From Planotetraspora kaengkrachanensis (GTDB lineage: Bacteria; Actinomycetota; Actinomycetes; Streptosporangiales; Streptosporangiaceae): a stretch of DNA of 64,000 nucleotides. The notes under the pieces are model-generated. The model worked only from the letters and a program-made list of their open reading frames with translations, was not told the origin of the DNA and made no database searches. Positions 1-64,000 of this stretch are shown here, in pieces (the stretch's first letter is position 1; each line of letters begins with the position of its first letter). Position numbers and translations under genes: made by a program. The DNA lies in assembly GCF_016862895.1 (NCBI RefSeq), contig NZ_BONV01000005.1:1-64000 (forward strand), given 5' to 3'.

Positions 1-471
1 CTAGCTCAAACGGTGCTCGACCCAAGCGCGGCCTGCAGCTGCCGCACGCGCCCGTGAGGTCCTGATCGGCTCGGGGCCGTAGCGGGCGACGAACTCGCGG
101 AACAGGCTCCATACCGCGGCCGGCCCGGTGACGGCCTCCGGCGGCGCGGCCTTCCATGCCGGTATCTGAGCCACGAGTGCTTCGGCCTGCGCGGGGGTGT
201 GGCCTTCGAGGATCAGGCGTGGGATCAGGAGGGCGGGCTCCACCCAGGCCGCACCACGGCAGGCGAGTCCCCAGTCGATGAGCTGCAGCCCATTGGGCCC
301 GGCGAGCAGGTTGCCCTCGTGCAGGTCACCTTCGGCGCGGGCCTGGTCGACCAGCTTGGCCACCAGCTCCCGATCCGACGCTAGCTCAGTCGCGTACGGG
401 CCGTTGGGCCGGATCCACGACGTGTTCCGCCGATGGCAGCAGGACGGCACTGGCACCGGGTCTTCACCCAT
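1..471 (-). pseudogene. Aminoglycoside phosphotransferase-family fragment
   Basis: C-terminal lobe of an APH-type kinase. GDLHEGNLL matches the catalytic loop (Brenner motif, Asp and Asn present) and IDWG the metal-binding motif. The residue normally His before GDLH is Glu here. The frame is only 156 codons against roughly 280-300 for the family, and the first 40 residues look nothing like an ATP-binding N-lobe, so the gene seems to have lost its 5' half. The stop codon is the first three bases of the window. A functional short protein is unlikely. Confidence 0.55.
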
Positions 472-616
472 CTTCAGTCCGGGGCCGATGCGCGGGGGGT
501 GCGATCACGTGGGACCTGAGCGTTGGCACCCGGCCCGCCCACGTCGGGACTGCCGCCGGGGCGGGGGAGCTGAGACTGCGGCGGGACCAGCGCCGCCGCG
601 TCATCGTGAATCTCGC

Positions 617-1639
617 CTATGCGTCGGTGAGCCTCACGATGACGTTGCCGCGGTGTACGCCGGCGAGGAGCTCGTCCTGCGCGGTGATGACGCGCTGGAG
701 GGTGCCTTCGAGAAGGGTGTGCGCGAACCTGATCCGGCCTTCGTCGTACCACTGGGCATAGTGGGTGTTCCAGGCCTGGACCTGGTCGGGGGTGTGCCTG
801 GTGGTGAAGGGGCGGATCTGCACCTCGTGGACCAGCGCGGTCATGATGTCGAAGCGGGGGTGCCCGCCGTCGCCGCCGCTGACCTGCCCGGCGAGGGTGC
901 CGCACAGCGCGAAGCGGGCGCCGAACGCCGTGTGCCGGAGTGCTGCTTCGAACTGGGAGCCGCCGATGGTGTCGAAGAAGGCGGTGATCCCGTCGGGGGC
1001 GAGCTCGGTGAGCCGGTCGTCGAGGTCGTCGTTGCGATAGTCGATGGCGGCATCGAGGCCGAGCTCTTCGACGAGGTAGCGGGTTTTCTCGGGCCCGCCG
1101 GCAATGCCGATGACGTACGCGGCGCCACGTGCCTTGGCGATCTGCGCGGCCATCGACCCGACGCCGCCGGCGGCTCCGCTGACGAGGACGACGTCACCGT
1201 CGCCGACGGCGGCGATGTCGACGATGCCGTGGTAGGCGGGCACGCCCTGGTTGAGCAGGTACTCGGGACCGGGGAAGACGCTGTCGGGCACGGGGAACGC
1301 CTCGCCCGGCCCCAGGATGCTCTCCTCGCGCCAGCCCGACATGTGCAGCACGACGGTTCCCACCGGCAGGCCGTCGGCGTGTGACTCGACGACCGTGCCG
1401 ATCGCGGTGCCGTAGATCGGCTCGCCGACCCGGAAGGCGGGCACCGGGATCTGAGTGGTCTCGAACATCAGGTCGCCGCTCGCCGCGATCACCTGCTGGT
1501 ACAGGTTCCGCACCCGGACCTGGCCGGCGGCCAGGTCCTGCGGAGGGAGCGTGACCACCTCGAGCAGTGAGCTGGGCGGCTGAGCCAGATCCCTGCGATG
1601 CTCGCGCAGGACGACGGCGTATGGTCCCTGGACAGTCAT
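617..1639 (-). CDS. MDR-family zinc-less NADPH-dependent oxidoreductase
   Basis: 340-aa medium-chain dehydrogenase/reductase of the quinone oxidoreductase or curcumin/leukotriene reductase (CurA-like) group. VRNLYQQV near residue 40 and the GAAGGVGSMAAQIAK dinucleotide-binding loop mark the Rossmann domain; no structural zinc cysteine cluster is seen. Likely reduces activated C=C bonds or quinones with NADPH in the cytoplasm. The start at MTVQG is preferred over an upstream in-frame GTG/ATG because similarity begins there; the ribosome site is weak. Third gene of an operon with the SDR and aldo/keto reductase upstream (63-bp gap). Confidence 0.85.
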   Translation of the reverse strand: MTVQGPYAVVLREHRRDLAQPPSSLLEVVTLPPQDLAAGQVRVRNLYQQVIAASGDLMFETTQIPVPAFRVGEPIYGTAIGTVVESHADGLPVGTVVLHMSGWREESILGPGEAFPVPDSVFPGPEYLLNQGVPAYHGIVDIAAVGDGDVVLVSGAAGGVGSMAAQIAKARGAAYVIGIAGGPEKTRYLVEELGLDAAIDYRNDDLDDRLTELAPDGITAFFDTIGGSQFEAALRHTAFGARFALCGTLAGQVSGGDGGHPRFDIMTALVHEVQIRPFTTRHTPDQVQAWNTHYAQWYDEGRIRFAHTLLEGTLQRVITAQDELLAGVHRGNVIVRLTDA

Positions 1640-1702
1640 GATGGAAGTCTCTCGGTCGGTCGTGGCCGGGCCTGAGCCCATGGCAGGAGCGGCAGGGCGA
1701 GC

Positions 1703-2446
1703 TCAGAGCTGGGTTTCGCCGCCGTCCACGGCCAGCTCGATACCGGTGGTGTACGTGGCGTCGAAGGCGAGGAATGCCGCCGCCTTGGCGAACTCTTCGA
1801 CGGTGCCGTAACGCTCCATGGGGTTACTCGCGATCCGCTCCGCCCTGAACTGGTCGGCGGCCTCTTTGGACATCATCGTTTCCAGAATCCCCGAGTCGAT
1901 GGGACCCGGGCTGATCGCATTGACACGAATTCGTCGCGGAAGCAGCTCGCCGGAGAAGGTGCGGGCCATTGAGCGCAGCGCCGCTTTGCCGGCCGCATAG
2001 ACGCTGGTGTCCACCATGCCGATGACGTTCGCGATCGAGGTGGTGAGGACGACACCGGCGTTCGTGCTCAGCAGCGGGGCGAGCTTCTGCACAGTGAAGA
2101 AGGCGCCCTTGACGTTGATCGCGAACAGTTCGTCGTACACCTCCTCGGTCGTCGACTCAAGGGGCGTGAGGGGTGCGATGCCGGCGTTGACGAACAGAGC
2201 CTCGATCGAGCCGAGCTCGCTCTTCACACGGCCGGCGAGCGTATCCAGGTCGGACAGTGAGGCCACATCGCCCCGGACGGCCACGGCATTCTCACCGAGC
2301 CGCTTCCGCGCCGCGTCGAGCGTGGCCTGAGAACGGCCGGTAATCACCACGCGGGCTCCGCCTTGCGCCAGCAGCTCCGCTACCGCGAGCCCCATGCCGC
2401 TGCTGCCACCCGTGATCACCACATTCTTGTCGCTGTACTTACCCAT
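1703..2446 (-). CDS. SDR-family NAD(P)-dependent oxidoreductase
   Basis: 247-aa classical short-chain dehydrogenase. TGGSSGMGLA is the cofactor glycine motif, NAG appears at the usual place, and the catalytic Ser (TTSIAN) and YAAGK are intact, followed by the conserved NAISPGPI segment. Start chosen at MGKYSDKNV, with GGAGC about 10 bases upstream, rather than nine codons earlier. Lies between the aldo/keto reductase (69 bp upstream) and the MDR gene on the same strand, so the three reductases are probably co-transcribed. Substrate unknown. Confidence 0.9.
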   Translation of the reverse strand: MGKYSDKNVVITGGSSGMGLAVAELLAQGGARVVITGRSQATLDAARKRLGENAVAVRGDVASLSDLDTLAGRVKSELGSIEALFVNAGIAPLTPLESTTEEVYDELFAINVKGAFFTVQKLAPLLSTNAGVVLTTSIANVIGMVDTSVYAAGKAALRSMARTFSGELLPRRIRVNAISPGPIDSGILETMMSKEAADQFRAERIASNPMERYGTVEEFAKAAAFLAFDATYTTGIELAVDGGETQL

Positions 2447-2515
2447 GCCGAGGTTGCTCCGTTCCATCGTCAAAAACGTGGTGATATGTCTGGATGTTGC
2501 CGTTCATGACGTGAA

Positions 2516-3586
2516 TCAGCTGCGGGTTTCGACCTTCATGTCGCCTGTTGTGACCGTGCGGATGTGGTCGCTGGCGAGCAGGCCGTGCGGAATGCCGAGG
2601 TCGATGGCGCTGACCTCGCCGAGGCGGGCCAGCTGAGAAGGAGTGAGGTCGACCTGCAGGGCGCCCAGGTTGTCTTCCAGCTGCGCGATAGTGCGGGCGC
2701 CGATGATGGGTGCCGTCACGCCTGGGGCGTTCAGGGTCCAGGCCAGTGCGACCTGGGCGGGTGTGTGGCCCAGCTCCGAGGCCACCTCCTTCACCACATC
2801 AGCGATGGCAAGGGTACGTTCGGTGACCATTCCCAGGGCGGCGTTGAGGCTCTTGCGGGTGCTGGCGGTCTCGCCGGCAACGGGGCCCGTCGGGTTCAGG
2901 TCCTCCCGGCTGTACTTGCCGGTGAGTACCCCGCCGCCCAGCGGGGAGAAGGAGACTACGCCCAGTCCCATCTCGCGTGCCATGGGGATCAGGTCACGCT
3001 CCCCGGTACGCTCGATCAGGCTGTACTCGATCTCCAGTGCGACCAGCGGCGACCAGCCGCGCAGGTCGGCGATCGTCTGCATGCGCGACACCTGCCAGGC
3101 CGGAGCGCTGGAGATCGCCACGTACAGAACCTTGCCCTGCCTCACCAGGTCGTCCAGGCCGCGCAGGATCTCCTCCACCGGCGTCCTGAAGTCCCATACG
3201 TTCAGATAGAGCAGATCGATGTAGTCCGTGTTCAGCTGCCGCAGACTGGATTCCACCGACGCCAGCATGCTCTTGCGGTGCGTACCCCCGGAATTGGGGT
3301 CACCGGGCTGGCGCAGCGTCGAGTACTTCGTCGCCAGCACCAGTCCGTCGCGGTTGGTGCGGGTGAACTCGCCCAGCAGCCGCTCGGAACTGCCGTTGGT
3401 GTAGGTGCTGGCGGTGTCGAAGAAGTTGCCGCCGAGCTCGGTGTAGCGGTCGAACAGCTTGCGCGCCTCCTCGCGCTCGGCTCCCCAGCCCCACTCGGTG
3501 CCGAAGGTCGCCGCGCCCAGAGCCAGCGGTGAGACCCGCAGCCCCGAGCGGCCCAGCAGCCGGTAGGTGTCGAGGGTCAGCGACAT
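2516..3586 (-). CDS. Aldo/keto reductase
   Basis: 356-aa TIM-barrel AKR resembling the YghZ/Tas-like, Kv-beta-related group: LGRSGLRVSPLALG at the N-terminus, FFDTASTYTNGSSE with the catalytic Asp and Tyr, ATKYST with the catalytic Lys, and a C-terminal PIIGARTIAQLEDN segment typical of NADPH binding. An AGGAGAA ribosome site sits 7 bases before the chosen ATG; the open frame extends 94 codons further upstream without coding character. First gene of the reductase operon and divergent from the XRE/MmyB regulator, which probably controls it. Confidence 0.92.
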   Translation of the reverse strand: MSLTLDTYRLLGRSGLRVSPLALGAATFGTEWGWGAEREEARKLFDRYTELGGNFFDTASTYTNGSSERLLGEFTRTNRDGLVLATKYSTLRQPGDPNSGGTHRKSMLASVESSLRQLNTDYIDLLYLNVWDFRTPVEEILRGLDDLVRQGKVLYVAISSAPAWQVSRMQTIADLRGWSPLVALEIEYSLIERTGERDLIPMAREMGLGVVSFSPLGGGVLTGKYSREDLNPTGPVAGETASTRKSLNAALGMVTERTLAIADVVKEVASELGHTPAQVALAWTLNAPGVTAPIIGARTIAQLEDNLGALQVDLTPSQLARLGEVSAIDLGIPHGLLASDHIRTVTTGDMKVETRS

Positions 3587-3704
3587 CGTGTTCTCCTGTG
3601 CTCGTGATCCAACGTCGGCCACCAGCCTGCGACCGCCAGCAGCCAGGAGGTAAGGGAAGACGCTTCCTGGGAACACCGCTCCTACCCAGCCTGTTGGACA
3701 GGGC

Positions 3705-4538
3705 ATGACGACTCGCACCGTGGACCCCGCCCAGGAACTGGCCGCGTTCCTGCGCACCCGACGCGAGCGCCTCGACCCGCGTGACGTCGGCCTGCCCGTG
3801 CGCCGGCAGGCCCGGCGGACCCCCGGACTGCGCCGCGAAGAGGTCGCCGAACTGGCCGGGATCAGCATCGACTACCTTGTGCGGCTGGAACAGGCCCGCC
3901 CGCTGCGGCCCTCAGCCGACGTGGTCGAAGCGCTGGCCCGCGCCCTGCGCCTGGCCCCCGACGAACGCACCTACCTCTACGACCTCACCCGGCAACGCCC
4001 CCGCACCACCGCCAAGCCCCCCACCACGGCGGCACCGCCGCTGGCCCGGCTGGTCACCGACCTGTCCCCGCTGCCGGCCATGGTGCTGAACCACCGCTAC
4101 GACATCCTGGCCTGGAATCCCGAAATGGGGAGGCTGCTCATCGATTTCGACACCCTGCCGCCCCAGCAGCGCAACTCGATGTGGCTGTGTCTGATCCATC
4201 CGGAAACACGCGAGTACTACGTCGACCGCGAACGCGTCGTGCGGGAGGGAATCGCCTACCTGCGCGCCGCGTGGGCCGCATATCCGGAGGACCAGGTTCT
4301 GAACGAACTCATCTCCCGGTGCATCACTCACAACGAGCAGTTCGCACGCTTGTGGGCCCAGCGCGACGTCAAAATCAACGGCCGCGGACACAAGGTGATA
4401 CGGCATCCCGACGCCGGAGAAATCGCAGTCCACTTCGAAGTACTCATGCCACTTCAAGACCCCGACCAGCGACTGATGATCTGCCGCGCCGCGGACGACG
4501 ACAGCCGAGCAGCAATGGACCGGCTGCACACACGGTGA
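3705..4538 (+). CDS. XRE-family regulator with MmyB-like ligand-binding domain
   Basis: 277 aa. Residues about 10-85 form a Cro/CI-type helix-turn-helix (RRTPGLRREEVAELAGIS, YLVRLEQ) and residues about 110-265 an MmyB-like PAS-type sensor domain (VLNHRYDILAWNPEM, LWAQRDV, RHPDAGEIAVHFE). Actinomycete members are commonly divergent from a small oxidoreductase operon, as here with the aldo/keto reductase starting 118 bp away. Likely a ligand-responsive autoregulated repressor or activator; the ligand cannot be read from sequence. Confidence 0.9.
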   Translation: MTTRTVDPAQELAAFLRTRRERLDPRDVGLPVRRQARRTPGLRREEVAELAGISIDYLVRLEQARPLRPSADVVEALARALRLAPDERTYLYDLTRQRPRTTAKPPTTAAPPLARLVTDLSPLPAMVLNHRYDILAWNPEMGRLLIDFDTLPPQQRNSMWLCLIHPETREYYVDRERVVREGIAYLRAAWAAYPEDQVLNELISRCITHNEQFARLWAQRDVKINGRGHKVIRHPDAGEIAVHFEVLMPLQDPDQRLMICRAADDDSRAAMDRLHTR

Positions 4539-4593
4539 TAATGCTGACACGCCTCCGGTGTGGGCCTGACGCCCGATTCGGAGGCGCTGGTTT

Positions 4594-4756
4594 CCCCTGG
4601 TGGTAGATGTTGCCGAACAGATGCTCGGTGGCCTCCCCGGCCGGCTCCTCGTCCTGGCCGACGGTGTCCCGCAACGTCTGCGGCACGTCCGCCGCTGAAC
4701 CGTACGCGTGACCGAGGGAGGCCCAGTCGATGTCGTCGCAACGCCGCCGCGTCCAT
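4594..4756 (-). pseudogene. HEAT-repeat hypothetical protein, broken N-terminal fragment
   Basis: The minus strand encodes DDIDWASLGHAYGSAADVP followed by a HLFGNIYHQG segment. This is the N-terminal signature of a family of actinobacterial HEAT-repeat proteins of unknown role. The plausible ATG (at 4756) is out of frame with this block by one base, and the rest of the protein is missing after HQG. It reads as a short relic left between the XRE gene and the sugar regulon. Confidence 0.5.
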
Positions 4757-4805
4757 GGACTGATGAGCGCGCTTCAGCCGGTCGAAATTACAAAGACGAC
4801 ATACG

Positions 4806-5798
4806 CTACAACACCGACGCCGAACGACGCAGGGCCAGAGCACGGGCCGGGTTGGCGACCTGGAGCCGCCGCAGATCCGCCTCGTCCACGCCCCGCTCCC
4901 TCAGCAGGGCGCGGAAACCGGTGGCGAGCCAGGCCAACCCCGGGCCGCCGCCGAGGCTGTGCCAGAGATCGCGCCGTGCTCCGTCGGTGCCCAGGACGAT
5001 CCTGTCTCCGTTGCCGTCCTCCAGCATCCACGCGACCAACCGTGCGGTGTCCTCCGGCCGGCGAAGGCCCTGGTCGTACTCCAGGTAGGCGCCGGTGCTC
5101 GCGAGCTCCCGGTGGTAAGCACGGTCGACGACCTTGTCCACGTGCGACAGCAGGATCGCCTCCGCCGGCACGCCGCGTGCGGTCAGCGTCTCGACCTGGG
5201 CGAGTCCGCCGCGTCCCTGCTCGCAATGCGTGAGCACGGGGGCACCGGTGTCGAGGTGCGCGAGCGCCGCGGCCTCGAGCACGAGGCGATCGCGGGCTGT
5301 GGGCCGCTCACCGGTGGCGACCTTGACGATCCCGGCCCGGTGCGGCGTGCGGCGCACGAACGGGCCGGTGTAGTCGAAGGCGTCGATACCGTCGCGCACG
5401 TCGGCGGCGAACAACGCGGCCAGCTCGCCTGGGTCCACCCGGCCGCTCCAGTGCGCCCCGCCGTAGTAGCGGACGTGGTGCAGGCCGGTGGCGGCCATCA
5501 CGTGCACCCCGGTCTTCTCGCTGATGGTCGCGAGCCGTACGGCGTCCCGGCCGGCCGCGCACGGCATCGCGTCGACCATCGTGCCCACCCCCGCCGCGGA
5601 GCACGCGCCGACCTCGGCCACCGCCGCGTCCACGTCGTCGAGCAGGATGTGCGGGAAGGCGGCGGCGATCAGGGGGCTGTCCAGCACGAGATGCTCGTGC
5701 GCGTAGACCACCCCGAGCCGGTCTGCCGGAACGTCCCCGAGCACACACCGCACCACGCGCTCTTGCGGGCTGCCGCGCCCAACTGTTCCACCGCTCAC
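4806..5798 (-). CDS. Phosphotriesterase-family metal-dependent hydrolase
   Basis: 330-aa amidohydrolase-fold protein of the PTE/PTE-like lactonase group. Metal ligands are visible in order: YAHEHL near residue 32, the bridging Lys in IVKVATG near 160, THCEQG near 190, LSHVDK near 218 and GTDGARR near 270. Bacterial relatives mostly hydrolyse lactones or phosphorylated sugar lactones rather than organophosphates. The gene overlaps the FAD oxidoreductase upstream by four bases (ATGA), so oxidation of a sugar to a lactone followed by ring opening is a reasonable guess for the pair. Confidence 0.88.
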   Translation of the reverse strand: MSGGTVGRGSPQERVVRCVLGDVPADRLGVVYAHEHLVLDSPLIAAAFPHILLDDVDAAVAEVGACSAAGVGTMVDAMPCAAGRDAVRLATISEKTGVHVMAATGLHHVRYYGGAHWSGRVDPGELAALFAADVRDGIDAFDYTGPFVRRTPHRAGIVKVATGERPTARDRLVLEAAALAHLDTGAPVLTHCEQGRGGLAQVETLTARGVPAEAILLSHVDKVVDRAYHRELASTGAYLEYDQGLRRPEDTARLVAWMLEDGNGDRIVLGTDGARRDLWHSLGGGPGLAWLATGFRALLRERGVDEADLRRLQVANPARALALRRSASVL

Positions 5799-7153
5799 CT
5801 CACCGCCTCCGCACCCACCTCGAGGATCGCCCCGTCGGCGTGCAGGACGTCACGGACTCGCCGGTACGGCACGGCACGCACGTCTCCCCCACCTGGTACG
5901 GCGAGCGCGGCCACCGTGCCCGCGGCCTGGCCCATCGCCATGCACTGGGCCATGGAGCGGATGCTCGCGTGCGCGTCGTGGGTGGCGGAGAAGCAGCGGC
6001 CGGCCACGAGCATGTTGGCCGCGTCCCTGACGACGAGGGCGCGCAACGGGACGCCCACCGCGGTCCCCTCCGGAAGGTAGGCCCAGTTCGTTCCGGTGCC
6101 GGAGTGGTGGTCCTCGATGGGTGCCCCGCACAGCGCGATCTGGTCGTCGAACTGCCGGGCCTCGAGCACGTCCTCGCGGGTGACCCGGTAGTCGCCGTGG
6201 ACCCGCCGGGTCTCCCTGACGCCGATCTGGGTGCCGAGTGCGCACAGGGCGGCATCGCCGTACCCGGGAACGCGGTCGATGAGGAACCTGGCGTACTCCA
6301 GGGCCTGCCGGCGCCCGGCGATCTCCGCCTCTGTGAGGAAGGCGGGTTCGGTGACGTCGGCGCCGTCCTTGACCGAGTCGAGGCGGGTCATCACGGTGGC
6401 CACAACCCCGGGAACCGGGGTGATGTGGTCGCTGCCCTCCCGCCTGGGCAGCCCGTAGCCGTCGCCCGCGGCCTCCTCCATCAGCCGGTGCAGGTCCTCC
6501 TTCCGGATCCTGCGCCGGGCGCCGAGATCGACGTTCGCCATGCGGAAGGTGGTGGTGAGCGTCTGAGCGGGGGCGACGTCGCCGGCCCGCTCGTAGCCGA
6601 AGCCGCCGAAGTGGCAGACGTCGGCGTCGCCCGAGGCGTCCACGACGGCGGTCGCACCGACCTGGCGCAGCCCGCCCTTGGTGGCGACGAGCAGCGCCTC
6701 GACCCTGCCGTCGCGTACGAGTACGTCCTGGACGAACGCGTGCAGCAGCACGTCGGCCCCCGCCTCCGTCACCAGCCGCTCCCACACGACCTTCAGGTGC
6801 TCCGCGAGATAGGTGACGCCCGTCCCGGCGCCGTAGGTGTTGGGGCGCTCCACGACGGCGCCGAGCCCGCGCAACCCGCCGACCACGTCGTCAGCGATGC
6901 CGCCGACGACCTTCAGCGCGCGCTCACCGGGTGTGTAGAAGCCGTAGAAGGTGTCGAGCACGGCCGTGCTGGTGCCACCGAGGAACGGCAGCTTCTCCAG
7001 CAACAGGACGCGGGCGCCGTGGCGGGCGGCGGCGATCGCCGCGCAGGAGCCCGCCGACCCGGAGCCGACGACCACCACGTCGTACGAGCCGAGGGACGGC
7101 GCTCCCCCGTCAAGAGAACCCCACAAACCAGGCCTCCTCGCGACAAAACGCAT
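5795..7153 (-). CDS. FAD-dependent oxidoreductase (FAD_oxidored family)
   Basis: 452 aa. VVVGSGSAGSCAAIAAAR near residue 27 is the FAD dinucleotide-binding motif, LLLEKLPFLGGTST follows, and VVDASGDADV plus the C-terminal MLVAGRCFSATHDAHAS fit the FAD_oxidored (PF12831) group. No iron-sulfur cysteine motif and no export signal, so it should be a soluble cytoplasmic flavoenzyme. It is divergent from the Gfo/Idh/MocA gene across a 68-bp region that holds operator-like palindromes. Substrate unknown; sugar or polyol oxidation is inferred from the neighbours. Confidence 0.85.
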   Translation of the reverse strand: MRFVARRPGLWGSLDGGAPSLGSYDVVVVGSGSAGSCAAIAAARHGARVLLLEKLPFLGGTSTAVLDTFYGFYTPGERALKVVGGIADDVVGGLRGLGAVVERPNTYGAGTGVTYLAEHLKVVWERLVTEAGADVLLHAFVQDVLVRDGRVEALLVATKGGLRQVGATAVVDASGDADVCHFGGFGYERAGDVAPAQTLTTTFRMANVDLGARRRIRKEDLHRLMEEAAGDGYGLPRREGSDHITPVPGVVATVMTRLDSVKDGADVTEPAFLTEAEIAGRRQALEYARFLIDRVPGYGDAALCALGTQIGVRETRRVHGDYRVTREDVLEARQFDDQIALCGAPIEDHHSGTGTNWAYLPEGTAVGVPLRALVVRDAANMLVAGRCFSATHDAHASIRSMAQCMAMGQAAGTVAALAVPGGGDVRAVPYRRVRDVLHADGAILEVGAEAVR

Positions 7154-7168
7154 CTTTCGAATTCGAGA

Positions 7169-7201
7169 TGTCTAGACTACCTTTTCAAAATACTTAGACA
7201 A
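7169..7201. promoter_or_regulatory. Putative GntR operator pair between divergent genes
   Basis: TGTCTAGACTA (7169-7179) is followed on the opposite strand by TTGTCTAA (reverse complement of 7194-7201). The same GTTGTCTA..TAT pattern occurs upstream of the SIS gene at 15913, next to the GntR gene. GTCTAGAC-type palindromes are known for HutC-group GntR proteins such as DasR. Function here is inferred from the shared motif. Confidence 0.5.
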
Positions 7202-7221
7202 CGTGCATCGGAAGGACGGCC

Positions 7222-8415
7222 ATGGCGCAGCCTCATCGCATCTCCATGCTGGGCACCGGACTGATCGGCGACTTCTACACGATGACGTTGCAGGGCCGCC
7301 GCGGCCTCGATCGGGTCGAGGTGGCCTACTCCAGATCCGAGGAGCGAGGCGCGGCCTTCGCCGGGCGCTGGGACATCCCGCACTGGACCACCAGCCTGAA
7401 GGAGGCCGTGGAGCACCCCGCGACGGACACCGTCGTGGTCGGGCTGCCCAACGACATGCACGAGGAGGCGATCACGCTGGCCGCCGCGGCGGGCAAGGCC
7501 GTGTTGTGCACCAAGCCGCTGGCCAGGACGGCCGAGGAGGCGCGGCGCATCCTGCGTGCGGTCGAGGACGCGGGCGTGTTCGCCGGTTATCTGGAGGACC
7601 TCTGCTACACGCCCAAGACGCTCAAGGCCCTGGAGTCGGTGCGGGCGGGAGCGGTCGGCGACGTGCTCTGGGTGCGCTCGCGGGAGACACACCCCGGCCC
7701 GCACAGCGCGTGGTTCTGGGACGCCGCCAAGGCGGGTGGCGGCGCGATCGTCGACCTCGGCTGCCACTGTGTGGAGATCATCCGGAGCTTCGCCGGCAAG
7801 CAGAACCGCCCCGTCGAGGTCATGTGCTGGAAGGACACCCTGGTCCACCCGATCGAGGCCGAGGACAACGCGATCGCGCTGATCAAGTTCGAGAGCGGGG
7901 CGGTCGGCCAGTTCGAGGTGTCGTGGACGTTCCGCGGCGGCATGGACCTTCGCGACGAGGTGGCCGGCACCGAGGGCACGATCTGGCTCAACCACTTCCT
8001 GCGCACCGGTTTCGAGATGTTCACCGCCGGAGGCAATGAGGGATACGTCGCGGAGAAGGCGGAAAGCTCGCGCGGCTGGCTGTTCCCGGTGGGTGACGAG
8101 GTGTCCGAACTCGGCTATGTCGACATGTTCGCCGACATGTTCGACGCGTTGGACGCGGGCCGGCAACCCGCCGAGACCTTCTACGACGGCTACGTCGTCA
8201 ACGCCATCATGGATGCCTGCTACCGCTCGGCCGAGTCCCGCCAGTGGGAGCCGATCGAACTGGAGTGGCGAGGCGGCCAGACGGCACCCATCGACCGGGA
8301 CCGGCGCGAGTTCGACGGCCTGACCGTCATCAAGGACGAAGTGCTCCCGGACGGCCGGCGCAAGCTGATCCTCAAGGACGAGACCTCTGGCCGGTTCGAA
8401 GACCGAATCGTTTGA
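7222..8415 (+). CDS. Gfo/Idh/MocA-family dehydrogenase (first copy)
   Basis: 397 aa. The N-terminal Rossmann fold has GTGLIGDFY, and CTKPLART carries the Lys of the conserved (E/C)KP motif that positions the sugar substrate. [15 protein letters not shown] matches the D-x-G-x-H catalytic segment. Family members oxidise or epimerise sugars and polyols with NAD(P), often giving 3-keto sugars. It is transcribed alone, divergent from the FAD oxidoreductase, and ends against a bidirectional hairpin shared with the isomerase gene. It differs clearly from the second copy at 9393-10547. Confidence 0.9.
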
Positions 8416-8431
8416 CAGCCGGAGCAGGCCT

Positions 8432-8461
8432 GGCCCGCGTTCGCCGTCGCGACCGCGGGCC
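8432..8461. terminator. Bidirectional terminator-like hairpin
   Basis: GGCCCGCG (8432-8439) pairs perfectly with CGCGGGCC (8454-8461) between the convergent ends of the Gfo/Idh/MocA gene and the isomerase gene. No long U tract, as is common in high-GC actinomycetes. Confidence 0.5.
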
Positions 8462-8478
8462 GGTTTCCGGGATTGATC

Positions 8479-9396
8479 TCAGCCGACCAAGGGGGCCAGC
8501 GTGTTGCGGGCGATCAAGAAGCCGCGCTTGACCAATTCGTCGCTGCCCTCGAAGTTCCTGTCCTCGTGCTCGACGCACATGACGTAGTCGTAACCGGCTC
8601 GATAGAGACCGGCCACGAAGCGGTCCCACGGCACCTCGCCGAGGCCGGGCAGCCGGGGGATCTGCCAGCCGATGCCGGCCGAGAGGATGCCCCGTTGGTA
8701 CAGCATCTCGCGGTCGATCTCGAGGTCCTTTCCGTGCACGTGATAGATGCGCGAGCCGAATTCGCGTACCACCCGCTCGATGTCGATCATCTGCCAGACG
8801 AGGTGGGAGGGGTCGAGGTTGAGCCCCAGAGTGTCGCCGGGGATCGCGTCGAACATGTCCCGCCAGACCTGTGGCGCGTAGGCCAGGTTGTGGCCGCCTG
8901 GCCACTCGTCGCGGCTGAAGATCATCGGACAGTTCTCGATGGCGACGCGCACCCCGTGGTCGTCCGCGAAGGCCACCAACTCTGGCCAGACCCGGCGGAA
9001 CTCGGCGAAGTTCTCCTGCACGCTCTTGTTCTGGTCGGCGCCGATGAAGGTGTTGACGACCGGCACGGCCATGAGCGACGCGGCGCGGATGACCGCCCGC
9101 AAGTGGTCGTGGACGTGGGCGCGATGCTCGGGATCGGGGTGAAGCGGGTTGGGGTAGTAGCCGAGCCCGGAGATCTCGATGCCCCGGCCGCGCAGGTCGT
9201 CGACGATCTCCTTGGCCTGGGCGTCGCCGAGCCCGGCGACGTCGATGTGCGAGACGCCGGCGTAGCGGCGCGCCGTCCCCTCATGCCGCGGCCAGCAGGC
9301 CACCTCCAGCATGCCGAAGCCGTTCGCGGCGGCCCAGTCGGCGACGTCGGTGAGCGGAGTCCCGGGGAACGCCGCGGTGAGCAGGCCAAGCCTCAT
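8479..9396 (-). CDS. Sugar phosphate isomerase/epimerase-like TIM-barrel protein
   Basis: 305 aa of the AP endonuclease 2-like xylose isomerase fold (PF01261). Metal-binding landmarks include VAIENCPM, LNLDPSHLVWQ, YHVHGKD and CVEHED. Relatives next to Gfo/Idh/MocA enzymes act on keto sugars or inosose-type intermediates. The start at MRLGLLTAAF has an AGGAGA site 8 bases upstream and overlaps the stop of the second Gfo/Idh/MocA gene by four bases. Last gene of the transporter operon on the minus strand. Confidence 0.9.
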   Translation of the reverse strand: MRLGLLTAAFPGTPLTDVADWAAANGFGMLEVACWPRHEGTARRYAGVSHIDVAGLGDAQAKEIVDDLRGRGIEISGLGYYPNPLHPDPEHRAHVHDHLRAVIRAASLMAVPVVNTFIGADQNKSVQENFAEFRRVWPELVAFADDHGVRVAIENCPMIFSRDEWPGGHNLAYAPQVWRDMFDAIPGDTLGLNLDPSHLVWQMIDIERVVREFGSRIYHVHGKDLEIDREMLYQRGILSAGIGWQIPRLPGLGEVPWDRFVAGLYRAGYDYVMCVEHEDRNFEGSDELVKRGFLIARNTLAPLVG

Positions 9397-10547
9397 TCTT
9401 TTCTCCTCTCGACGGATACCCATCGGCCTTCCGCGTCGCTGCGCCTGATGGCCTCCTCCACGAACAGGCCCTCCAACCCGTCAGCGAAGGTGGGATAGGC
9501 GGGATCGGCCGATGGGCCGCCCGCGGCCACGTCCGCGTAGACCCGCTCGAACAGGCCGAGGAAGGTCTCGGCGAAGCCTTCCGCGTGCCCGCCGGGATAG
9601 TGTGCGACGCGTCTTGCGTCGGGTCCGAGCAGGGCAGGGTCGCGCCAGAGCCGCTCGTTGGGACGGTCGCGGTGGCCGAGCCAGAGTTGCTCGGCGGCCT
9701 CGGACGACCAGGCGAGCGCCGCGTCCGCCCCGTCGACCTCGATGCCCAGGGTGTTCTTACGGCCGGCCGACACCTGAGAGATGGTGAGCACGCCGCGGGC
9801 GGCCTCGCCGTACCGCAGCAAAAGCCCGGCCGCGTCGTCAGTGGACATCTCCACCGCCTCGCGCTCGCCTTCGTGTGTGGCGGCGAAGGTCTCCACAGGG
9901 GCCGTGGGGCGCAGCCGTCGCCGTACGAAGGTGTGCAGGTCCGCGAGGACCTCGGTCACCTGGAGCCCCGTGACGAAGCGGGCCAGGTCGAGCCAGTGGG
10001 AGCCGATGTCGGCCACCGCCCGCAGCGATCCGGCCTGGGCGGGGTCGAGCCGCCAGTTCCAGTCGGTGGCGCGCAGCAGCCAATCCTGCAGGTAGTGCCC
10101 GCTGATCAGGCGTGGCGCGCCGACCGCGCCCGCGCGCACCCTGGCGGCCGCCTCGTGCAGCACGGGGTAGAACCGGATGTTGAAGCACACCGCGTGGACG
10201 ACACCCGCCGCCTCGGCGGCGCGCAGCATGCGCAGCCCGTCGGCCGCGTCGAGGGCGAGCGGCTTCTCGCACACCACGTGCCTACCCGCCTCGATCGCCG
10301 CCAGAGCCTGCTCGGCGTGGACGTGGTTGGGACTGGTGACGTGGACGACCTGGACGTCGGGGTCGGCCAGCAGCTCCGGCAGGTCGTTGTAGACCCGTTC
10401 CGCCCCCATCCGGGCAGCCTTCTCGCGCGCCCGCTCGGGGCGGGAGCCGAGCACGCCGGCGACGTGCACGCCCGCCCGGCGCAACGCGTCGGCGTGCAGC
10501 TCCCCGATGAAGCCGACGCCGATCACGGCCGCACCCGGCCGCGTCAC
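9393..10547 (-). CDS. Gfo/Idh/MocA-family dehydrogenase (second copy)
   Basis: 384 aa beginning at a GTG that overlaps the upstream permease stop by four bases (GTGA). Motifs: IGVGFIGELHADAL for the nucleotide, VCEKPLAL with the catalytic Lys, and AVADIGSHWLDLARF for the active-site Asp/His. Together with the isomerase, which overlaps its 3' end, it forms a tightly coupled oxidation/isomerisation pair as found in inositol, levoglucosan and 3-keto-glycoside pathways. Which of these applies is not decided by the sequence. Confidence 0.92.
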   Translation of the reverse strand: MTRPGAAVIGVGFIGELHADALRRAGVHVAGVLGSRPERAREKAARMGAERVYNDLPELLADPDVQVVHVTSPNHVHAEQALAAIEAGRHVVCEKPLALDAADGLRMLRAAEAAGVVHAVCFNIRFYPVLHEAAARVRAGAVGAPRLISGHYLQDWLLRATDWNWRLDPAQAGSLRAVADIGSHWLDLARFVTGLQVTEVLADLHTFVRRRLRPTAPVETFAATHEGEREAVEMSTDDAAGLLLRYGEAARGVLTISQVSAGRKNTLGIEVDGADAALAWSSEAAEQLWLGHRDRPNERLWRDPALLGPDARRVAHYPGGHAEGFAETFLGLFERVYADVAAGGPSADPAYPTFADGLEGLFVEEAIRRSDAEGRWVSVERRKE

Positions 10548-11512
10548 CTGTCCCCCGTCCGCGCGCGGGAGGTGCGGATGTAGACCCAGGCGAGGACCAG
10601 CACGATCGTTCCGTAGAGCACCTGTTTCACCGCCTCGTCGACGTTGAGGACGTTGAGCATGGTGTCGAGCACGCTGAGGATCAGCGCGCCGAGGATGGTG
10701 CCGGTGTACCCGCCGGAGCCGCCCAGTATCGAGGTGCCGCCGATGACGGCCGCCGCGACGGAGGGCAGCAGATAGGAGCCGGCGAGCTGCAGGTCCACCG
10801 ATCCGCCGCGGCCGCCGATGAGGATGCCGGCGACCGCGGCGAGCAGTGCGCACGCCACGTAGACCGCGACCTCGACCGAGGCGACCCGGACGCCGGCCAG
10901 CCTGGCCGCCCTGCGGTTGCCGCCGATCGCGTAGATCAGCCGGCCCAGGCCGGTGCGGCGCAGCCCGAAGATCAGCAGGCCGCCGAGGAGCAACCAGACC
11001 AGCAGATTCCACGGGATGGGGCCGACGATGGTCCCGCCACCCAACTCCCGGACGAACTCGGGCATGCGGGTGGCGCCCTTGAGGAAGGTCTGGCTGCCCA
11101 CGGTGAGCAGGCCGGTGAGAATGGCCGACATGCCCAGCGTCATGATCAGCGCGTTGACCCGGAACACCGCGATGGCCACCCCGTTGACCAGGCCGATCAC
11201 CAGTCCTACCGCGAGCCCCTCCAGGATGGCCAGGGCAGTGCCGTCGGCCGCCCGCACCCCGGTGACGTACGCCGCGGCGGTCGCCGTCATGGCCACGGAC
11301 AGGTCGATGCCGCCGGTGAGCATGCACAGGGTCTGACCGCCCGCGATCAGCGCCAGCGGAACCGTCACCAGCAGCGTGTTGCGCAGTTGCGCGGCGCTCA
11401 GGAAGCCCTGGTCGATCACGCCGTTGGCCAGCACGAGCGCGGCCAGCACGCCGACCAGCACCAGCAGCGACCGGTCCACCTTGGGCCAGTCGCGCGCCCT
11501 GACGGCGGTCAT
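10544..11512 (-). CDS. Sugar ABC transporter permease (RbsC type), second
   Basis: 322-aa BPD_transp_2 inner-membrane protein with about nine hydrophobic segments. GGIDLSVAMTATAAAYV and GGTSILGGSGGYTGTILGA are the family signatures of ribose/galactose-type permeases. Starts at MTAVRARDW, overlapping the stop of the first permease by four bases. It should form a heterodimeric channel with that protein and be driven by the double ATPase. Confidence 0.93.
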   Translation of the reverse strand: MTAVRARDWPKVDRSLLVLVGVLAALVLANGVIDQGFLSAAQLRNTLLVTVPLALIAGGQTLCMLTGGIDLSVAMTATAAAYVTGVRAADGTALAILEGLAVGLVIGLVNGVAIAVFRVNALIMTLGMSAILTGLLTVGSQTFLKGATRMPEFVRELGGGTIVGPIPWNLLVWLLLGGLLIFGLRRTGLGRLIYAIGGNRRAARLAGVRVASVEVAVYVACALLAAVAGILIGGRGGSVDLQLAGSYLLPSVAAAVIGGTSILGGSGGYTGTILGALILSVLDTMLNVLNVDEAVKQVLYGTIVLVLAWVYIRTSRARTGDR

Positions 11513-12483
11513 GTCTTTCTCCCGTTCCTCCTGAGCAGCCCGCCGATGAGCACGACGAGCACGATGACAACGCCCTTGACCGCCTCGCCGTACGCGGGAT
11601 CGACGCCGCGGGCCAGCATGATCGCGGGGATCAGGTAGAGGGACCACACGGCGACGACCGGGCCGAGCAGGCCGCCGACGCCGCCGGTGAGGGCGATTCC
11701 CCCGAGCACCACCGCCGCCACGGACGTGAGCGTGGCCGTCATGCCCGCGGTGGCCCGCGGGTCGCCGCCACCTGTGAACGCGGTCGCGGCCAGCCCGCCG
11801 AGCGCGCACAGCAGTCCGCCGATCGCGTACGCCGTGACCTGCGCGCGCAGCGCGGGCACCCCGGCCAGGAACGCCGCCTGACGGTCGCTGCCGAGCGCGT
11901 AGATGCCGAGCCCCGCCGAGGTGCGGCGGAGCACGTACCAGATGATCAGTCCGGGGACCGCCAGCCCGACCAGCGGGGGCCAGAACTCGGTTCCGCTGCC
12001 GAGCACCAGCGTCTGGAACTCCAGCGCGGTGCCGCCACCCGGTGTGGGCAGGACGAACAGGGCCAGCCCCGACCAGACGAACCCGGTGGCCAGCGTGACG
12101 ATGATGTCGGGCACCCCTGATCTGGCGATGACCAGGCCGGTGAGCGCGCCGAGCAGGGCCCCGGCGAGCGTGGCGCCGGCGGCGATCAACAGGCAGGTGC
12201 CGAACGACCGGCCCTCCATCAGGCGCGCGGACAGGCAGTTGAACAGAACCATCTGGGCGCCCACCGACAGGTCGATGCCGCCACCGATCACGATGACGCC
12301 CTGCGCGAGGGTCAGGTAGCCCAGGGCGAGCGTCGAGGTGACCATGGTCTGGATCTCGAAGGAGTCGAAGCCGCCGCTCTGCGCCTTGACCGCCACCAGC
12401 AGCAGGAAGGCGAGCAGAGTGGCCCCCGTCCATGCCTGCCTGCGCGCCATCGATCCGGTCGCCGCCATGGTGGTGGCCTGCAT
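11509..12483 (-). CDS. Sugar ABC transporter permease (RbsC type), first
   Basis: 324 aa with the same fold as its neighbour: GGGIDLSVGAQM, VTLATGFVWSGLALF and GGIALTGGVGGLLGP are characteristic. Begins one base after the ATPase stop codon, which implies translational coupling. Two different permeases in one operon point to a heterodimer rather than a homodimer. Confidence 0.93.
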   Translation of the reverse strand: MQATTMAATGSMARRQAWTGATLLAFLLLVAVKAQSGGFDSFEIQTMVTSTLALGYLTLAQGVIVIGGGIDLSVGAQMVLFNCLSARLMEGRSFGTCLLIAAGATLAGALLGALTGLVIARSGVPDIIVTLATGFVWSGLALFVLPTPGGGTALEFQTLVLGSGTEFWPPLVGLAVPGLIIWYVLRRTSAGLGIYALGSDRQAAFLAGVPALRAQVTAYAIGGLLCALGGLAATAFTGGGDPRATAGMTATLTSVAAVVLGGIALTGGVGGLLGPVVAVWSLYLIPAIMLARGVDPAYGEAVKGVVIVLVVLIGGLLRRNGRKT

Positions 12484-12484
12484 C

Positions 12485-13966
12485 TCAGCCCACCTCCTCG
12501 GCCCGGGTCAGCCCGTGTGCCGCGTTGAGCAGCATCCCCTCGTCGGCCTCGGCGGCGGGAAGTTCGCCCGCCACACGCCCGCCGTACATCACCAGCGCCC
12601 GATCGCACACCATCGGCACCTCCCGCAGCTCGCTGGTGAACATCAGCACCCCCCGCCCGTCCTCGGCGATGCTGCGAAGCAGGGCATAGATCTGGTGCTT
12701 GGTGCCGACGTCGATACCGCGGGTGAGATCGAAGCAGAGCAGCACGTCGAAGCCGCCGACCAGCCAGCGGCCAATGGCGACCTTCTGCTGATTGCCGCCG
12801 GACAGCCTCCTGACCTCGTCCTGCGCCCGCGTGTCGATCTCCAGCCGCTCGATGACCGCCCCCACCTTCCGACGTTCCTCGTTCAGCCGGATCGGCCCCC
12901 AGCGCCGCCCGGACAACGGGAGGGCGAGGTTCTCGCGGACCGAGCGCATCGGCAACAGGGCTTCCTGCCGATCCGACGGCACCAGCGCCACGCCGTGCCG
13001 TACGGCCTCGCGGGGATGGCGGCCGGCCAGCCGGCGCCCCCGGACGGCCACCTCGCCGGAAGCGGCCCGCCGGTCGCCCGCGAGCAGCTCGAACAGCTCG
13101 TCCTGCCCCTGGCCCTCCAGAGCGACGACCCCGAGCACCTCTCCGGCGTGCAGGGCGAAGGAGACGTCTTTGAGCCGGCCGCCGTCGCCGAGGTCGGTGA
13201 CCTCGAGCAGCTTCTCGCCGGTTGGCCGGGCGGCCGTGGACCCTGCGGCCGGGACGGCCCCGACGGCCTTGTCCCCGAGCATGGCGGCCACGATGCGATC
13301 CTCGCCGCCCTCGGCCACGACGTGCGTGTCGACGTCGCGCCCGTCGCGCAGTACGGTCGCCCGGTCGCAGACCTCCTGCACCTCCAGCAGGCGGTGCGTG
13401 ATGAACAGGACCGAGCCGCCGGCCTCACGAGTGCGGCGCATCACGGCGAACACCCGCTCGGCGTAGTCGCTCGGCAGCGCGGCTGTGATCTCGTCGAGGA
13501 CCAGCAGCGCGGGCCGGTGGGCGAGCGCGCGGGCCAGGTCGAGCATGCGCAGCAACGGCAACGGCAGCTCTCCGGCCGGCGTACGGAAGTCGGGCGGCGT
13601 GAGGTCCATCTCGCGCAGCCGCTCGAGCACGTCGGCGGCGCCGGTCCCGGTCAGGCGCAGGTTCTCGGCGACGGTCAGGTCCGGAAGCAGCGCCGGGTCC
13701 TGGAACACCGGCGTCACCCCGTGACGCCGCGCGTCGGCCGGTGACCTGAAGGCCACCGGCCGGCCGCCCACCTCGATCTCGCCCGAATCGGGAGCGAGCA
13801 CGCCGGTGAGGATCTTCACCAGCGTGCTCTTCCCGGCACCGTTCGCGCCGAGCAGGGCGTGGATTTCACCCGGCCGTACGGAGAGATCCACCGAACGCAG
13901 CGCCACGACCGGGCCGTACCGCTTGGCGACGGCCCGGGTACGCAGCGCCTCGCGCGTCTCCCCCAT
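12485..13966 (-). CDS. Sugar ABC transporter ATP-binding protein (RbsA/MglA type)
   Basis: 493 aa with two ABC cassettes. The first has GANGAGKST, a signature region at LPLPLLRMLDLARALAH that departs from LSGGQ, and VLDEITAAL. The second has a degenerate P-loop (LEGQGQDELFELLAG, with QGQ in place of GKT), a clear LSGGNQQKVAIGRWL and a Walker B ending in DLTRGID. One degenerate cassette is normal for this family. The ATG chosen shares one base with the substrate-binding protein stop; a GTG one codon earlier is possible. Confidence 0.93.
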   Translation of the reverse strand: MGETREALRTRAVAKRYGPVVALRSVDLSVRPGEIHALLGANGAGKSTLVKILTGVLAPDSGEIEVGGRPVAFRSPADARRHGVTPVFQDPALLPDLTVAENLRLTGTGAADVLERLREMDLTPPDFRTPAGELPLPLLRMLDLARALAHRPALLVLDEITAALPSDYAERVFAVMRRTREAGGSVLFITHRLLEVQEVCDRATVLRDGRDVDTHVVAEGGEDRIVAAMLGDKAVGAVPAAGSTAARPTGEKLLEVTDLGDGGRLKDVSFALHAGEVLGVVALEGQGQDELFELLAGDRRAASGEVAVRGRRLAGRHPREAVRHGVALVPSDRQEALLPMRSVRENLALPLSGRRWGPIRLNEERRKVGAVIERLEIDTRAQDEVRRLSGGNQQKVAIGRWLVGGFDVLLCFDLTRGIDVGTKHQIYALLRSIAEDGRGVLMFTSELREVPMVCDRALVMYGGRVAGELPAAEADEGMLLNAAHGLTRAEEVG

Positions 13967-15045
13967 CACTCACCGGGGCCCTTGCATGCGAACAACTGCT
14001 CGGGGGTGTAGCTGGTGTGGGGCTCGACGGTGACCCGGGCGCTGAAGGTCGCCTCCCTGTCCGGGAAGTAGTTGGCGTCCAGCTTGTCCTTCGAGGTCGC
14101 CAGGTCCCACACCTCAGGGGTGAGGAAGGTCTCGCGCGGCACCTGCTCGCCCGACAGCGCGTCGAGGGCCACCGCGGTGCCCACGCCTCCGATTGCCGCC
14201 GGGTTGGTCACCGCGGCGCCGGTGAAGCCGTCGACGCTCTTGATCTGGTTGATGAACTCGTTGTTGTCCGCGCCGACCACTGGGGCGTACGGCTTGCCGA
14301 GCGTCTTGAAGGCGTTGACCACGGTGTAGTCGATGCCGGACGTCCAGATCCCGTCGACCGCCGTCGAGGAGTTCAGCAGGTCGAGCGCCTGCTGGCCGCC
14401 CTTGGAGTAGTCCCAGCCGGTGAAGACCTCCTTGACGATCTTGATGTCGGGATACTTCGACAGCGCCTCGGTGAAGCCCTTGTGCCGGTCGTTGTCGGCG
14501 GGGGCGCCGGCGATGCCGCGCATCTCGACCACGTTGCCCTTGCCCTCGAGCGTCTTGGCGAGCCATTCGCCGCCGAGGCGCCCGTACGCGACCTGATCGT
14601 TGGCGACGACCAGAGCCTCGGGCGCCGAGACGGCCTGGTCGACCGCGACCACGACGATTCCCCTGTCCTTGGCCTGCTTGATCACGGGGTTGAGCTTGTC
14701 GGGATCGGAGGGGTTGACGATGATCGCGTTCACCCCCTGCGAGATGAGCTGCCGCAGGTCGGCGATCTGCTCGGTGGGACCGCCGTTCCGGTTGGCCACG
14801 ATGACCTTGCTGACCTTGCCGCTGGCCAGGGACTCCGCCTTGACGGAGCAGATCATCTCCTCCCGCCAGCCGTTGCCGACCAGCGTGTTGCTCACGCCGA
14901 TGACGAATGAGCTCTGCTGCTGGCCCTGGCCGGTGGCGGCGCCTCCGGGTGTGGTGGTGTCACCGCCGCCACCGCACGCGGCGAGCGAGGCCAGCAATGT
15001 GATACCGCCGGCGAGGGCGCCGACGCGGGTCATACTCGGCTTCAT
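13966..15045 (-). CDS. Sugar ABC transporter substrate-binding lipoprotein
   Basis: 359 aa. A short basic N-terminus, hydrophobic stretch and lipobox LASLAAC near residue 24 predict a lipoprotein. The mature part is a periplasmic-binding protein type I fold (Peripla_BP_4): [44 protein letters not shown]. It should deliver a monosaccharide or small glycoside to the two RbsC-type permeases. The ATG is preferred over a GTG three codons upstream because AAGGGA is better spaced to it. Confidence 0.92.
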
Positions 15046-15094
15046 CCGACCCACTTCCCTTCTCTCCCCCGCCCGCCACCCGGCGGACGGTCTG

Positions 15095-15898
15095 TCACAT
15101 CGGGTGTCCGGCTAATACATGGGCGGCGCGTCGTCCGTGCTCTTGGTAGGCGGCCTCGAACAACTCCCTTGATCGCTCATGGCCGACGACGGCCGCCGAC
15201 GTGATGACCGGCATGGTGATCCCTCGCTCCAGGAGGAACTGCGCGGTCTGCACCTTCATCTCGTTGACCACGGTCACGGCGGCGAGCGTGGAGCCCGGCC
15301 CGACCGGGGTGTCCATCCCCTCCAGGTCCACCAGAGCGTCACCGACGGGGACGTGAAGGTCGATGACGAGGTCGGCGTGGTCGAGCAGGCGGTCGCCACT
15401 CGGATGACCGGAGTCCGAGGCGCGGGAGTGCTCCACCGAGGTCACGGCGATCACCTTCACCCCGCGGGCGCGCGCGCCCATGGCCATCTCGATCGGCACG
15501 GCGGTCACGCCACTGTTGCTGAAGACGATCATCAGGTCGTCGGCGGCCAGGTGGAAGTTGGCAAGTATCGCCTCGGCGAGACCCGAGACGCGCTCGATGA
15601 ACATGGCCTGGCGTTGCCCGTTGGCGCCGACGATCTGCGTGTGGTTCGTCATCGACAGTTCGACGATCGGGTGGAAGCCGGGGTAGGAGCCGTAGCGCGG
15701 GAACATCTCCTCCACGGCGATCCGTGAATGCCCCGTGCCGAAGAGATGGACCAACCCGCCTGCGGCGATGGCGTCCGCGCACCACTGCGAGGCCTGCGAG
15801 ATGCGCTCCCCCTCATCCCGCATCAGCCGTTCGAGCAGTGCCCACGCCTCGGTGGCCCAGGCTCCGGCCACCTTACCTACCGGCATCCAAAACTCCAT
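15095..15898 (-). CDS. SIS-domain sugar-phosphate-binding protein (UPF0309-like)
   Basis: 267 aa. [18 protein letters not shown] and [17 protein letters not shown] are SIS-domain phosphosugar-binding loops, and [10 protein letters not shown] follows. Members isomerise or bind phosphorylated (amino)sugars. First gene of the minus-strand transporter operon, 49 bp before the binding protein. Its upstream region, shared with the divergent GntR gene, carries two palindromes. Whether it is an isomerase or a regulator is open. Confidence 0.88.
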
Positions 15899-15928
15899 AC
15901 ATATATGTGAAGTTGTCTAGATATCTAA
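15899..15928. promoter_or_regulatory. Putative GntR operators: ACATATATGT and TTGTCTAGATATCTAA
   Basis: A perfect 10-bp palindrome (15899-15908) and, four bases on, TTGTCTAGATATCTAA (15913-15928) lie between the SIS gene and the GntR gene. The second element matches the motif at 7169-7203; the first resembles TGTATATACA at 19283. TGTA-N2-TACA-like sites are reported for HutC proteins. Confidence 0.55.
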
Positions 15929-15974
15929 TGTGGCCGGTACTCTATGCTCGGAGACCAGGGAGGTCAAGAGAGTC

Positions 15975-16727
15975 GTGAACAACCAGGACGAGTCGCACGA
16001 GGCCCGCTACCAAGAGATCGAGCGCTGGCTACGCGACCTCGTGCTGCGTGGGGCCCCGGGGGACGCACTGCCGTCCGAGTCCGACCTCGCCCAGCGCTTC
16101 GGGGTGAGCCGCATGACGGCGCGTCAGGCGATGCAGAACCTCGCACAGGAAGGCTTGATCAGCCGGCGGCGCGGCGCCGGCAGCTACATCGCGCAGCGCC
16201 CGCTGCACCGCCGCGAGAGCACGCTGATGAGCTTCACCGACGACATGCGGCGCCGGGGCGTGGTGGCGTCCTCGCAACTACTCGACGCGAGACTCCGGTC
16301 GGCGACGGCCGGCGAGATCGAGGCGCTCAGGCTGCCCGAGGCGTCGCGGGTCGTCGCGATCTCCCGGATCCGACTCGCCGACGGCGTGCCGCTCGCCGTC
16401 GAGCACGTGGCGCTGCCGGCGGAATGCGCCGGTGTCCTCGCCGAGGACCTGGAGAGCGGTTCCCTGCACGAGTACCTTCATCGGCGCGGCTGGACCCCGG
16501 CGCTGGCCAGAAGCTGGATCGGCGCCCGCGTGGCCACCCCTGCCGAGGTGCGGATGCTCGACATGACGTCGCGCGGAGCGCTGCTCGTCGAGCGGCGCAT
16601 CATTTACGACCAGGACCACCGGCCCTTCGAGCACACCGAGACCGCCTACGTCGCCGAGCGCTACGTGATCGACGCGACGTTCGCCGCCACCGGTTCGGGA
16701 ACGCTGACGGCCGCCACGCCCACCTGA
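15975..16727 (+). CDS. GntR-family regulator, HutC subgroup (UTRA domain)
   Basis: About 250 aa from the GTG at VNNQDES, which has GGGAGG and GAGAG upstream; a GTG at 15930 would add 15 codons. Residues about 10-75 are the winged helix (LPSESDLAQRFGVSRMTARQAM, GLISRRRGAGSYI), and residues about 90-240 the UTRA effector domain, ending in ERRIIYDQDHRPFEHTETAY. Divergent from the transporter operon and central to the cluster, so it is the likely repressor of all three transcription units, with a phosphorylated sugar as inducer by family analogy. Confidence 0.9.
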   Translation: MNNQDESHEARYQEIERWLRDLVLRGAPGDALPSESDLAQRFGVSRMTARQAMQNLAQEGLISRRRGAGSYIAQRPLHRRESTLMSFTDDMRRRGVVASSQLLDARLRSATAGEIEALRLPEASRVVAISRIRLADGVPLAVEHVALPAECAGVLAEDLESGSLHEYLHRRGWTPALARSWIGARVATPAEVRMLDMTSRGALLVERRIIYDQDHRPFEHTETAYVAERYVIDATFAATGSGTLTAATPT

Positions 16728-16748
16728 CCGGCCCGTCACGGCCAGGGA

Positions 16749-16771
16749 CCGCGCGGCCAGGTGCCGCGCGG
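16749..16771. terminator. Bidirectional terminator-like hairpin
   Basis: CCGCGCGGC (16749-16757) and GCCGCGCGG (16763-16771) pair perfectly around a 5-base loop between the convergent GntR and ROK genes. Confidence 0.5.
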
Positions 16772-16821
16772 GGTTCGCCGTGCTCAATGAGAGCGAGAGG
16801 CCGCGACCCTCAGGGTGTCCG

Positions 16822-17745
16822 TCACCGCGTGGGCGCGCGGTCCTTGCCCTGCTCCATCACCGCGAGGGCCGCGCCGAGTGCGCCCGCGTAGGTGCCCAGA
16901 GCGGCGGGAAGCACGCGTACGTCCTCCGGCCTGCCGAGTGTGACGTGGTCGCGCACCTCACGCTCCAACGGGCCGAAGAGCGCTCGGCCGGCGGCCGCGA
17001 TGCCCCCGCCGACCACGAAGGCGTCGGGCGCGAGCAGGGCATGGGCGTTGACCAGCGCGACGGTGAGCCAGCGGATCACGTGGTCGACGGTCCGCGTCGC
17101 GCGCTCGTCCCCCATGCGCGCCGCCTCGTACACCTCCTCCACGCTCGGCCGCCCTGACATGCGGAGCACGGCGGCCGAGCCCACCAGCGCCTCGGCGCAG
17201 CCGCGGTTTCCGCAGCCACAGGGTGGCCCGTCAGCCTGGAGCACCTGGTGTCCGATCTCGCCGGCAGTGCCGGCGCCCATGTGCAGTCGCCCGCCGATGA
17301 CGACGCCGCCACCCATGCCCGTGCCGAGCGTCACGCACACGACCGTGCCCAGGCCGTGGGCGGCGCCGAGCCGCGACTCCGCCAGCGCGAAGGCCCTGGC
17401 GTCGTTGATCAGCGCCACCGGCCGCCCCGCCGCCGTCTCCACGGGCCCGCGCAGCGGCCTGCCGACCCACTCACCGGGAATGTTCGGGATCAGCCGCGCA
17501 CATCCCGAGGCCGGGTCGAACAGCCCGGGGATGCCCACCCCCACCCCCGCCACGCCATACTCGCCGGCCGTTGCGCGAGCCAGGCCCGCCACCCGCTTCA
17601 CCACCGCGTCCGCACCCTCGCGGCCATGAGTGAGGTGCGAGCCGCGGGACAGCACCCGGATCTCGCCGTCCGACTCCCGCTCGACCACGACGGCTTTGAT
17701 GTTCGTGCCGCCCAGGTCGAGACCTGCGTAGCGGACGGCCGTCAC
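16822..17745 (-). CDS. ROK-family sugar kinase
   Basis: 307 aa. GLDLGGTNIKAVVVE is the phosphate-1 ATP motif, LINDARAFALAE carries the catalytic Asp, VTLGTGMGGG is phosphate-2, and GHQVLQADGPPCGCGNRGCAE is close to the ROK zinc motif (residue run at codons about 190-210). No N-terminal helix-turn-helix, so it is a kinase rather than a NagC-like repressor. The GTG start overlaps the aldolase stop by four bases. Expected to phosphorylate the imported or processed hexose. Confidence 0.92.
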   Translation of the reverse strand: MTAVRYAGLDLGGTNIKAVVVERESDGEIRVLSRGSHLTHGREGADAVVKRVAGLARATAGEYGVAGVGVGIPGLFDPASGCARLIPNIPGEWVGRPLRGPVETAAGRPVALINDARAFALAESRLGAAHGLGTVVCVTLGTGMGGGVVIGGRLHMGAGTAGEIGHQVLQADGPPCGCGNRGCAEALVGSAAVLRMSGRPSVEEVYEAARMGDERATRTVDHVIRWLTVALVNAHALLAPDAFVVGGGIAAAGRALFGPLEREVRDHVTLGRPEDVRVLPAALGTYAGALGAALAVMEQGKDRAPTR

Positions 17746-18434
17746 GACCGGTCCCGCTCGCGGAAGTCGTCGAGGATGGCCGCCGTGGCGGTGGCCCCGC
17801 AGCGGGTGGCGCCCGTGTCCATGACGTCGAGCAGCGCGTCCAGCGTCCGCACCCCGTGAGCGGCCTTCACCTTCACATTGGGCGACACCGATGTGGCCAT
17901 CAGCCGCAGATCCGGCAGGGTCGCGCCCGATGGGGCGAACCCGGTGGAAGTCTTGACATAGTGCGCGCCGGCCGCCTCCACTGTCTTGCAGGCGGCCACC
18001 TTCTGCTCGTCGGTGAGATAGGCGTTCTCCAGGATGACCTTGACGATCCCGCCTTCTGCGGCCTCGACCACGGCGGCGACGTCCTCCTGCACCCTTGCGA
18101 GTTCTCCCGACCGAAGCCAGCCGATGTTGAGCACCATGTCGAACTCGGTGGCGCCGTCTTCGCGCGCCCGCCGCGCCTCGAACGCCTTGACCGCCGTGGT
18201 GTTGGCGCCGTGTGGGAAGCCGACCACCGTCCCGACCGCCACGGAACCGCCCGACAGCAGCCCGGTCACGAAGGGCACGTCGGCCGGGCGGCAGCACACC
18301 GACGCCACGTCGTACGCCCCCGCGACCCGGCACCCCTCCCCCACCTCGGCGAGCGTCAACTCAGGGCGCAGGAGTGAGTGATCGATCATCTTGGCCACCT
18401 GCGCGTAGGTGTAGCCGCGAACCGTCGCCGTCAC
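17742..18434 (-). CDS. deoC: Deoxyribose-phosphate aldolase family protein
   Basis: 230-aa class I aldolase. IDHSLLRPELT at the N-terminus, YVKTSTGF with the Schiff-base Lys, and VKVKAAHGVRT with the second catalytic Lys are the DeoC landmarks. GTG start with GAGGAGA 7 bases upstream. It lies in a sugar operon rather than with nucleoside genes, so it may cleave another deoxy- or keto-sugar phosphate; the family assignment is firm, the substrate is not. Confidence 0.88.
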   Translation of the reverse strand: MTATVRGYTYAQVAKMIDHSLLRPELTLAEVGEGCRVAGAYDVASVCCRPADVPFVTGLLSGGSVAVGTVVGFPHGANTTAVKAFEARRAREDGATEFDMVLNIGWLRSGELARVQEDVAAVVEAAEGGIVKVILENAYLTDEQKVAACKTVEAAGAHYVKTSTGFAPSGATLPDLRLMATSVSPNVKVKAAHGVRTLDALLDVMDTGATRCGATATAAILDDFRERDRS

Positions 18435-18453
18435 AGGATCTCCTCGGTCGTCA

Positions 18454-19230
18454 TCAGGCCTCAGTCACCGACCACCCGCCGTCCACAGCGAGCACCTGGC
18501 CGGTCACGCACTCGGCCAGCCCGATCGCGCAGACGGCCTCAGCCACCGTGCCGGGCTCGATCATCCCGGCCGCAAGGGGCTGCTTGCGGCGGGCGTACTC
18601 CTGGATCATCGGGTCGCTCGCGGCCCGCCGCGCCATCGGCGTACGGACCAGGCCAGGCGCGACCGCGTTCACGCGGACGCCATCGTTGACGTACATCGCG
18701 GCCAGGGTGGTGACCAGGCCGGCAATGCCCGCCTTCGCGGTGGCGTAGGCCTGGGTCCCGAACAGTTCCGGCGAAGGGCGCGCGGCGAGCACACTGCCGA
18801 CAAGCACCAGCGAACCCCCGGTACGACGAAGCCGCCTCACCGACTCACGCGCGGTCAGGAACGCCGTAGTCAGATTCAGCCGCAGCGTCTCCTCCCAGGC
18901 CTGAAGGGTGACCTCGTGGAGCGGCCCGTCACCGAATCCGCGACCACTCCCGCCCGCCACCGCCACCACAAGATCCACTCCACCTAGGGCTTCATCGGCA
19001 GCCGTGAAGGCGGCGACGGCCGCACTCTCATCACGCAGGTCCGCGGCGGAGAAGCCCGCCGCCTGATCGCCGAGCAGGGCGACCAGCGGCCGGCACTCGT
19101 CCGGGTCCAGGGAGACGACGAACACCCGGTGGCCGAGATCCGCAAGCCGGAGCGCGACGGCCGCCCCGATGCCGGTCGCCCCTGTCACCAGGCATCGCAG
19201 CGGCCCGGGCGGATCGTGTTGAGCTGACAT
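18454..19230 (-). CDS. SDR-family NAD(P)-dependent oxidoreductase
   Basis: 258 aa. TGATGIGAAVALRLA for the cofactor, Ser in VLVGSVLAA, YATAKAG for the catalytic Tyr/Lys, NAVAPGLVRTPM and a C-terminal VLAVDGGWSV. The chosen ATG lies inside a longer open frame whose first 127 codons look non-coding. First gene of the SDR-deoC-ROK operon; the region upstream has a TGTATATACA palindrome that could be the GntR target. Likely acts on the sugar intermediate. Confidence 0.88.
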   Translation of the reverse strand: MSAQHDPPGPLRCLVTGATGIGAAVALRLADLGHRVFVVSLDPDECRPLVALLGDQAAGFSAADLRDESAAVAAFTAADEALGGVDLVVAVAGGSGRGFGDGPLHEVTLQAWEETLRLNLTTAFLTARESVRRLRRTGGSLVLVGSVLAARPSPELFGTQAYATAKAGIAGLVTTLAAMYVNDGVRVNAVAPGLVRTPMARRAASDPMIQEYARRKQPLAAGMIEPGTVAEAVCAIGLAECVTGQVLAVDGGWSVTEA

Positions 19231-19262
19231 CAGCCAAAAGGCTAGGACACTTTGTTCTACTT

Positions 19263-19292
19263 CGTCTACATCTATCGAGCTATGTATATACA
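19263..19292. promoter_or_regulatory. Putative HutC-type operator TGTATATACA
   Basis: Perfect 10-bp palindrome at 19283-19292, preceded by CGTCTACATCTA (19263-19274), about 50 bp upstream of the SDR start. Both elements echo the pair at 15899-15928, which links this operon to the same GntR regulator. Confidence 0.5.
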
Positions 19293-19422
19293 AGCCGATC
19301 GACCGACGCCTACGCCGGCTGAGTCTCGGTGGTGCCGCTGGAGACCCAGGTGGCCTGGCCTGCCGACAGCGGCCAGGACACCGTTGGCGTTCCCATCGGT
19401 TAAGTGACACGGCTGTCGCTTC

Positions 19423-19689
19423 GACCTCGACGAAGGCTTCAGGGCGAGCCAGTCGCTGCACAGCCAGGAGTTCCGGGAACTGTGGGCCCGCCACGACGTC
19501 CGCACCACCACGGCGGGCGCGAAGAGCTTCCGACACCCGGAGCTGGGCGTGATCAGCCTCCGCTTCCACGCGATGCCGGTAGAGGACGGCCAGGTGCTCA
19601 CCGTCCTCCACGCCCGGCCCGGCTCACCGGACGAGCAGTCCCTGGCCCTGCTCGCAACGATGACCGCGACCCGACGCCGCAGTCACTGA
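19423..19689 (+). pseudogene. XRE/MmyB regulator, C-terminal fragment
   Basis: Eighty-eight codons plus stop encoding the end of an MmyB-type sensor domain: FRELWARHDVR, FRHPELGVISLRFHAM, LHARPGSPDEQSLALLA. It is the same family as the intact regulator at 3705 but lacks the helix-turn-helix and most of the domain. No start codon with a ribosome site precedes it. A relic of a second regulator gene. Confidence 0.6.
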
Positions 19690-19710
19690 TGCCGTCGTGG
19701 GGTGAGAACG

Positions 19711-20316
19711 CTAGCCGCGTACCGCAGCCAGGCCCTGGTCGTACAGGTCAAGAATGTCGCCCTGCCCGTTGCCCTCGAGCCACGTCGCAGTGGCGGCATC
19801 GAAGCACGCGAACGCTGTCGCAACGATGGCACGGGCTTGCCCTCTGTCCGTCCCCGAGGGGGCCAGTTTGGCTTCGAGCACTGGCAGTAGCTGCTCCTGG
19901 CAGCGCACGCGCTTCCCAAGATAGGCGGCGCGTAGCGAGTCGGTGTGGTGCACCAAGCGGAAGCGCTCCAGCGCCTGCTCGGGACTTGTATGGAGGGAGA
20001 GCGCGGCCTTGAATGCGGCACGCAACGCCTCCCAGGCGCCGGCATCGGCCGGCTGCTTGCGGACGGTTTCCGTCAGAAGGGTGACGAACTGCTCCTCGCT
20101 GCCGCCGATGAGGTCTTCCTTGGTGCCGAAGTAACGGAAGAGGGTGCGCTGGGAGACGCCGGCCTCCCGGGCGATCTGCGCGATGGTCGTCTCGTCGTAG
20201 CCCTGCAGCGTGAACAGGCGCAACGCGGTTTGGAGGATCTCTTCGGTGGCCAGCTGTCGCGTGCGATCCCACAGTGTGGACGTGGTCGCCCCTTTGCCTT
20301 GTGTTCCCTGCGTCAC
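19711..20316 (-). CDS. TetR-family regulator
   Basis: 201 aa. Helix-turn-helix at residues about 28-75: ILQTALRLFTLQGYDETTI, GVSQRTLFRYFGTKEDLI. The C-terminal half fits a MftR-like or TetR_C ligand domain. GTG start. It is divergent from an SDR gene with a 17-bp inverted repeat between them, the standard arrangement for a TetR repressor that controls its neighbour and itself. Confidence 0.9.
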   Translation of the reverse strand: MTQGTQGKGATTSTLWDRTRQLATEEILQTALRLFTLQGYDETTIAQIAREAGVSQRTLFRYFGTKEDLIGGSEEQFVTLLTETVRKQPADAGAWEALRAAFKAALSLHTSPEQALERFRLVHHTDSLRAAYLGKRVRCQEQLLPVLEAKLAPSGTDRGQARAIVATAFACFDAATATWLEGNGQGDILDLYDQGLAAVRG

Positions 20317-20361
20317 GTCATCAGCTTAGCGCGGCCTGCCAATCTGACGCTTACAGACAGT

Positions 20362-20391
20362 TTGGCAGTCACTGCCAACCCGGCGTACGCT
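20362..20391 (+). promoter_or_regulatory. TetR operator overlapping an SDR promoter
   Basis: TTGGCAGT-C-ACTGCCAA (20362-20378) is a perfect 8-bp inverted repeat. Its first six bases also serve as a -35 box, TTGGCA, 18 bases from a -10 TACGCT (20386-20391). Repressor binding would cover the -35 and spacer. Confidence 0.6.
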
Positions 20392-20501
20392 GTCAGGACG
20401 TGAGACCGGGCGCCTGCATCGGCGCTGTGCCTCTCAGTTCCTCTCTGCCTATGGCGACAGGGCTGGAGGCGCCCCCGCGCAAATCAGCAAGGAGAACAAC
20501 C

Positions 20502-21221
20502 GTGACAACAAAGACAGCACTCATCACCGGCGGAACCAGCGGGATCGGCAAGGCCACCGCAGAACTGCTCCACTCGCGCGGCTATCGCGTCATGGTCACC
20601 GGCCTCGACGACCTCGATGACGCCGGCCTTCCCGCAGACGTCATCGCCGTCGAGGCCGACATCAGCTCCCTGACCGACATCGACCGGGCCGTGGACCAGG
20701 CGCGCGAGCACCTGGGCTCGCTCGACCTGCTCTACCTCAACGCGGGCCTCCCTCGTCCCGGCCTTTCGATCGAGTCCACCGACGAGGCCGCCTTCGACGC
20801 CCTGTTCAACATCAACGTCAAGGGCAACTTCTTCACACTTCAAAAGGCGCTCCCCCTACTGAACGAAGGCGCGTCCGTGGTGTTCACCGTCGGCGCCGGC
20901 GAGGGACTCGGCGCCGCCATGACCGCTTCCAAGGGGGCTCTGCTGCCTCTCGTGCGCTCCCTGGCCATCGAACTCGCCCCCCGCCGCATCCGCGTCAACG
21001 CGGTAAGTCCCGGCCTGATCAGCACCCCCGCGTACAGCAAGATGGGTATCTCCCCGGACACGATCTCCTCCTGGGGGGAAAGCGTTCCCCTCGGCCGCGT
21101 CGGAGCCCCTGCCGACATCGCCGAAGCCGTCGCCTTCCTCGCATCCGACGGCGCCAGCTACATAACGGGCGACAATCTGATCGTCTCCGGCGGCACCGGC
21201 GTCCACGCCCGCCCCATGTAG
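20502..21221 (+). CDS. SDR-family protein lacking the usual catalytic Ser and Tyr
   Basis: 239 aa from a GTG with AAGGAGAA 5 bases upstream. The cofactor site is normal (TGGTSGIGKATAEL, LNAG in the right place). At the catalytic site the Tyr of YxxxK is Met (MTASKGAL), and the Ser position falls in TVGAGEG without a Ser. Lys is kept. The C-terminal NAVSPGLISTP and GDNLIVSGGTG are standard. Either the enzyme uses another chemistry or it acts as a binding protein. Controlled in all likelihood by the divergent TetR. Confidence 0.88.
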   Translation: MTTKTALITGGTSGIGKATAELLHSRGYRVMVTGLDDLDDAGLPADVIAVEADISSLTDIDRAVDQAREHLGSLDLLYLNAGLPRPGLSIESTDEAAFDALFNINVKGNFFTLQKALPLLNEGASVVFTVGAGEGLGAAMTASKGALLPLVRSLAIELAPRRIRVNAVSPGLISTPAYSKMGISPDTISSWGESVPLGRVGAPADIAEAVAFLASDGASYITGDNLIVSGGTGVHARPM

Positions 21222-21425
21222 GTGATGGGCGGCGGCCCCAAGCCGATCAGCACCCTCGTGAGCTTCTGACGCTCCGCCGGGGTTTTCAGACCGAGCCTGC
21301 CGTCGCGCCCACCGGCTGGGCAGTGGGTGCCACGGGTGCACTACAGGGGCCGGGAACGGTGGCCAGTTCGAGGTGGGAGTTCATGTCCATTCGGCGATAC
21401 GGTCGTTTTCGTTGCCTCCACCTGT

Positions 21426-21797
21426 TCACAGCCATGTCGTCGCCGGCCAGACAGTGAGGGCCGCGGCGAGGAGGAGGGTGATGTTGAGGGCGATCTGGCG
21501 GTCCCCGCGGCTCAGGTGCAGGGTGGTCGCACCGATCTGGAGGACCACGAAGCCGATGGCTGCGGCCAGGGCCAGCCAGGAGGCGATGTGGGTCAGCGGC
21601 GGGAGGAGCAGCCCGATCGCGCCGAGTACCTCGATCACGCCGATGGCCCTGACGGCCGGCATCGGCGTGTCGTCCACCCAGGCCATCATCGGCCGGAGCC
21701 GTTCACGGCTCCGGGCCACCTTCAGCCCACCCGCGTAGAGGTAGAAGAGGGCGAGCAGTCCGGCGACGATCCAATACGCGACGTTCACGGTGCCCAT
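21426..21797 (-). CDS. DoxX-family membrane protein
   Basis: 123 aa with four predicted transmembrane helices. FYLYAGGLKVARS in the first third and IGVIEVLGAIGLLLPP are DoxX-like landmarks. Follows the cupin gene by 43 bp on the same strand, so the two probably share a promoter facing the LysR regulator. The family is linked to redox and detoxification membrane functions; no specific role can be read. Confidence 0.82.
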   Translation of the reverse strand: MGTVNVAYWIVAGLLALFYLYAGGLKVARSRERLRPMMAWVDDTPMPAVRAIGVIEVLGAIGLLLPPLTHIASWLALAAAIGFVVLQIGATTLHLSRGDRQIALNITLLLAAALTVWPATTWL

Positions 21798-21840
21798 CCA
21801 CGGGTGCCGTGCGCAGGCGGCCCGGAGAAGACGGGCGGCA

Positions 21841-22350
21841 TCATGCCTCCGGCTTCCGGGCGAAGTCGGTGGCGGGCTCGGTGGCGTAGCGGCGCATCGC
21901 CTGGATGTTCGCCTGCGGGGTCATCGCCCGGCCACCGGCGATCATGTCCTCCAGGTCGCGGAAGTACTGCACGTAGAAATCGGGCGTGAACGTGCTGAGC
22001 ATGACGGCCGGTTCGTCGGTCACGTTGGCGAAGGTGTGCGGGGCTCCGGGCGGGACCATCACGAGCGTGCCCGCCGTCGCGTCGTAGTCCTTGTCGCCGA
22101 CCGTGAACCGCACCGCGCCGGAGATGATGTAGAAGCCCTCGTCGTGCTGGGCGTGGCGGTGCTGCGGCGGTCCGGGCGTGTGCGGCGCGAGGACGGATTC
22201 GGCGATTCCGAGGCGGTGCCCGGTGTTGCTGCCGTCTTCGAGGACGCGCAGTTGCGTGGTGCCCAGGACGATCGTTTCGCCGCCGCCCGGGCTGACCACC
22301 GATACGACGGGGTCGGCGGTCGGCTCACTGGTCTTCGGTTGGTCGGTCAT
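21841..22350 (-). CDS. Cupin-domain protein
   Basis: 169 aa. Cupin motif 1 is HRHAQHDEGFYIISG (two His, Glu) and motif 2 is PPGAPHTFANVTDEP, giving a complete metal site. Residues after about 125 form a helical tail. Quercetinase-like small cupins are the nearest type. Divergent from a LysR gene with a palindrome in the 80-bp interval, so LysR control is likely. Confidence 0.85.
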   Translation of the reverse strand: MTDQPKTSEPTADPVVSVVSPGGGETIVLGTTQLRVLEDGSNTGHRLGIAESVLAPHTPGPPQHRHAQHDEGFYIISGAVRFTVGDKDYDATAGTLVMVPPGAPHTFANVTDEPAVMLSTFTPDFYVQYFRDLEDMIAGGRAMTPQANIQAMRRYATEPATDFARKPEA

Positions 22351-22404
22351 GTCTCGATCTCACTGTCAGTGCACTGCGCCTGTCCAAGATCTGTTCTGTG
22401 CCGC

Positions 22405-22423
22405 CGATACCGTACGGGTATCG
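22405..22423. promoter_or_regulatory. LysR-type palindrome
   Basis: CGATACC and GGTATCG pair perfectly around GTACG, giving ATAC-N7-GTAT with T-N11-A geometry typical of LysR boxes. It ends 7 bases before the LysR start and lies between it and the cupin gene. Confidence 0.5.
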
Positions 22424-22430
22424 TCGCACC

Positions 22431-23306
22431 ATGGAGCTACGCACGCTGCGCTATTTCGTGGCGGTTGCCGATGAACTTCACTTCGGCCGGGCCGCCGCCC
22501 GGCTGCACATGAGTCAGCCGCCGCTGAGCCGGGCGATCAAGCAGTTGGAGACCGAGGTCGGTGCCGCGCTGTTCGACCGCTCGCCCGCCGGAGTCGCGCT
22601 CACTCCGGTGGGGGCCGTGCTGCTGGACGAGGCGCGGGCCCTGCTCGACCAGGCCGACCGGTTGCGCGTACGCGTGGCCGCGGCGGCCGGCACCGCGGTC
22701 ATCACGGTGGGTTTCCTGGGGGACACCGCCGACCCGGGTGCGACCCGGCTGGCCGACGCCTACCGCCGTCTGCACCCGCAGGTCGAGGTCCGCATCCGCG
22801 AGACCGACCTGACCGATCCCACCTGCGGGCTGCACGCCGGACTGGTCGACGTCGCCCTGACCCGCGGGCCGTTCGACGAGACGGGCCTGACCGTGCGGGA
22901 GTTGCGCGCCGACCCGGTGGGCGCGCTGGTGCGCGCGGACGATCCGCTGGCCGGGCGGGACAGCGTGAAGCTGGCCGATCTGGCCGACCGCCGCTGGTTC
23001 CTGTTCCCGGAGGGCACCGACCCCGTCTGGCAGTCGTACTGGAACGGCGGGGCGCCCCGGGAGGGGCCGGTGGTGCGTGCCGTCCAGGAGTGCCGGCAAG
23101 CCGTTCTCTGGAACGGCACGGTCGGCATGACTCTCCTGGACCATGAGCAGGCGGACGGGCTCGCCGTGGTGCCGCTGATCGACATGCCGCCGAGCCGTGT
23201 GGTGGTGGCGTGGAACGAGGGCGACACGAATCCGCTGATCCGCTCGTTCGTCCGAACCGCGATCGCCGCCTACCAGGACGGAGCACCCACCAGCGGCGCG
23301 GCGTGA
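22431..23306 (+). CDS. LysR-family transcriptional regulator
   Basis: 291 aa. The helix-turn-helix is at residues 1-60 (ELRTLRYFVAVADELHFGRA, MSQPPLSRAIKQLE), followed by the linker helix and a LysR substrate-binding domain from about 88 (ITVGFLGDTADPG). The ATG is chosen because family similarity starts with MELRTLRYF. Probably regulates the divergent cupin-DoxX operon and itself. Confidence 0.93.
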   Translation: MELRTLRYFVAVADELHFGRAAARLHMSQPPLSRAIKQLETEVGAALFDRSPAGVALTPVGAVLLDEARALLDQADRLRVRVAAAAGTAVITVGFLGDTADPGATRLADAYRRLHPQVEVRIRETDLTDPTCGLHAGLVDVALTRGPFDETGLTVRELRADPVGALVRADDPLAGRDSVKLADLADRRWFLFPEGTDPVWQSYWNGGAPREGPVVRAVQECRQAVLWNGTVGMTLLDHEQADGLAVVPLIDMPPSRVVVAWNEGDTNPLIRSFVRTAIAAYQDGAPTSGAA

Positions 23307-23423
23307 CCGAGATCCGGGTGCTCGCTCTTCGGGCGGGGGCGGCGGCCGTTGACGGCCAGGTCGCGGAACGACGGTGAGCCCCCGCCGGGGAGAAGCCCGA
23401 CAGCCCACTGCACTCCATAAGAT

Positions 23424-23462
23424 GATCAGTGGGCCGTGCTGGAGCCGCTTCTGCCGCCGGCG
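23424..23462 (+). pseudogene. IS5-type transposase N-terminal scrap
   Basis: A stretch flanked by stops encodes DDQWAVLEPLLPP, the near-universal start motif of IS5-family transposases. Only about 13 residues remain and no terminal repeats are seen. Confidence 0.35.
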
Positions 23463-23483
23463 TGACTCCCGCAGGAGCAGGCG

Positions 23484-24203
23484 CTATCGCGTCCGGCGCG
23501 ACCGCACGGCCATCGTCGCCGCGCACGCGAGGGAGATCACCAGCGAGGCCACGGACAGCCCGATCGCCCACGGAACTCCCGCGCCCGACCCGGTCTCAGA
23601 CGTGCTACCCGCGGCCAGAGCCGCCCGGGCGGTGCCCGTCGACGGGGATGATGCCGTGTCCCCCTTGGGCACGAGCCGGAGCATCGGCGCAGGCCGCTCC
23701 GGCTCGTCGGCGCCGGAGGCCGGCTCCTGGATCCAGCGCACCACCTCGCCATCGCTGTAGTGCTGGAGCGTCTTGAACACCAGACGGTCGGTCTCGGGCA
23801 GCGGTCCGGCGCTCACGGAGAACTCGTCGTACTCACCCGGCTTGATCGCTGACTTCGAATCCGCCGCGGTCCAGGTGATCTTTCCGATGACCTCGCTGAT
23901 CTGGGCGCCGTGCACCTCGATCGGCGTGGCCAGCTTGGTCTTCGTGATCTCGTACGACCAGCCGGGATGTGGCTTCACCGAGACCGAAGCCAGCGGGGAG
24001 TCGGTCGGAAGCTGAACCTCGATCTCGGTGGTGCTCGCGTCGTCACGTTCGTTGGGGACGCGGAACGTCAAGGCGGCGTAGCCGCCCCGGGTGGCCGTCT
24101 CCGGGCTCACCGTCACGTGCGCGAACGCCACCGCCTGCATGACGCCGACCAGGCAGGCCGCCACCCCCACGGTTACAAGGCCACGTACGGCGCGGCGCAG
24201 CAT
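23484..24203 (-). CDS. YcnI-family (DUF1775) copper-associated exported protein
   Basis: 239 aa. Signal peptide about 1-30 (VGVAACLVGVMQAVAFA), after which the mature chain begins HVTVSPE, whose N-terminal His is a Cu ligand in studied YcnI. The DUF1775 domain follows (GYAALTFRVPNERDDASTTEIE, PHPGWSYE, ITWTA), then a Pro/Ser/Thr linker and a C-terminal transmembrane helix with RSRRTR. The start with GGAGAG upstream is preferred over longer options because it begins the signal peptide. Downstream of the CopCD fusion and lipoprotein. Confidence 0.85.
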   Translation of the reverse strand: MLRRAVRGLVTVGVAACLVGVMQAVAFAHVTVSPETATRGGYAALTFRVPNERDDASTTEIEVQLPTDSPLASVSVKPHPGWSYEITKTKLATPIEVHGAQISEVIGKITWTAADSKSAIKPGEYDEFSVSAGPLPETDRLVFKTLQHYSDGEVVRWIQEPASGADEPERPAPMLRLVPKGDTASSPSTGTARAALAAGSTSETGSGAGVPWAIGLSVASLVISLACAATMAVRSRRTR

Positions 24204-24453
24204 ACGCACTCTCCGGGGCATGTCAGACGGCCGGGCACTGGCCGCCTCGGCCTCGGCGGCCCCGACCGTGTCGGAGCTGACCGGACCGGGCGACGTGCCC
24301 GCGTGTGCCGGGCCCAGGTTCCCCATCCGCAGCGCGGGCGCCGTGACGGGTACGGCAGTGCCCGTCAGGGGGGCTCTAGCGCTCAACGCTCCTCCAGCAG
24401 GTAAGACTCTCACTGTTCTTCGACCGTCACTAGGTGATCTTCATGGAAGATCG

Positions 24454-25206
24454 CTAACCGAGGCGGGCCAGCGTCGTCGTCATCAACGCCTTGACCTTCT
24501 CGTCGGTGTCGGCACGCTGGCCTACCGCCTTGATCTGCGCGTAGCCGACGTAAATGATGGCGTTGGCCTTGTGGACAACGACGGTGACCAGATCGTCGTA
24601 GGTGTCCGTGTTCATCTCTGGGGGCGAGGTGTGCACGAGATGCTGGGCGAACCCCTTCCACCCATCCATCTCGATCGGCCGGCTGCCGACCTTGTAAGCG
24701 CCCACGACGGACGGCGGTCCGCCGAGCACGCTGAACGCCTCCGGACACTTGGCGGACTCGGCCACGACGGTGTCCATCGTGCCGTCGGCGAGCGAGGGGC
24801 TCTGGAAGACCACTGCGCCCTGGGTGACGACCGGAAGCGACGACGGCCCCACGCGCTGCGGGCCGACGATGAACCGCCCGGTCGGGTTCCCACCCACCGG
24901 CTCGATCGCCGGCTGCACGTCGACCTTGGCGTCCTCCGAGCGCTGGACGTACGGACAGGTCGGGATGCTGTTCGGGGGTGTGTAGATGACGTGCGAGGCG
25001 TGGTCGGTGTCCGCGAACTCGGTGGCGCCCTTTCCCAGGTCACCGGGGCTGACGAGGCCGGACCGGATTGACTTCACGGTGTAGGGCGGCTTGGTCAGCG
25101 GCTGCGGAGCCCCGTTGGAGCAGCCCGCCAGGACGCAGAGGGCGATCACGCCGGCAGCGGTCATGGTCGCCCGGAGCCGGGATGCCTTCCTGTCAGCGCC
25201 TCGCAT
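24454..25206 (-). CDS. Secreted lipoprotein of unknown function in copper operon
   Basis: 250 aa. Lipobox VLAGC near residue 29. The mature part has a few scattered Cys (TCPYV, KCPEAF) and ends with a DDLVTVVVHKANAIIYVGY strand region, reminiscent of PknH-like sensor lipoproteins, but similarity by eye is weak. It starts 17 bp after the CopCD stop, so it belongs to that operon. A role in periplasmic copper handling is only inferred from position. Confidence 0.7.
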   Translation of the reverse strand: MRGADRKASRLRATMTAAGVIALCVLAGCSNGAPQPLTKPPYTVKSIRSGLVSPGDLGKGATEFADTDHASHVIYTPPNSIPTCPYVQRSEDAKVDVQPAIEPVGGNPTGRFIVGPQRVGPSSLPVVTQGAVVFQSPSLADGTMDTVVAESAKCPEAFSVLGGPPSVVGAYKVGSRPIEMDGWKGFAQHLVHTSPPEMNTDTYDDLVTVVVHKANAIIYVGYAQIKAVGQRADTDEKVKALMTTTLARLG

Positions 25207-25222
25207 GTGTGTTACCAGCCTT

Positions 25223-27022
25223 TCAGCGTGCCGTGAACGGGACACGCACGGGTGTCTCGTCGAAGTCGGAGACTCGGATGTCCAGCCGCAGGACCCACTC
25301 CCCCGGGTAGGGGATGGACATCGAGTTCGCCACGTAGTGGCCGGGTTCGGCCGCGGAGACCTTGACGGGCAGCGCCGGGACGCTGCGGTCGCGCGGCTCG
25401 AGCGCGCCCGAGACCTCGGGTACCGCGACCAACGAGCCGTTCCGCCCGGTGATGTAGATGTCGACCACGTTGCTTCCCAGCTTCGCGGGCTCGATCTTCA
25501 CCTCGAGCGAGCCGCCCCCCAGCCCGGCGGCTGGGCCGGCCGCGTCCGCGACGCCGGTGGGAATGGGGACTGTGGCATGCACCGGCGGCGCGTAGCTGGT
25601 GCGGGCCGGGGCGGTGTTGACCAGGACGGCCGTGATCGACACGACGGCGACCCCGAGCACGACCTCACCCGCGACCGAGCGGCGCAGCCGGCGCACCGCG
25701 GTGTAAGGGGCGGCGTCGAGGCCGAGGGGGTCGCGACCGCGCCGCCGCACGAACCGCCGCGCTCCTGCGGCAAGACCCACCACGGCGAGGACGGCGGCGA
25801 GCTTGCCGAGAAGCAGCTGCCCGAAGCCGGTCCCGCCGAGCGCACCCAACGTTCCCACCTGCCGCCAGGCCAGATACACGCCCGTCACCGCGATCACCGC
25901 GAAGCAGATCTGCGCGAGCGTGGAAAACCTCGGGAGCGCGGGTTCCAGGGAGATGGCGCCGGCGGGCTCCCGCCCCCTCCTTGGGAGAAGCACGCAGGCC
26001 GCCAGCGTGATCAGGCCGCCCAGCCACAGAGCCATGGCGAGCAGGTGCAGGCTGGTCGCGGGTACGGCCAGCCAGGTCTGCACGCCAGTCTGTGCGTGAT
26101 CCGCCAGCGTCCAGGTGAACGGCAGGGCGACGGCGCAGGCGGCCCCGACGCCGGCCGTCCCAGCGCCAGGCGTCCTGGCGCCGTCCGTCCGGACGTCAGC
26201 CAGGGACGAGGAGGGGCGTACAGCCATCCAGAAGGCCACACCAAGAACGAGCACGATCAACAGCCGCACCGACAGCGCGTGACCCAGCCGCGTGGACAGC
26301 GTCGCGCTGAGCAGCTCAGGGTCGAACACCCCGGACAGCGACGTGCCCGCGGCGTACGGCCCCTGTACGAGCAGTACGACCACGGTGCCCGCGGTCAAGG
26401 CGGCGAAGCCGGACCACACGATGCCCCGCCCGCGGCGGTCGTCGCGGCCGGCGGGCCAGAGCACGGCGACGAACAGTGCACCACCGAGGGCGAGGGCCAG
26501 ACCGAGAAACGCAAGGGCGCGGCCGACGGCGTCGACGACGGGAACGGCAGGGCTGACATCCTCCTCCACCGGGGCGGCCAGCGTGCTCGGGCGGCCGATG
26601 CTGAAGCTGAACGCCCCCGACACCACGTGCGAGTCCGCGGACGTGATCCGCCAGGCAAGGACGTAGGTTCCCTCCACCAAACTCGCCGGAAGGCTCACCC
26701 GCGCCGTGTTGGCCTTCCCGTCCACGTAACCGGGAGCACCGATCGCCAGCTTCTTCCCGGTCACGTCGAGCAGCTGGAACGACCGCTGGTTGAAGCTCAC
26801 CGCCTCATTGAAGGTGAGCCTGACGTCGGCCGGAGGCGAGTGGAGCACCTGGCCGTCCACCGGCGAGCTCTGTATCAGGTAGGCGTGCGCGTACGCCGGA
26901 CGCGTGACCGCGTCGGAGACGAGATCCGCGACCAGGCCGCACGCCACGAGGATCGCGACCACCGCCAGCCGCGTGATCAGCCGGGCCCGGCTACGGCCCG
27001 CGAGGTGCACACCGCCTGTCAT
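25223..27022 (-). CDS. CopC-CopD fusion, copper import/resistance protein
   Basis: 599 aa. After a signal peptide, the mature N-terminus AHAYLIQSSPVDGQ starts a CopC beta-barrel (to about residue 140) with Cu-ligand His in the AHA and ADSHVVSG segments. A CopD membrane domain of about eight helices follows (about 155-460). A C-terminal exported beta domain (about 490-599, LEVKIEPAKLG to VRVPFTAR) resembles the YtkA/FixH-like parts of actinobacterial homologues. First gene of an operon with the lipoprotein and YcnI. Confidence 0.9.
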   Translation of the reverse strand: MTGGVHLAGRSRARLITRLAVVAILVACGLVADLVSDAVTRPAYAHAYLIQSSPVDGQVLHSPPADVRLTFNEAVSFNQRSFQLLDVTGKKLAIGAPGYVDGKANTARVSLPASLVEGTYVLAWRITSADSHVVSGAFSFSIGRPSTLAAPVEEDVSPAVPVVDAVGRALAFLGLALALGGALFVAVLWPAGRDDRRGRGIVWSGFAALTAGTVVVLLVQGPYAAGTSLSGVFDPELLSATLSTRLGHALSVRLLIVLVLGVAFWMAVRPSSSLADVRTDGARTPGAGTAGVGAACAVALPFTWTLADHAQTGVQTWLAVPATSLHLLAMALWLGGLITLAACVLLPRRGREPAGAISLEPALPRFSTLAQICFAVIAVTGVYLAWRQVGTLGALGGTGFGQLLLGKLAAVLAVVGLAAGARRFVRRRGRDPLGLDAAPYTAVRRLRRSVAGEVVLGVAVVSITAVLVNTAPARTSYAPPVHATVPIPTGVADAAGPAAGLGGGSLEVKIEPAKLGSNVVDIYITGRNGSLVAVPEVSGALEPRDRSVPALPVKVSAAEPGHYVANSMSIPYPGEWVLRLDIRVSDFDETPVRVPFTAR

Positions 27023-27247
27023 CCGAGCTGGTCCGTAGGCAGCGTGCCGTCGCCGGAGAGAGGGCCCGACACCCCAAACGTGATCTCACCGCGCGGCCTC
27101 GGGGCGCCTCTGCCCTCAGCGGAGGCGGAGCAGGCACCGAGCAGATCGCTCACCACCGGTCCCGCGCGACCGCGCGCATGGCACCTCGGCGTCCCACCGT
27201 CTACCTCCACGCCCGTCCTACCTCCATGGCCGTCGCCACCGAAAGAC

Positions 27248-27278
27248 GGCCCGAGCGCAACGTCGCCACGCTCGGGCC
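27248..27278 (-). terminator. Rho-independent-like terminator of the beta-propeller gene
   Basis: GGCCCGAGCG (27248-27257) and CGCTCGGGCC (27269-27278) form a perfect 10-bp stem; on the minus strand it is followed by GTCTTTC. It sits 21 bases beyond the stop of the LVIVD-type gene. Confidence 0.65.
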
Positions 27279-27298
27279 GGGGCTTTCGACTCAGACGG

Positions 27299-28777
27299 TC
27301 ACTTGTCGCACGAGTTCCAGCAGATCTTCTTGTCCGGCTTTCCGGCCAGCTTGCCGTCGAACCGGAGCACGTCGACGCCCCGGTTGTAGTCCGCGACATA
27401 GACCAACCCGTTGTGCCAGTAGGCGGCCGACGCCGAGCCGCCGGTCACGCCCTCCCCCGCCGGCACCCGGAAGTAGCCGACCTGGGTCGGGTTCTTGGGA
27501 TCCGACACGTCGAGGAAGCGGGTGCCCTGGCCGTACCACGCCTGCGCGACGATGTTGCCGTTCACCGTGAACCAGTGCGCGGAGCAGCTACCGGTGGTGG
27601 CCGACCCCTCCTTGCCCCACGGCGACCAGTGGCTGATCAGGTTCAGCCGGAACGGCTTCTCCGGCGTGGACCGCCAGCTCTCGCCGTCGTAGCTGCCCTT
27701 CAACGAGGCGATCTTGAACTCGCCCGCCTGGGAGCAGGCCGTGATGTTCTCGTTGGTGATGTAGAGCAGCTCGCCCTTGTCAAAGGAGCCGAGCTTCTCG
27801 GTGTTGTGGTAGGCGTTGTGGTCGAAGAAGTCGAAGAAGGCGGTGCCCGCCGGGTTGGTGGGGACGACAGTGCCGCCCGCGTACGGCACCGGGTCGTACG
27901 CCGTCGCGACCCGCTTGCGCTTCTGCACCGGGTCGTAGTGCCTGCCCTTGGTCCAGTAGCCGCGTACGCCGCCCTCACCGGAGACCCAGGCGACACCGTT
28001 CTTGTCGACGTCGACGCTGTGCACGTAGTCCGTGGTCCCGTCGAACCGGCCGAGGTCGAGCGCCCCGTCGAAGGTGCGCGGGTGTTTGATGTCGCGGATG
28101 TCGGTAACCCGGATCGGCACGCCCTTCCAGGATGGATCCTGGCCCGGCGTGCCGGTGTTGGCGGGACCGACCGACCACAGGTACGTGCAGTCGTTGATGC
28201 AGGTGGCCGTGTGTCCGGCCGGGACCGGTTGGAAGATGACGGTCTCGGGCTTCCACGGGTTCTTGACGTCGACGATGTAGACGCCGGACTGACCGGTGGA
28301 GACGGTGCCGCCGAAGCCGCGCGGGTCCCGGCTGAGGAAGACCAGCTTGCGCTTCGGGTCGACGGTCATGTTCTCGCCTTCCCAGAACCTGTCCTGGGTG
28401 TCCCCCGGCCGGCGCAGCTCCGCCGCCGTGATCTTGGAGATCAGGGCCGGGTGCTTGGGGTCCTTCAGCGACCAGACGGCCAGGCCGCCGGTGCCGTTGG
28501 CGAACATGAAGTCGTAGCCGTACTTGTTGTAGTGAATGAAGTTCAGACCCGAGTAGCCGCTGACGCCCTTGACGTTGTCGATGAACGTGACGTTGCCTGC
28601 GACGGCGGTCGTCGGAACGTTGTGCACGTCGTCGATGACCGGACCGCCATGAGCGGAGTTGCTGGACGGACTCGGGTCGGACGGCTTGTCTGCGAATGCT
28701 GAGCCGGCTCCGGACAGCTGCAGTGCCGCAGCCGTTGCCAGAGCGACAGCACCCGCCACGAGGGATTTTGCTTTCAC
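27299..28777 (-). CDS. Secreted LVIVD-repeat beta-propeller protein
   Basis: 492 aa from GTG (VKAKSLVAG), with GGGAGGG ahead; the frame stays open 22 codons upstream. Signal peptide about 1-29. The mature protein contains recurring blade strands such as LAVWSLKDPKHPALI, GVYIVDVKNPWKP and TRFLDVSDPKNPTQVG, the LVIVD pattern of YncE-like propellers. Six Cys, several near the end (ICWNSC), may form disulfides. No catalytic residues are evident; likely a surface binding protein. Confidence 0.82.
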   Translation of the reverse strand: MKAKSLVAGAVALATAAALQLSGAGSAFADKPSDPSPSSNSAHGGPVIDDVHNVPTTAVAGNVTFIDNVKGVSGYSGLNFIHYNKYGYDFMFANGTGGLAVWSLKDPKHPALISKITAAELRRPGDTQDRFWEGENMTVDPKRKLVFLSRDPRGFGGTVSTGQSGVYIVDVKNPWKPETVIFQPVPAGHTATCINDCTYLWSVGPANTGTPGQDPSWKGVPIRVTDIRDIKHPRTFDGALDLGRFDGTTDYVHSVDVDKNGVAWVSGEGGVRGYWTKGRHYDPVQKRKRVATAYDPVPYAGGTVVPTNPAGTAFFDFFDHNAYHNTEKLGSFDKGELLYITNENITACSQAGEFKIASLKGSYDGESWRSTPEKPFRLNLISHWSPWGKEGSATTGSCSAHWFTVNGNIVAQAWYGQGTRFLDVSDPKNPTQVGYFRVPAGEGVTGGSASAAYWHNGLVYVADYNRGVDVLRFDGKLAGKPDKKICWNSCDK

Positions 28778-29013
28778 CAGACCCTCCCTTAGGGGCCGGC
28801 AGTGCAGTTGGATAACCGCGCGGCCGAAGATCACACCTGACACGACTCTAGAGATCTGTAAGAGCGACTGTCATGGTGCAAATGTTGCAAATGCCACCTT
28901 TGGGGCTCCATCATTCGTCGCGATCGTGCCCTGGCGTGCACTTATGGCCGTGGTCGTCATGGTCCTGATCAGGGCGGCCGGGTCCTTCATGGCGTCGCAC
29001 TCGTGAAGCGCGG

Positions 29014-29970
29014 TCAGAATGTGGCGATCGGGTTGACCGGGCTGCCGGACGTACCGGCGAAGCGGACCGGCGCGACCGCGAGGTGAAAGTCCCACTGGCC
29101 GAGCTCGGCAGCCGTCGTCGCGCACGCCTCCAGGTCGCAGTTGTCGAGCATCCACAGACCCATGGCGACGAGGCTCACGGCGTGAACCGGCATCAACACG
29201 CCTTCGTACCCCGATGGCTGAACGTCCTGGGGGGTGTCAGCGCCGATCAGCGCGACCTCCCGCTCATGCAGCCACGGCAGGCAGGACGCGTGCCACCCGG
29301 CCTGCGTGAAACCGCTGACCGCACCGGTCTCGTGCCGGACGCGGCCATAGCCGGTCCGCAGGAGTACCGCATCGCCGGATCGCACCCGCACACCCTGGCG
29401 ACGCTCGGCCTCCTCGAGATCGTCGGGAAACACACCCTGCCCCGGTTCCAACCACGGCACATCCCGCACGCTCGCGATGTCCAGCAGGACACCACGCGTG
29501 ATGATCCCGTTCGCCGCCGCCGTGACGGACGCCCACGCCGACCCCGTTGCGGCGTCGACCAGCGAGTGCGACCGCCCATTGTACATCGTGCCGTCCCAGA
29601 AGATGTGGCACGGCGAGTCGACGTGGGTGAGGGTGTTGCCGTGGAACGTGACGCCGAGCCGCTCGGACGAAAAGCCCCAGCGCCGGTCGTTGCGGAATCC
29701 GGGCGCCGGCATGTTCTCGGCGCCCGGCATGTCGGCGGCGCATGGGCACGTCGTCGTCGACCGCTCCATGTCTTCCGGTACGGCGACCTCCCATGCGCAC
29801 GACACGCTCCTGCCGTGGCGCACGGCCCGCGCCGCCGCCAGCCGGACGTCGTCGGTGATGTGGTTCAGAGTGCCCAGTTCGTCGTCGTCGCCCCACCGTC
29901 CCCAGTTCGACAGCGTGTTGAAGTACCCGAGCACGTCGTCCTGTGTGGGCATCGGTCGCCCTGCCGTCAT
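29014..29970 (-). CDS. Cyclase-family hydrolase (kynurenine formamidase-like)
   Basis: 318 aa of the PF04199 fold. FHGNTLTHVDSPCHIFWDG carries the H-x-G-T-x-x-D-x-P-x-H metal motif (Asn for Gly-adjacent position), and GVLLDIAS, SGDAVLLRTGYG and GADTPQDVQP follow the family order. Acts as a metal-dependent amide or lactone hydrolase. The start used (MTAGRPM) has GGAGGAG 11 bases upstream; a GTG eight codons earlier overlaps that site. Monocistronic in appearance, no pathway partner adjacent. Confidence 0.85.
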   Translation of the reverse strand: MTAGRPMPTQDDVLGYFNTLSNWGRWGDDDELGTLNHITDDVRLAAARAVRHGRSVSCAWEVAVPEDMERSTTTCPCAADMPGAENMPAPGFRNDRRWGFSSERLGVTFHGNTLTHVDSPCHIFWDGTMYNGRSHSLVDAATGSAWASVTAAANGIITRGVLLDIASVRDVPWLEPGQGVFPDDLEEAERRQGVRVRSGDAVLLRTGYGRVRHETGAVSGFTQAGWHASCLPWLHEREVALIGADTPQDVQPSGYEGVLMPVHAVSLVAMGLWMLDNCDLEACATTAAELGQWDFHLAVAPVRFAGTSGSPVNPIATF

Positions 29971-30078
29971 CCCAGCATCGACTCCTCCGGTCACGTGGTT
30001 CGAGGCATGGCAGGCAGGGTATCCCGCCCTCTCCTTTGACAGGACGGCCGGAGAAGACTGAACGGTAATCCCAGCCCG

Positions 30079-31803
30079 TTATCCGGGCACGACGGTCTGT
30101 GGCCCGGCACCGAGCGGGACGGCCGTGAGGACGCCGGCACGGTGCAGCCCGTCCCGCGCCGCGGAGATCGCCTCTGGGGTGGTCGCGAAGACGCGCCCGG
30201 CCTCGTCGAGCCGTGCGATCACGCCGAGAGCGCGTAGCGGCTGGTGGTGGCCGTCGCGGATCCCGGAGACATAGACGGTGATCCCGCGGTGCTCCAGCCG
30301 CCGGATCGCATCGCCGAGCACCAGGGCACCGCTCGCGTCAATGGTGGTCACGCGAGACATCCGCAGAATCACTGCGGATACGGCGGCGACATCGGAAAGT
30401 TCGAGCAAGAAGCGGTGAGCTGCTGCGAAGAACAGGGGGCCGTCCAACCGGTAAGCCACGATGTGCTCTGCGAGCAGCGCATATTCCTCGTCCGTGTGAT
30501 CGCCGGGCACGTCGGGCCGGATCGGTACCGCGTCGAGGCGAACGTTGCGGGCGACGGCTCGCAGGGACAGCGCGCCGGCGACTACCAGGCCGAGAACAAC
30601 CGCCTGGACCAGGTCCAGGGCCACGGTGGCGATCGCGGTCAGAACCAGGACCACCGCGTCCCTCCGGGTCGAGCGGACCATGGCCTTGACGGAACCGGCT
30701 TCCACCATTCGAACGGACGTCGCCAGCAGGACACCTGCCAGCGCGGCCAGGGGAATCCGGGCCACAAGATCGGAGGCGGTGTACACGATGATGGCCAGAA
30801 TGCCCGCGTGAGCCAGCGCCGCCAGCCGGGAGCCGGCGCCGGAGCGGACATTGACCGCCGTACGGGCGATGGCTCCGGTGGCGGGGACTCCGCCGAACAG
30901 CGGAGCGGCCAGGTTGGCCAGACCTTGGCCGAAGAGCTCCCGGTCAGGGTCATGCCGATGGTTGACGCTCATGCCGTCGGCCACCGCGGCCGACAACAAC
31001 GACTCCAAGGCGGCGAGCGCGGCAACTGCGGCCGCGGGCGCGAGCAACGCAGGCAACGCCCCAACGTCCAAGAAGGAGAACGAGGGTGCGGGCAGCCCTG
31101 CCGGGAGGTTTCCGATCCGCGGCAACGGCAGGTCTGCCGCTTCCGCGATGGCCGTGGCGACCGCGACAGCGACCAGGGAGAAGGGCAGCGTGGGTCGCAC
31201 ACGTGCTCCCGCCAACATCAACAGGGCGACGCCGGCAGTGATGGCCACCGCCCACCAGTGCGGATGGTCGAAGAATCCTCGTGCGGCATGCCAAGCGACC
31301 ACGGCGACCTTGTCGCCCTCCGGCACCGGCACGCCGAACGCCGCAGGGACCTGCTGCAAGCCGATCACGCAGGCGATGCCGATCGTGAAGCCCTCGATCA
31401 CCGGAGCTGGGACCAATGCCATGTACTTGCCTGCGCGCGCCAGGGCGAGGGCGATGAGCAGCAGTCCGGCCAAAAGGCCGACCGCCAGCACACCAGAGGT
31501 GCCGTGCTCGTGCACGATCGGCACCAACACCACCGTCATCGCCCCAGTAGGGCCGGACACCTGCAGGCCGGATCCACCGCACAGGGCCGCCACAGCGCCG
31601 GCGATCACCGCAGTGGCGAGTCCCGCCTCGGCACCCATACCGGAGGAGATGCCGAATCCGAGCGCCAACGGCAACGCGACGATCGCGACCGTGAGCCCGG
31701 CCAGCAAGTCGCGACGAGGACGGCGACCGATGGCGGCGAGATCGTCACGTTCGGGCAGCACCGATCGCACCCGGGATATCCCCGAGCTGAGAACCGCGTT
31801 CAC
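30079..31803 (-). CDS. SulP-family anion transporter with STAS domain
   Basis: 574 aa. Ten or more membrane segments; DLLAGLTVAIVALPLALGFG and SGPTGAMTVVLVPIV are the SulP signatures, and GNLPAGLPAP follows. A C-terminal STAS domain (about 430-540) holds ILRMSRVTTIDASGA. Could carry sulfate, bicarbonate or another oxyanion; no carbonic anhydrase or sulfur-assimilation gene adjoins it. GTG start overlaps the ArsR stop by four bases, so expression is tied to that regulator. Confidence 0.9.
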   Translation of the reverse strand: MNAVLSSGISRVRSVLPERDDLAAIGRRPRRDLLAGLTVAIVALPLALGFGISSGMGAEAGLATAVIAGAVAALCGGSGLQVSGPTGAMTVVLVPIVHEHGTSGVLAVGLLAGLLLIALALARAGKYMALVPAPVIEGFTIGIACVIGLQQVPAAFGVPVPEGDKVAVVAWHAARGFFDHPHWWAVAITAGVALLMLAGARVRPTLPFSLVAVAVATAIAEAADLPLPRIGNLPAGLPAPSFSFLDVGALPALLAPAAAVAALAALESLLSAAVADGMSVNHRHDPDRELFGQGLANLAAPLFGGVPATGAIARTAVNVRSGAGSRLAALAHAGILAIIVYTASDLVARIPLAALAGVLLATSVRMVEAGSVKAMVRSTRRDAVVLVLTAIATVALDLVQAVVLGLVVAGALSLRAVARNVRLDAVPIRPDVPGDHTDEEYALLAEHIVAYRLDGPLFFAAAHRFLLELSDVAAVSAVILRMSRVTTIDASGALVLGDAIRRLEHRGITVYVSGIRDGHHQPLRALGVIARLDEAGRVFATTPEAISAARDGLHRAGVLTAVPLGAGPQTVVPG

Positions 31804-32144
31804 CGGACGCTGGTCTCCGTGTCGAGCAACTCGCTCAGCAACTGACTCTGCCCGGAGAGCTTCTGTGTCAGGAGCTTGCGGGCCGCCCTCAGCAGGTCAG
31901 CCACATCGCCTCCGGCCAAGGCGTAGACGACGGTGGAACCGTCACGATGGGCGGTCACCATCCCCGACCGGCGCAGCACGGCCAAATGTTGCGACAGTCC
32001 CGTCGGCTCCACGTCGATGGCGGACAAGAGGTCCCGCACCGGCAGCGGCCCGTCCTGCAGCAGCTCCAGCACCCGGATTCGCACAGGATGCCCCAGCAGG
32101 CGGAACAGCTCGGCCTTCGCCTCATACAGCGGCACCGACATCAT
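31800..32144 (-). CDS. ArsR/SmtB-family regulator without cysteine
   Basis: 114 aa winged helix: LFRLLGHPVRIRVLELLQDG, then VEPTGLSQHLAVLRRSGMV as the recognition helix and HRDGSTVVYAL as the wing. The protein has no Cys, so the thiol metal and persulfide sites of classical ArsR, BigR or SqrR types are absent. It overlaps its neighbours on both sides (ATGA with the 79-aa gene upstream, GTGA with SulP). A perfect palindrome upstream of the operon is the probable operator. Confidence 0.9.
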   Translation of the reverse strand: MMSVPLYEAKAELFRLLGHPVRIRVLELLQDGPLPVRDLLSAIDVEPTGLSQHLAVLRRSGMVTAHRDGSTVVYALAGGDVADLLRAARKLLTQKLSGQSQLLSELLDTETSVR

Positions 32145-32380
32145 CGAACCGTCCCCTCGCCTGGTCCGGCCTCGTCATCGCCGATCTGAACCCCATGCGC
32201 GCGAGCCAACCGTACGACATCCTCCCATTCCCCTTCGGCGACGATCAGCCCCTCGACATCCTCCTCGCGGCGGGCCTCCTCCAGCGCGGCCCACGCCAGT
32301 AGTGCCCGCTCTCTGATCGCGGCGGCGAACGGCCCGCTCACGGTGCCCCCTGGCTCTCCGACATCATCAACGCACTTCAT
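32141..32380 (-). CDS. Small conserved-looking protein ahead of arsR-sulP
   Basis: 79 aa, acidic, with a helical stretch ERALLAWAALEEARREED and no membrane segment or signal. I do not recognise the family. It is credible as a gene because it starts just downstream of the operon palindrome, reads without interruption and ends in an ATGA overlap with arsR. May be a regulatory partner of either protein. Confidence 0.6.
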   Translation of the reverse strand: MKCVDDVGEPGGTVSGPFAAAIRERALLAWAALEEARREEDVEGLIVAEGEWEDVVRLARAHGVQIGDDEAGPGEGTVR

Positions 32381-32389
32381 AGTGCCGCC

Positions 32390-32409
32390 AATTGCGAAAG
32401 TTCGCAATT
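32390..32409. promoter_or_regulatory. 20-bp perfect palindrome, likely ArsR operator
   Basis: AATTGCGAA-AG-TTCGCAATT: 9-bp arms around two bases, nine bases upstream of the first operon gene. Unusually AT-rich for this DNA. The position implies steric repression of the small-protein/arsR/sulP operon. Confidence 0.65.
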
Positions 32410-32561
32410 CGTGAATGCCTTGGCGTGATCTGCCTGGCGCGGATGCGACGACTCCGCCGGGCCGGCCGGGCCGGGCCGCCACTCCCGGGTGCCCACTGCG
32501 TCGCGGCCCTGGGCGTTTAGGGATTGGCTGCGTGCGGTTGATGCCCTGTACGGTGCCGATC

Positions 32562-32936
32562 ATGGCTTGTCGCATTTCCGAGCTGGTGATCGATTGCCGG
32601 GATCCGCAACGGCTGGCGGCGTTCTGGTGCGAGGTACTGGACTTCATCGTGCTCGTCACCGACGACGACGGCGCGGTGGAGATCGGACCACGGGAAGGGT
32701 TCGGCGGATTGCAGCCGACTCTGGTCTTCAGCCCCACTACCGAGCCCAAGGCGGGCAAGCTGCCGCTGCACATCGACGTCAACGCCACCGACCGCGATCA
32801 GGACGCCGAACTCGAACGCCTCCTGAAGCTCGGGGCACGCCCGGCCGACATCGGCCAGACCGGCGAGGAGCCCTGGCACTGCCTGGCCGACCCCGAAGGC
32901 AACGAATTCTGCCTCCTGAAAGCCCGCCTGAGCTGA
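32562..32936 (+). CDS. VOC-family (glyoxalase-like) protein
   Basis: 124-aa single-domain vicinal oxygen chelate protein: ISELVIDCRDPQRLAAFWCE at the start, LPLHIDVNATDRDQDAELE in the middle and CLADPEGNEFCLL at the end, the usual glyoxalase_6-type order. An ATG seven codons upstream is also possible; neither has a strong ribosome site. Function unknown beyond the fold. Confidence 0.8.
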   Translation: MACRISELVIDCRDPQRLAAFWCEVLDFIVLVTDDDGAVEIGPREGFGGLQPTLVFSPTTEPKAGKLPLHIDVNATDRDQDAELERLLKLGARPADIGQTGEEPWHCLADPEGNEFCLLKARLS

Positions 32937-33091
32937 GCATCGGCCCGCACGCCTACCTGCGCCGGCGCAACGCCAACGCCCGCCACCCCGACGTCCTGGC
33001 GGCCCAACGCCGCGAATGCGCCCGCATCCGCATCCGCAGCGAGAAAGGCATCCGCTCGGGCGGCCGACCACTCTCAACGGCTGCGGCCTGA
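32937..33091 (+). pseudogene. Possible transposase C-terminal fragment
   Basis: About 50 codons ending in a stop, with a strongly basic tail: YLRRRNANARHPDVLAAQRR and RSEKGIRSGGRPL. The composition and RNANARHPDVLAAQRRE-type pattern recall the ends of actinobacterial IS630-like transposases, from memory only. No start codon or inverted repeats. Confidence 0.35.
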
Positions 33092-33108
33092 CCGCCCACT
33101 GCGCTCAA

Positions 33109-33372
33109 CACCATCTCACCTGCCCCGAAAGCGCTTTCCGCGCCGAGTAGCGTGGGAATGCCGAACCTGCCGACCACGTCGTTGGTTGAGTAGCCCGACG
33201 GTGCGGGTCTGCCCGGAGAGCAAGCCCTGCGCCAACGCGTTCGGCTGGAAACCGAGCTGGGCGGAGGCGTCCAGAACCAGTTGCCTGGTCGTCTCCCGGA
33301 CATCGACGCGGCCGTTGAGCGCCTTGAGGCGGTGGCGACGGAGACGCCCTCCAAGACGGCCACGTCACTCAT
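33109..33372 (-). pseudogene. LacI-family regulator, frameshifted N-terminal remnant
   Basis: From ATG at 33372, MSDVAVLEGVSVATASR is a LacI helix-turn-helix; a one-base shift then yields ALNGRVDVRETTRQLVLDAS, continuing as LGFQPNALAQGLLSGQTRTV; a second shift gives NDVVGRFGIPTLLGAE. In order these are residues about 1-100 of a LacI repressor. The effector domain is missing. It sits divergent from the fused SBP-permease relic, as the regulator of that former operon would. Confidence 0.7.
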
Positions 33373-33449
33373 TGGTCGCGCACCTTTACGAATAAAAACC
33401 TTTTCGACTGTCCCACGCCGTTCCGACACCGGCATACCCGACCAATCCG

Positions 33450-33491
33450 TTGACAGCTTCGTAGATTTCTTCTACGTTACGAAAACCTTTT
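33450..33491 (+). promoter_or_regulatory. Sigma-70-type promoter with LacI-type operator
   Basis: TTGACA (33450-33455), 17-base spacer, TACGTT (33473-33478), then AAAACCTTTT (33482-33491). The last 10-mer is repeated at 33395-33404 near the LacI start, consistent with paired operators of the dead regulator. Confidence 0.65.
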
Positions 33492-33535
33492 AGGTGCTTT
33501 CGGTCGTGGGTTGGGGGTATCGGAAGGAGCAGGCC

Positions 33536-33979
33536 ATGAAGCAACGTGTGCTGGTCAGTGCCGCATTGGTCACGTTGTTATCGCTAACAGCGGCGTGCGG
33601 AGGTTCGGGTCGCGAGGAGCAACAGCAGCCCGCCGCCGAGGCCGGAGCCGTCACGGTCACCATGTGGACTCGCGCGGCCACCTGGGCGCAGAGTGGGCGG
33701 CCGGCCGAGGCTTACAACTGGCCGCTGATCACCGTCGGCCTGTTCGCCTTCCTGGCCGCCTGGAACGACTTCTTCGCGCCGCTGATCCTGCTGAATGACG
33801 GCGCGAGCTTCGCGCTGACGGTCGCCGTGGTCAGCATGACGCAGAACACGGCCGGCACCATCGTCTACGGCATGTTGCAGGCCGGCGTCATGGTCATGGC
33901 GGTCCCGTGCCTGATTCTCCTCCTTGTCGTCCAGCGCCGCTTCGTGCGCGGATACATGTCAGGAGCTCTGCGTGGCTAA
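33536..33979 (+). pseudogene. In-frame fusion of sugar-binding lipoprotein start to MalG-type permease end
   Basis: 147 codons, GGAAGGAG ahead of the ATG. Residues 1 to about 49 are the start of a carbohydrate ABC binding protein: signal, lipobox SLTAAC, then VTVTMWTRAAT. From about residue 58 the sequence is the C-terminal third of a MalG-like permease: YNWPLITVGLFAFLAAWNDF, ending in RRFVRGYMSGALRG. The EAA loop and the first permease are missing. A deletion of roughly two to three genes best explains it. A made protein would be a tethered membrane fragment of no obvious use. Confidence 0.75.
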
Positions 33980-34618
33980 TCCTGTGCCGCCCTCCTCCGA
34001 CGTGCTGTCCCCACTCGGCCTGGACCCCGTACGGCCGGCACGCTGCCCGCCCACCTGGCCGCGAGGACGACTCCGGGGTGCGGATTCACCACCACACGCC
34101 GTCCGAGATCCCGCACAGCGGGCTCGTGTTACGCGTGGAGACCGGCTATCCGTGGTCGGGCGCGATCACCGTCCGGGTGGCCGAGGGCGGGCCCGGGCGG
34201 ATCTCCCTGCCGGTCCCGTCGTAGGCCGACGGCGCCACCGTCTTCTACGGCGACACCCGGCGCGCGGTGTCGCCCGGCTACGCCGAAGCCGAGGTCGAGG
34301 GCGGGTGGCGTCCGGGCGACGTCACCCGCCCTCGACCTGCCGATTACCCCCAGGTGGACCGTGCCCGACTCCAGGATCGACGCGATCCGCGGCAGCGTGG
34401 CGGTCGAGCGCAGGCCCCTGGTCTGCTGCGCGGAGTCGGTGGCGGACGAGCTCCCACCGGCAGAGGTGGCGGGCACCCTGCGGCTGGTGCCGTACCACCG
34501 CTGGGATACCGCGGCTCCGCCACCATGCGGGTCTGGCTGCCCGTCGGGACCGATCCCGCGTTCTCCGGGGGAACGCGGTCCGGTCAGTACGCGCCTGGGG
34601 TGGTCGCGCATGAGATGA
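33972..34618 (+). pseudogene. GH127-type (DUF1680) glycosidase remnant
   Basis: Starts with a GTG overlapping the fusion gene stop, then runs through several frames and an in-frame stop. Pieces in order: IHHHTPSEIPHSGLVLRVET, YPWSGAITVRV, then DSRIDAIRGSVAVERRPLVC and GTLRLVPYHRWDT. These match the C-terminal region of beta-L-arabinofuranosidase-type GH127 proteins (RIDAxRGxVAVERGPLVY). The catalytic domain is gone. Third member of the decayed sugar locus. Confidence 0.6.
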
Positions 34619-34784
34619 AACGGTGCCGGATCGAGTGCACGACTCTCCCTGACCCCATTCATGTCGCCGGGCGGCGCGTCCACGCCGTCCCGGCGACTCG
34701 GCCGAGATTCACCCCTCACGACGGCGTCCGTGCTCTGACAAGCCGCGACGCCGGCAAGCGATCCCGGTACCAGGAGGAAGTCTA

Positions 34785-37700
34785 ATGATTGTCAGACGCA
34801 AAGGCAGAGCGCCCACCTGGGCCGCTCTCGCCGCGCTCACCATGGCGGGCCTGGTCGGCCTGCCGCCCACCACAGCGCACGCCGCCGGCCCGGTTCTCCC
34901 CGGCAACGAAGGCGACGTGGGTGTCTACACCAACGGCGAGAGCCATGTCATGGACATCGGGGACCCGGTCTACAGCGCCGTCGGCGACGTCGCCGACCAG
35001 CTGAAGCCCGGCGTTCCGTTCACCGCGTCGAGCATGCACCAGTCGATCTTCGAGAAGGACCTGGCCGCCGGCGGCACCGACTACTACCTCGACCGCGTGC
35101 TCGGTGTTCGCGGCGCGATCGGGTCGGCCGTGCTGATGACCCGGGGCCGCTCGCTGTACATGCGCGGTGCGAGCAACAACAACTTCACCGTCATGGGCTT
35201 CGCCGGCAGCACCTTCGTCGGAGGCCCCAACAACCTCGGCAACCTGTACACGGTCACCGTGCCCGGGCAGACCGTGACCGAGGTGAACACGAACCGGTTC
35301 AACGCGCCCAGCCACGCCAAGAGCCAGTACACGATCGGGACCACCGGCGTCACCGCCGATCAGACGAAGTTCATCACCTACGACAACGTCGCGGTCACCG
35401 CCATCACCTTCACCAACCCCGGCGGGTCGGCGGCGACCTTCACAGTCCGGGCGGCCTCACCGCTGGCCACCCAGGCGGGCGCCTCCGCGGCCGAGCTGAC
35501 CGGCACCCGGGTCATCACCAGCGGTTCCAACAACGGGCTCATCGACACCCCGTGGAACACCGTCAAGATCGACCTCACCGGCGACGGCTTCACACGCGCC
35601 GGCGCCAACCTGGACCGCGAGATCACCGTTCCCGCCGGTAGCACGGTCTCGCTCTCCGTGGTCGGCGCGGTCTCCTCGGACTCGCTGCCGCAGACGGTGG
35701 AGGCCTACCACGACTACGCCGAGCTGACCCCCGCCGAGGCGGTCCGCACCGGCATCACGGCGTTCAACCGCCGCTGGGCGCAGGACGTGCCCTACATCGA
35801 CGTCCCCGATCCCGCGGTGGAGAAGGCCATCGTCTACCGCTGGTGGGGAGAGCGTTACAACTCCCTCGACGCCAACGCGACCGGCTATGTCTACCAGTAC
35901 CCCACGACGATCGAGGGAGTGAACCTCTACCAGAACGCCGTGGCGCTGACCCAGCCGATGCACCTGCAGGACACCAAGTGGCTGCGCACGCCGTACCTGC
36001 CGTACGGCCAGATCCTCAACATCGGCGAGCTGTCCGGCTCCTCGGCCTTCCTGGACAGCCCGGGTCACACCAGCTGGAACAACCACTACTCGCAGTACAT
36101 CGGCACGGCCGGCCTTGAGGCCTACGAAGTGCACGGTGGCGGCAAGGAGATCGCCGAGAAGTTCGCCCACTTCTTCGAGGGCGACGGCAAGGGCCAGCTC
36201 GAACACTACGACGGCAACAACGACAAGCTCATCGCGTACGACACCAACTACATGCCTGGCAACGACGCGGACGCCATCTCCTTCGGGTTCCCGAAGGCCA
36301 ACGCCGGCGCGCCCGGCGCGCGAACGATCGAGCGTCCGGAGTCGGCGTACGTGTGGGGCGCCTTCGATGCCGCCCGGCAGCTCTACCAGATCGCCGGCGC
36401 GGACCAGACCAAGGTCGACGAGATGGCGGCCGACGCCAACGGCATCCGGGACGCGATCCTGAACAAGCTGTGGAGCCCGGACACGCGGATGTTCCTGGCC
36501 GCCACGTCGCACGGCGCCACCAGCGGGGCGAGCTCCAACGGCCGCGCGAACCCGCTGCCCGTGGCGGCCCGCGGGTCGATCCCGGCCAAGGAGTCGAACC
36601 TCTACGACGTCTACTCCGAGAACCTCATCCCGTTCGACGAGTGGCAGAAGTACGTCGACGGCTACCGCTTCCTGACGTACGGCGACAACTTCCCGATCTT
36701 CCCCTTCTACACGGCCAACCAGTACGACCGGACGGCCTACGGGATCGGTGGATCGAACAACTTCTCCAACATCAACTTCACCGTGCAGTACCGCGCCGTG
36801 CGGTCGGCGCTGCGGCACTACGACCCGGAAGGAAAGTACGTCACCCCGGCCTACGCCAAGCGGCTGCTCGACTGGATGGCCTGGAGCATCTACCCGAACG
36901 CCGACCTGCGGGTCCCGAACCAGTCGGAGTACTACTCCAACTGGAACCCGGCCACCAAGACCTACAACCGCAACAACCCGAACCACGTGATGCTCGGGAA
37001 CATGAACTACATCTATGTCGAGGACATGGCCGGCATCCAGCCGAGGTCCGACGACAAGATCGAACTCTGGCCGATCAAGTTCGGCTACGAGCACTTCATG
37101 GTCAACAACCTGAAGTACCACGGCCAGGACGTCACCATCGTCTGGGACCCGGACGGCACCAACTACGGCCTGGGCGCGGGCTACAGCCTGTTCCTGAACG
37201 GCGAGCGCAAGGTCAGCACCGACCAGCTCGGCAAGGTCACCTACGACCCGAAGACCAACCAGGTCCAGGCCGACAACGGCCTCACCGTCACCTTCCACGC
37301 CGAGGACGGTGACGACTTCCCGGCCGCGGTGAACACCCCCATCGAGGACGACCGCGTCGTCTCGTACCTCAAGACGGCCGGCATCGACCTGACCGAGGAC
37401 TCGGCGAACCTGGCGAAGGGCGCCGCCCTCGCCTCGTCGTACACCCAGCAGGGCACCCGGCCGACCCCGTGGCGGCAGTTCCACACGCCCGGCTACAGCA
37501 CCACGTCGATGAACTACACGCCCGGTGCCATCAAGGAGACCGAGCAGCCCGTGGCGCTGGCGGCCGTGACCGACGGTGTCACCGCCAACGAGCCCTACTG
37601 GGGTAACTACGGCACGACCGACAAGAACGGCTATGTCGAGCTGAACCTGGGCTCGGCCAAGTCCTTCGACAACGTCAAGGTGTACTTCGTCAGCGACCGC

Positions 37701-39521
37701 CAGGCCGGTGGTTACCACGAGCCCGCGCGCTGGTGGATCCAGGTGCCCGACGGCAGCGGCGGCTGGAAGGAGGTGCCGGGCCAGTTCAAGAGCCCGGCCG
37801 TCCCGACGGCCAAGTTCAACGAGGCGCTGTTCGACGCCGTGTCCTCGGACAAGGTGCGCGTCGTCTTCACCAACAGCCCGACCTACTTCACCGCGATCTC
37901 CGAGATCCAGGTGTTCAACTCGGGCCGCGAGGTGCCGGAGGTCACCAACCAGGCGCCGGCCGTCACCGCCACGCGCGACGGCTCGGCGGACGGCAACCTG
38001 TCCACCCGGCTGGTCGGCACGGCCTCCGACGACGGCGTGCCGTACGACGACGAGCTGACCTTCGGCTGGGAGACCGTCTCGGCGCCGCAGGGCGCGGGCG
38101 TCATCTTCGCCGACCCCAGGGCGCAGGCCACCCGGGTGACCGGCACCGTCGCCGGTGACTACGTCTTCCGGTTCTTCGCCGACGACGGCGAGAAGCGGTC
38201 GACGGCGACCGTGTCGGTGACCCTCGCCAAGAAGGACGTCGTCGCGGAGTTCGGCTCCACGGCGTCGATCACCACCAGTGGCACCGCGTCCTGGGAGAAC
38301 CACTCGCGGGTCAACGAGGCCACCACGCCGAGCAGCTCCAACCCCGGCGCCGGCAACGGCTGGGGCAACTGGGGTCAGCCGCGCAACGGCACCAGCCCCG
38401 CCAACGAGGCGTGGATCCAGTACCAGTGGACCTCACCGGTGCGGCTCTCCTCGACCGACATCTACTGGTACGACGACAACGGCGGCACCCGCCGCCCCAC
38501 GGCCACGACCTACGCCGTCGAGACCTCGACGGACGGCACCACCTGGACGCCGGTCACGCTCACCGGGGGTTCCTCGTACGCCAACGGCCTGGCCACCAAC
38601 GCCTACAACCGCTTCAACTTCGAACCGGTGACCACGAGCCGGATCCGTATCCGGATCTGGGGCCTCATGTCCGGCGGCGCCGGCACCGGCGTGCTGCGCT
38701 GGCGCGCCAACGGCGAGACCGTCGACGCGGTGCGCTCGCCGGTGCTCATCCGGACCGGCGTGGGCATGGTGCCCACCCCGCCGGCGACGCTGGAGGCGGT
38801 CTACACCAGCGGCGCCCGCGGCACCGTGGCGTTCAAGTGGCAGCCGATCACCCCGGACATGGTCGCGGAAGCCAACGTCGACCCGTTCGTGATCTACGGC
38901 ACCAACGACGCCTACGGCCTGATCGCCGAAGCCCGGGTCTACGTGCGTCCCGAGATGTCAGACGACGGCATCTCGATCCAGGGCGCCGAATCCTTCCAGC
39001 AGCACGTCGAGGTCGGCGAGCTGCCCTACCTGCCCACCAAGGTGGAGGTCTCCTACAACGACGGATCCAGGGACAACCAGGCCATCGGCGTTAACTGGCG
39101 GTTCAACCCCGACATCGTCAACAGCGACGGCACCTACACCATCATCGGCGACCTGGTCCTGCCGCCGTACGTCAGCGAGGCCGGCACCATCCGGACCACA
39201 CTGACGCTGACAGTGGGTGAAGGCGGCCCGGTCTGGGCGACGGACGCGCAGGCGCGCAGCCAGTGCACCGGCACGAACGCCTACGTCACTGTCAACGTCC
39301 GCAACGACGACGACGTGCCGCTCACGATCGAGCTGATCACGCCGTACGGCTCGCGGACCGTGGCCAACGTGGCGCCCGGGAAGTTCGCCTACCAGGCGTT
39401 CAACTCCCGCGCCAAGTCGATCCCGGCCGGAACCGCGACCGTGAAGGTCACCGGAACCGTCGACGGCGTGCCGGTCACCGTGCCGGCACAGGTGCCGTAC
39501 GGCGCGCTCAACTGCGGCTAG
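34785..39521 (+). CDS. Large secreted modular glycoside hydrolase with discoidin and Big_4 domains
   Basis: 1578 aa, AGGAGGAAG before the ATG. Signal peptide about 1-33. An N-terminal beta-sandwich (about 35-310) and an alpha/alpha-barrel region (about 320-800; YRWWGERYNSL, PYGQILNIGELSG, YGDNFPIFPFYTANQYDR) look like an MGH1/GH63-type catalytic unit; catalytic acids are not assigned. Next come a discoidin/F5-8C-like domain (about 875-1044), a PKD/Ig-like domain (about 1050-1150), a second discoidin-like domain (1155-1315), two Big_4-type Ig domains (about 1322-1480) and a C-terminal two-Cys module (1486-1578) shared with the next gene. Likely acts on complex plant polysaccharide outside the cell. 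Confidence 0.85.
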   Translation: MIVRRKGRAPTWAALAALTMAGLVGLPPTTAHAAGPVLPGNEGDVGVYTNGESHVMDIGDPVYSAVGDVADQLKPGVPFTASSMHQSIFEKDLAAGGTDYYLDRVLGVRGAIGSAVLMTRGRSLYMRGASNNNFTVMGFAGSTFVGGPNNLGNLYTVTVPGQTVTEVNTNRFNAPSHAKSQYTIGTTGVTADQTKFITYDNVAVTAITFTNPGGSAATFTVRAASPLATQAGASAAELTGTRVITSGSNNGLIDTPWNTVKIDLTGDGFTRAGANLDREITVPAGSTVSLSVVGAVSSDSLPQTVEAYHDYAELTPAEAVRTGITAFNRRWAQDVPYIDVPDPAVEKAIVYRWWGERYNSLDANATGYVYQYPTTIEGVNLYQNAVALTQPMHLQDTKWLRTPYLPYGQILNIGELSGSSAFLDSPGHTSWNNHYSQYIGTAGLEAYEVHGGGKEIAEKFAHFFEGDGKGQLEHYDGNNDKLIAYDTNYMPGNDADAISFGFPKANAGAPGARTIERPESAYVWGAFDAARQLYQIAGADQTKVDEMAADANGIRDAILNKLWSPDTRMFLAATSHGATSGASSNGRANPLPVAARGSIPAKESNLYDVYSENLIPFDEWQKYVDGYRFLTYGDNFPIFPFYTANQYDRTAYGIGGSNNFSNINFTVQYRAVRSALRHYDPEGKYVTPAYAKRLLDWMAWSIYPNADLRVPNQSEYYSNWNPATKTYNRNNPNHVMLGNMNYIYVEDMAGIQPRSDDKIELWPIKFGYEHFMVNNLKYHGQDVTIVWDPDGTNYGLGAGYSLFLNGERKVSTDQLGKVTYDPKTNQVQADNGLTVTFHAEDGDDFPAAVNTPIEDDRVVSYLKTAGIDLTEDSANLAKGAALASSYTQQGTRPTPWRQFHTPGYSTTSMNYTPGAIKETEQPVALAAVTDGVTANEPYWGNYGTTDKNGYVELNLGSAKSFDNVKVYFVSDRQAGGYHEPARWWIQVPDGSGGWKEVPGQFKSPAVPTAKFNEALFDAVSSDKVRVVFTNSPTYFTAISEIQVFNSGREVPEVTNQAPAVTATRDGSADGNLSTRLVGTASDDGVPYDDELTFGWETVSAPQGAGVIFADPRAQATRVTGTVAGDYVFRFFADDGEKRSTATVSVTLAKKDVVAEFGSTASITTSGTASWENHSRVNEATTPSSSNPGAGNGWGNWGQPRNGTSPANEAWIQYQWTSPVRLSSTDIYWYDDNGGTRRPTATTYAVETSTDGTTWTPVTLTGGSSYANGLATNAYNRFNFEPVTTSRIRIRIWGLMSGGAGTGVLRWRANGETVDAVRSPVLIRTGVGMVPTPPATLEAVYTSGARGTVAFKWQPITPDMVAEANVDPFVIYGTNDAYGLIAEARVYVRPEMSDDGISIQGAESFQQHVEVGELPYLPTKVEVSYNDGSRDNQAIGVNWRFNPDIVNSDGTYTIIGDLVLPPYVSEAGTIRTTLTLTVGEGGPVWATDAQARSQCTGTNAYVTVNVRNDDDVPLTIELITPYGSRTVANVAPGKFAYQAFNSRAKSIPAGTATVKVTGTVDGVPVTVPAQVPYGALNCG

Positions 39522-39529
39522 CACTCACT

Positions 39530-39559
39530 GGTGGCGGCGTCCCCGGCGGCGCCGCCACC
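39530..39559 (+). terminator. Intercistronic stem-loop
   Basis: GGTGGCGGCG (39530-39539) and CGCCGCCACC (39550-39559) pair perfectly nine bases after the giant glycosidase stop and 41 bases before the GH43 start. May terminate partially or protect the upstream mRNA. Confidence 0.45.
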
Positions 39560-39600
39560 ACCCCCCGCTGAGAACTCGCTGACAGTAAGGAAGCAGGACC

Positions 39601-42600
39601 TTGAAGATCGCCGTGAGGCGCTCCGACGCCTCATCACCCCCCCGCTCCCGGCCGAAGCGCCGGTTCCGCAGGACCGCCGCGGCGGCGGTCGCCCAGCTCG
39701 TGGCCGTATGCCTGGTCGGGGTTCCCGTTCCGGCCCACGCCGCCGACTCCACCACCTTCACCAACACCCGCAACCCCATCCTGGGCGACGGGACCTACTA
39801 CTCGGCCGACCCGGCCCCGGTCGTCATCCCGGCGGGCGCCCCCGGCAACACCAGCGGTCACGACGAGCTCTACATCTACACCGGCCATGACCAGGCCGGG
39901 CCGTCCACCAACGACTTCATCATGAACGAGTGGGGCGCGTTCCGTACCACTGACGTCGAGGCCGGCCAGTGGACCCACTATCCGTCGCTGATGCGCCCCG
40001 AGCAGGTCTTCGCCTGGGCGACCCCGGGGCGCGCGTACGCGGGCCAGATGATCCAGGGCGTGGACGGGCGCTACTACTGGTACGTCCCGGTCAGCGAGCG
40101 GAACAGCACCGCGTCCGACAAGTTCGCCATCGGCCTGGCCGTCGCGACGTCGCCGACCGGCCCGTGGACCGACTACGTCGGGGGGCCGCTGATCTCCCAG
40201 CGGGTGCCCTCGGCCAACAACATCCAGAACATCGACCCGACGATCCTGATCGACGGCGAGGCCCCCAACCAGCGGGTCTACGTCTACTGGGGCACCTTCG
40301 GGAACCTGCGGATGCTCGAGTACCAGCAGGACATGAAGACGCCGATCGGCACTCAGCGCTCCATCACCGGCCTGACCGGCTTCTTCGAGGCGCCCTGGGT
40401 CTTCGAGCGGAACGGCACGTACTACATGGCGTACGCCGGGAACAACGCCGGCCCGACCTCGCAGTGCACCCCGGCGAACTACCACGCCTGCATCGCGTAC
40501 GCGACGGCCTCCTCGCCCGCGGGGCCGTGGACCTACCGGGGCACCGTGCTCCGGCCGGTCTCCTCGACCACCAGCCACCCGGGCATCCTGGAGTTCAACG
40601 GCAAGTGGTACATCGCGTACCACACGGCCGACGCGGTCGGCGGCGGGCACTTCCGCCGTTCGGTCGCGATCGACCGGGTGGAGTGGGACGACACGCAGAC
40701 CCCGCCGCGGATGAAGCCCGTCACGCCGACGCCGGTCAAGGGACGTGACCTCACGCCCCGCCCGAACGTCGCGCAGGAGGCCAAGGTCACCGTCTCCAAC
40801 GAGCCCGTGCCCACCCAGTACTGGGTGAAGGCGCTCAACGACGAACTCGTCCGGTCCAACCCGCTGCCGCCGGACATGTGGGGCACCTGGACCGGCAACA
40901 ACCCGCCGCAGCAGTGGGTGCAGTACACGTGGGACCAGCCGATGCGGATCTCCGGTTCGCAGATCGACTTCTGGAACGACAACCCGCAGGGCAGCGGCGT
41001 GGGCGTCGCGGCCCCCGCCGGCTGGAAGATCCAGTACTGGAACCTCGCCATCGGCCAGTGGGCCGACGTGCCCAACGCGAGCGGCTATCCAACCGGCACG
41101 CAGGGCCTCCAGAACACCGACTTCGACCCGGTCACCACCACGCAGGTACGCGCGACCTTCGACGCCTCCACCAATGGCAGCACCTACTCGGCGGTCGCGG
41201 TCGAGGAGTGGAAGATCCTGGCCACGCAGCCGGAGACCGTCGATCCGCCGGCCATCACCGTCGAAGTGGGCGAAACGGAGCTGCCCGGCACCGTCGGCGT
41301 CGCCTTCGGCGGCGAGACGCTGCGGATCCCGGTCTTCTGGGACCCGCTGACCCCCGAGCAGGTCGCCCAGCCCGGCACGGTCACCATCCGGGGAACCGTG
41401 CTCGGCTACGCCGCCGGCCGTATCTCCACGCAGGTCACGGTCCTCTCGCCGGACGACACCGAAGGCGACGAGACCGCGCCGACGTTGACCCTCACCCCCA
41501 GCGGCAGCTCGGGCAACGCCGGCTGGTACCGCTCGGCGGTACGGGTGCGCGTCAACGGCGTCGACGACCGCGGCGGCCGGATGACCATTGAGACGAAGGT
41601 GGACGACGGCCAGCCGGTCGTCACCACCGACACCCGGCAGGCCGACGCCAACGTCTCCGGGGACGGCGAGCACGCCGTCACCGCGAATGCGACCGACCGC
41701 GCGGGCAACGTCTCGACACCCGAGAACCTCACGGTACGCATCGACGCCACGGCACCGGTCAGCGTCGGCACCCTGAACACCACCACCCGGTCGGTCGGTG
41801 TCCTCGCGACCGACGCCACCTCCGGCGTCGCCGGCATCGAGTACGCCATCGGCACCGGCCCGTGGAGCCCCACCGCCGGCGGCGTCATCACGGCGCCCGA
41901 CGCCAACCGGCACACCGTGTCGTACCGGGCGATCGACAAGGCGGGAAACCTGGAGACCGCCAAGACGGTCGTCATCCCGGCGGACCTGTCCGCGCCGCTC
42001 AACGGCAACATCGCCCCAGTCGCGACCTCGACCGCCTCCTACACGGCGGGCTGGAACAACGTCACCGCCCTCAACGACGACGCCGACCCGGCCAACCCGA
42101 GCCAGGCGCAGATCTGGGGCACCTGGTCCGGCACCCGCCCGGCGACCCAGTGGGTCCAGTACGACTGGTCACGCCCCGTACGGATCATCAGCACCGAGCT
42201 GAAGTTCTGGCGGGACTCCAACCAGGGCACCGGCGACGGCGTCGCCCAGCCCGACGGCTGGGTGCTCCAGTACTGGGACGAGGCGACCTCGGCCTGGCGT
42301 GACGTGCCCGGCGCGTCCACGTACGGCACGAGCACGACCGCGTTCAACAACGTCACCTTCGACCCGATCACCACGTCCCGGGTACGGGCCACGGTCCGGG
42401 CCGACGGCAACGGCACCGCCTACTCCGCGGTGGCGATCACGGAATGGCGGGTCTTCGCCCAGGAACCGGCTCCCGAGGAGCCCGCCGAGATCCCCGTCAC
42501 GATCACGGTCCTGCCGCGGTGCCTGGCAGGCAAGGCGTACGTGGCCGTGCAGGCGCGCAACGACCATGACGCGGCGGCGAGCATCACCCTGGAGAGCGCG

Positions 42601-42777
42601 TACGGCGAGCGATCGTTCCCGAATGTCGCGCCGGGCGCGAGCGCCTACCAGTCGTTCGCCACCCGTACGGCCTCGATCGCGGCGGGTTCGGTCACCGTCA
42701 GCGCCACCGGGGCGGTGGACGGCGAGGAGACCACCTCCGAGTACACCGCGGATTTCCACGCTCTCTCCTGTTCCTGA
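39601..42777 (+). CDS. Secreted GH43-family glycosidase with two discoidin domains
   Basis: 1058 aa from TTG (KIAVRRSD). Signal peptide about 1-47. Five-bladed GH43 domain about 50-380 with the expected acids Asp70 (SADPAPV), Asp212 (NIDPTIL) and Glu263 (FFEAPWVF), so an alpha-L-arabinofuranosidase or beta-xylosidase-type activity is expected. Then a discoidin-like domain (about 384-540), a Big_4 domain (550-617), Ig/OmpL47-like repeats (620-793), a second discoidin-like domain (800-953, 40-50 percent alike by eye, both with WGTW and QWVQY) and the C-terminal two-Cys module (967-1058). Confidence 0.9.
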   Translation: MKIAVRRSDASSPPRSRPKRRFRRTAAAAVAQLVAVCLVGVPVPAHAADSTTFTNTRNPILGDGTYYSADPAPVVIPAGAPGNTSGHDELYIYTGHDQAGPSTNDFIMNEWGAFRTTDVEAGQWTHYPSLMRPEQVFAWATPGRAYAGQMIQGVDGRYYWYVPVSERNSTASDKFAIGLAVATSPTGPWTDYVGGPLISQRVPSANNIQNIDPTILIDGEAPNQRVYVYWGTFGNLRMLEYQQDMKTPIGTQRSITGLTGFFEAPWVFERNGTYYMAYAGNNAGPTSQCTPANYHACIAYATASSPAGPWTYRGTVLRPVSSTTSHPGILEFNGKWYIAYHTADAVGGGHFRRSVAIDRVEWDDTQTPPRMKPVTPTPVKGRDLTPRPNVAQEAKVTVSNEPVPTQYWVKALNDELVRSNPLPPDMWGTWTGNNPPQQWVQYTWDQPMRISGSQIDFWNDNPQGSGVGVAAPAGWKIQYWNLAIGQWADVPNASGYPTGTQGLQNTDFDPVTTTQVRATFDASTNGSTYSAVAVEEWKILATQPETVDPPAITVEVGETELPGTVGVAFGGETLRIPVFWDPLTPEQVAQPGTVTIRGTVLGYAAGRISTQVTVLSPDDTEGDETAPTLTLTPSGSSGNAGWYRSAVRVRVNGVDDRGGRMTIETKVDDGQPVVTTDTRQADANVSGDGEHAVTANATDRAGNVSTPENLTVRIDATAPVSVGTLNTTTRSVGVLATDATSGVAGIEYAIGTGPWSPTAGGVITAPDANRHTVSYRAIDKAGNLETAKTVVIPADLSAPLNGNIAPVATSTASYTAGWNNVTALNDDADPANPSQAQIWGTWSGTRPATQWVQYDWSRPVRIISTELKFWRDSNQGTGDGVAQPDGWVLQYWDEATSAWRDVPGASTYGTSTTAFNNVTFDPITTSRVRATVRADGNGTAYSAVAITEWRVFAQEPAPEEPAEIPVTITVLPRCLAGKAYVAVQARNDHDAAASITLESAYGERSFPNVAPGASAYQSFATRTASIAAGSVTVSATGAVDGEETTSEYTADFHALSCS

Positions 42778-42828
42778 GGGCCCACCCCTATCTCCAGAAA
42801 TTCCCCATAATCCAGAGTGGAGCACTAC

Positions 42829-43449
42829 ATGAAAATCCAACCCAAATGGCTGCTCGCGGCGGCCGTCGCGCTGACCGCTTCCGTGGCGCTGCCGGGGCCC
42901 GCCGTGGCCGACCCCGGCGACAGCACCGACGTCGAGGTGACGGTCGAAATCGCGCCGATCGAGGAGCCGGGCGTGCTCGCCATGTCGATCGCCGCGGACT
43001 CCGTCGCGCTGAGCGAGGACGGCTCGACCCTGGAGACCCGCCAGTTCACCGGCACCCTGCCGACGGTGACGGTCACCGACACCCGCACGTTGGAGGAGGT
43101 GCCCAACGGCGCCGCATGGGCCGTCCTCGGCAACGCGTCCGACTTCGTCGGCGACGCCGGTCAGGCGCCCATCAGCGCCGGCCACCTCGGCTGGAAGCCG
43201 CACCTGATCGACGGCGGCGAGACCGGCCTGGTCGCCGAAGGCGAGGAGGTCGTGACCGTCCTCGACGAGCCGACCCAGCCCGGCAACAACGTCGGTCTGG
43301 TCGACCAGGAACTCCTGGCCTCGACCTTCGATTCCGGCGCCGTGGCCGGCGGCGCGTACACCGTCAACGCCGACCTGTTCCTGCGCACCCCCGCGGACGT
43401 CGCGGCGGGTTCGTACGCCTCGACGCTGACCCTGTCCCTCTTCGAATAA
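42829..43449 (+). CDS. WxL-domain-like secreted surface protein
   Basis: 206 aa, GGAG ahead of the ATG. Signal peptide about 1-28 ending in VADPGDS. The mature part is all-beta: TVTVTDTRT, AWAVLGNASDF, GHLGWKPHL, then AGGAYTVNADLFL and GSYASTLTLSLFE, a layout like WxL surface domains (Trp-containing strands and a final GxYxxTLTLTL strand). No membrane anchor or sortase motif. The partner DUF916 gene directly downstream supports the assignment; strict WxL motifs are not perfectly kept. Confidence 0.6.
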   Translation: MKIQPKWLLAAAVALTASVALPGPAVADPGDSTDVEVTVEIAPIEEPGVLAMSIAADSVALSEDGSTLETRQFTGTLPTVTVTDTRTLEEVPNGAAWAVLGNASDFVGDAGQAPISAGHLGWKPHLIDGGETGLVAEGEEVVTVLDEPTQPGNNVGLVDQELLASTFDSGAVAGGAYTVNADLFLRTPADVAAGSYASTLTLSLFE

Positions 43450-43465
43450 CCGAATAGCCGACGGA

Positions 43466-43491
43466 TGGGGGCCGCAGCGTCGCGGCCCCCA
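43466..43491 (+). terminator. Intercistronic stem-loop between WxL-like and DUF916 genes
   Basis: TGGGGGCCGC (43466-43475) and GCGGCCCCCA (43482-43491) form a perfect 10-bp stem with a 6-base loop. It would lower expression of the membrane partner relative to the secreted protein. Confidence 0.5.
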
Positions 43492-43518
43492 CCACCCCCT
43501 TTCGCCGGAGGCCCCGCC

Positions 43519-44559
43519 GTGATCCGAACCCTGTCGCAGACGCTGCCGCGGCTCCTCGCCGTGCTCACGGCGGCGCTCCTCACCGTGCCTTTCGCGCCCG
43601 TCGACGCACTGGCCGACCCGGCTCCGACCCTCACCTGGTCGGTCCAGCCGGCCGACGAGCAGGGCCCGGACGGCCGCCGATGGGTCGAGCTCACCCTCGA
43701 CCCGGGTCAGACCGTGACCGAGTACCTGGCTGTGCGGAACTTCAGCGACGCCGCCGCCGACTTCGCCCTGAAGGCCGCCGACGGCTACCTCACCGACAAG
43801 GGCCGCTTCAACATGCTCCAGTCCGGCCAGACGTCCAAGGACGGCGGCACCTGGATCAAGGTCCAGAACAAGGTCACCGTCGGGGCCGACGAGACGAAGG
43901 TGGTGCCGTTCACGATCACCGTGCCGCGTGACGCCGCGCCGGGGGACCATCCGGCCGGCATCGCGGCGACGGTCACCAGCGCCGGCGACACGGTCTCCGT
44001 GGAGAGCCGGGTGGGGTTCCGAGTCATGACGCGCACCACCGGCACGATCACGGCGGCGGTGGCGGTCAGCGACCTCACGGCCGTGTACGAGCAGTCGTGG
44101 AATCCCTTCTCGTCTGGTGCCATCCGGGTCAAGTACACGGCGACGAACAAGGGGAACGTCACGGTGAGCGGAGTCGGCGAGGTGACGGTCAGCGACCTGT
44201 CCGGTCAACGTGATGCCAAGACCGATGTGGAGGAGATCTTCCCCGGCGACAGCCGTACGGTGGAGACCCGCATCGCGGGAGTCTGGGCCCTGGGCCCGCT
44301 CTCCACGAGCGTCACCGTGTCCCCGTCCGTCCACGGTGGCGTCCCCGTCGGCGTCGTGGTCGAGGACGCCACCACCGACATGACGATCTGGACCGTGCCC
44401 TGGCCCCAATTGGCCCTGGCCGCGCTCCTCGTGATCCTCTTCTTCTCCTACCGGGGCATCACCTGGCGCCGCCGCCGGCATCTGGCGGACCTGCTCGCCC
44501 GCGCCCGCGATGAAGGCCGCGCGGAGGCCCAGGAGTCCTCACGGAACGCCCAGGTTTAG
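43519..44559 (+). CDS. DUF916/WxL-interacting-type membrane-anchored protein
   Basis: 346 aa from GTG with GGAGG 7 bases upstream. Signal peptide about 1-33; first Ig-like domain about 36-175 (WVELTLDPGQTVTEYLAVRN, GTWIKVQ, VPFTITVPRDAAPGDH), a second to about 285 (VKYTATNKGNVTVSG), then one transmembrane helix (LALAALLVILFFSY) and a basic cytoplasmic tail. This is the DUF916-DUF3324 layout of CscA-like proteins that bind WxL partners and peptidoglycan. The gene follows the WxL-like gene by 69 bp. Confidence 0.78.
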   Translation: MIRTLSQTLPRLLAVLTAALLTVPFAPVDALADPAPTLTWSVQPADEQGPDGRRWVELTLDPGQTVTEYLAVRNFSDAAADFALKAADGYLTDKGRFNMLQSGQTSKDGGTWIKVQNKVTVGADETKVVPFTITVPRDAAPGDHPAGIAATVTSAGDTVSVESRVGFRVMTRTTGTITAAVAVSDLTAVYEQSWNPFSSGAIRVKYTATNKGNVTVSGVGEVTVSDLSGQRDAKTDVEEIFPGDSRTVETRIAGVWALGPLSTSVTVSPSVHGGVPVGVVVEDATTDMTIWTVPWPQLALAALLVILFFSYRGITWRRRRHLADLLARARDEGRAEAQESSRNAQV

Positions 44560-44629
44560 GGCCGGTTCCATGGAGCGGGCGAGGCGTCGCCGGCAGATGA
44601 CGACGACGCCGTAAGTGATGCTGTCCATG

Positions 44630-45190
44630 TCAGTTTCCCTTCGCGGCGCGGCCGAGACGGAAGGCCGAGATGAGGAAGAAGATGCCGCCGGGGATGGCGT
44701 AGCCGGCCGCGTTGATCAGCGTCGGGCTGTCCGCGGAGGCACCGACGATGAACGACGCACCGGCGAGTACGGAGATGCCGCCGCTGATGATCATCGGCCA
44801 CTGGCCGCCCATCTTGCGGCGAGTGACACCCACGATCAGCTGGACCAGCCCGGCCACGACCGCCCAAGCGCCCCACACGCGCAGCACCGCCGGGATGCCG
44901 GACGCGCAGGCGATGCCCACGCCGACGGCGGTGATCAGACTGACCGCGATGTTCACGTACAGCAGGGCAGGTGTTCCGGTGGTGCGCGACGCGCGGGCGT
45001 CGACGATGGCGGCGGCCACGTCGAACAGCGGGTAGAGCACGAGCAGAGTGACCGCGACCGGACCCAGTTTCGAGGCGGTCGTGAACATCACGAGGGCCCA
45101 GACGATGGCGAACGCGAACCGGACGAAGTACAGCTGCCGCAATGCGGACGCGGTCCTGGAAATACCGGGCGAAGCAGCGATGGTGCTCAT
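44630..45190 (-). CDS. DUF308-like integral membrane protein
   Basis: 186 aa with six hydrophobic helices (FVRFAFAIVWALVMF, VTLLVLYPLFDVAAAIVD, WGAWAVVAGLVQLIVGV and others). AAGGATC precedes the ATG. HdeD/DUF308-type proteins have this size and layout. Divergent from a TetR gene whose two operator copies flank this gene's promoter, so it is the likely target of that repressor. Function unknown. Confidence 0.78.
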   Translation of the reverse strand: MSTIAASPGISRTASALRQLYFVRFAFAIVWALVMFTTASKLGPVAVTLLVLYPLFDVAAAIVDARASRTTGTPALLYVNIAVSLITAVGVGIACASGIPAVLRVWGAWAVVAGLVQLIVGVTRRKMGGQWPMIISGGISVLAGASFIVGASADSPTLINAAGYAIPGGIFFLISAFRLGRAAKGN

Positions 45191-45350
45191 GGTGATCCTT
45201 TCGGTGGATGAGTGACGAGGAGAGCGGTTCAGCGCGTCCCGCGGTCGGCTTTCTCGATCAGGTGGGCGACCAGCGATGGCCTGGTCCTGCCTGCTGACCA
45301 GGTACCAGGACGGGATGGTCTGCCAGGCCGCCGCTGGACCCTCCCCAGCT

Positions 45351-45421
45351 AGACCGAACGTTCTGTCTTGGCTGAGCATGGCAACCTGCGGCACGGACTG
45401 TCAAGACCGAACGTTCTATCC
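45351..45421. promoter_or_regulatory. Two TetR operator copies flanking a promoter
   Basis: AGACCGAACGTTCTGTCT (45351-45368) and AGACCGAACGTTCTATCC (45404-45421) are near-identical imperfect palindromes 53 bp apart, about five helical turns. On the minus strand TTGACA (45399-45404) and CATGCT (45375-45380), 18 bases apart, form the DUF308 promoter between them. Confidence 0.7.
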
Positions 45422-45435
45422 GCTAAGGTGGGGGT

Positions 45436-46044
45436 ATGCCCAGCCAATCCGAAGACCGGCCGTCCGAAGCGCGGTCCCGGCTGCTCAACACGGCCACCCG
45501 GCTCTTCTACGCGGAGGGCATCCACGCCGTCGGCATCGATCGCATCGTCGCCGAAGCGCAGGTGACGCGGGCCACCCTCTACCGGCACTTCCCCGGCAAG
45601 GAAGACCTTGTCCTCTCCTATCTGAGCGAGGTCGACCGAGCTATGCGGGGTCAGGCGGACGAGGCCGTCGCCGCCGGACTACCGGCCACCGACACCATCC
45701 GGGCCCTCAGCAAGTCCATCGCCCAGGGCATCCAGTCCCGCGGCTTCCGGGGATGTGCCTTCCTCAACGCCGCCGCTGAGTATCCCGACCCCGAGTCCCC
45801 GGTGCGCAAGGCCGTGCTCGCCCACCGCCAATGGTTCCTGGAAACCGTCACGGAACTGCTGGCCAACATCAAGGAGACCGGCGCCGAGCCCGCCGCCCAC
45901 CACTTCGTGATGATGCGCGACGGCGCCATGGCCGCCGGTTGCCTGTTCGACCCGGTGCTGATCTGCGAGACCTTCCTGCGCGGAGTCGAGAGGCTCCTGC
46001 AGGTTTATGCCGCCACCGACTACAGCGGACCGGCGGGCGCCTGA
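45436..46044 (+). CDS. TetR-family regulator
   Basis: 202 aa. Helix-turn-helix near residues 14-58: LLNTATRLFYAEGIHAVGI, VTRATLYRHFPGKEDLVL. The C-terminal domain has CAFLNAAAEYPDPESPVR, common in AcrR-like repressors that respond to small lipophilic ligands. GGTGGGGG lies just before the ATG. One operator copy ends 14 bases upstream of the start, implying autoregulation together with control of the DUF308 gene. Confidence 0.92.
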   Translation: MPSQSEDRPSEARSRLLNTATRLFYAEGIHAVGIDRIVAEAQVTRATLYRHFPGKEDLVLSYLSEVDRAMRGQADEAVAAGLPATDTIRALSKSIAQGIQSRGFRGCAFLNAAAEYPDPESPVRKAVLAHRQWFLETVTELLANIKETGAEPAAHHFVMMRDGAMAAGCLFDPVLICETFLRGVERLLQVYAATDYSGPAGA

Positions 46045-46310
46045 TCCGCCTCGAACAGGTCGATGCCGGTCGATCGCCGCCGCGTGCCGAAAGCCGGGCT
46101 GCGGCGGCCGCTCTCAGCCATGGCGTCCCGAGCGGAGGCGCGCGCACGAAAGCGGGTCTGGTGATCACCCGAGGCTCCCCGGAACAAGTCCGGGACTGGC
46201 CCCTTTATCTTCCTGCGTGAGGCTCCCACGATTCAGATCTGCTTCACCGGACAGCCGCGCGTGCTGAATACGGTCCGGCCGTTATCTAGGAAGTAGCGGT
46301 TTGGAGACTG

Positions 46311-48605
46311 ATGGACAACGTAGGCGAACAGCACGGTGTCGGACGCCGTGCCCTGATTCAGGCCGCTCTGGCCGCTCCCGCCGTCGGCGCTTTGTCGACG
46401 CTGGTAGGCGCCTCTCCGGCGAGCGCGGACGATGGACACCGTTCCGGTGGCAACGGGCACTTCGACGAGGAAAGCCCCCGTTTCGCCCTGGCCGTGCTGC
46501 CGGACACCCAATACCTTTTCGACGCGGACAGCGCCAACCCCGAGCCACTGCTCAAGACCTTCGACTACCTCATTCAGGAACGCGCAGACCTGAACATCGC
46601 GTTCATGACGCACCTCGGCGATGTCACCGAGCACGGCACCGAGCAGGAGGAAACGCTCGCGGGCAAGACCTTCCGGGCCATCGACGACAAGGTGCCGTAC
46701 AGCGTGCTCGCGGGAAACCACGACGTCACGTCGGACGACCAGCGCGGAAAGACGCCCTACTTGAGCGTCTTCGGCCCGCAGCGCTTCGCCAAGTCGCCGA
46801 CCTTCGGCGGCGCCTCACCCGACGGCTACAACAGTTTCCACGTGGTCCGGGCGGGCGGCCGTGAATGGCTGATCCTCGCGCTCGACTGGAGGCTGTCGGA
46901 CAAGGGCGTGCAGTGGGCGCAAGGCGTCATCGACGCTCACCGCACGCTGCCCGTCATTCTCACCACCCACGAGCTGGTCGCTCCGGGCGACAACGGCACG
47001 GCGTCCCTGTCCGCCTACGGGCAACAGCTGTGGGACGGCGTCATTCGCCGTAACGACCAGATCTTCCTCACGCTCAACGGTCACTTCTGGCCGCCCGCGC
47101 GCACGGTTCTGAAGAACGACGCGGGGAACGACGTTCACGCGCATATCACCAACTACCAGGACCGCTACTACGGTGGCGGCGGCATGATCCGCCTGTATCA
47201 CTTCGACCTCGTCCGGAACGTCGTCGACGTCGAAACCTTCTCGCCGTGGTTCCTGGACCACGACCCGGAGCGGCGGTCTCCGCTCGAGGCCGAGACGCTG
47301 GAGCTCACCGGCCCGACGGACCGTTTCAGCATCGACATCGACTTCACCGCGCGCTTCCAGGGGTTCGCCCCGGTGACGCCGCCCCCTCCGCGCCCCGTCA
47401 GTGCCGTGACGCCCAAGAGCACCGTGGCGTACTGGCGCTTCGACGCGGCAGGGCTGACCGGAGCCGGCACGGCGGGAAGCCCCGTCGCGGCCGGAACGGT
47501 GGTTCCCGACCTCACCGGCAACGGCAACAACCTGACGGTTCAGCTGCTCGGCACTCCGGTGCCAGGCAACCTGCTCGGCCAGGTCAGCGCGGTGACCGCG
47601 AGCGCCGAGAACGCGCCGAACGAAATCGCCGCGAACCTCAAGGACGGCAATTCGTCGACCAAGTGGCTGGCGTTCAGCTCGACCGGCTGGGTGACCTACC
47701 GGCTGGCCAAGCCCGCGGTGGTGGTGCAGTACGCGCTGACCTCCGCGAACGACTCGGCGGGCCGCGACCCCAAGGACTTCACGGTGCAGGGCTCGAACGA
47801 CGGCAGTTCGTGGACCGACCTGGACACGCAGACGGGGGTGAGCTTCAGCGGGCGGTTCGCCACCAACACCTACAGCTTCACCAACAAGACCGCCTACGCG
47901 TACTACCGGCTCAACGTCACCGCGAACTCCGGTGACTCGCTCATCCAGCTCGCCGACTGGAGCATCGGCGACGGCTCGAACCATCTGCTCACCTGGTCGC
48001 CCGATCACCACACCGGGCAGCCGGCGCATGCCAGCCTGCGCTTCGACGGAGGCAAGAGCCCCGACAGGGCTGCGATTCTCGAGGCCGTGGCCGGTGCGCC
48101 CGTCAACAGCATGAAGTTCCGCTCCGGATACACGATCGAGGCGTTCATCAAGCTGCCCGATCCGTTCCAGGGTGACCACGCCTGGATGGGCATCCTCAGC
48201 TGGGAGGGTCGCAGCGGCGACGCCGGCAAGACCAACGGCTTCTCCCAGGACGAACCCACCTGCAGCCTGAACCTGTCTCCCGAGCGGTTCCTGCAGTACA
48301 TCGTCTATCCGGACGTGCAGAACTCGAGCCCCACCTCGTGGAGCCACGCCCTGCCGCCCGGAGAGTGGATGCACATCGCCGTGGTCAACGACGGCCGGGC
48401 AACGGTGATCTACGTGAACGGATCGAAGATCGTCCGTAACCCCACTCAGCCTTCGACGGGCATCGCCACCCTCGGCAAGCCGTTCGTCCTCGGTGCCACG
48501 CAGAGTGACCTGCAGTTCGGCCAGGGCTTCTACGGATGGATCGGCGACGTTCGCATCTCGTCCCGCGCGTTGCGGACGAGCGAGTTCCTGACCACCTTCA
48601 AGTGA
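46311..48605 (+). CDS. Tat-exported metallophosphoesterase with discoidin and LamG-like domains
   Basis: 764 aa. Twin-arginine signal about 1-40 (GVGRRALIQAALAAPAVG). Calcineurin-like phosphoesterase about 57-345 with metal ligands in LPDTQY, HLGDV, AGNHDV, TTHEL and NGHFW. Then a discoidin-like domain (about 425-550; TASAENAPNEIAANLKDGNS, DFTVQGSNDGSSWTDL) and a LamG-like concanavalin fold (about 575-760; TIEAFIKLPD, WMHIAVVNDG, GDVRISSRAL). Folded, metal-loaded export suits a surface enzyme that binds glycans and removes phosphate. GGAG precedes the ATG; likely monocistronic. Confidence 0.88.
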   Translation: MDNVGEQHGVGRRALIQAALAAPAVGALSTLVGASPASADDGHRSGGNGHFDEESPRFALAVLPDTQYLFDADSANPEPLLKTFDYLIQERADLNIAFMTHLGDVTEHGTEQEETLAGKTFRAIDDKVPYSVLAGNHDVTSDDQRGKTPYLSVFGPQRFAKSPTFGGASPDGYNSFHVVRAGGREWLILALDWRLSDKGVQWAQGVIDAHRTLPVILTTHELVAPGDNGTASLSAYGQQLWDGVIRRNDQIFLTLNGHFWPPARTVLKNDAGNDVHAHITNYQDRYYGGGGMIRLYHFDLVRNVVDVETFSPWFLDHDPERRSPLEAETLELTGPTDRFSIDIDFTARFQGFAPVTPPPPRPVSAVTPKSTVAYWRFDAAGLTGAGTAGSPVAAGTVVPDLTGNGNNLTVQLLGTPVPGNLLGQVSAVTASAENAPNEIAANLKDGNSSTKWLAFSSTGWVTYRLAKPAVVVQYALTSANDSAGRDPKDFTVQGSNDGSSWTDLDTQTGVSFSGRFATNTYSFTNKTAYAYYRLNVTANSGDSLIQLADWSIGDGSNHLLTWSPDHHTGQPAHASLRFDGGKSPDRAAILEAVAGAPVNSMKFRSGYTIEAFIKLPDPFQGDHAWMGILSWEGRSGDAGKTNGFSQDEPTCSLNLSPERFLQYIVYPDVQNSSPTSWSHALPPGEWMHIAVVNDGRATVIYVNGSKIVRNPTQPSTGIATLGKPFVLGATQSDLQFGQGFYGWIGDVRISSRALRTSEFLTTFK

Positions 48606-48611
48606 CGCAGA

Positions 48612-48647
48612 CCGTACGGGGCCGGCACAGGGGCCGGCCCCGTACGG
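48612..48647 (+). terminator. Strong hairpin terminator after the phosphoesterase gene
   Basis: CCGTACGGGGCCGGC (48612-48626) and its exact complement (48633-48647) make a 15-bp perfect stem with a 6-base loop, seven bases after the stop codon. Confidence 0.7.
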
Positions 48648-48718
48648 CCTTCGACGGTCTTGCGCAAGATGCCCCATCTGGCCAATTAGGCGCATGCGAC
48701 CTGGGGTAGCGTCATTTC

Positions 48719-49333
48719 ATGGCACCACAGGAACACGGGGGCCGGTCCGAGGTCATTCTGGAGGTCGCGACACGGCTTTTCGCGGCTCTCGGCTACGACG
48801 GTACGTCAATCCGTCAGATCGCTGAGGCGATCGGGCTGGACATCACCACGATCACCGAGCAGGTGGGCACCAAACGGGATATCTACCTCGCCGTCATGGA
48901 GCGGGCGTTCCAATCGGAGCGCGCCGCGCTCGAGGCGGCGGCGGTGGAGTTCGAGGCGAACGGTTCGGTTCACCAGTTATTCGACCGCTACCTTGATTTC
49001 TACGTCGAGCATCCGGACATCGTGGCGCTCTGGATGCATCGATGGTTGCTGGACGCGGCGGACGTCGCGGAGCTGGAGAACCAATATGTCGAGCCGCTCA
49101 CCGGGATGATCGGCAAGTCGGTGGGAAATCTGCTCCCCGATACCGACGTCGACATCGAGTACACGCTCTGGACCGTGATCTGGTCCGTCCACGGCTTTGT
49201 CAAAGCGGGCGTTCTGGAGGCTGACGGGGAACTCCGGGGGCCCTCGAACCCGCGGAGCCTGCGCCGGTTCCGACGCACCATGCACCAGATGCTCCACCGC
49301 CATCTGGGCCTCCCCGGTGATCCACCGGTCTGA
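48719..49333 (+). CDS. TetR-family regulator
   Basis: 204 aa. Helix-turn-helix at about 12-57 (ILEVATRLFAALGYDGTSI, GLDITTITEQVGTKRDIYL). Residues VTEQ replace the more usual TLYxHF, a divergent recognition region. A possible -10 box TAGCGT ends only six bases before the ATG, so the mRNA may be leaderless. No clear partner: the DUF1772 gene follows by 175 bp on the same strand. Confidence 0.88.
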   Translation: MAPQEHGGRSEVILEVATRLFAALGYDGTSIRQIAEAIGLDITTITEQVGTKRDIYLAVMERAFQSERAALEAAAVEFEANGSVHQLFDRYLDFYVEHPDIVALWMHRWLLDAADVAELENQYVEPLTGMIGKSVGNLLPDTDVDIEYTLWTVIWSVHGFVKAGVLEADGELRGPSNPRSLRRFRRTMHQMLHRHLGLPGDPPV

Positions 49334-49508
49334 AAGGCCGCCCTTCACCTTTCGTCCCATCCGGAGTCGTCTCCTGGGGTGACCAAGTTTCGTCCGCGCG
49401 AATACTCCCGGGGCGACAGATCGCCGGATCCTGCTCCCTGTGCAGTAGTGGCGAAGCCTCCTCTGGTGGGACGCCTGCGGCGTGGCGCTCGGACGACCAT
49501 TGCGTGTC

Positions 49509-50048
49509 ATGAGAACCCATGTCAGGTACGTTCAGGGGGCCGCCCTGCTGGCCACGGGACTGCTCGCGGGCGCGTTCGGGTACGGCGCCGCCAACGTGGT
49601 TCCCACGTTCGCAGCCGTCCCCCTGGAGGTGCGGCTGACCTTCCACACCGCGATGATGAAGGTCAACGAGCCGGTCATGCAGGCCGCGATGGCTCTGGCG
49701 ATCCTGTCATCGTTCGGTCTGGCGGTCGTCAGCCACGGTCTGTCACGGCGACTGGCGATCGGCGCCGGTGCGTTGACGCTGACCTCGTTACTGGTCACGG
49801 TGTTCGGCAACGTCCCCCTGCACGCGCACATCCGGCGGTGGGCCGCCACTTCGGTCACAGAGGGCTACGCCGAGATCCTGCAGAGGTGGGAGACCTTTCA
49901 CTACCTGCGCACCATGACCGGGCTTGCCGCGTTCGCCGTGATCATAATCATCGTGGTCTTCACCCGGCCCGAGAGCTGGGTAGTCGAGCCTCTGCCGCCG
50001 ACCCCGGTGAACGGACCAGGTGAGCGAGCTTCAGGAAACCGCCGTTAG
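49509..50048 (+). CDS. DUF1772-family membrane protein
   Basis: 179 aa with four transmembrane helices (GAALLATGLLAGAFGYG, AMALAILSSFGLAVV, GAGALTLTSLLVTVFGNVPL, AAFAVIIIIVVFT). The NVPLHAHIRRW segment after helix 3 and RWETFHYLRT before helix 4 are typical of DUF1772/anthrone-oxygenase-like proteins. The ATG nine codons into the open frame is used because similarity starts there. Convergent with rox. Confidence 0.8.
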   Translation: MRTHVRYVQGAALLATGLLAGAFGYGAANVVPTFAAVPLEVRLTFHTAMMKVNEPVMQAAMALAILSSFGLAVVSHGLSRRLAIGAGALTLTSLLVTVFGNVPLHAHIRRWAATSVTEGYAEILQRWETFHYLRTMTGLAAFAVIIIIVVFTRPESWVVEPLPPTPVNGPGERASGNRR

Positions 50049-50249
50049 ACGAACGACGGTCGCCTGCGCTGATCCACTCCGCGGTGCTCTTCCGCCGTCT
50101 TCCGGTCGTCACTTGGAGGCCGACCCTCCTCGCAGGCCGACCCTGGCGCCAGAGCACCACGGCTGATGCTGCCTCCAGCCTTCCGATGGTCAGTCGCCAC
50201 TGACCGTTCCGATCATCCTCACGAGCCCTTTTCGGTTGCTCAGGCGCAA

Positions 50250-51903
<1,654 letters not shown>

Positions 51904-51941
51904 GGGTCTCACCTCCTCGGGCGGTGTCACGGTCACTGCAA

Positions 51942-51970
51942 GCTACAAGCCCGAGCATCACCCCGTCCAA
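51942..51970 (-). promoter_or_regulatory. Promoter of the rox leader
   Basis: On the minus strand TTGGAC (51965-51970), 17-base spacer and TGTAGC (51942-51947). Transcription would begin near 51935, about 30 bases before the leader ATG. Confidence 0.5.
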
Positions 51971-52176
51971 TGCTTTCCCAGCCACGTGATCTTCGCCCGT
52001 GGTGTCGCGATGAAGCCGCACAGCGTGGCGGCGGCTGTGGTCAGCGTCAGCAGTCGCACGCCGACGGCCACACCGGTGGTGCAGGGTGGCGTTCAGGAGG
52101 ATTCGCGGCAACATGGCGGGACACGGTGAACGGTCGCATCGCCCGGGCGATTCCGGCACTCCTGGTCGGGAAGGAC

Positions 52177-52205
52177 TTGATTTGGCGAGTGGATCACTCT
52201 TACAG
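52177..52205 (+). promoter_or_regulatory. Promoter-like pair upstream of the symporter
   Basis: TTGATT (52177-52182), 17-base spacer, TTACAG (52200-52205), leaving a 5' leader of about 190 bases. The rest of 51971-52395 shows no gene that I can support. Confidence 0.4.
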
Positions 52206-52395
52206 TCGAAGTAACGTTCATTTCACTACCGCTGGACAATCCCGTGAGGCTTACCGTCCTGTCCGTGTGGCTCGTTGCGCGGCTGCACATCGATCTCTGT
52301 CGTCTGGCCGGCTCTCTCTGTCGCTGATCGCGCTCTGACGAGCGCTCGATCGCCATCACCCTCACTCACTCCCCCTTTCGCGTGCCCTGTCAGGC

Positions 52396-53712
52396 ATGCC
52401 TTCTTTCGGAGCCTTCGTCATCGTGAAGAGATTCTCTTTCTCCCTGCAGTTGCTGCTGGGCCTGGTCGTGGGCGTGGCCCTCGGCTTCGCCGCCCGCGTC
52501 TGGGACCTCGCCTGGCTGGCCACCACCCTCACCGAAGTCGGAAGAATCTTCGTCCAGTTGCTCAAGCTGGCAGTGCCGCCGCTGGTGTTCACCGCCGTGG
52601 TGGTCAGCGTCGCCAACCTCCGCAACGTCAACGGCGCGGCCAGGCTGGCGGGCAAGACGCTGTTCTGGTTCCTCACCACCGCGCTGATCGCCGTCATCAT
52701 CGGCATCGGCCTCGGCCTGATCATCAACCCCGGCCAGGGCGTCACCCTGGACACGGCGGGCGCGAAGGCGCCCGAGAGCGTCGGCACCTGGGTCGACTTC
52801 CTCACCGGCATCATCCCGACGAACATCGTCACGGCGTTCACCGAGCTCAACGTCCTCCAGATCGTCTTCCTGGGTATCGTGCTCGGCGCCGCGGCCATGG
52901 CGATCGGCGAGAAGGCCGAGCCGTTCCTCGGCTTCAGCCGCTCGATCCTCGAACTGGTCCAGAAGGCGCTGTGGTGGGTCATCCGCCTGGCACCCATCGG
53001 GACCGCCGGCCTGATCGGCAAGTCGGTCGCCACGTACGGATGGGACCTGCTCGCACCGCTGGCCAAGTTCAGCCTCGGCGTCTACGTCGGCTGCTTCATC
53101 GTCCTGCTGGCCGTCTACCCGGCGCTGCTCGCGCTGGTCGGCAAGGTCAACCCGATCACGTTCTTCCGCAACGCGTGGCCGGCGATCGAGTTGGCCTTCG
53201 TCTCCCGTTCCTCGGTCGGCACGTTGCCGCTGACGCAGAAGGTCACAATCGAGCGTCTGGGCGTCGACCGCGACTACGCCTCCTTCGCCGTGCCGTTCGG
53301 CGCGACCACCAAGATGGACGGCTGCGCCTCGATCTACCCCGCGCTGGCGGCGATCTTCGTGGCTCAGGTGTTCGACGTCCCGCTGGGGTTCGGCGAGTAC
53401 CTGCTCATCGCGTTCGTATCCGTGGTCGGCTCGGCCGCGACGGCCGGTCTGACCGGCGCGATCGTGATGCTCACGCTGACGCTGAGCACACTTGGGCTGC
53501 CGCTCGAGGGCGTCGGCCTGCTGCTGGCCATCGACCCGATCCTCGACATGATCCGCACCGCGACCAACGTCGCCGGACAGATCGTGGTGCCGGTCCTCGT
53601 CGCCCGCAGCGAGGGCCGTCTCGACGAGGCGGTGCTCAACGCTCCCCCGCAGTCGCTCGACGAGGCTCCGGTGAGCGCCCCGCGCCCATCGGGTGAACCA
53701 GCGATCGCATGA
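52396..53712 (+). CDS. DAACS-family dicarboxylate/amino acid:cation symporter
   Basis: 438 aa, eight or more membrane segments plus re-entrant loops. SRSSVGTLPLTQK is the serine-rich hairpin of the family. The second hallmark, NMDGT, is KMDGC here (TKMDGCASIYPALAAIF), a pattern closer to TcyP/YdjN-type cystine carriers than to glutamate carriers, so cystine or another acid is possible. The first ATG lacks a ribosome site; a GTG at 52423 (VKRFSFSLQ) starts where family similarity begins and may be the true start. Confidence 0.9.
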   Translation: MPSFGAFVIVKRFSFSLQLLLGLVVGVALGFAARVWDLAWLATTLTEVGRIFVQLLKLAVPPLVFTAVVVSVANLRNVNGAARLAGKTLFWFLTTALIAVIIGIGLGLIINPGQGVTLDTAGAKAPESVGTWVDFLTGIIPTNIVTAFTELNVLQIVFLGIVLGAAAMAIGEKAEPFLGFSRSILELVQKALWWVIRLAPIGTAGLIGKSVATYGWDLLAPLAKFSLGVYVGCFIVLLAVYPALLALVGKVNPITFFRNAWPAIELAFVSRSSVGTLPLTQKVTIERLGVDRDYASFAVPFGATTKMDGCASIYPALAAIFVAQVFDVPLGFGEYLLIAFVSVVGSAATAGLTGAIVMLTLTLSTLGLPLEGVGLLLAIDPILDMIRTATNVAGQIVVPVLVARSEGRLDEAVLNAPPQSLDEAPVSAPRPSGEPAIA

Positions 53713-53774
53713 CCACCGGGGCGGCCCGCGTCCGGGTACGCTCCGTCACCCATTGGCTGTGATGCCCGGCCGTA

Positions 53775-53808
53775 CGGGAGCCTGAGGGTGCGATCCCTCG
53801 GGCTCCCG
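53775..53808 (+). terminator. Hairpin terminator after the symporter
   Basis: CGGGAGCC-T-GAGGG pairs with CCCTC-G-GGCTCCCG around TGCGAT, 63 bases after the stop codon; a second, shorter TC-rich run follows. Confidence 0.6.
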
Positions 53809-53966
53809 TCTCCGCATCGGAGGAGCCCCGTGTCCCGGGTAGGGCCGATGCCAAAGCAAACCTGTGAGTTCCCATTCTGTTCAGACACCACTCGCGACGC
53901 GGTTGAGCGGCGCCGTGCACGGCATGATGGTCGGCGAGTTCGCCTGACAGTTGACGGGAGCCATGA

Positions 53967-54836
53967 ATGCGGATCGGTGTCGTCTTTCCCCAGACCGAGA
54001 TCGGCGCGGACGTAGGCGCGGTGCGCGCCTACGGGCAAGGGGTCGAGGAGCTCGGTTTCCGGCATGTGATGGCCTATGACCACGTCGTGGGCGCCGACCC
54101 GGCGGTCCACGAGGGCTGGCAAGGTGTCTACGACGTGCGGACCACGTTCCACGAACCGATGGTCCTCTTCGGCTACCTCGCCGCACTGACCTCGCTGGAA
54201 CTCGTCACCTCCATCATCATCCTGCCCCAGCGGCAGACGGCCCTGGTGGCCAAGCAGGCGGCGGAAGTCGACCTGCTCAGTGCCGGCCGGTTGCGGCTGG
54301 GCGTGGGCCTCGGATGGAACCAGGTCGAGTACGAAGCCCTCGGCCAGGACTTCACCACCCGGGGCAAGCGCATCGAGGAGCAGGTCGAGTTGCTGCGCCA
54401 GTTGTGGACCGAGCGGTCGGTCACCTTCGACGGCACCTATGACCGGGTGACCGGAGCGGGGCTGGCGCCCCTGCCGGTGCAGCGGCCGATCCCCATCTGG
54501 TTCGGCGCGCAGTCGCCTGCGGCGTACCGCCGTGCTGGACGACTCGCCGACGGCTGGTTCCCGCAGATGTCCCCAGGCCCGAAGCTGGATGAGGCCAAGA
54601 CCATGGTCGAGGAGGCCGCTGTCCAGGCGGGACGCGACCCCTCCATGCTCGGCATGGAAGGCCGGGTCAACTGGACAGGCGACGCGGATGAGCTGAACGA
54701 TCTGGCCCGCCGGTGGCGGGAGTCCGGCGCCACTCACATCGCCATCAACACCATGAAAGCGGGACTGCGCTCGGTCGACGAGCACCTGTCCGCGCTGGAG
54801 ACCGCAGCCGAGACGCTCGAACCGCGGAAAGGCTAG
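53967..54836 (+). CDS. LLM-class F420-dependent oxidoreductase
   Basis: 289-aa TIM-barrel luciferase-like protein (TIGR03619-type). MRIGVVFPQTEIG, a SIIILPQRQTALVAKQAAEVD block, GVGLGWNQVEYEALG and IPIWFGAQSPAAYRRAGRLA are the F420-enzyme hallmarks. Actinobacteria use these for hydride transfer to many substrates. Followed at 70 bp by the acyltransferase gene on the same strand; the pair may be co-transcribed. Confidence 0.9.
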   Translation: MRIGVVFPQTEIGADVGAVRAYGQGVEELGFRHVMAYDHVVGADPAVHEGWQGVYDVRTTFHEPMVLFGYLAALTSLELVTSIIILPQRQTALVAKQAAEVDLLSAGRLRLGVGLGWNQVEYEALGQDFTTRGKRIEEQVELLRQLWTERSVTFDGTYDRVTGAGLAPLPVQRPIPIWFGAQSPAAYRRAGRLADGWFPQMSPGPKLDEAKTMVEEAAVQAGRDPSMLGMEGRVNWTGDADELNDLARRWRESGATHIAINTMKAGLRSVDEHLSALETAAETLEPRKG

Positions 54837-54906
54837 GCCGGTTCCCGGGAAACGGACGCTCCCCCCAACCGCTCGGCAGGGCTCCAGCGAGCGAAAGGAG
54901 TCCGGC

Positions 54907-55965
54907 ATGACCCCAGCGTTCTCCACGCCGAACGAACGGAAGAACATCTCCGCTTCACCCGTAGGCGTCGCGGCCGATGGCCGCGGCGCCGTGTTCGTCT
55001 TCCCCGGGCAAGGTTCACAGTGGGCGGCCATGGCTGAGGACCTGCTCAGCACGTCGGCGGTCTTCGCCCGTCACATCCGCGCATGCGAGAACGCCCTGGC
55101 TCCCCACCTGGACTGGTCCCTCACCGACGTGCTGACCCGGCGCCCAGGTGCACCGGCGCTCGATCGCGTGGATGTCGTCCAACCGGCTCTCTTCGCCATG
55201 ATGGTCTCGCTCGCGCGGCTGTGGGAGCAGGCAGGCGTCCACCCTCACGCTGTCATCGGCCACTCGCAAGGGGAGATCGCCGCCGCCCACATCGCCGGCG
55301 CACTGTCCCTTGGCGACGCCGCCACGGTCGTCGCACTCCGCAGCCAGGCGATCGCGTCCATCGGGACCACGGGCCGGATGGCCTCCGTGCCGCTCCGCGC
55401 CGACGAGGTGCGCAGACGACTCGCCGGCTGGGGTGATCGGCTCAACGTCGGAGCCGTGAACGGGCCCGCGGTGACGGTGGTGTCCGGTGAGGTCACAGCG
55501 CTGACCGAGTTCGTCGCCTCATGCCGCGCTGAGGACCTCGACGTACGGGAGGTGCGGGTCGACTACGCGTCCCATTCGCCCCTGGTCGAGCCGGTGAAAC
55601 CTCGTCTCCTCGATGTGCTGTCGGATATCCGTCCCCGAGCGTCGGACATCGTTTTCTACTCCACTGTCACAGGCCGTCGGCTCGACACGGCCAGGCTCAC
55701 CGCCGGCTACTGGTACCGCAACCTGCGTCAGACGGTGGAACTCGGGGACGCGGTCAGGGCCGCTGTCGCCGACGGGCACCGTGTGTTCGTCGAGAGCAGT
55801 CCGCACGTGATCCTCACTGAGGGCGTCCAGGCTTTCGCGAGAGACGCCCTCGGCGAGCCCACGGAAGTCGTGGTCGTCACCGGCACACTCCGCCGCGACC
55901 ACGGTGGAATCCAGGAGTTCCGCGCGTCCCTCGCCAGGGTCCGCGGTGGATCCGTGGAGACCTGA
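54907..55965 (+). CDS. Stand-alone PKS-type acyltransferase, methylmalonyl-type signature
   Basis: 352 aa. FVFPGQGSQW (about 36) and GHSQGEIAAAH with the active Ser (about 120) define a malonyl/acyl-CoA:ACP transacylase, and YASHSP (about 219) carries the catalytic His in the YASH context associated with methylmalonyl-CoA selection in polyketide synthases. It has PKS AT features up to YWYRNLRQTVELGDAV but no ketosynthase, linker or ACP. No PKS gene lies in the window. Either a trans-acting AT or a relic module; the frame is intact with good ribosome site (GAAAGGAG). Confidence 0.88.
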   Translation: MTPAFSTPNERKNISASPVGVAADGRGAVFVFPGQGSQWAAMAEDLLSTSAVFARHIRACENALAPHLDWSLTDVLTRRPGAPALDRVDVVQPALFAMMVSLARLWEQAGVHPHAVIGHSQGEIAAAHIAGALSLGDAATVVALRSQAIASIGTTGRMASVPLRADEVRRRLAGWGDRLNVGAVNGPAVTVVSGEVTALTEFVASCRAEDLDVREVRVDYASHSPLVEPVKPRLLDVLSDIRPRASDIVFYSTVTGRRLDTARLTAGYWYRNLRQTVELGDAVRAAVADGHRVFVESSPHVILTEGVQAFARDALGEPTEVVVVTGTLRRDHGGIQEFRASLARVRGGSVET

Positions 55966-55994
55966 GCATCACGAAAGACGCTGCGGATCGCCGG

Positions 55995-56477
55995 CTACTG
56001 GAGGCCGGCGCGAACCGATGTGATGCGCTGGGTGTTGAAGCCGAGCCAGTGCATCCGGCCCACGTACCGCGCGTGCTCGATCTTGAGACAGCGGTCCATG
56101 ATCACCGTCACGCCGCCGTCCTCCGCGATCCGCGCGCCCTCCTCGTTGATGACGCCGAACTGGCACCAGAGGGCACCGGCGTTGATCGCCACGGTCTCCC
56201 GTGCGATTCCCGGCAGCGCGTCCGGCGCGCGGAAGACGTCCACGACGTCCACCGGCACGGGTACGTCGAGCAGGCTCGGGTAACTCGTCTCTCCGAGGAT
56301 CTGCTTCTCGCGGGGGTTCACCGGAATCACGCGATATCCGTGCCGCTTGAGGTAGTAGCCGACGAAGTAGCTGGCCCGCAGCTCGTTGTTCGACAGGCCC
56401 ACGATCGCGATCGTCTTGGCGGTGTGCAGCACGCGCTGGATCGTCGACGGGTCCTGGTACCGCCCGAGATCGGTCAT
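55995..56477 (-). CDS. CoA-binding domain protein (YccU-like)
   Basis: 160 aa Rossmann protein: TIAIVGLSNNELRASYFVG, YRVIPVNPREKQILGE, WCQFGVINEEGARIAEDGG and MDRCLKIEHAR match the CoA_binding_2 family. The ATG overlaps the metY stop by four bases, so it ends the metX-metY operon. The biochemical role of the family is not settled. Confidence 0.85.
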   Translation of the reverse strand: MTDLGRYQDPSTIQRVLHTAKTIAIVGLSNNELRASYFVGYYLKRHGYRVIPVNPREKQILGETSYPSLLDVPVPVDVVDVFRAPDALPGIARETVAINAGALWCQFGVINEEGARIAEDGGVTVIMDRCLKIEHARYVGRMHWLGFNTQRITSVRAGLQ

Positions 56478-57811
56478 GCCGTCGCCCCCTTCTTTCCTGT
56501 TTCCGCGGCGACGCGGGCCAGGCCCTGCTCCAGATCCCAGATCAGATCCGACACGGATTCGGTGCCGACCGACAGGCGCACCGTCCCCGGCCCGACTCCG
56601 GCCGCCCGCAGTTCGTCGTCGCCCAACTGACGGTGCGTCGTGCTGGCCGGGTGGATGATCAGGCTCTTCGCGTCGCCGACGTTCGCCAGGTGGGACCAGA
56701 GCGCCACGCCGCGGATGAGGTCCTGCCCGCCGGCCCGGCCGCCGGCGCAGTCGAACGAGAACACCGCGCCGGCACCACGCGGCAGGTACTTCTCCACGAG
56801 TGGCCGGTACCTGCTCGAGGGCAGGCCGGGGTAGGTGACGTTCTCCGCCAGCTCGTGCGACTCGAGAAACGCCGCGACCGCCCGCGCGTTCTCCACATGG
56901 CGTTCCATCCGCAGCGACAGCGTCTCGAGCCCTTGCAGGAACAGGAACGCGTTGAACGGCGCGAGCGCAGCGCCGAGATCGCGCAGGGTCTCGGCGCGCA
57001 GCTTCATCAGATAGCCGTAGGCCCCGAACGTCTCGTGGAACTGGAGGCCGTGGTAGGCGGGCGACGGATCCGCGATCACGGGGAACCGCCCGTTGGACCA
57101 GTTGAACGTGCCGGCCTCGACGACGACGCCGCCGATGCTCGTGCCGTGGCCGCCGATGAACTTGGTCGCCGAATGGATCACGATGTCGGCGCCCCACTCG
57201 ATCGGGCGGCACAGGTACGGCGTCGCGAACGTGTTGTCCACGATCAGGGGCAGTTCGTGCTCGTGCGCGATGGAGGCCACGGTCTCGATGTCCAGCACGT
57301 TCCCGGCCGGGTTGCCGATCGTCTCACCGAAGAAGGCCTTGGTGTTCGGGCGGATCGCCTGCCGCCACGCGTCCGGGTCATCGGGATCGACCCATGTCAC
57401 CTCGATGCTCATCTTGCGCAGCAGGTGCTTGAACTGGTTCACCGTTCCGCCGTAGAGCGCCGAGGACGAGACGACGTGGTCGCCTGGCTCCAGCAGCGTG
57501 AAGAGTGCGGCTGCCTGCGCGGCGATCCCGCTGGCGAACGCCACCGCGCCGGAGCCGCCCTCCAGGTTCGCCATTCGCTCCTCGAACACCGCGACGGTCG
57601 GGTTCATGATGCGGGAGTAGGTGTTCCCGTACTCCTGCAGGTTGAAGTAGGCCGCAGCCGATTCCGGATCTTCGAACACGTAGCTGGTCGTCTGGAAGAT
57701 CGGCACCGCACGTGCGCCCGTGTTCGGGTCGGGCCGTTGTCCGGCGTGCAGCTGTCGTGTCTCGAATCCGAACGCGCGAGCTTTCTCGGCGCGGGGGAAC
57801 TTGTCGGTCAC
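56474..57811 (-). CDS. metY: O-acetylhomoserine aminocarboxypropyltransferase/sulfhydrylase
   Basis: 445-aa PLP enzyme of the Cys/Met metabolism family. [14 protein letters not shown] start, [35 protein letters not shown] and [10 protein letters not shown] with the PLP Lys; length and the long C-terminal [10 protein letters not shown] segment suit MetY rather than MetB/MetC. Turns O-acetylhomoserine and sulfide into homocysteine. GTG start with GAGGAAGAGG ahead. Pairs with metX 19 bp upstream. Confidence 0.93.
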
Positions 57812-57830
57812 CAAATCCTCTTCCTCGGCG

Positions 57831-59054
57831 TCACCCGCGGCCCTGACCTTCGGCCAGGAAGCGTTGGATGATCGGAGTCTGACGCGCTTCCTCAAGCAGG
57901 AAGCAGTCATGGCCGTACGGCGCATCGATCACCTGGAACTCGACAGGCTTGCCGAGAACGCGCAGCGCGTCTTCGATCTCCCCCGACGCGGACGGCGGGT
58001 ACAGCCAGTCGGAGCTGAACGCGATCAGCAGCGTCCGCGCGGAGACAGGTTCGAGTGCCCGCGCGAGAGATCCGCCGCCGTGCTGCCGCGCGAGATCGAA
58101 ATAGGTCAGCGCACGTGACGTGAAGAGATAGGTGTTGGCGTCGAAGCGCTTGACGAACGAGTCGGCCTGATGGCGGAGGTAGCTTTCGACCTCGAACTCC
58201 GGTTCGGCGAGCGTGTAGCGGACGTCGTCGGCGAACTGCAGTCGCCGGCCGAACTTGTCGTCCAGCGCCGGAGCGGACAGGTACGTGACGTGGCCGACCA
58301 TCCGGGCCACGCCCATCCCGGCGTCGGGCGTGCGGCCGGTGCCGTAGTAGTGGCCGCCTTGCCAGGCGGGGTCGCCCGTGATGGCGTTACGCGCGATCGC
58401 GTTCCAGGCCACGCCCTGCGGGTGCAGGGCGTGCGTGCTGGCGATCGCCACGACGGCATCGACCTGATCAGGGAACAGGATCGCCCACTGCAACGCCTGC
58501 ATTCCGCCGAGTGAGCCGCCTGCCACCGCCGCGAGTCGCTCGATACCCAGGACGTCCAGGAACGCTCGCTCGGTGCGCACCATGTCCGCGACCGTGATGA
58601 CGGGGAAGTCGGATCCGTACGGCTTGCCCGTCGCGGGGTTGATCGATGACGGCCCCGTCGTCCCGCGACAGCCGCCGAGCAGGTTCGTGGAGATGACGAA
58701 GTAGCGGTCGGTGTCGAACGCCTTGCCGGGGCCGATCATCCCGTCCCACCAGCCGAGCCCCTTGCCGGCCGAGCCGTCGCGATCCTCGGCTCCGAACCCG
58801 TCGCGTGTGCTCTCCTCGGGGGACTCCTTCGCCGAGCCCGCCGCATGGGCGTCGCCGCTGAGCGCATGGCACACCAGGATGACGTTGTCCCGCTCGGGAG
58901 ACAGGGTGCCGTAGGTCTCGTACGCCACGCGGATCGGGTACAGCGCCTGTCCGCAGTCCAGCTGCACCGGTTCCGGCAGGTCGAGGTACTGCGTTTCGAC
59001 ACTGCCGACCGAACCGGCAGGGAGCGTCGAGGGCGGCATCATGGGCGAGAGCAT
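57831..59054 (-). CDS. metX: Homoserine O-acetyltransferase
   Basis: 407-aa alpha/beta hydrolase. LVCHALSGDAHA near residue 62, AGGSLGGMQALQWAI with the nucleophile Ser, the Asp in LIAFSSDWLYPP and YGHDCFLLE with the catalytic His. Makes O-acetylhomoserine for MetY. A -10-like TATGAC ends five bases before the ATG, so translation may be leaderless. Divergent from the OsmC gene across 84 bp. Confidence 0.93.
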   Translation of the reverse strand: MLSPMMPPSTLPAGSVGSVETQYLDLPEPVQLDCGQALYPIRVAYETYGTLSPERDNVILVCHALSGDAHAAGSAKESPEESTRDGFGAEDRDGSAGKGLGWWDGMIGPGKAFDTDRYFVISTNLLGGCRGTTGPSSINPATGKPYGSDFPVITVADMVRTERAFLDVLGIERLAAVAGGSLGGMQALQWAILFPDQVDAVVAIASTHALHPQGVAWNAIARNAITGDPAWQGGHYYGTGRTPDAGMGVARMVGHVTYLSAPALDDKFGRRLQFADDVRYTLAEPEFEVESYLRHQADSFVKRFDANTYLFTSRALTYFDLARQHGGGSLARALEPVSARTLLIAFSSDWLYPPSASGEIEDALRVLGKPVEFQVIDAPYGHDCFLLEEARQTPIIQRFLAEGQGRG

Positions 59055-59138
59055 ACCTAGTCATACCCGTACCGGCCAAAGTATTGTCGAGCATCCCGGC
59101 AGGAAATGCAGGGATCAGCGAAAGGGGCGTCACGGGAC

Positions 59139-59687
59139 ATGACGACGATCGACAACGGAGTCAACGTTCAGGCACTGCTCGACGCACGCGAGGTGCTGAA
59201 GGGCGCGCCCGAGGCGGCTCAGTTCACCTGGCGGGCGTCCTCCAGGTGGCAGAACGGAGTCCACAGCACGACCACGATCCAGAACTTCTTCGGCCTCGGT
59301 CAGGAGCAGAGTCACAAGAGGGAAACGGTGTTCACCGCCGACCACCCTGAGGTCTTCGCGGCGGAGGACAACGGCATCACGCCGATCGAGTACCTTCTCG
59401 TCGGCCTGGCGAGCTGCCTGACGGCGGGCGTGGCGTCCGTGGCACAAAATCGCGGCATTCAATTGCGCTCGGTCGAGTCGACGGTCGAAGGCGACCACGA
59501 CATTCGCGGGATCCTGGGCGCCGACTCGGACGTGCGCAACGGCTTCAACGACATCAAGGTGACGTTCACGATCGACGCGGACGCTTCGCAGGAGGACATC
59601 GAAGCTCTCGTGGCCCAGTCCCAGAAGCGCTCCGCCGTGTTCGACGCCCTCACGAACCCGACGAACGTCACCGTCGAAGTCGCCTGA
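59139..59687 (+). CDS. OsmC-family protein with a single active-site cysteine
   Basis: 182 aa. PIEYLLVGLASCLTAGVA carries the first conserved Cys. At the place of the second Cys (usually xxCPVxxAL) the sequence is KRSAVFDAL, with Ser for Cys. OsmC/Ohr peroxidases need both, so this protein may not reduce hydroperoxides in the standard way. The ATG at MTTIDNG is favoured over one 11 codons earlier. It stands at the head of a plus-strand run beside methionine genes. Confidence 0.85.
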   Translation: MTTIDNGVNVQALLDAREVLKGAPEAAQFTWRASSRWQNGVHSTTTIQNFFGLGQEQSHKRETVFTADHPEVFAAEDNGITPIEYLLVGLASCLTAGVASVAQNRGIQLRSVESTVEGDHDIRGILGADSDVRNGFNDIKVTFTIDADASQEDIEALVAQSQKRSAVFDALTNPTNVTVEVA

Positions 59688-59699
59688 GGGAGCCGAACC

Positions 59700-60938
59700 A
59701 TCGAACGCACCACCACGGTCGTCATCGGTGCGGGGCACGCGGGCCTCGCCGCGAGCCACTTCTTCCGCGACCGGTCGATCGACCACGTCGTGCTCGAGCG
59801 CGGCGAGGTGGCGAACTCCTGGCGACACGAACGCTGGGACTCCCTGCGGCTGCTCACTCCCAATTGGCAGAGCCGCCTGCCTGGCCATCGCTACGACGGC
59901 CCGGATCCCGACGGCTACATGACGATGGGCGAAGTGATCGAGTTCATCGAGCACTTCGCCGCCGTCTCGCGCTCCCCCGTCCGGACCGGGACGAACGTCA
60001 CATCGGTGCGACGCACCGACGACGGGTACCGCGTGACGACGAGCCACGGCGAAATCGGCTGCCGGGCGGTGGCCATCGCGAGCGGCGCCTGCAACCAGCC
60101 GACTGTGCCGCAGTTCACAGACGCGGTGCCGGCGTCCGTCGTGCAACTGACGCCGTTCGACTACAACGGCCCCGCCCAACTGCCCGACGGTGCGGTGCTC
60201 GTCGTGGGAGCGTCGGCTACCGGCGTGCAGTTGGCCGCCGAGCTGAAGGCCTCCGGCCGGCCGGTGACCCTCTCGGTCGGCGAGCATGTGCGGTTGCCCC
60301 GTACGTACCGGGGGCGTGATGTGTTGTGGTGGATGGACGCCGCCGGCGTGTGGGACCAGCGCCACGACGAGGTCGATGATCTGACGCGGGCGCGGCGCCT
60401 GCCCTCGCCGCAGCTGATCGGAAGCCCCGAGCGCAGCACGCTCGATCTCAACGCGCTCGCCGCTATGGGTGTCGAGCTGGTGGGCCGCTGGGCGGCTGTG
60501 CGTGACGGCCGTGCGCTGTTCTCCGGTGGCCTGCGTAACGTGTTCTCGCTCGCGGATCTCAAGATGCGGCGCCTGCTGGACACGTTCGACGACTGGGCCC
60601 GGGCTCACGGGTGCGAGGCCGAGGTCGATCCTCCCGAGCGCTTCTCGTCGACACACGTGCCCGAGTCGGCGCGATGGCAGATCGACCTGCGAAGCGGCGA
60701 GATCCGCGCGATCGTGTGGGCGACGGGATTTCGGCCCGACTACAGGTGGCTCGACGTGCCCGTGGTCGACGCGAAGGGCCGGCTTCGCCACGAGGGCGGC
60801 GTGGTCGACAGCCCGGGCCTGTACGCGTTGGGGCTACCCGTGCTGCGGCGACGCAAGTCCACGTTCATTTACGGCGTCGAGGACGACGCCCGCGAGGTGA
60901 TAGATCACCTCGCGGGCTACTTGGCCGCGCGCCGGTGA
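59700..60938 (+). CDS. FAD/NAD(P)-dependent monooxygenase-like protein with apparent ATC start
   Basis: 412 codons if read from ATC. TTTVVIGAGHAGLAAS is the FAD motif at the expected distance from the N-terminus, LVVGASATGVQLAAEL the second (NADP) motif, and VWATGFRPDY the C-terminal FAD/NADP hinge: a CzcO/FMO-like enzyme. Between the OsmC stop and the FAD motif there is no ATG, GTG or TTG in frame. GGGAGC sits six bases before ATC GAA CGC, where homologues as I recall them begin ATG-GAA-CGC. The next possible start (59790) would delete the FAD site. Confidence 0.82.
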   Translation: MERTTTVVIGAGHAGLAASHFFRDRSIDHVVLERGEVANSWRHERWDSLRLLTPNWQSRLPGHRYDGPDPDGYMTMGEVIEFIEHFAAVSRSPVRTGTNVTSVRRTDDGYRVTTSHGEIGCRAVAIASGACNQPTVPQFTDAVPASVVQLTPFDYNGPAQLPDGAVLVVGASATGVQLAAELKASGRPVTLSVGEHVRLPRTYRGRDVLWWMDAAGVWDQRHDEVDDLTRARRLPSPQLIGSPERSTLDLNALAAMGVELVGRWAAVRDGRALFSGGLRNVFSLADLKMRRLLDTFDDWARAHGCEAEVDPPERFSSTHVPESARWQIDLRSGEIRAIVWATGFRPDYRWLDVPVVDAKGRLRHEGGVVDSPGLYALGLPVLRRRKSTFIYGVEDDAREVIDHLAGYLAARR

Positions 60939-61201
60939 TCCTTGATGCGGATCCGCCGACACCGATGTGGCCGACTGCCGCCGGGTGGGACAGCGTCGCG
61001 AACGTGATCCCGATCACCGCCCCAATGGACATATTCCGGTAAACCCTACCGTTATTATAGGTATGCCTGAAGGGCACCGTTGTCTCCGTGAGGCCTCTTC
61101 CTCATCGCCCTCCGGGGCGAGACGGGGTGTCCATTCCGCGGCCCACGGCGCCTTGTTGTGCGGTCTATTCCGTCTTTGTCTCGATCTTCATGGAGGTTGC
61201 C

Positions 61202-62176
61202 GTGTCCGAGTCAGCTGAGGCGCCGGGACCGTCGGCGCAGGGAGCGCCGCCGGCCGAACCACGACTGCCGTCGAAGGGCGGTGCGGGCCGGCGTCTGGTG
61301 TGGATCGCCGCCCTCGCGGTGGTCGTGGTCGCCGGGTTGGTGGTCGGGCTTGTCCGGTCCTTCGGGGGCGGCGACGACGGCCCGCAGACGGTGCGAATCG
61401 GCGTGACGGACGCGTCGCAGCCGTATTGGAAGACCTTCTCCGATCTGGCCAGGAAGCGGCTCGGGGTGACGGTCGAACTCGTGAACTTCAGCGACTACAG
61501 CCAGCCGAACCCGGCGTTGAAGGAGAAGCAGCTGGACCTCAACCAGTTCCAGCACATCCAGTATCTGGCGAACTACAACGTCACCGCGCATGACGACCTG
61601 GAACCGATCGGGTCGACCGCGGTGTATCCGCTGCCGTTGTATTCGCTGAAGTACGGTGCGCCGTCGGCGCTGCCCGACGGGGCCAAGGTCGCGATCCCCA
61701 ACGATGCGATCAACGAGGCTCGCGGCCTGCTGGTCCTGCAGGCGGCGGGTCTGCTGACCTTGAAAGACGGCGGCACGGCGTTCTCCGCCACCACCGACAT
61801 CCAGACGCACAAGGTGGACGTGGTCACGCTGGACGCGTCGCAGACCGCCGGTGCGCTGCAGAACGGATCGGTCGCCGCGGCGATCGTGAACAACAACTTC
61901 GCCACCGCGGCGAAGCTGGCGACGACGAACACGATCTTCCAGGACGACCCGGCCAGTTCGAGCGCCGCGCCGTACGTGAACGCCTTCGTCGCGCGGGCCG
62001 CCGACAAGGACGACCCCACGTACCTGAAACTGGCCGCGCTCTACCACGACCCTGCGGTCGAGGCGGGCGTGCAGAAGGCCAACAGTGGCACGGCCGTCTT
62101 CCGCACGGTGCCGCCGGAGCAGTTGCAGTCCGAGTTGACGACGGTCGAAAGCCAGGCCAGGGCCGCACAGCAGTAG
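61202..62176 (+). CDS. metQ: Methionine ABC transporter substrate-binding protein (MetQ/NlpA family)
   Basis: 324 aa from GTG with GGAGG 5 bases upstream. An N-terminal transmembrane anchor (LVWIAALAVVVVAGLVVGLV, about residues 31-50) replaces the usual lipobox. The binding domain has VRIGVTDASQPYWKTF, VNFSDYSQPNPALKEKQLDL and LNQFQHIQYLANYN, clear Lipoprotein_9/NlpA landmarks. First gene of the metQ-metN-metI operon; imports methionine. Confidence 0.9.
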   Translation: MSESAEAPGPSAQGAPPAEPRLPSKGGAGRRLVWIAALAVVVVAGLVVGLVRSFGGGDDGPQTVRIGVTDASQPYWKTFSDLARKRLGVTVELVNFSDYSQPNPALKEKQLDLNQFQHIQYLANYNVTAHDDLEPIGSTAVYPLPLYSLKYGAPSALPDGAKVAIPNDAINEARGLLVLQAAGLLTLKDGGTAFSATTDIQTHKVDVVTLDASQTAGALQNGSVAAAIVNNNFATAAKLATTNTIFQDDPASSSAAPYVNAFVARAADKDDPTYLKLAALYHDPAVEAGVQKANSGTAVFRTVPPEQLQSELTTVESQARAAQQ

Positions 62177-62219
62177 GTGACTCACCGCCTGCCGGGGTCC
62201 ACAGAAGATGAGGAGGCCG

Positions 62220-63320
62220 ATGTCCACCGAGACCGGGCCGGCGATCGAGCCGGCGCAGATGCCTGACGGTGTGCGGGTGTCCGGCGACGTGCACGTGCGT
62301 TTGGAGCATGTCGACAAGATCTTTCCGGGCAGGGGGCGCCGTGGCGTGCCGCAGGCGGCGCTCAAGGACGTCGACCTGGAGATCCGGCGGGGCGAGGTGT
62401 TCGGGATCATCGGTTACTCCGGTGCCGGCAAGAGCACACTGCTGCGGTTGATCAACGGCCTGGAGGTTCCCAGCTCCGGGCAGGTGCTGGTCGGCGGTCA
62501 CGAGCTCACGGCGCTGGGCGAGCGGGGCCGACGCGAGGTGCGGCGTGACATCGGTATGGTCTTCCAGCAGTTCAACCTGTTCCGATCGCGCACGGTCGCG
62601 GGCAATGTCGCCTACCCCTTGAAGGTCGCCGGGTTGGGACGCGACGAGCGGGAGCGGCGGGTCGCGCGACTGCTGGACTTCGTCGGCCTGCTCGACCGCG
62701 CCCACGACCACCCCGAGCAGCTCTCCGGCGGGCAGAAGCAGAGGGTCGGCATCGCCCGCGCGCTGGCGACCGAGCCGTCCCTCCTGCTCGCCGACGAGGC
62801 GACCAGCGCCCTGGATCCGGAGACGACCGGCGAGGTGCTCGGCCTGCTGCGCCGGGTCAACCGCGACCTCGGCGTGACGATCGTGCTCATCACCCATGAG
62901 CTGGACGTCATCCGGGCGGTCGCCGACCGGGTCGCGGTGCTCGACGCCGGACGGGTCGTCGAGACCGGCAGCGTGTACGACGTCTTCGCGCGCCCGCAGA
63001 CCGAGGCGGCCGCCCGCTTCATCGGAACGACTTTGCGCGACCGCCCATCACCGGCGACCCTGGCACGGCTGCGTGCCACCCACTCCGGTCGTCTCGTGAC
63101 CGTCCGGGTCCGCGACCAGGCGGGGTTCCAGACCCGCCTGGCGCGCACGTTCCTGGACCATCAGGTCGCCGCGGAGATCGTCTTCGGGGGCATCAGCGAG
63201 CTGCAGGACCGTCCGGTCGGCGGTCTGACCTTCGAGCTGACCGGACCGGACGGTGCCGTGGACACCGCACTCGCGGCGCTGCGCGCCGACGGGGTCGACC
63301 TGATCGAGGAGCCGGAGTGA
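62220..63320 (+). CDS. metN: Methionine ABC transporter ATP-binding protein
   Basis: 366 aa. Walker A GYSGAGKST, Q-loop VFQQFNLFRSRTV, signature LSGGQKQRV, Walker B LLLADEATSALDPET and switch ITHEL. A C-terminal NIL-type ACT-like domain (about 285-366) is the methionine-sensing part that inhibits transport in MetNI. The ATG after AGGAGG is used; an ATG four codons earlier is possible. 43 bp after metQ. Confidence 0.93.
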   Translation: MSTETGPAIEPAQMPDGVRVSGDVHVRLEHVDKIFPGRGRRGVPQAALKDVDLEIRRGEVFGIIGYSGAGKSTLLRLINGLEVPSSGQVLVGGHELTALGERGRREVRRDIGMVFQQFNLFRSRTVAGNVAYPLKVAGLGRDERERRVARLLDFVGLLDRAHDHPEQLSGGQKQRVGIARALATEPSLLLADEATSALDPETTGEVLGLLRRVNRDLGVTIVLITHELDVIRAVADRVAVLDAGRVVETGSVYDVFARPQTEAAARFIGTTLRDRPSPATLARLRATHSGRLVTVRVRDQAGFQTRLARTFLDHQVAAEIVFGGISELQDRPVGGLTFELTGPDGAVDTALAALRADGVDLIEEPE

Positions 63321-63370
63321 TGGACGACTCCCAACAGGACGCCGGCGTCGTGACCGAGAAGAGCGAGTGA
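63320..63370 (+). CDS. 16-codon coupling ORF between metN and metI
   Basis: MDDSQQDAGVVTEKSE. Its ATG shares a base with the metN stop (TGATG) and its TGA ends one base before the metI ATG. The peptide has no recognisable motif. It probably exists only to carry ribosomes from metN to metI. Confidence 0.4.
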   Translation: MDDSQQDAGVVTEKSE

Positions 63371-63371
63371 G

Positions 63372-64000
63372 ATGCACGAGTTCCTCACCAACCTGCCCGT
63401 CTACCGCGAGGCGATCCGGCAGACCTTCTATATCGTCCTCATTTCCGTCTCCGTCGGCGGGCTGCTCGGACTGGGCCTCGGCCTGGTGCTCTACGCGACC
63501 CGCCCCGGCAGCCTGCTGGCGAACCGGCCCGTGTTCGTGCTCGTGAACGTGTTGGTCAATGTGGTGCGGCCTATCCCGTTCGTCATCTTCCTGACCGCGA
63601 TACAGCCGATCATGCTCCACACCATCGGCACCACCATCGGGACGAACGCGGTCACCTTCGCGCTGTCACTGTCCGCGGCGTTCGCGGTCGGCCGGATCGT
63701 CGAGCAGAATCTTCTCACCGTCGACCCCGGCGTGATCGAGGCCGCCCGCGCGGCCGGCGCCCGCCCGATCAGCATCCTCGTGACCGTACTGATTCCCGAG
63801 GCTCTCGGCCCGATCATTCTCGGATACACCTTCATCTTCGTCGCCGTCGTCGACATGTCGGCCCAGGCCGGGTTGTTCGGGGGCGGCGGTCTGGGCGACT
63901 TCGCGATCACGTACGGCTCGCAGCGCTACAACTGGCCGATCGTCTACATCAGCGTCGCCACCATCGTCGTCATCGTCCAGGCCGGCCAGTTCCTCGGCAA
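63372..64000 (+). CDS. metI: Methionine ABC transporter permease, cut by window end
   Basis: At least 209 codons, open at the right edge; family length is about 217-230, so little is missing. Starts MHEFLTNLPVYREAI. Five membrane segments are seen, including FYIVLISVSVGGLLGLGLGL, and the EAA loop VIEAARAAGARPISILVTV. FGGGGLGDFAITYGSQRYN follows, as in MetI. Confidence 0.93.
   Translation, partial: MHEFLTNLPVYREAIRQTFYIVLISVSVGGLLGLGLGLVLYATRPGSLLANRPVFVLVNVLVNVVRPIPFVIFLTAIQPIMLHTIGTTIGTNAVTFALSLSAAFAVGRIVEQNLLTVDPGVIEAARAAGARPISILVTVLIPEALGPIILGYTFIFVAVVDMSAQAGLFGGGGLGDFAITYGSQRYNWPIVYISVATIVVIVQAGQFLG

Follow-up and report, generated by a model that had tools for sequence, protein, structure and literature searches.

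Background

The two-protein WxL/WxLIP surface anchor is best known in lactic-acid bacteria and their relatives, and the WxL domain is said to bind the wall. To our knowledge, the surface retention of polysaccharide enzymes without a sortase motif is poorly understood in mycelial actinobacteria. Firmicutes were reported to supply more than 91% of 938 WxL sequences, so that up to 9% lie outside them, and WxL families are described as sharing a conserved Asp and Arg at positions W-8 and W-6 plus a GTxAG turn (PMC9772566). For the partner protein, the N-terminal motif has been given as NQIDKxxxYFDLK, and published AlphaFold2 models insert a hairpin of WxLIP into WxL (PMC10599100). A different solution is found in the B. 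longum hypBA1-hypBA2-hypAA system, wherein HypBA2 consists of GH121, F5/8 and Big4 modules followed by its own FIVAR-transmembrane anchor (PMC7263609).

The window analysed here is a stretch of 64,000 nucleotides from the soil actinomycete Planotetraspora kaengkrachanensis. Its locus of interest comprises four genes, all on the plus strand, encoding a GH121 enzyme, a GH43 enzyme, a small WxL-type protein and a membrane WxLIP (Table 1), with gaps of 15-79 bases that vary with the choice of start. This confirms the order given in the original prediction, namely two secreted glycosidases, then a WxL-like and then a DUF916-type protein on one strand with short gaps. As in the Csc (WxL/WxLIP) clusters of Firmicutes, a small secreted WxL protein lies beside a protein built of signal peptide, PGBD (DUF916), second domain and transmembrane helix, and large proteins with a C-terminal WxL also exist, elsewhere in actinobacteria. 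Unlike in Csc clusters, the second WxL motif has been lost from the window protein, the cargo consists of separate enzymes bearing a dedicated C-terminal domain (CTD), and the hosts are GC-rich actinomycetes, including the family of genome G268. The proposed kinship with Csc clusters stands for the WxL and DUF916 proteins; the locus is not Csc in the strict sense because no large WxL/CscC and no LPxTG CscD were seen in it and it holds one WxL and one WxLIP.

The B. longum system resembles the locus in that GH121 is followed by a GH43 enzyme, and GH127 lies beside GH121 in Herbidospora (L108), although not next to the window operon; the CTD, WxL and WxLIP fill the place that the membrane anchor takes in HypBA2. 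The cellulosomal cohesin-dockerin pair is similar in logic only, with an interchangeable terminal module on varied enzymes and a shared surface partner; the CTD is an all-beta sandwich rather than a calcium-binding helical segment, and a single small WxL socket replaces the multi-cohesin scaffold. In clusters of HtaA type with WxL tails (L093-L102), the WxL superfamily, the WxLIP partner and the bacterial family are the same as in this locus, but the WxL is a fused part of HtaA or of some other secreted protein, and no CTD matches. No description of an enzyme/CTD/WxL/WxLIP arrangement was found among the open-licence PMC titles listed, in searches partly swamped by unrelated terms. Database annotations of individual proteins from such loci may exist. 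A study of five Planotetraspora genomes records one or two GH121 in each, in a passage silent on WxL and DUF916 (PMC11431748).

Table 1. Features of the four-gene locus (window coordinates)
Feature	Position	Strand	Description
GH121 beta-L-arabinobiosidase-like enzyme, predicted secreted	34785..39521	+	1578 aa; signal peptide, GH121 catalytic region, K319L-like PKD, F5/8 type C, Big_4, CTD
CTD of GH121 enzyme	39234..39518	+	Candidate docking domain, without Pfam family
GH43 enzyme, predicted secreted	39601..42777	+	1058 aa; GH43, F5/8 type C modules, Big_4, Big_13, CTD
CTD of GH43 enzyme	42475..42774	+	AlphaFold2 beta-sandwich, pLDDT 96.4
Small WxL-type protein, open reading frame	42817-43449	+	210 aa
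Small WxL-type protein, likelier start	42829..43449	+	Signal peptide and WxL-like domain
WxL-like domain	42970..43446	+	From alignment of homologues
WxLIP-type anchor, open reading frame	43465-44559	+	364 aa
WxLIP, likelier start	43519..44559	+	Signal peptide, PF06030 PGBD, second conserved segment, C-terminal TM helix
PF06030 WxLIP_PGBD (DUF916)	43666..43965	+	34.5 bits, above cut-off
C-terminal TM helix of WxLIP	44386..44470	+	Hydropathy peak 1.86 at residue 308; Arg-rich tail after

Gene order and the two enzymes

The order GH121-GH43-WxL-WxLIP is held in 12 of 12 neighbourhoods (the window and L065-L075, which carry the nearest relatives of the small protein), and this conservation exceeds chance. 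The likelier starts are ATG 42829 for the small protein, judged by a preceding GGAG, and GTG 43519 for WxLIP, preceded by GGAGG. An open frame at 42846-43457 in another phase was rejected as a gene, as it resembles a GC-rich shadow frame. Scanning the plus strand over 33900-46400 gave no sigma-70-like promoter or terminator-like site, a result that is uninformative for an actinomycete.

The GH121 enzyme matches NF041578 at E 6e-169, but under the equivalog cut-off of that model, and PDB 6m5a at E 4.5e-104. Its residues E377, D494 and E715 align with Glu383, Asp515 and Glu713 of HypBA2, with the chain-to-residue offset of 6m5a derived from the construct limits. The GH43 enzyme matches PF04616 with 104 bits (cut-off 32.2). 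A C-terminal membrane segment or sorting motif is absent from both enzymes. While the original prediction considered arabinan or pectin, hydroxyproline-rich glycoproteins, with their beta-L-arabino-oligosaccharides, are the likelier target, since HypBA2 belongs to GH121 and since a GH127 gene (L108:301-2121) lies 5' of GH121 in the operon of the Herbidospora relative.

A shared terminal domain

Both enzymes terminate in the same domain of about 95 residues, which we name CTD; the two copies share 41% identity. It has no Pfam family: among 35 members the best E was 0.0035, spread over four differing weak families, and identity with a known Pfam domain was therefore rejected. The AlphaFold2 model of the GH43 copy is all beta, with seven strands in an Ig-like sandwich (pLDDT as in Table 1). 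A dockerin was likewise rejected, given the all-beta model and the absence of dockerin from the Pfam matches of the 35 CTDs (E <= 0.01). Among solved structures, where no near relative turned up, the CTD profile matched designed Ig proteins (E 5.7e-4), and Foldseek returned nothing at E <= 1e-3. VIA-align placed a transglutaminase domain best (Z 9.9), with similar values for many unrelated proteins, among them the pilus chaperones YadV and Caf1M (Z 8.1-8.2). Since so many unrelated proteins match similarly, no function was read from the fold.

The CTD ends at most 20 residues from the C-terminus in 223 of 224 CTD proteins, a set in which some loci were fetched twice and contigs are repeated between locus sets, and none of the 224 carries a C-terminal TM-like or LPXTG-like segment. 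Secreted enzymes of ten or more catalytic families carry the CTD; 36 representatives of 39 CTD-enzyme clusters entered the Pfam tally (three short ones left out). The carriers include GH121, GH43, GH127, GH95 and rhamnogalacturonan lyase, as well as ThuA, GSDH, copper-radical-oxidase-like proteins, multicopper oxidase, M14 and S8 peptidases, nuclease/5'-nucleotidase, purple-acid phosphatase and tannase-like DUF6351.

The CTD and a fused WxL exclude each other. None of 33 fused-WxL proteins, whose WxL stops 0-3 residues from the C-terminus, contains a CTD; a WxL domain accompanies the CTD in none of the 224 CTD proteins, and CTD, WxL and WxLIP domains were never seen together in one protein of the sets examined. 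The two tails are instead swapped. The L211 protein (fused WxL) and the L194 protein (CTD) are 71% identical over the 620 aa that precede the tails, and the purple-acid-phosphatase-like proteins of L092 (fused WxL) and L134 (CTD, adjoining a small WxL) are 31% identical over 373 aa. However, G565, the genome of L194, has a fused WxL and lacks a small WxL, so the first swap does not show the CTD with a small WxL.

The small WxL-type protein and its anchor

The WxL membership claimed for the 210-aa protein holds by a chain of profiles rather than by a direct match. The protein itself has no direct Pfam or NCBIfam match (PF13731 absent at E up to 0.1 or 1). Among 32 aligned homologues, 13 match PF13731 at E <= 1 (best 3.1e-9); hhalign joins the small-WxL profile to a 10-domain profile from L093-L102 (99.3%, E 2.4e-20), and nine of those ten domains match PF13731 at E <= 0.01. 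The first motif reads D88-x-R90...W101-A-V103. The Trp of the C-terminal WxL motif is absent from all 32 sequences, the window protein reading T-L-S-L, and because this second Trp-x-Leu motif is missing the protein is best described as a divergent WxL, judging from its sequence. Asp (D88) and Arg (R90) are invariant in the 32 sequences and precede W101 by 13 and 11 residues, a spacing explained by a longer turn; members like L093 keep the -8/-6 spacing.

Against PDB sequences, the best match of the small-WxL profile had E 0.085. The model of the protein is similar to FimA (Foldseek E 4.5e-4; Z 8.8, rmsd 3.6, 139 aligned), and cohesins score about Z 6, amid many beta-sandwiches and under FimA. 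An N-terminal hydrophobic segment was found in 111 of 119 small WxL, 84 of 97 WxLIP and 130 of 224 CTD proteins, counts that are low because gene calling trims starts.

The 364-aa protein matches PF06030 directly, scoring 32.0 bits where the cut-off is 27.3, and 34.5 bits when the genome was searched, which places it in the DUF916 family as predicted. The C-terminal TM segment of this protein recurs in 91 of 97 relatives. The window protein gave no Pfam match to a DUF3324 (HBD) second domain up to E 0.1, yet 34 aligned relatives conserve a second segment between PGBD and TM. The motif NQIDKxxxYFDLK does not occur in the window WxLIP, whose matching region, read by eye, is GPDGRRWVELTLDPGQ.

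Linkage across genomes

Searching with the small-WxL profile alone gave a clean set of 78 loci, holding the 80 best among 267 confirmed relatives, from genera that we place in Streptosporangiaceae and Micromonosporaceae. Within it, a CTD gene lies directly upstream on the same strand of all 80 small-WxL genes (gap 18-234 bases), and WxLIP directly downstream of 56. A larger set of 101 unique small WxL, biased because it includes loci chosen from CTD, WxL or WxLIP coordinates as well as repeated contigs, has the CTD directly upstream in 97 and within four genes in all 101, and WxLIP directly downstream in 69. Since the two enzymes also share the CTD, the coupling of the WxL/DUF916 pair to glycosidases is stronger than the original prediction could know.

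In the sampled families the linkage of CTD and small WxL is near-obligate. In the family of the window's own genome, the CTD occurs in 18 of 18 small-WxL genomes and 2 of 132 others (Fisher p 2e-21, uncorrected for relatedness; the single-sequence search scored at most 20 candidates per genome). In the family of G268, where 18 matches above a chosen cut of 130 bits (next score 100.8) were taken as small WxL, the figures are 8 of 8 and 9 of 112 (Fisher p 3e-8, again uncorrected for relatedness). PF06030 is matched in all 26 small-WxL genomes, in one of them below cut-off. Genome G534 holds seven small WxL, 14 CTDs and two WxLIP; each of the seven small WxL has a CTD no more than 1 kb away, against at most two in any of 20000 random placements, and four of the 14 CTDs lie more than 10 kb from every small WxL. 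In G268, seven CTDs and one small WxL are packed inside about 23 kb.

CTD relatives in genomes lacking a small WxL count against exclusivity of the pairing. In the window's own family these genomes are G479 and G460, the latter with seven CTD matches and a WxLIP that borders a contig end, on the side expected for a WxL gene; G343 also has a CTD match and lacks a small WxL, and G257 has three CTDs together, with a fused WxL about 2 Mb off as its sole WxL match. The scan for CTDs scored at most 12 candidates per genome and that for WxL at most 8. The nine such genomes in the family of G268 have weak best CTDs (52.7-72.4 bits), and five of them have fused or weak WxL matches only; the other four, G555, G569, G601 and G645, gave no match to the small-WxL profile. 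PF06030 found no match in G343, G479, G601, G569 and G645, all CTD-bearing without a small WxL. As these genomes lack a small WxL and some also lack PF06030, the CTD can persist without a socket.

A proposed display system and its alternatives

The four genes probably form one surface unit, in which the CTDs would plug the enzymes into a shared WxL/WxLIP anchor. Both enzymes would be secreted, each ending in a CTD without a C-terminal anchor of its own, and the membrane-anchored WxLIP would hold the small WxL-type protein, likewise secreted, at the wall. We infer physical binding of both CTDs to a partner at the wall, either the small WxL or the WxL-WxLIP pair, among co-expressed proteins. Enzymes acting on beta-L-arabinosylated hydroxyproline-rich plant glycoproteins would thereby be displayed on the cell. 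The WxL may thus be a common socket and the CTD a plug attachable to any secreted enzyme, and other actinobacterial proteins may bypass the plug by their own C-terminal WxL fusion. A wider reading, which we advance tentatively, is an actinobacterial plug-and-socket display wherein an Ig-like CTD, present in ten or more catalytic families, docks non-covalently and sortase-free into a WxLIP-held WxL, with many plugs per socket (G268) and many sockets per anchor (G534), akin to a minimal cellulosome and perhaps by FimA-type strand complementation.

An operon shared merely for the same plant substrate, with the CTD as an independent spacer, stabiliser or carbohydrate binder on freely secreted enzymes, is an unlikely explanation. 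Operon linkage can come from a common substrate alone, both window enzymes probably target arabinose-containing glycans, the Ig-like fold of the CTD is generic (best Z 9.9, many unrelated proteins similar), and CTD relatives are found in genomes without a small WxL. However, the enzymes that have the CTD in common include some acting on substrates other than carbohydrates (nucleotidase, peptidases, phosphatase), and the domain is terminal in 223/224 proteins and missing from 33/33 fused-WxL proteins, and is linked to the small WxL in 80/80 cases among the best 80 of 267 relatives.

Less plausible still is direct binding of the CTD to WxLIP or the cell wall, with the small WxL only stabilising WxLIP. 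The presence of PF06030 matches in 26/26 small-WxL genomes and the published hairpin models (PMC10599100) would suit such binding, but WxL is adjoined by the CTD in 80/80 and by WxLIP in only 56/80 (best 80 of 267), and G534 has only two WxLIP for its seven small WxL and 14 CTDs. We regard as very improbable a pilin-like small WxL that assembles by strand exchange into a fibre decorated by CTD enzymes. The FimA resemblance of its model, aligned from the N-terminal strand, and the seven small-WxL genes of G534 point that way; a Z near 8 is, however, the level of common arrangements, and a C-terminal TM-like segment occurs in 0/119 small WxL, unlike in sortase-type pilins.

Significance

If the proposed display system is true, a transferable terminal domain and a dedicated surface partner would explain surface retention for several enzyme families. 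The CTD gives a means of testing whether WxL serves other proteins as a socket or is a wall-binding domain only, and it would itself be a genetically encoded tag for enzyme display. WxL proteins would gain a role beyond host adhesion, and the WxL/WxLIP system would reach far past its Firmicute core.

The locus and its enzymes

Two secreted glycosidase genes followed by WxL-like and DUF916-type genes, on the same strand with short gaps, had been described in the original prediction, and the four genes listed below confirm this arrangement, with short intergenic gaps throughout. The first enzyme matches the crystal structure of HypBA2, the Bifidobacterium longum GH121 enzyme (6m5a), over residues 108-869 (E 4.5e-104), and Glu383, Asp515 and Glu713 of HypBA2 correspond to its E377, D494 and E715. 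The second carries a GH43 domain (104 bits), and F5/8-type and Big_4 modules are common to both. The HMM check proposed for DUF916 places the fourth protein in PF06030 (WxLIP_PGBD) above the curated cut-off; this WxL-interacting protein (WxLIP) ends in a transmembrane helix followed by an Arg-rich tail. The window also encodes, at 46311-48605, a secreted metallophosphatase whose leader is twin-arginine-like (RRALIQ) and which has F5/8 and laminin-G modules; it matches neither WxL nor the C-terminal domain described below.

Genes of the locus, in window positions
Gene	Position	Strand	Basis of assignment
GH121 enzyme	34785-39521	same for all four	6m5a and catalytic acids
GH43 enzyme	39601-42777	same	PF04616
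Small WxL	42817-43449	same	homologue and profile chain to PF13731
WxLIP	43465-44559	same	PF06030 above curated cut-off

The hypBA1/hypBA2/hypAA genes are described as a set for hydroxyproline-rich glycoproteins. The Herbidospora operon, which starts with a GH127 gene (L108:301-2121), resembles this set in its order GH127-GH121-GH43, whereas the window has no adjacent GH127 gene.

The small secreted protein

The third protein of the window (210 aa) has no direct match to any Pfam or NCBIfam model. PF13731 is matched by 13 of 32 aligned relatives (best 3.1e-9), and in hhalign a profile built from 18 closely related small proteins pairs with that of ten WxL domains fused to the ends of larger proteins (L093-L102; probability 99.3%, E 2.4e-20, 36% identity), nine of which match PF13731. 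The D-x-R reported ahead of the first Trp of WxL domains (PMC9772566) is invariant in the alignment, with a longer turn in the window type; motif 1 of the window protein reads W-A-V, and motif 2 has no Trp (T-L-S-L). Because the profile chain reaches PF13731 and D-x-R is kept, while the turn is longer and the second Trp lost, the protein is classed from its sequence as a divergent WxL superfamily member that falls outside the definition by two motifs. The WxL-like label of the original prediction stands as kinship through homologues, but not as a direct match to PF13731 or by that definition. The occurrence of WxL beyond Firmicutes was already on record, as more than 91% but not all of the 938 WxL sequences in PMC9772566 belong to Firmicutes. 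The AlphaFold2 model (pLDDT 80.8) is similar to FimA pilins (Foldseek E 4.5e-4); the alignment starts at the N-terminal strand and covers 139 positions at rmsd 3.6 and Z 8.8, a Z near background for common arrangements.

A shared C-terminal domain

Missed in the original prediction is the homology between the C-terminal ~95 residues of the GH121 enzyme and those of the GH43 enzyme (45% across 86 residues). This domain (CTD) occurs in its own genome only on these two enzymes (whole-genome search, E <= 0.01), belongs to no Pfam family, and no close solved relative was found; its model, of high confidence (pLDDT 96.4), is a beta-sandwich of seven strands. Of two nearly invariant Cys, the second is also missing from the only row that lacks the first (L085:11649-11948), which suggests a disulphide.

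In 223 of 224 CTD proteins, no more than 20 residues follow the domain; a membrane-like segment at the C-terminus or an LPXTG-like motif is present in none of the 224. Carriers include GH121, several GH43 types, GH127, GH95 and rhamnogalacturonan lyase. Others have ThuA, GSDH, copper-radical-oxidase-like or multicopper oxidase domains, M14 or S8 peptidases (the latter in G343, a genome without WxL), nuclease/5'-nucleotidase, purple-acid phosphatase or tannase-like DUF6351; carbohydrate binding would not fit this range as the role of the CTD. In one ThuA/copper-radical-oxidase carrier (L133:5034-9908), residues 1353-1519, ahead of the CTD, match the NCBIfam TafC fimbrial protein (E 5.5e-14).

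In 33 other proteins a fused WxL domain forms the very C-terminus, with 0-3 residues after it; none of the 33 has a CTD, and most of their genes adjoin a WxLIP gene. Their cargo includes HtaA, S15 and M64 peptidases, GH18, GH92, an esterase and a phosphatase. A protein with a fused WxL (L211, no Pfam match) and one with a CTD (L194, 47 bits) share 71% identity across 620 residues, as far as their tails; likewise, a phosphatase of the window's own genome with a fused WxL (L092) and another with a CTD followed by a small WxL gene (L134) share 31% over 373 residues. HypBA2 and the window enzyme share GH121-F5/8-Big4, after which HypBA2 continues into FIVAR-transmembrane (PMC7263609) and the window enzyme into the CTD. 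These tail differences between related proteins, together with the HypBA2 tail, indicate that the CTD probably occupies the place of an anchor.

The own genome encodes a further WxL/WxLIP pair in L092 (G000:C36:12000-31900, at ~8192-11224): a purple-acid-phosphatase-like protein with fused WxL, then a PF06030 protein. In L093-L102, from the same bacterial family, HtaA (L093) or other secreted proteins with a WxL tail precede a WxLIP gene. A 'choice-of-anchor M' domain protein with a WxL tail (L218:4272-6359) represents a further anchor choice.

Linkage and co-occurrence

In the first neighbourhoods, which seeded the CTD profile, each of the 30 small WxL genes comes after a CTD-bearing gene. 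A search of named genomes by the small-WxL profile alone gave 319 pattern-matching stretches, 267 encoding relatives; among the best 80 of these (78 loci), a CTD gene lies immediately upstream on the same strand in all 80, two such genes in a row in 60, and WxLIP immediately downstream in 56, a contig end explaining two of the other 24. On the single 7.4-Mb contig of G534, seven of seven small WxL genes have a CTD within 1 kb (at most two in 20000 random placements). In a broader collection of 101 unique small-WxL sequences, part of it picked via CTD or WxL coordinates, a CTD is directly upstream in 97 and within four genes in all. The linkage is strong, although most cases come from two bacterial families. 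In the family of G268, some small WxL genes (L197, L207, L208) lie ahead of the CTD gene or are oriented divergently to it.

Across the phylum (396 genomes), the CTD occurs in six genomes, WxL-type domains in 22 and PF06030 in 33. Of these six, five also match a WxL-type domain: in G000 (the own genome), G225, G268 and G316 a small WxL adjoins the CTD, and in G257 the sole WxL is fused and far away; the sixth, G343, has none. Among 150 Streptosporangiaceae genomes, all 18 with small WxL (G492 on contig-edge fragments only) are among the 20 with CTD. Among 120 genomes of G268's family, 17 have CTD, including all eight with strong small WxL (>130 bits, 18 genes); the nine without have weak CTDs (52.7-72.4 bits). 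PF06030 is matched (E <= 0.01) in 26 of 26 small-WxL genomes, with G653 below the cut-off, and also in G460 and G555; the same search gave no match in G479, G343, G601, G569 or G645.

G460 has seven CTD matches and no small WxL. Its WxLIP gene borders a contig edge on the side expected to hold the WxL gene, so the absence probably reflects an assembly gap. At the contig ends of G492 and G460, similar small-WxL copies seem to break short-read assemblies, and WxL gene counts from draft genomes may be too low. In L192, L193, L196 and other G268-family genomes without small WxL, weak CTD relatives occur on single proteins of ~950-970 aa. CTD relatives in genomes lacking WxL show that the domain can exist on its own.

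Proposed assembly

Hassan et al. (PMC10599100) predicted a WxLIP hairpin inserted into WxL and proposed WxLIP as the WxL anchor; they took its helix to enter the host membrane. A cell-membrane anchor was assumed for CscA by Siezen et al. (PMC1534035). For a soil actinomycete, a WxLIP helix acting as the anchor in its own cell membrane would be a simpler reading than insertion into a host membrane. We propose that the CTD would plug the enzyme into the small WxL protein, which WxLIP would hold at the membrane or wall.
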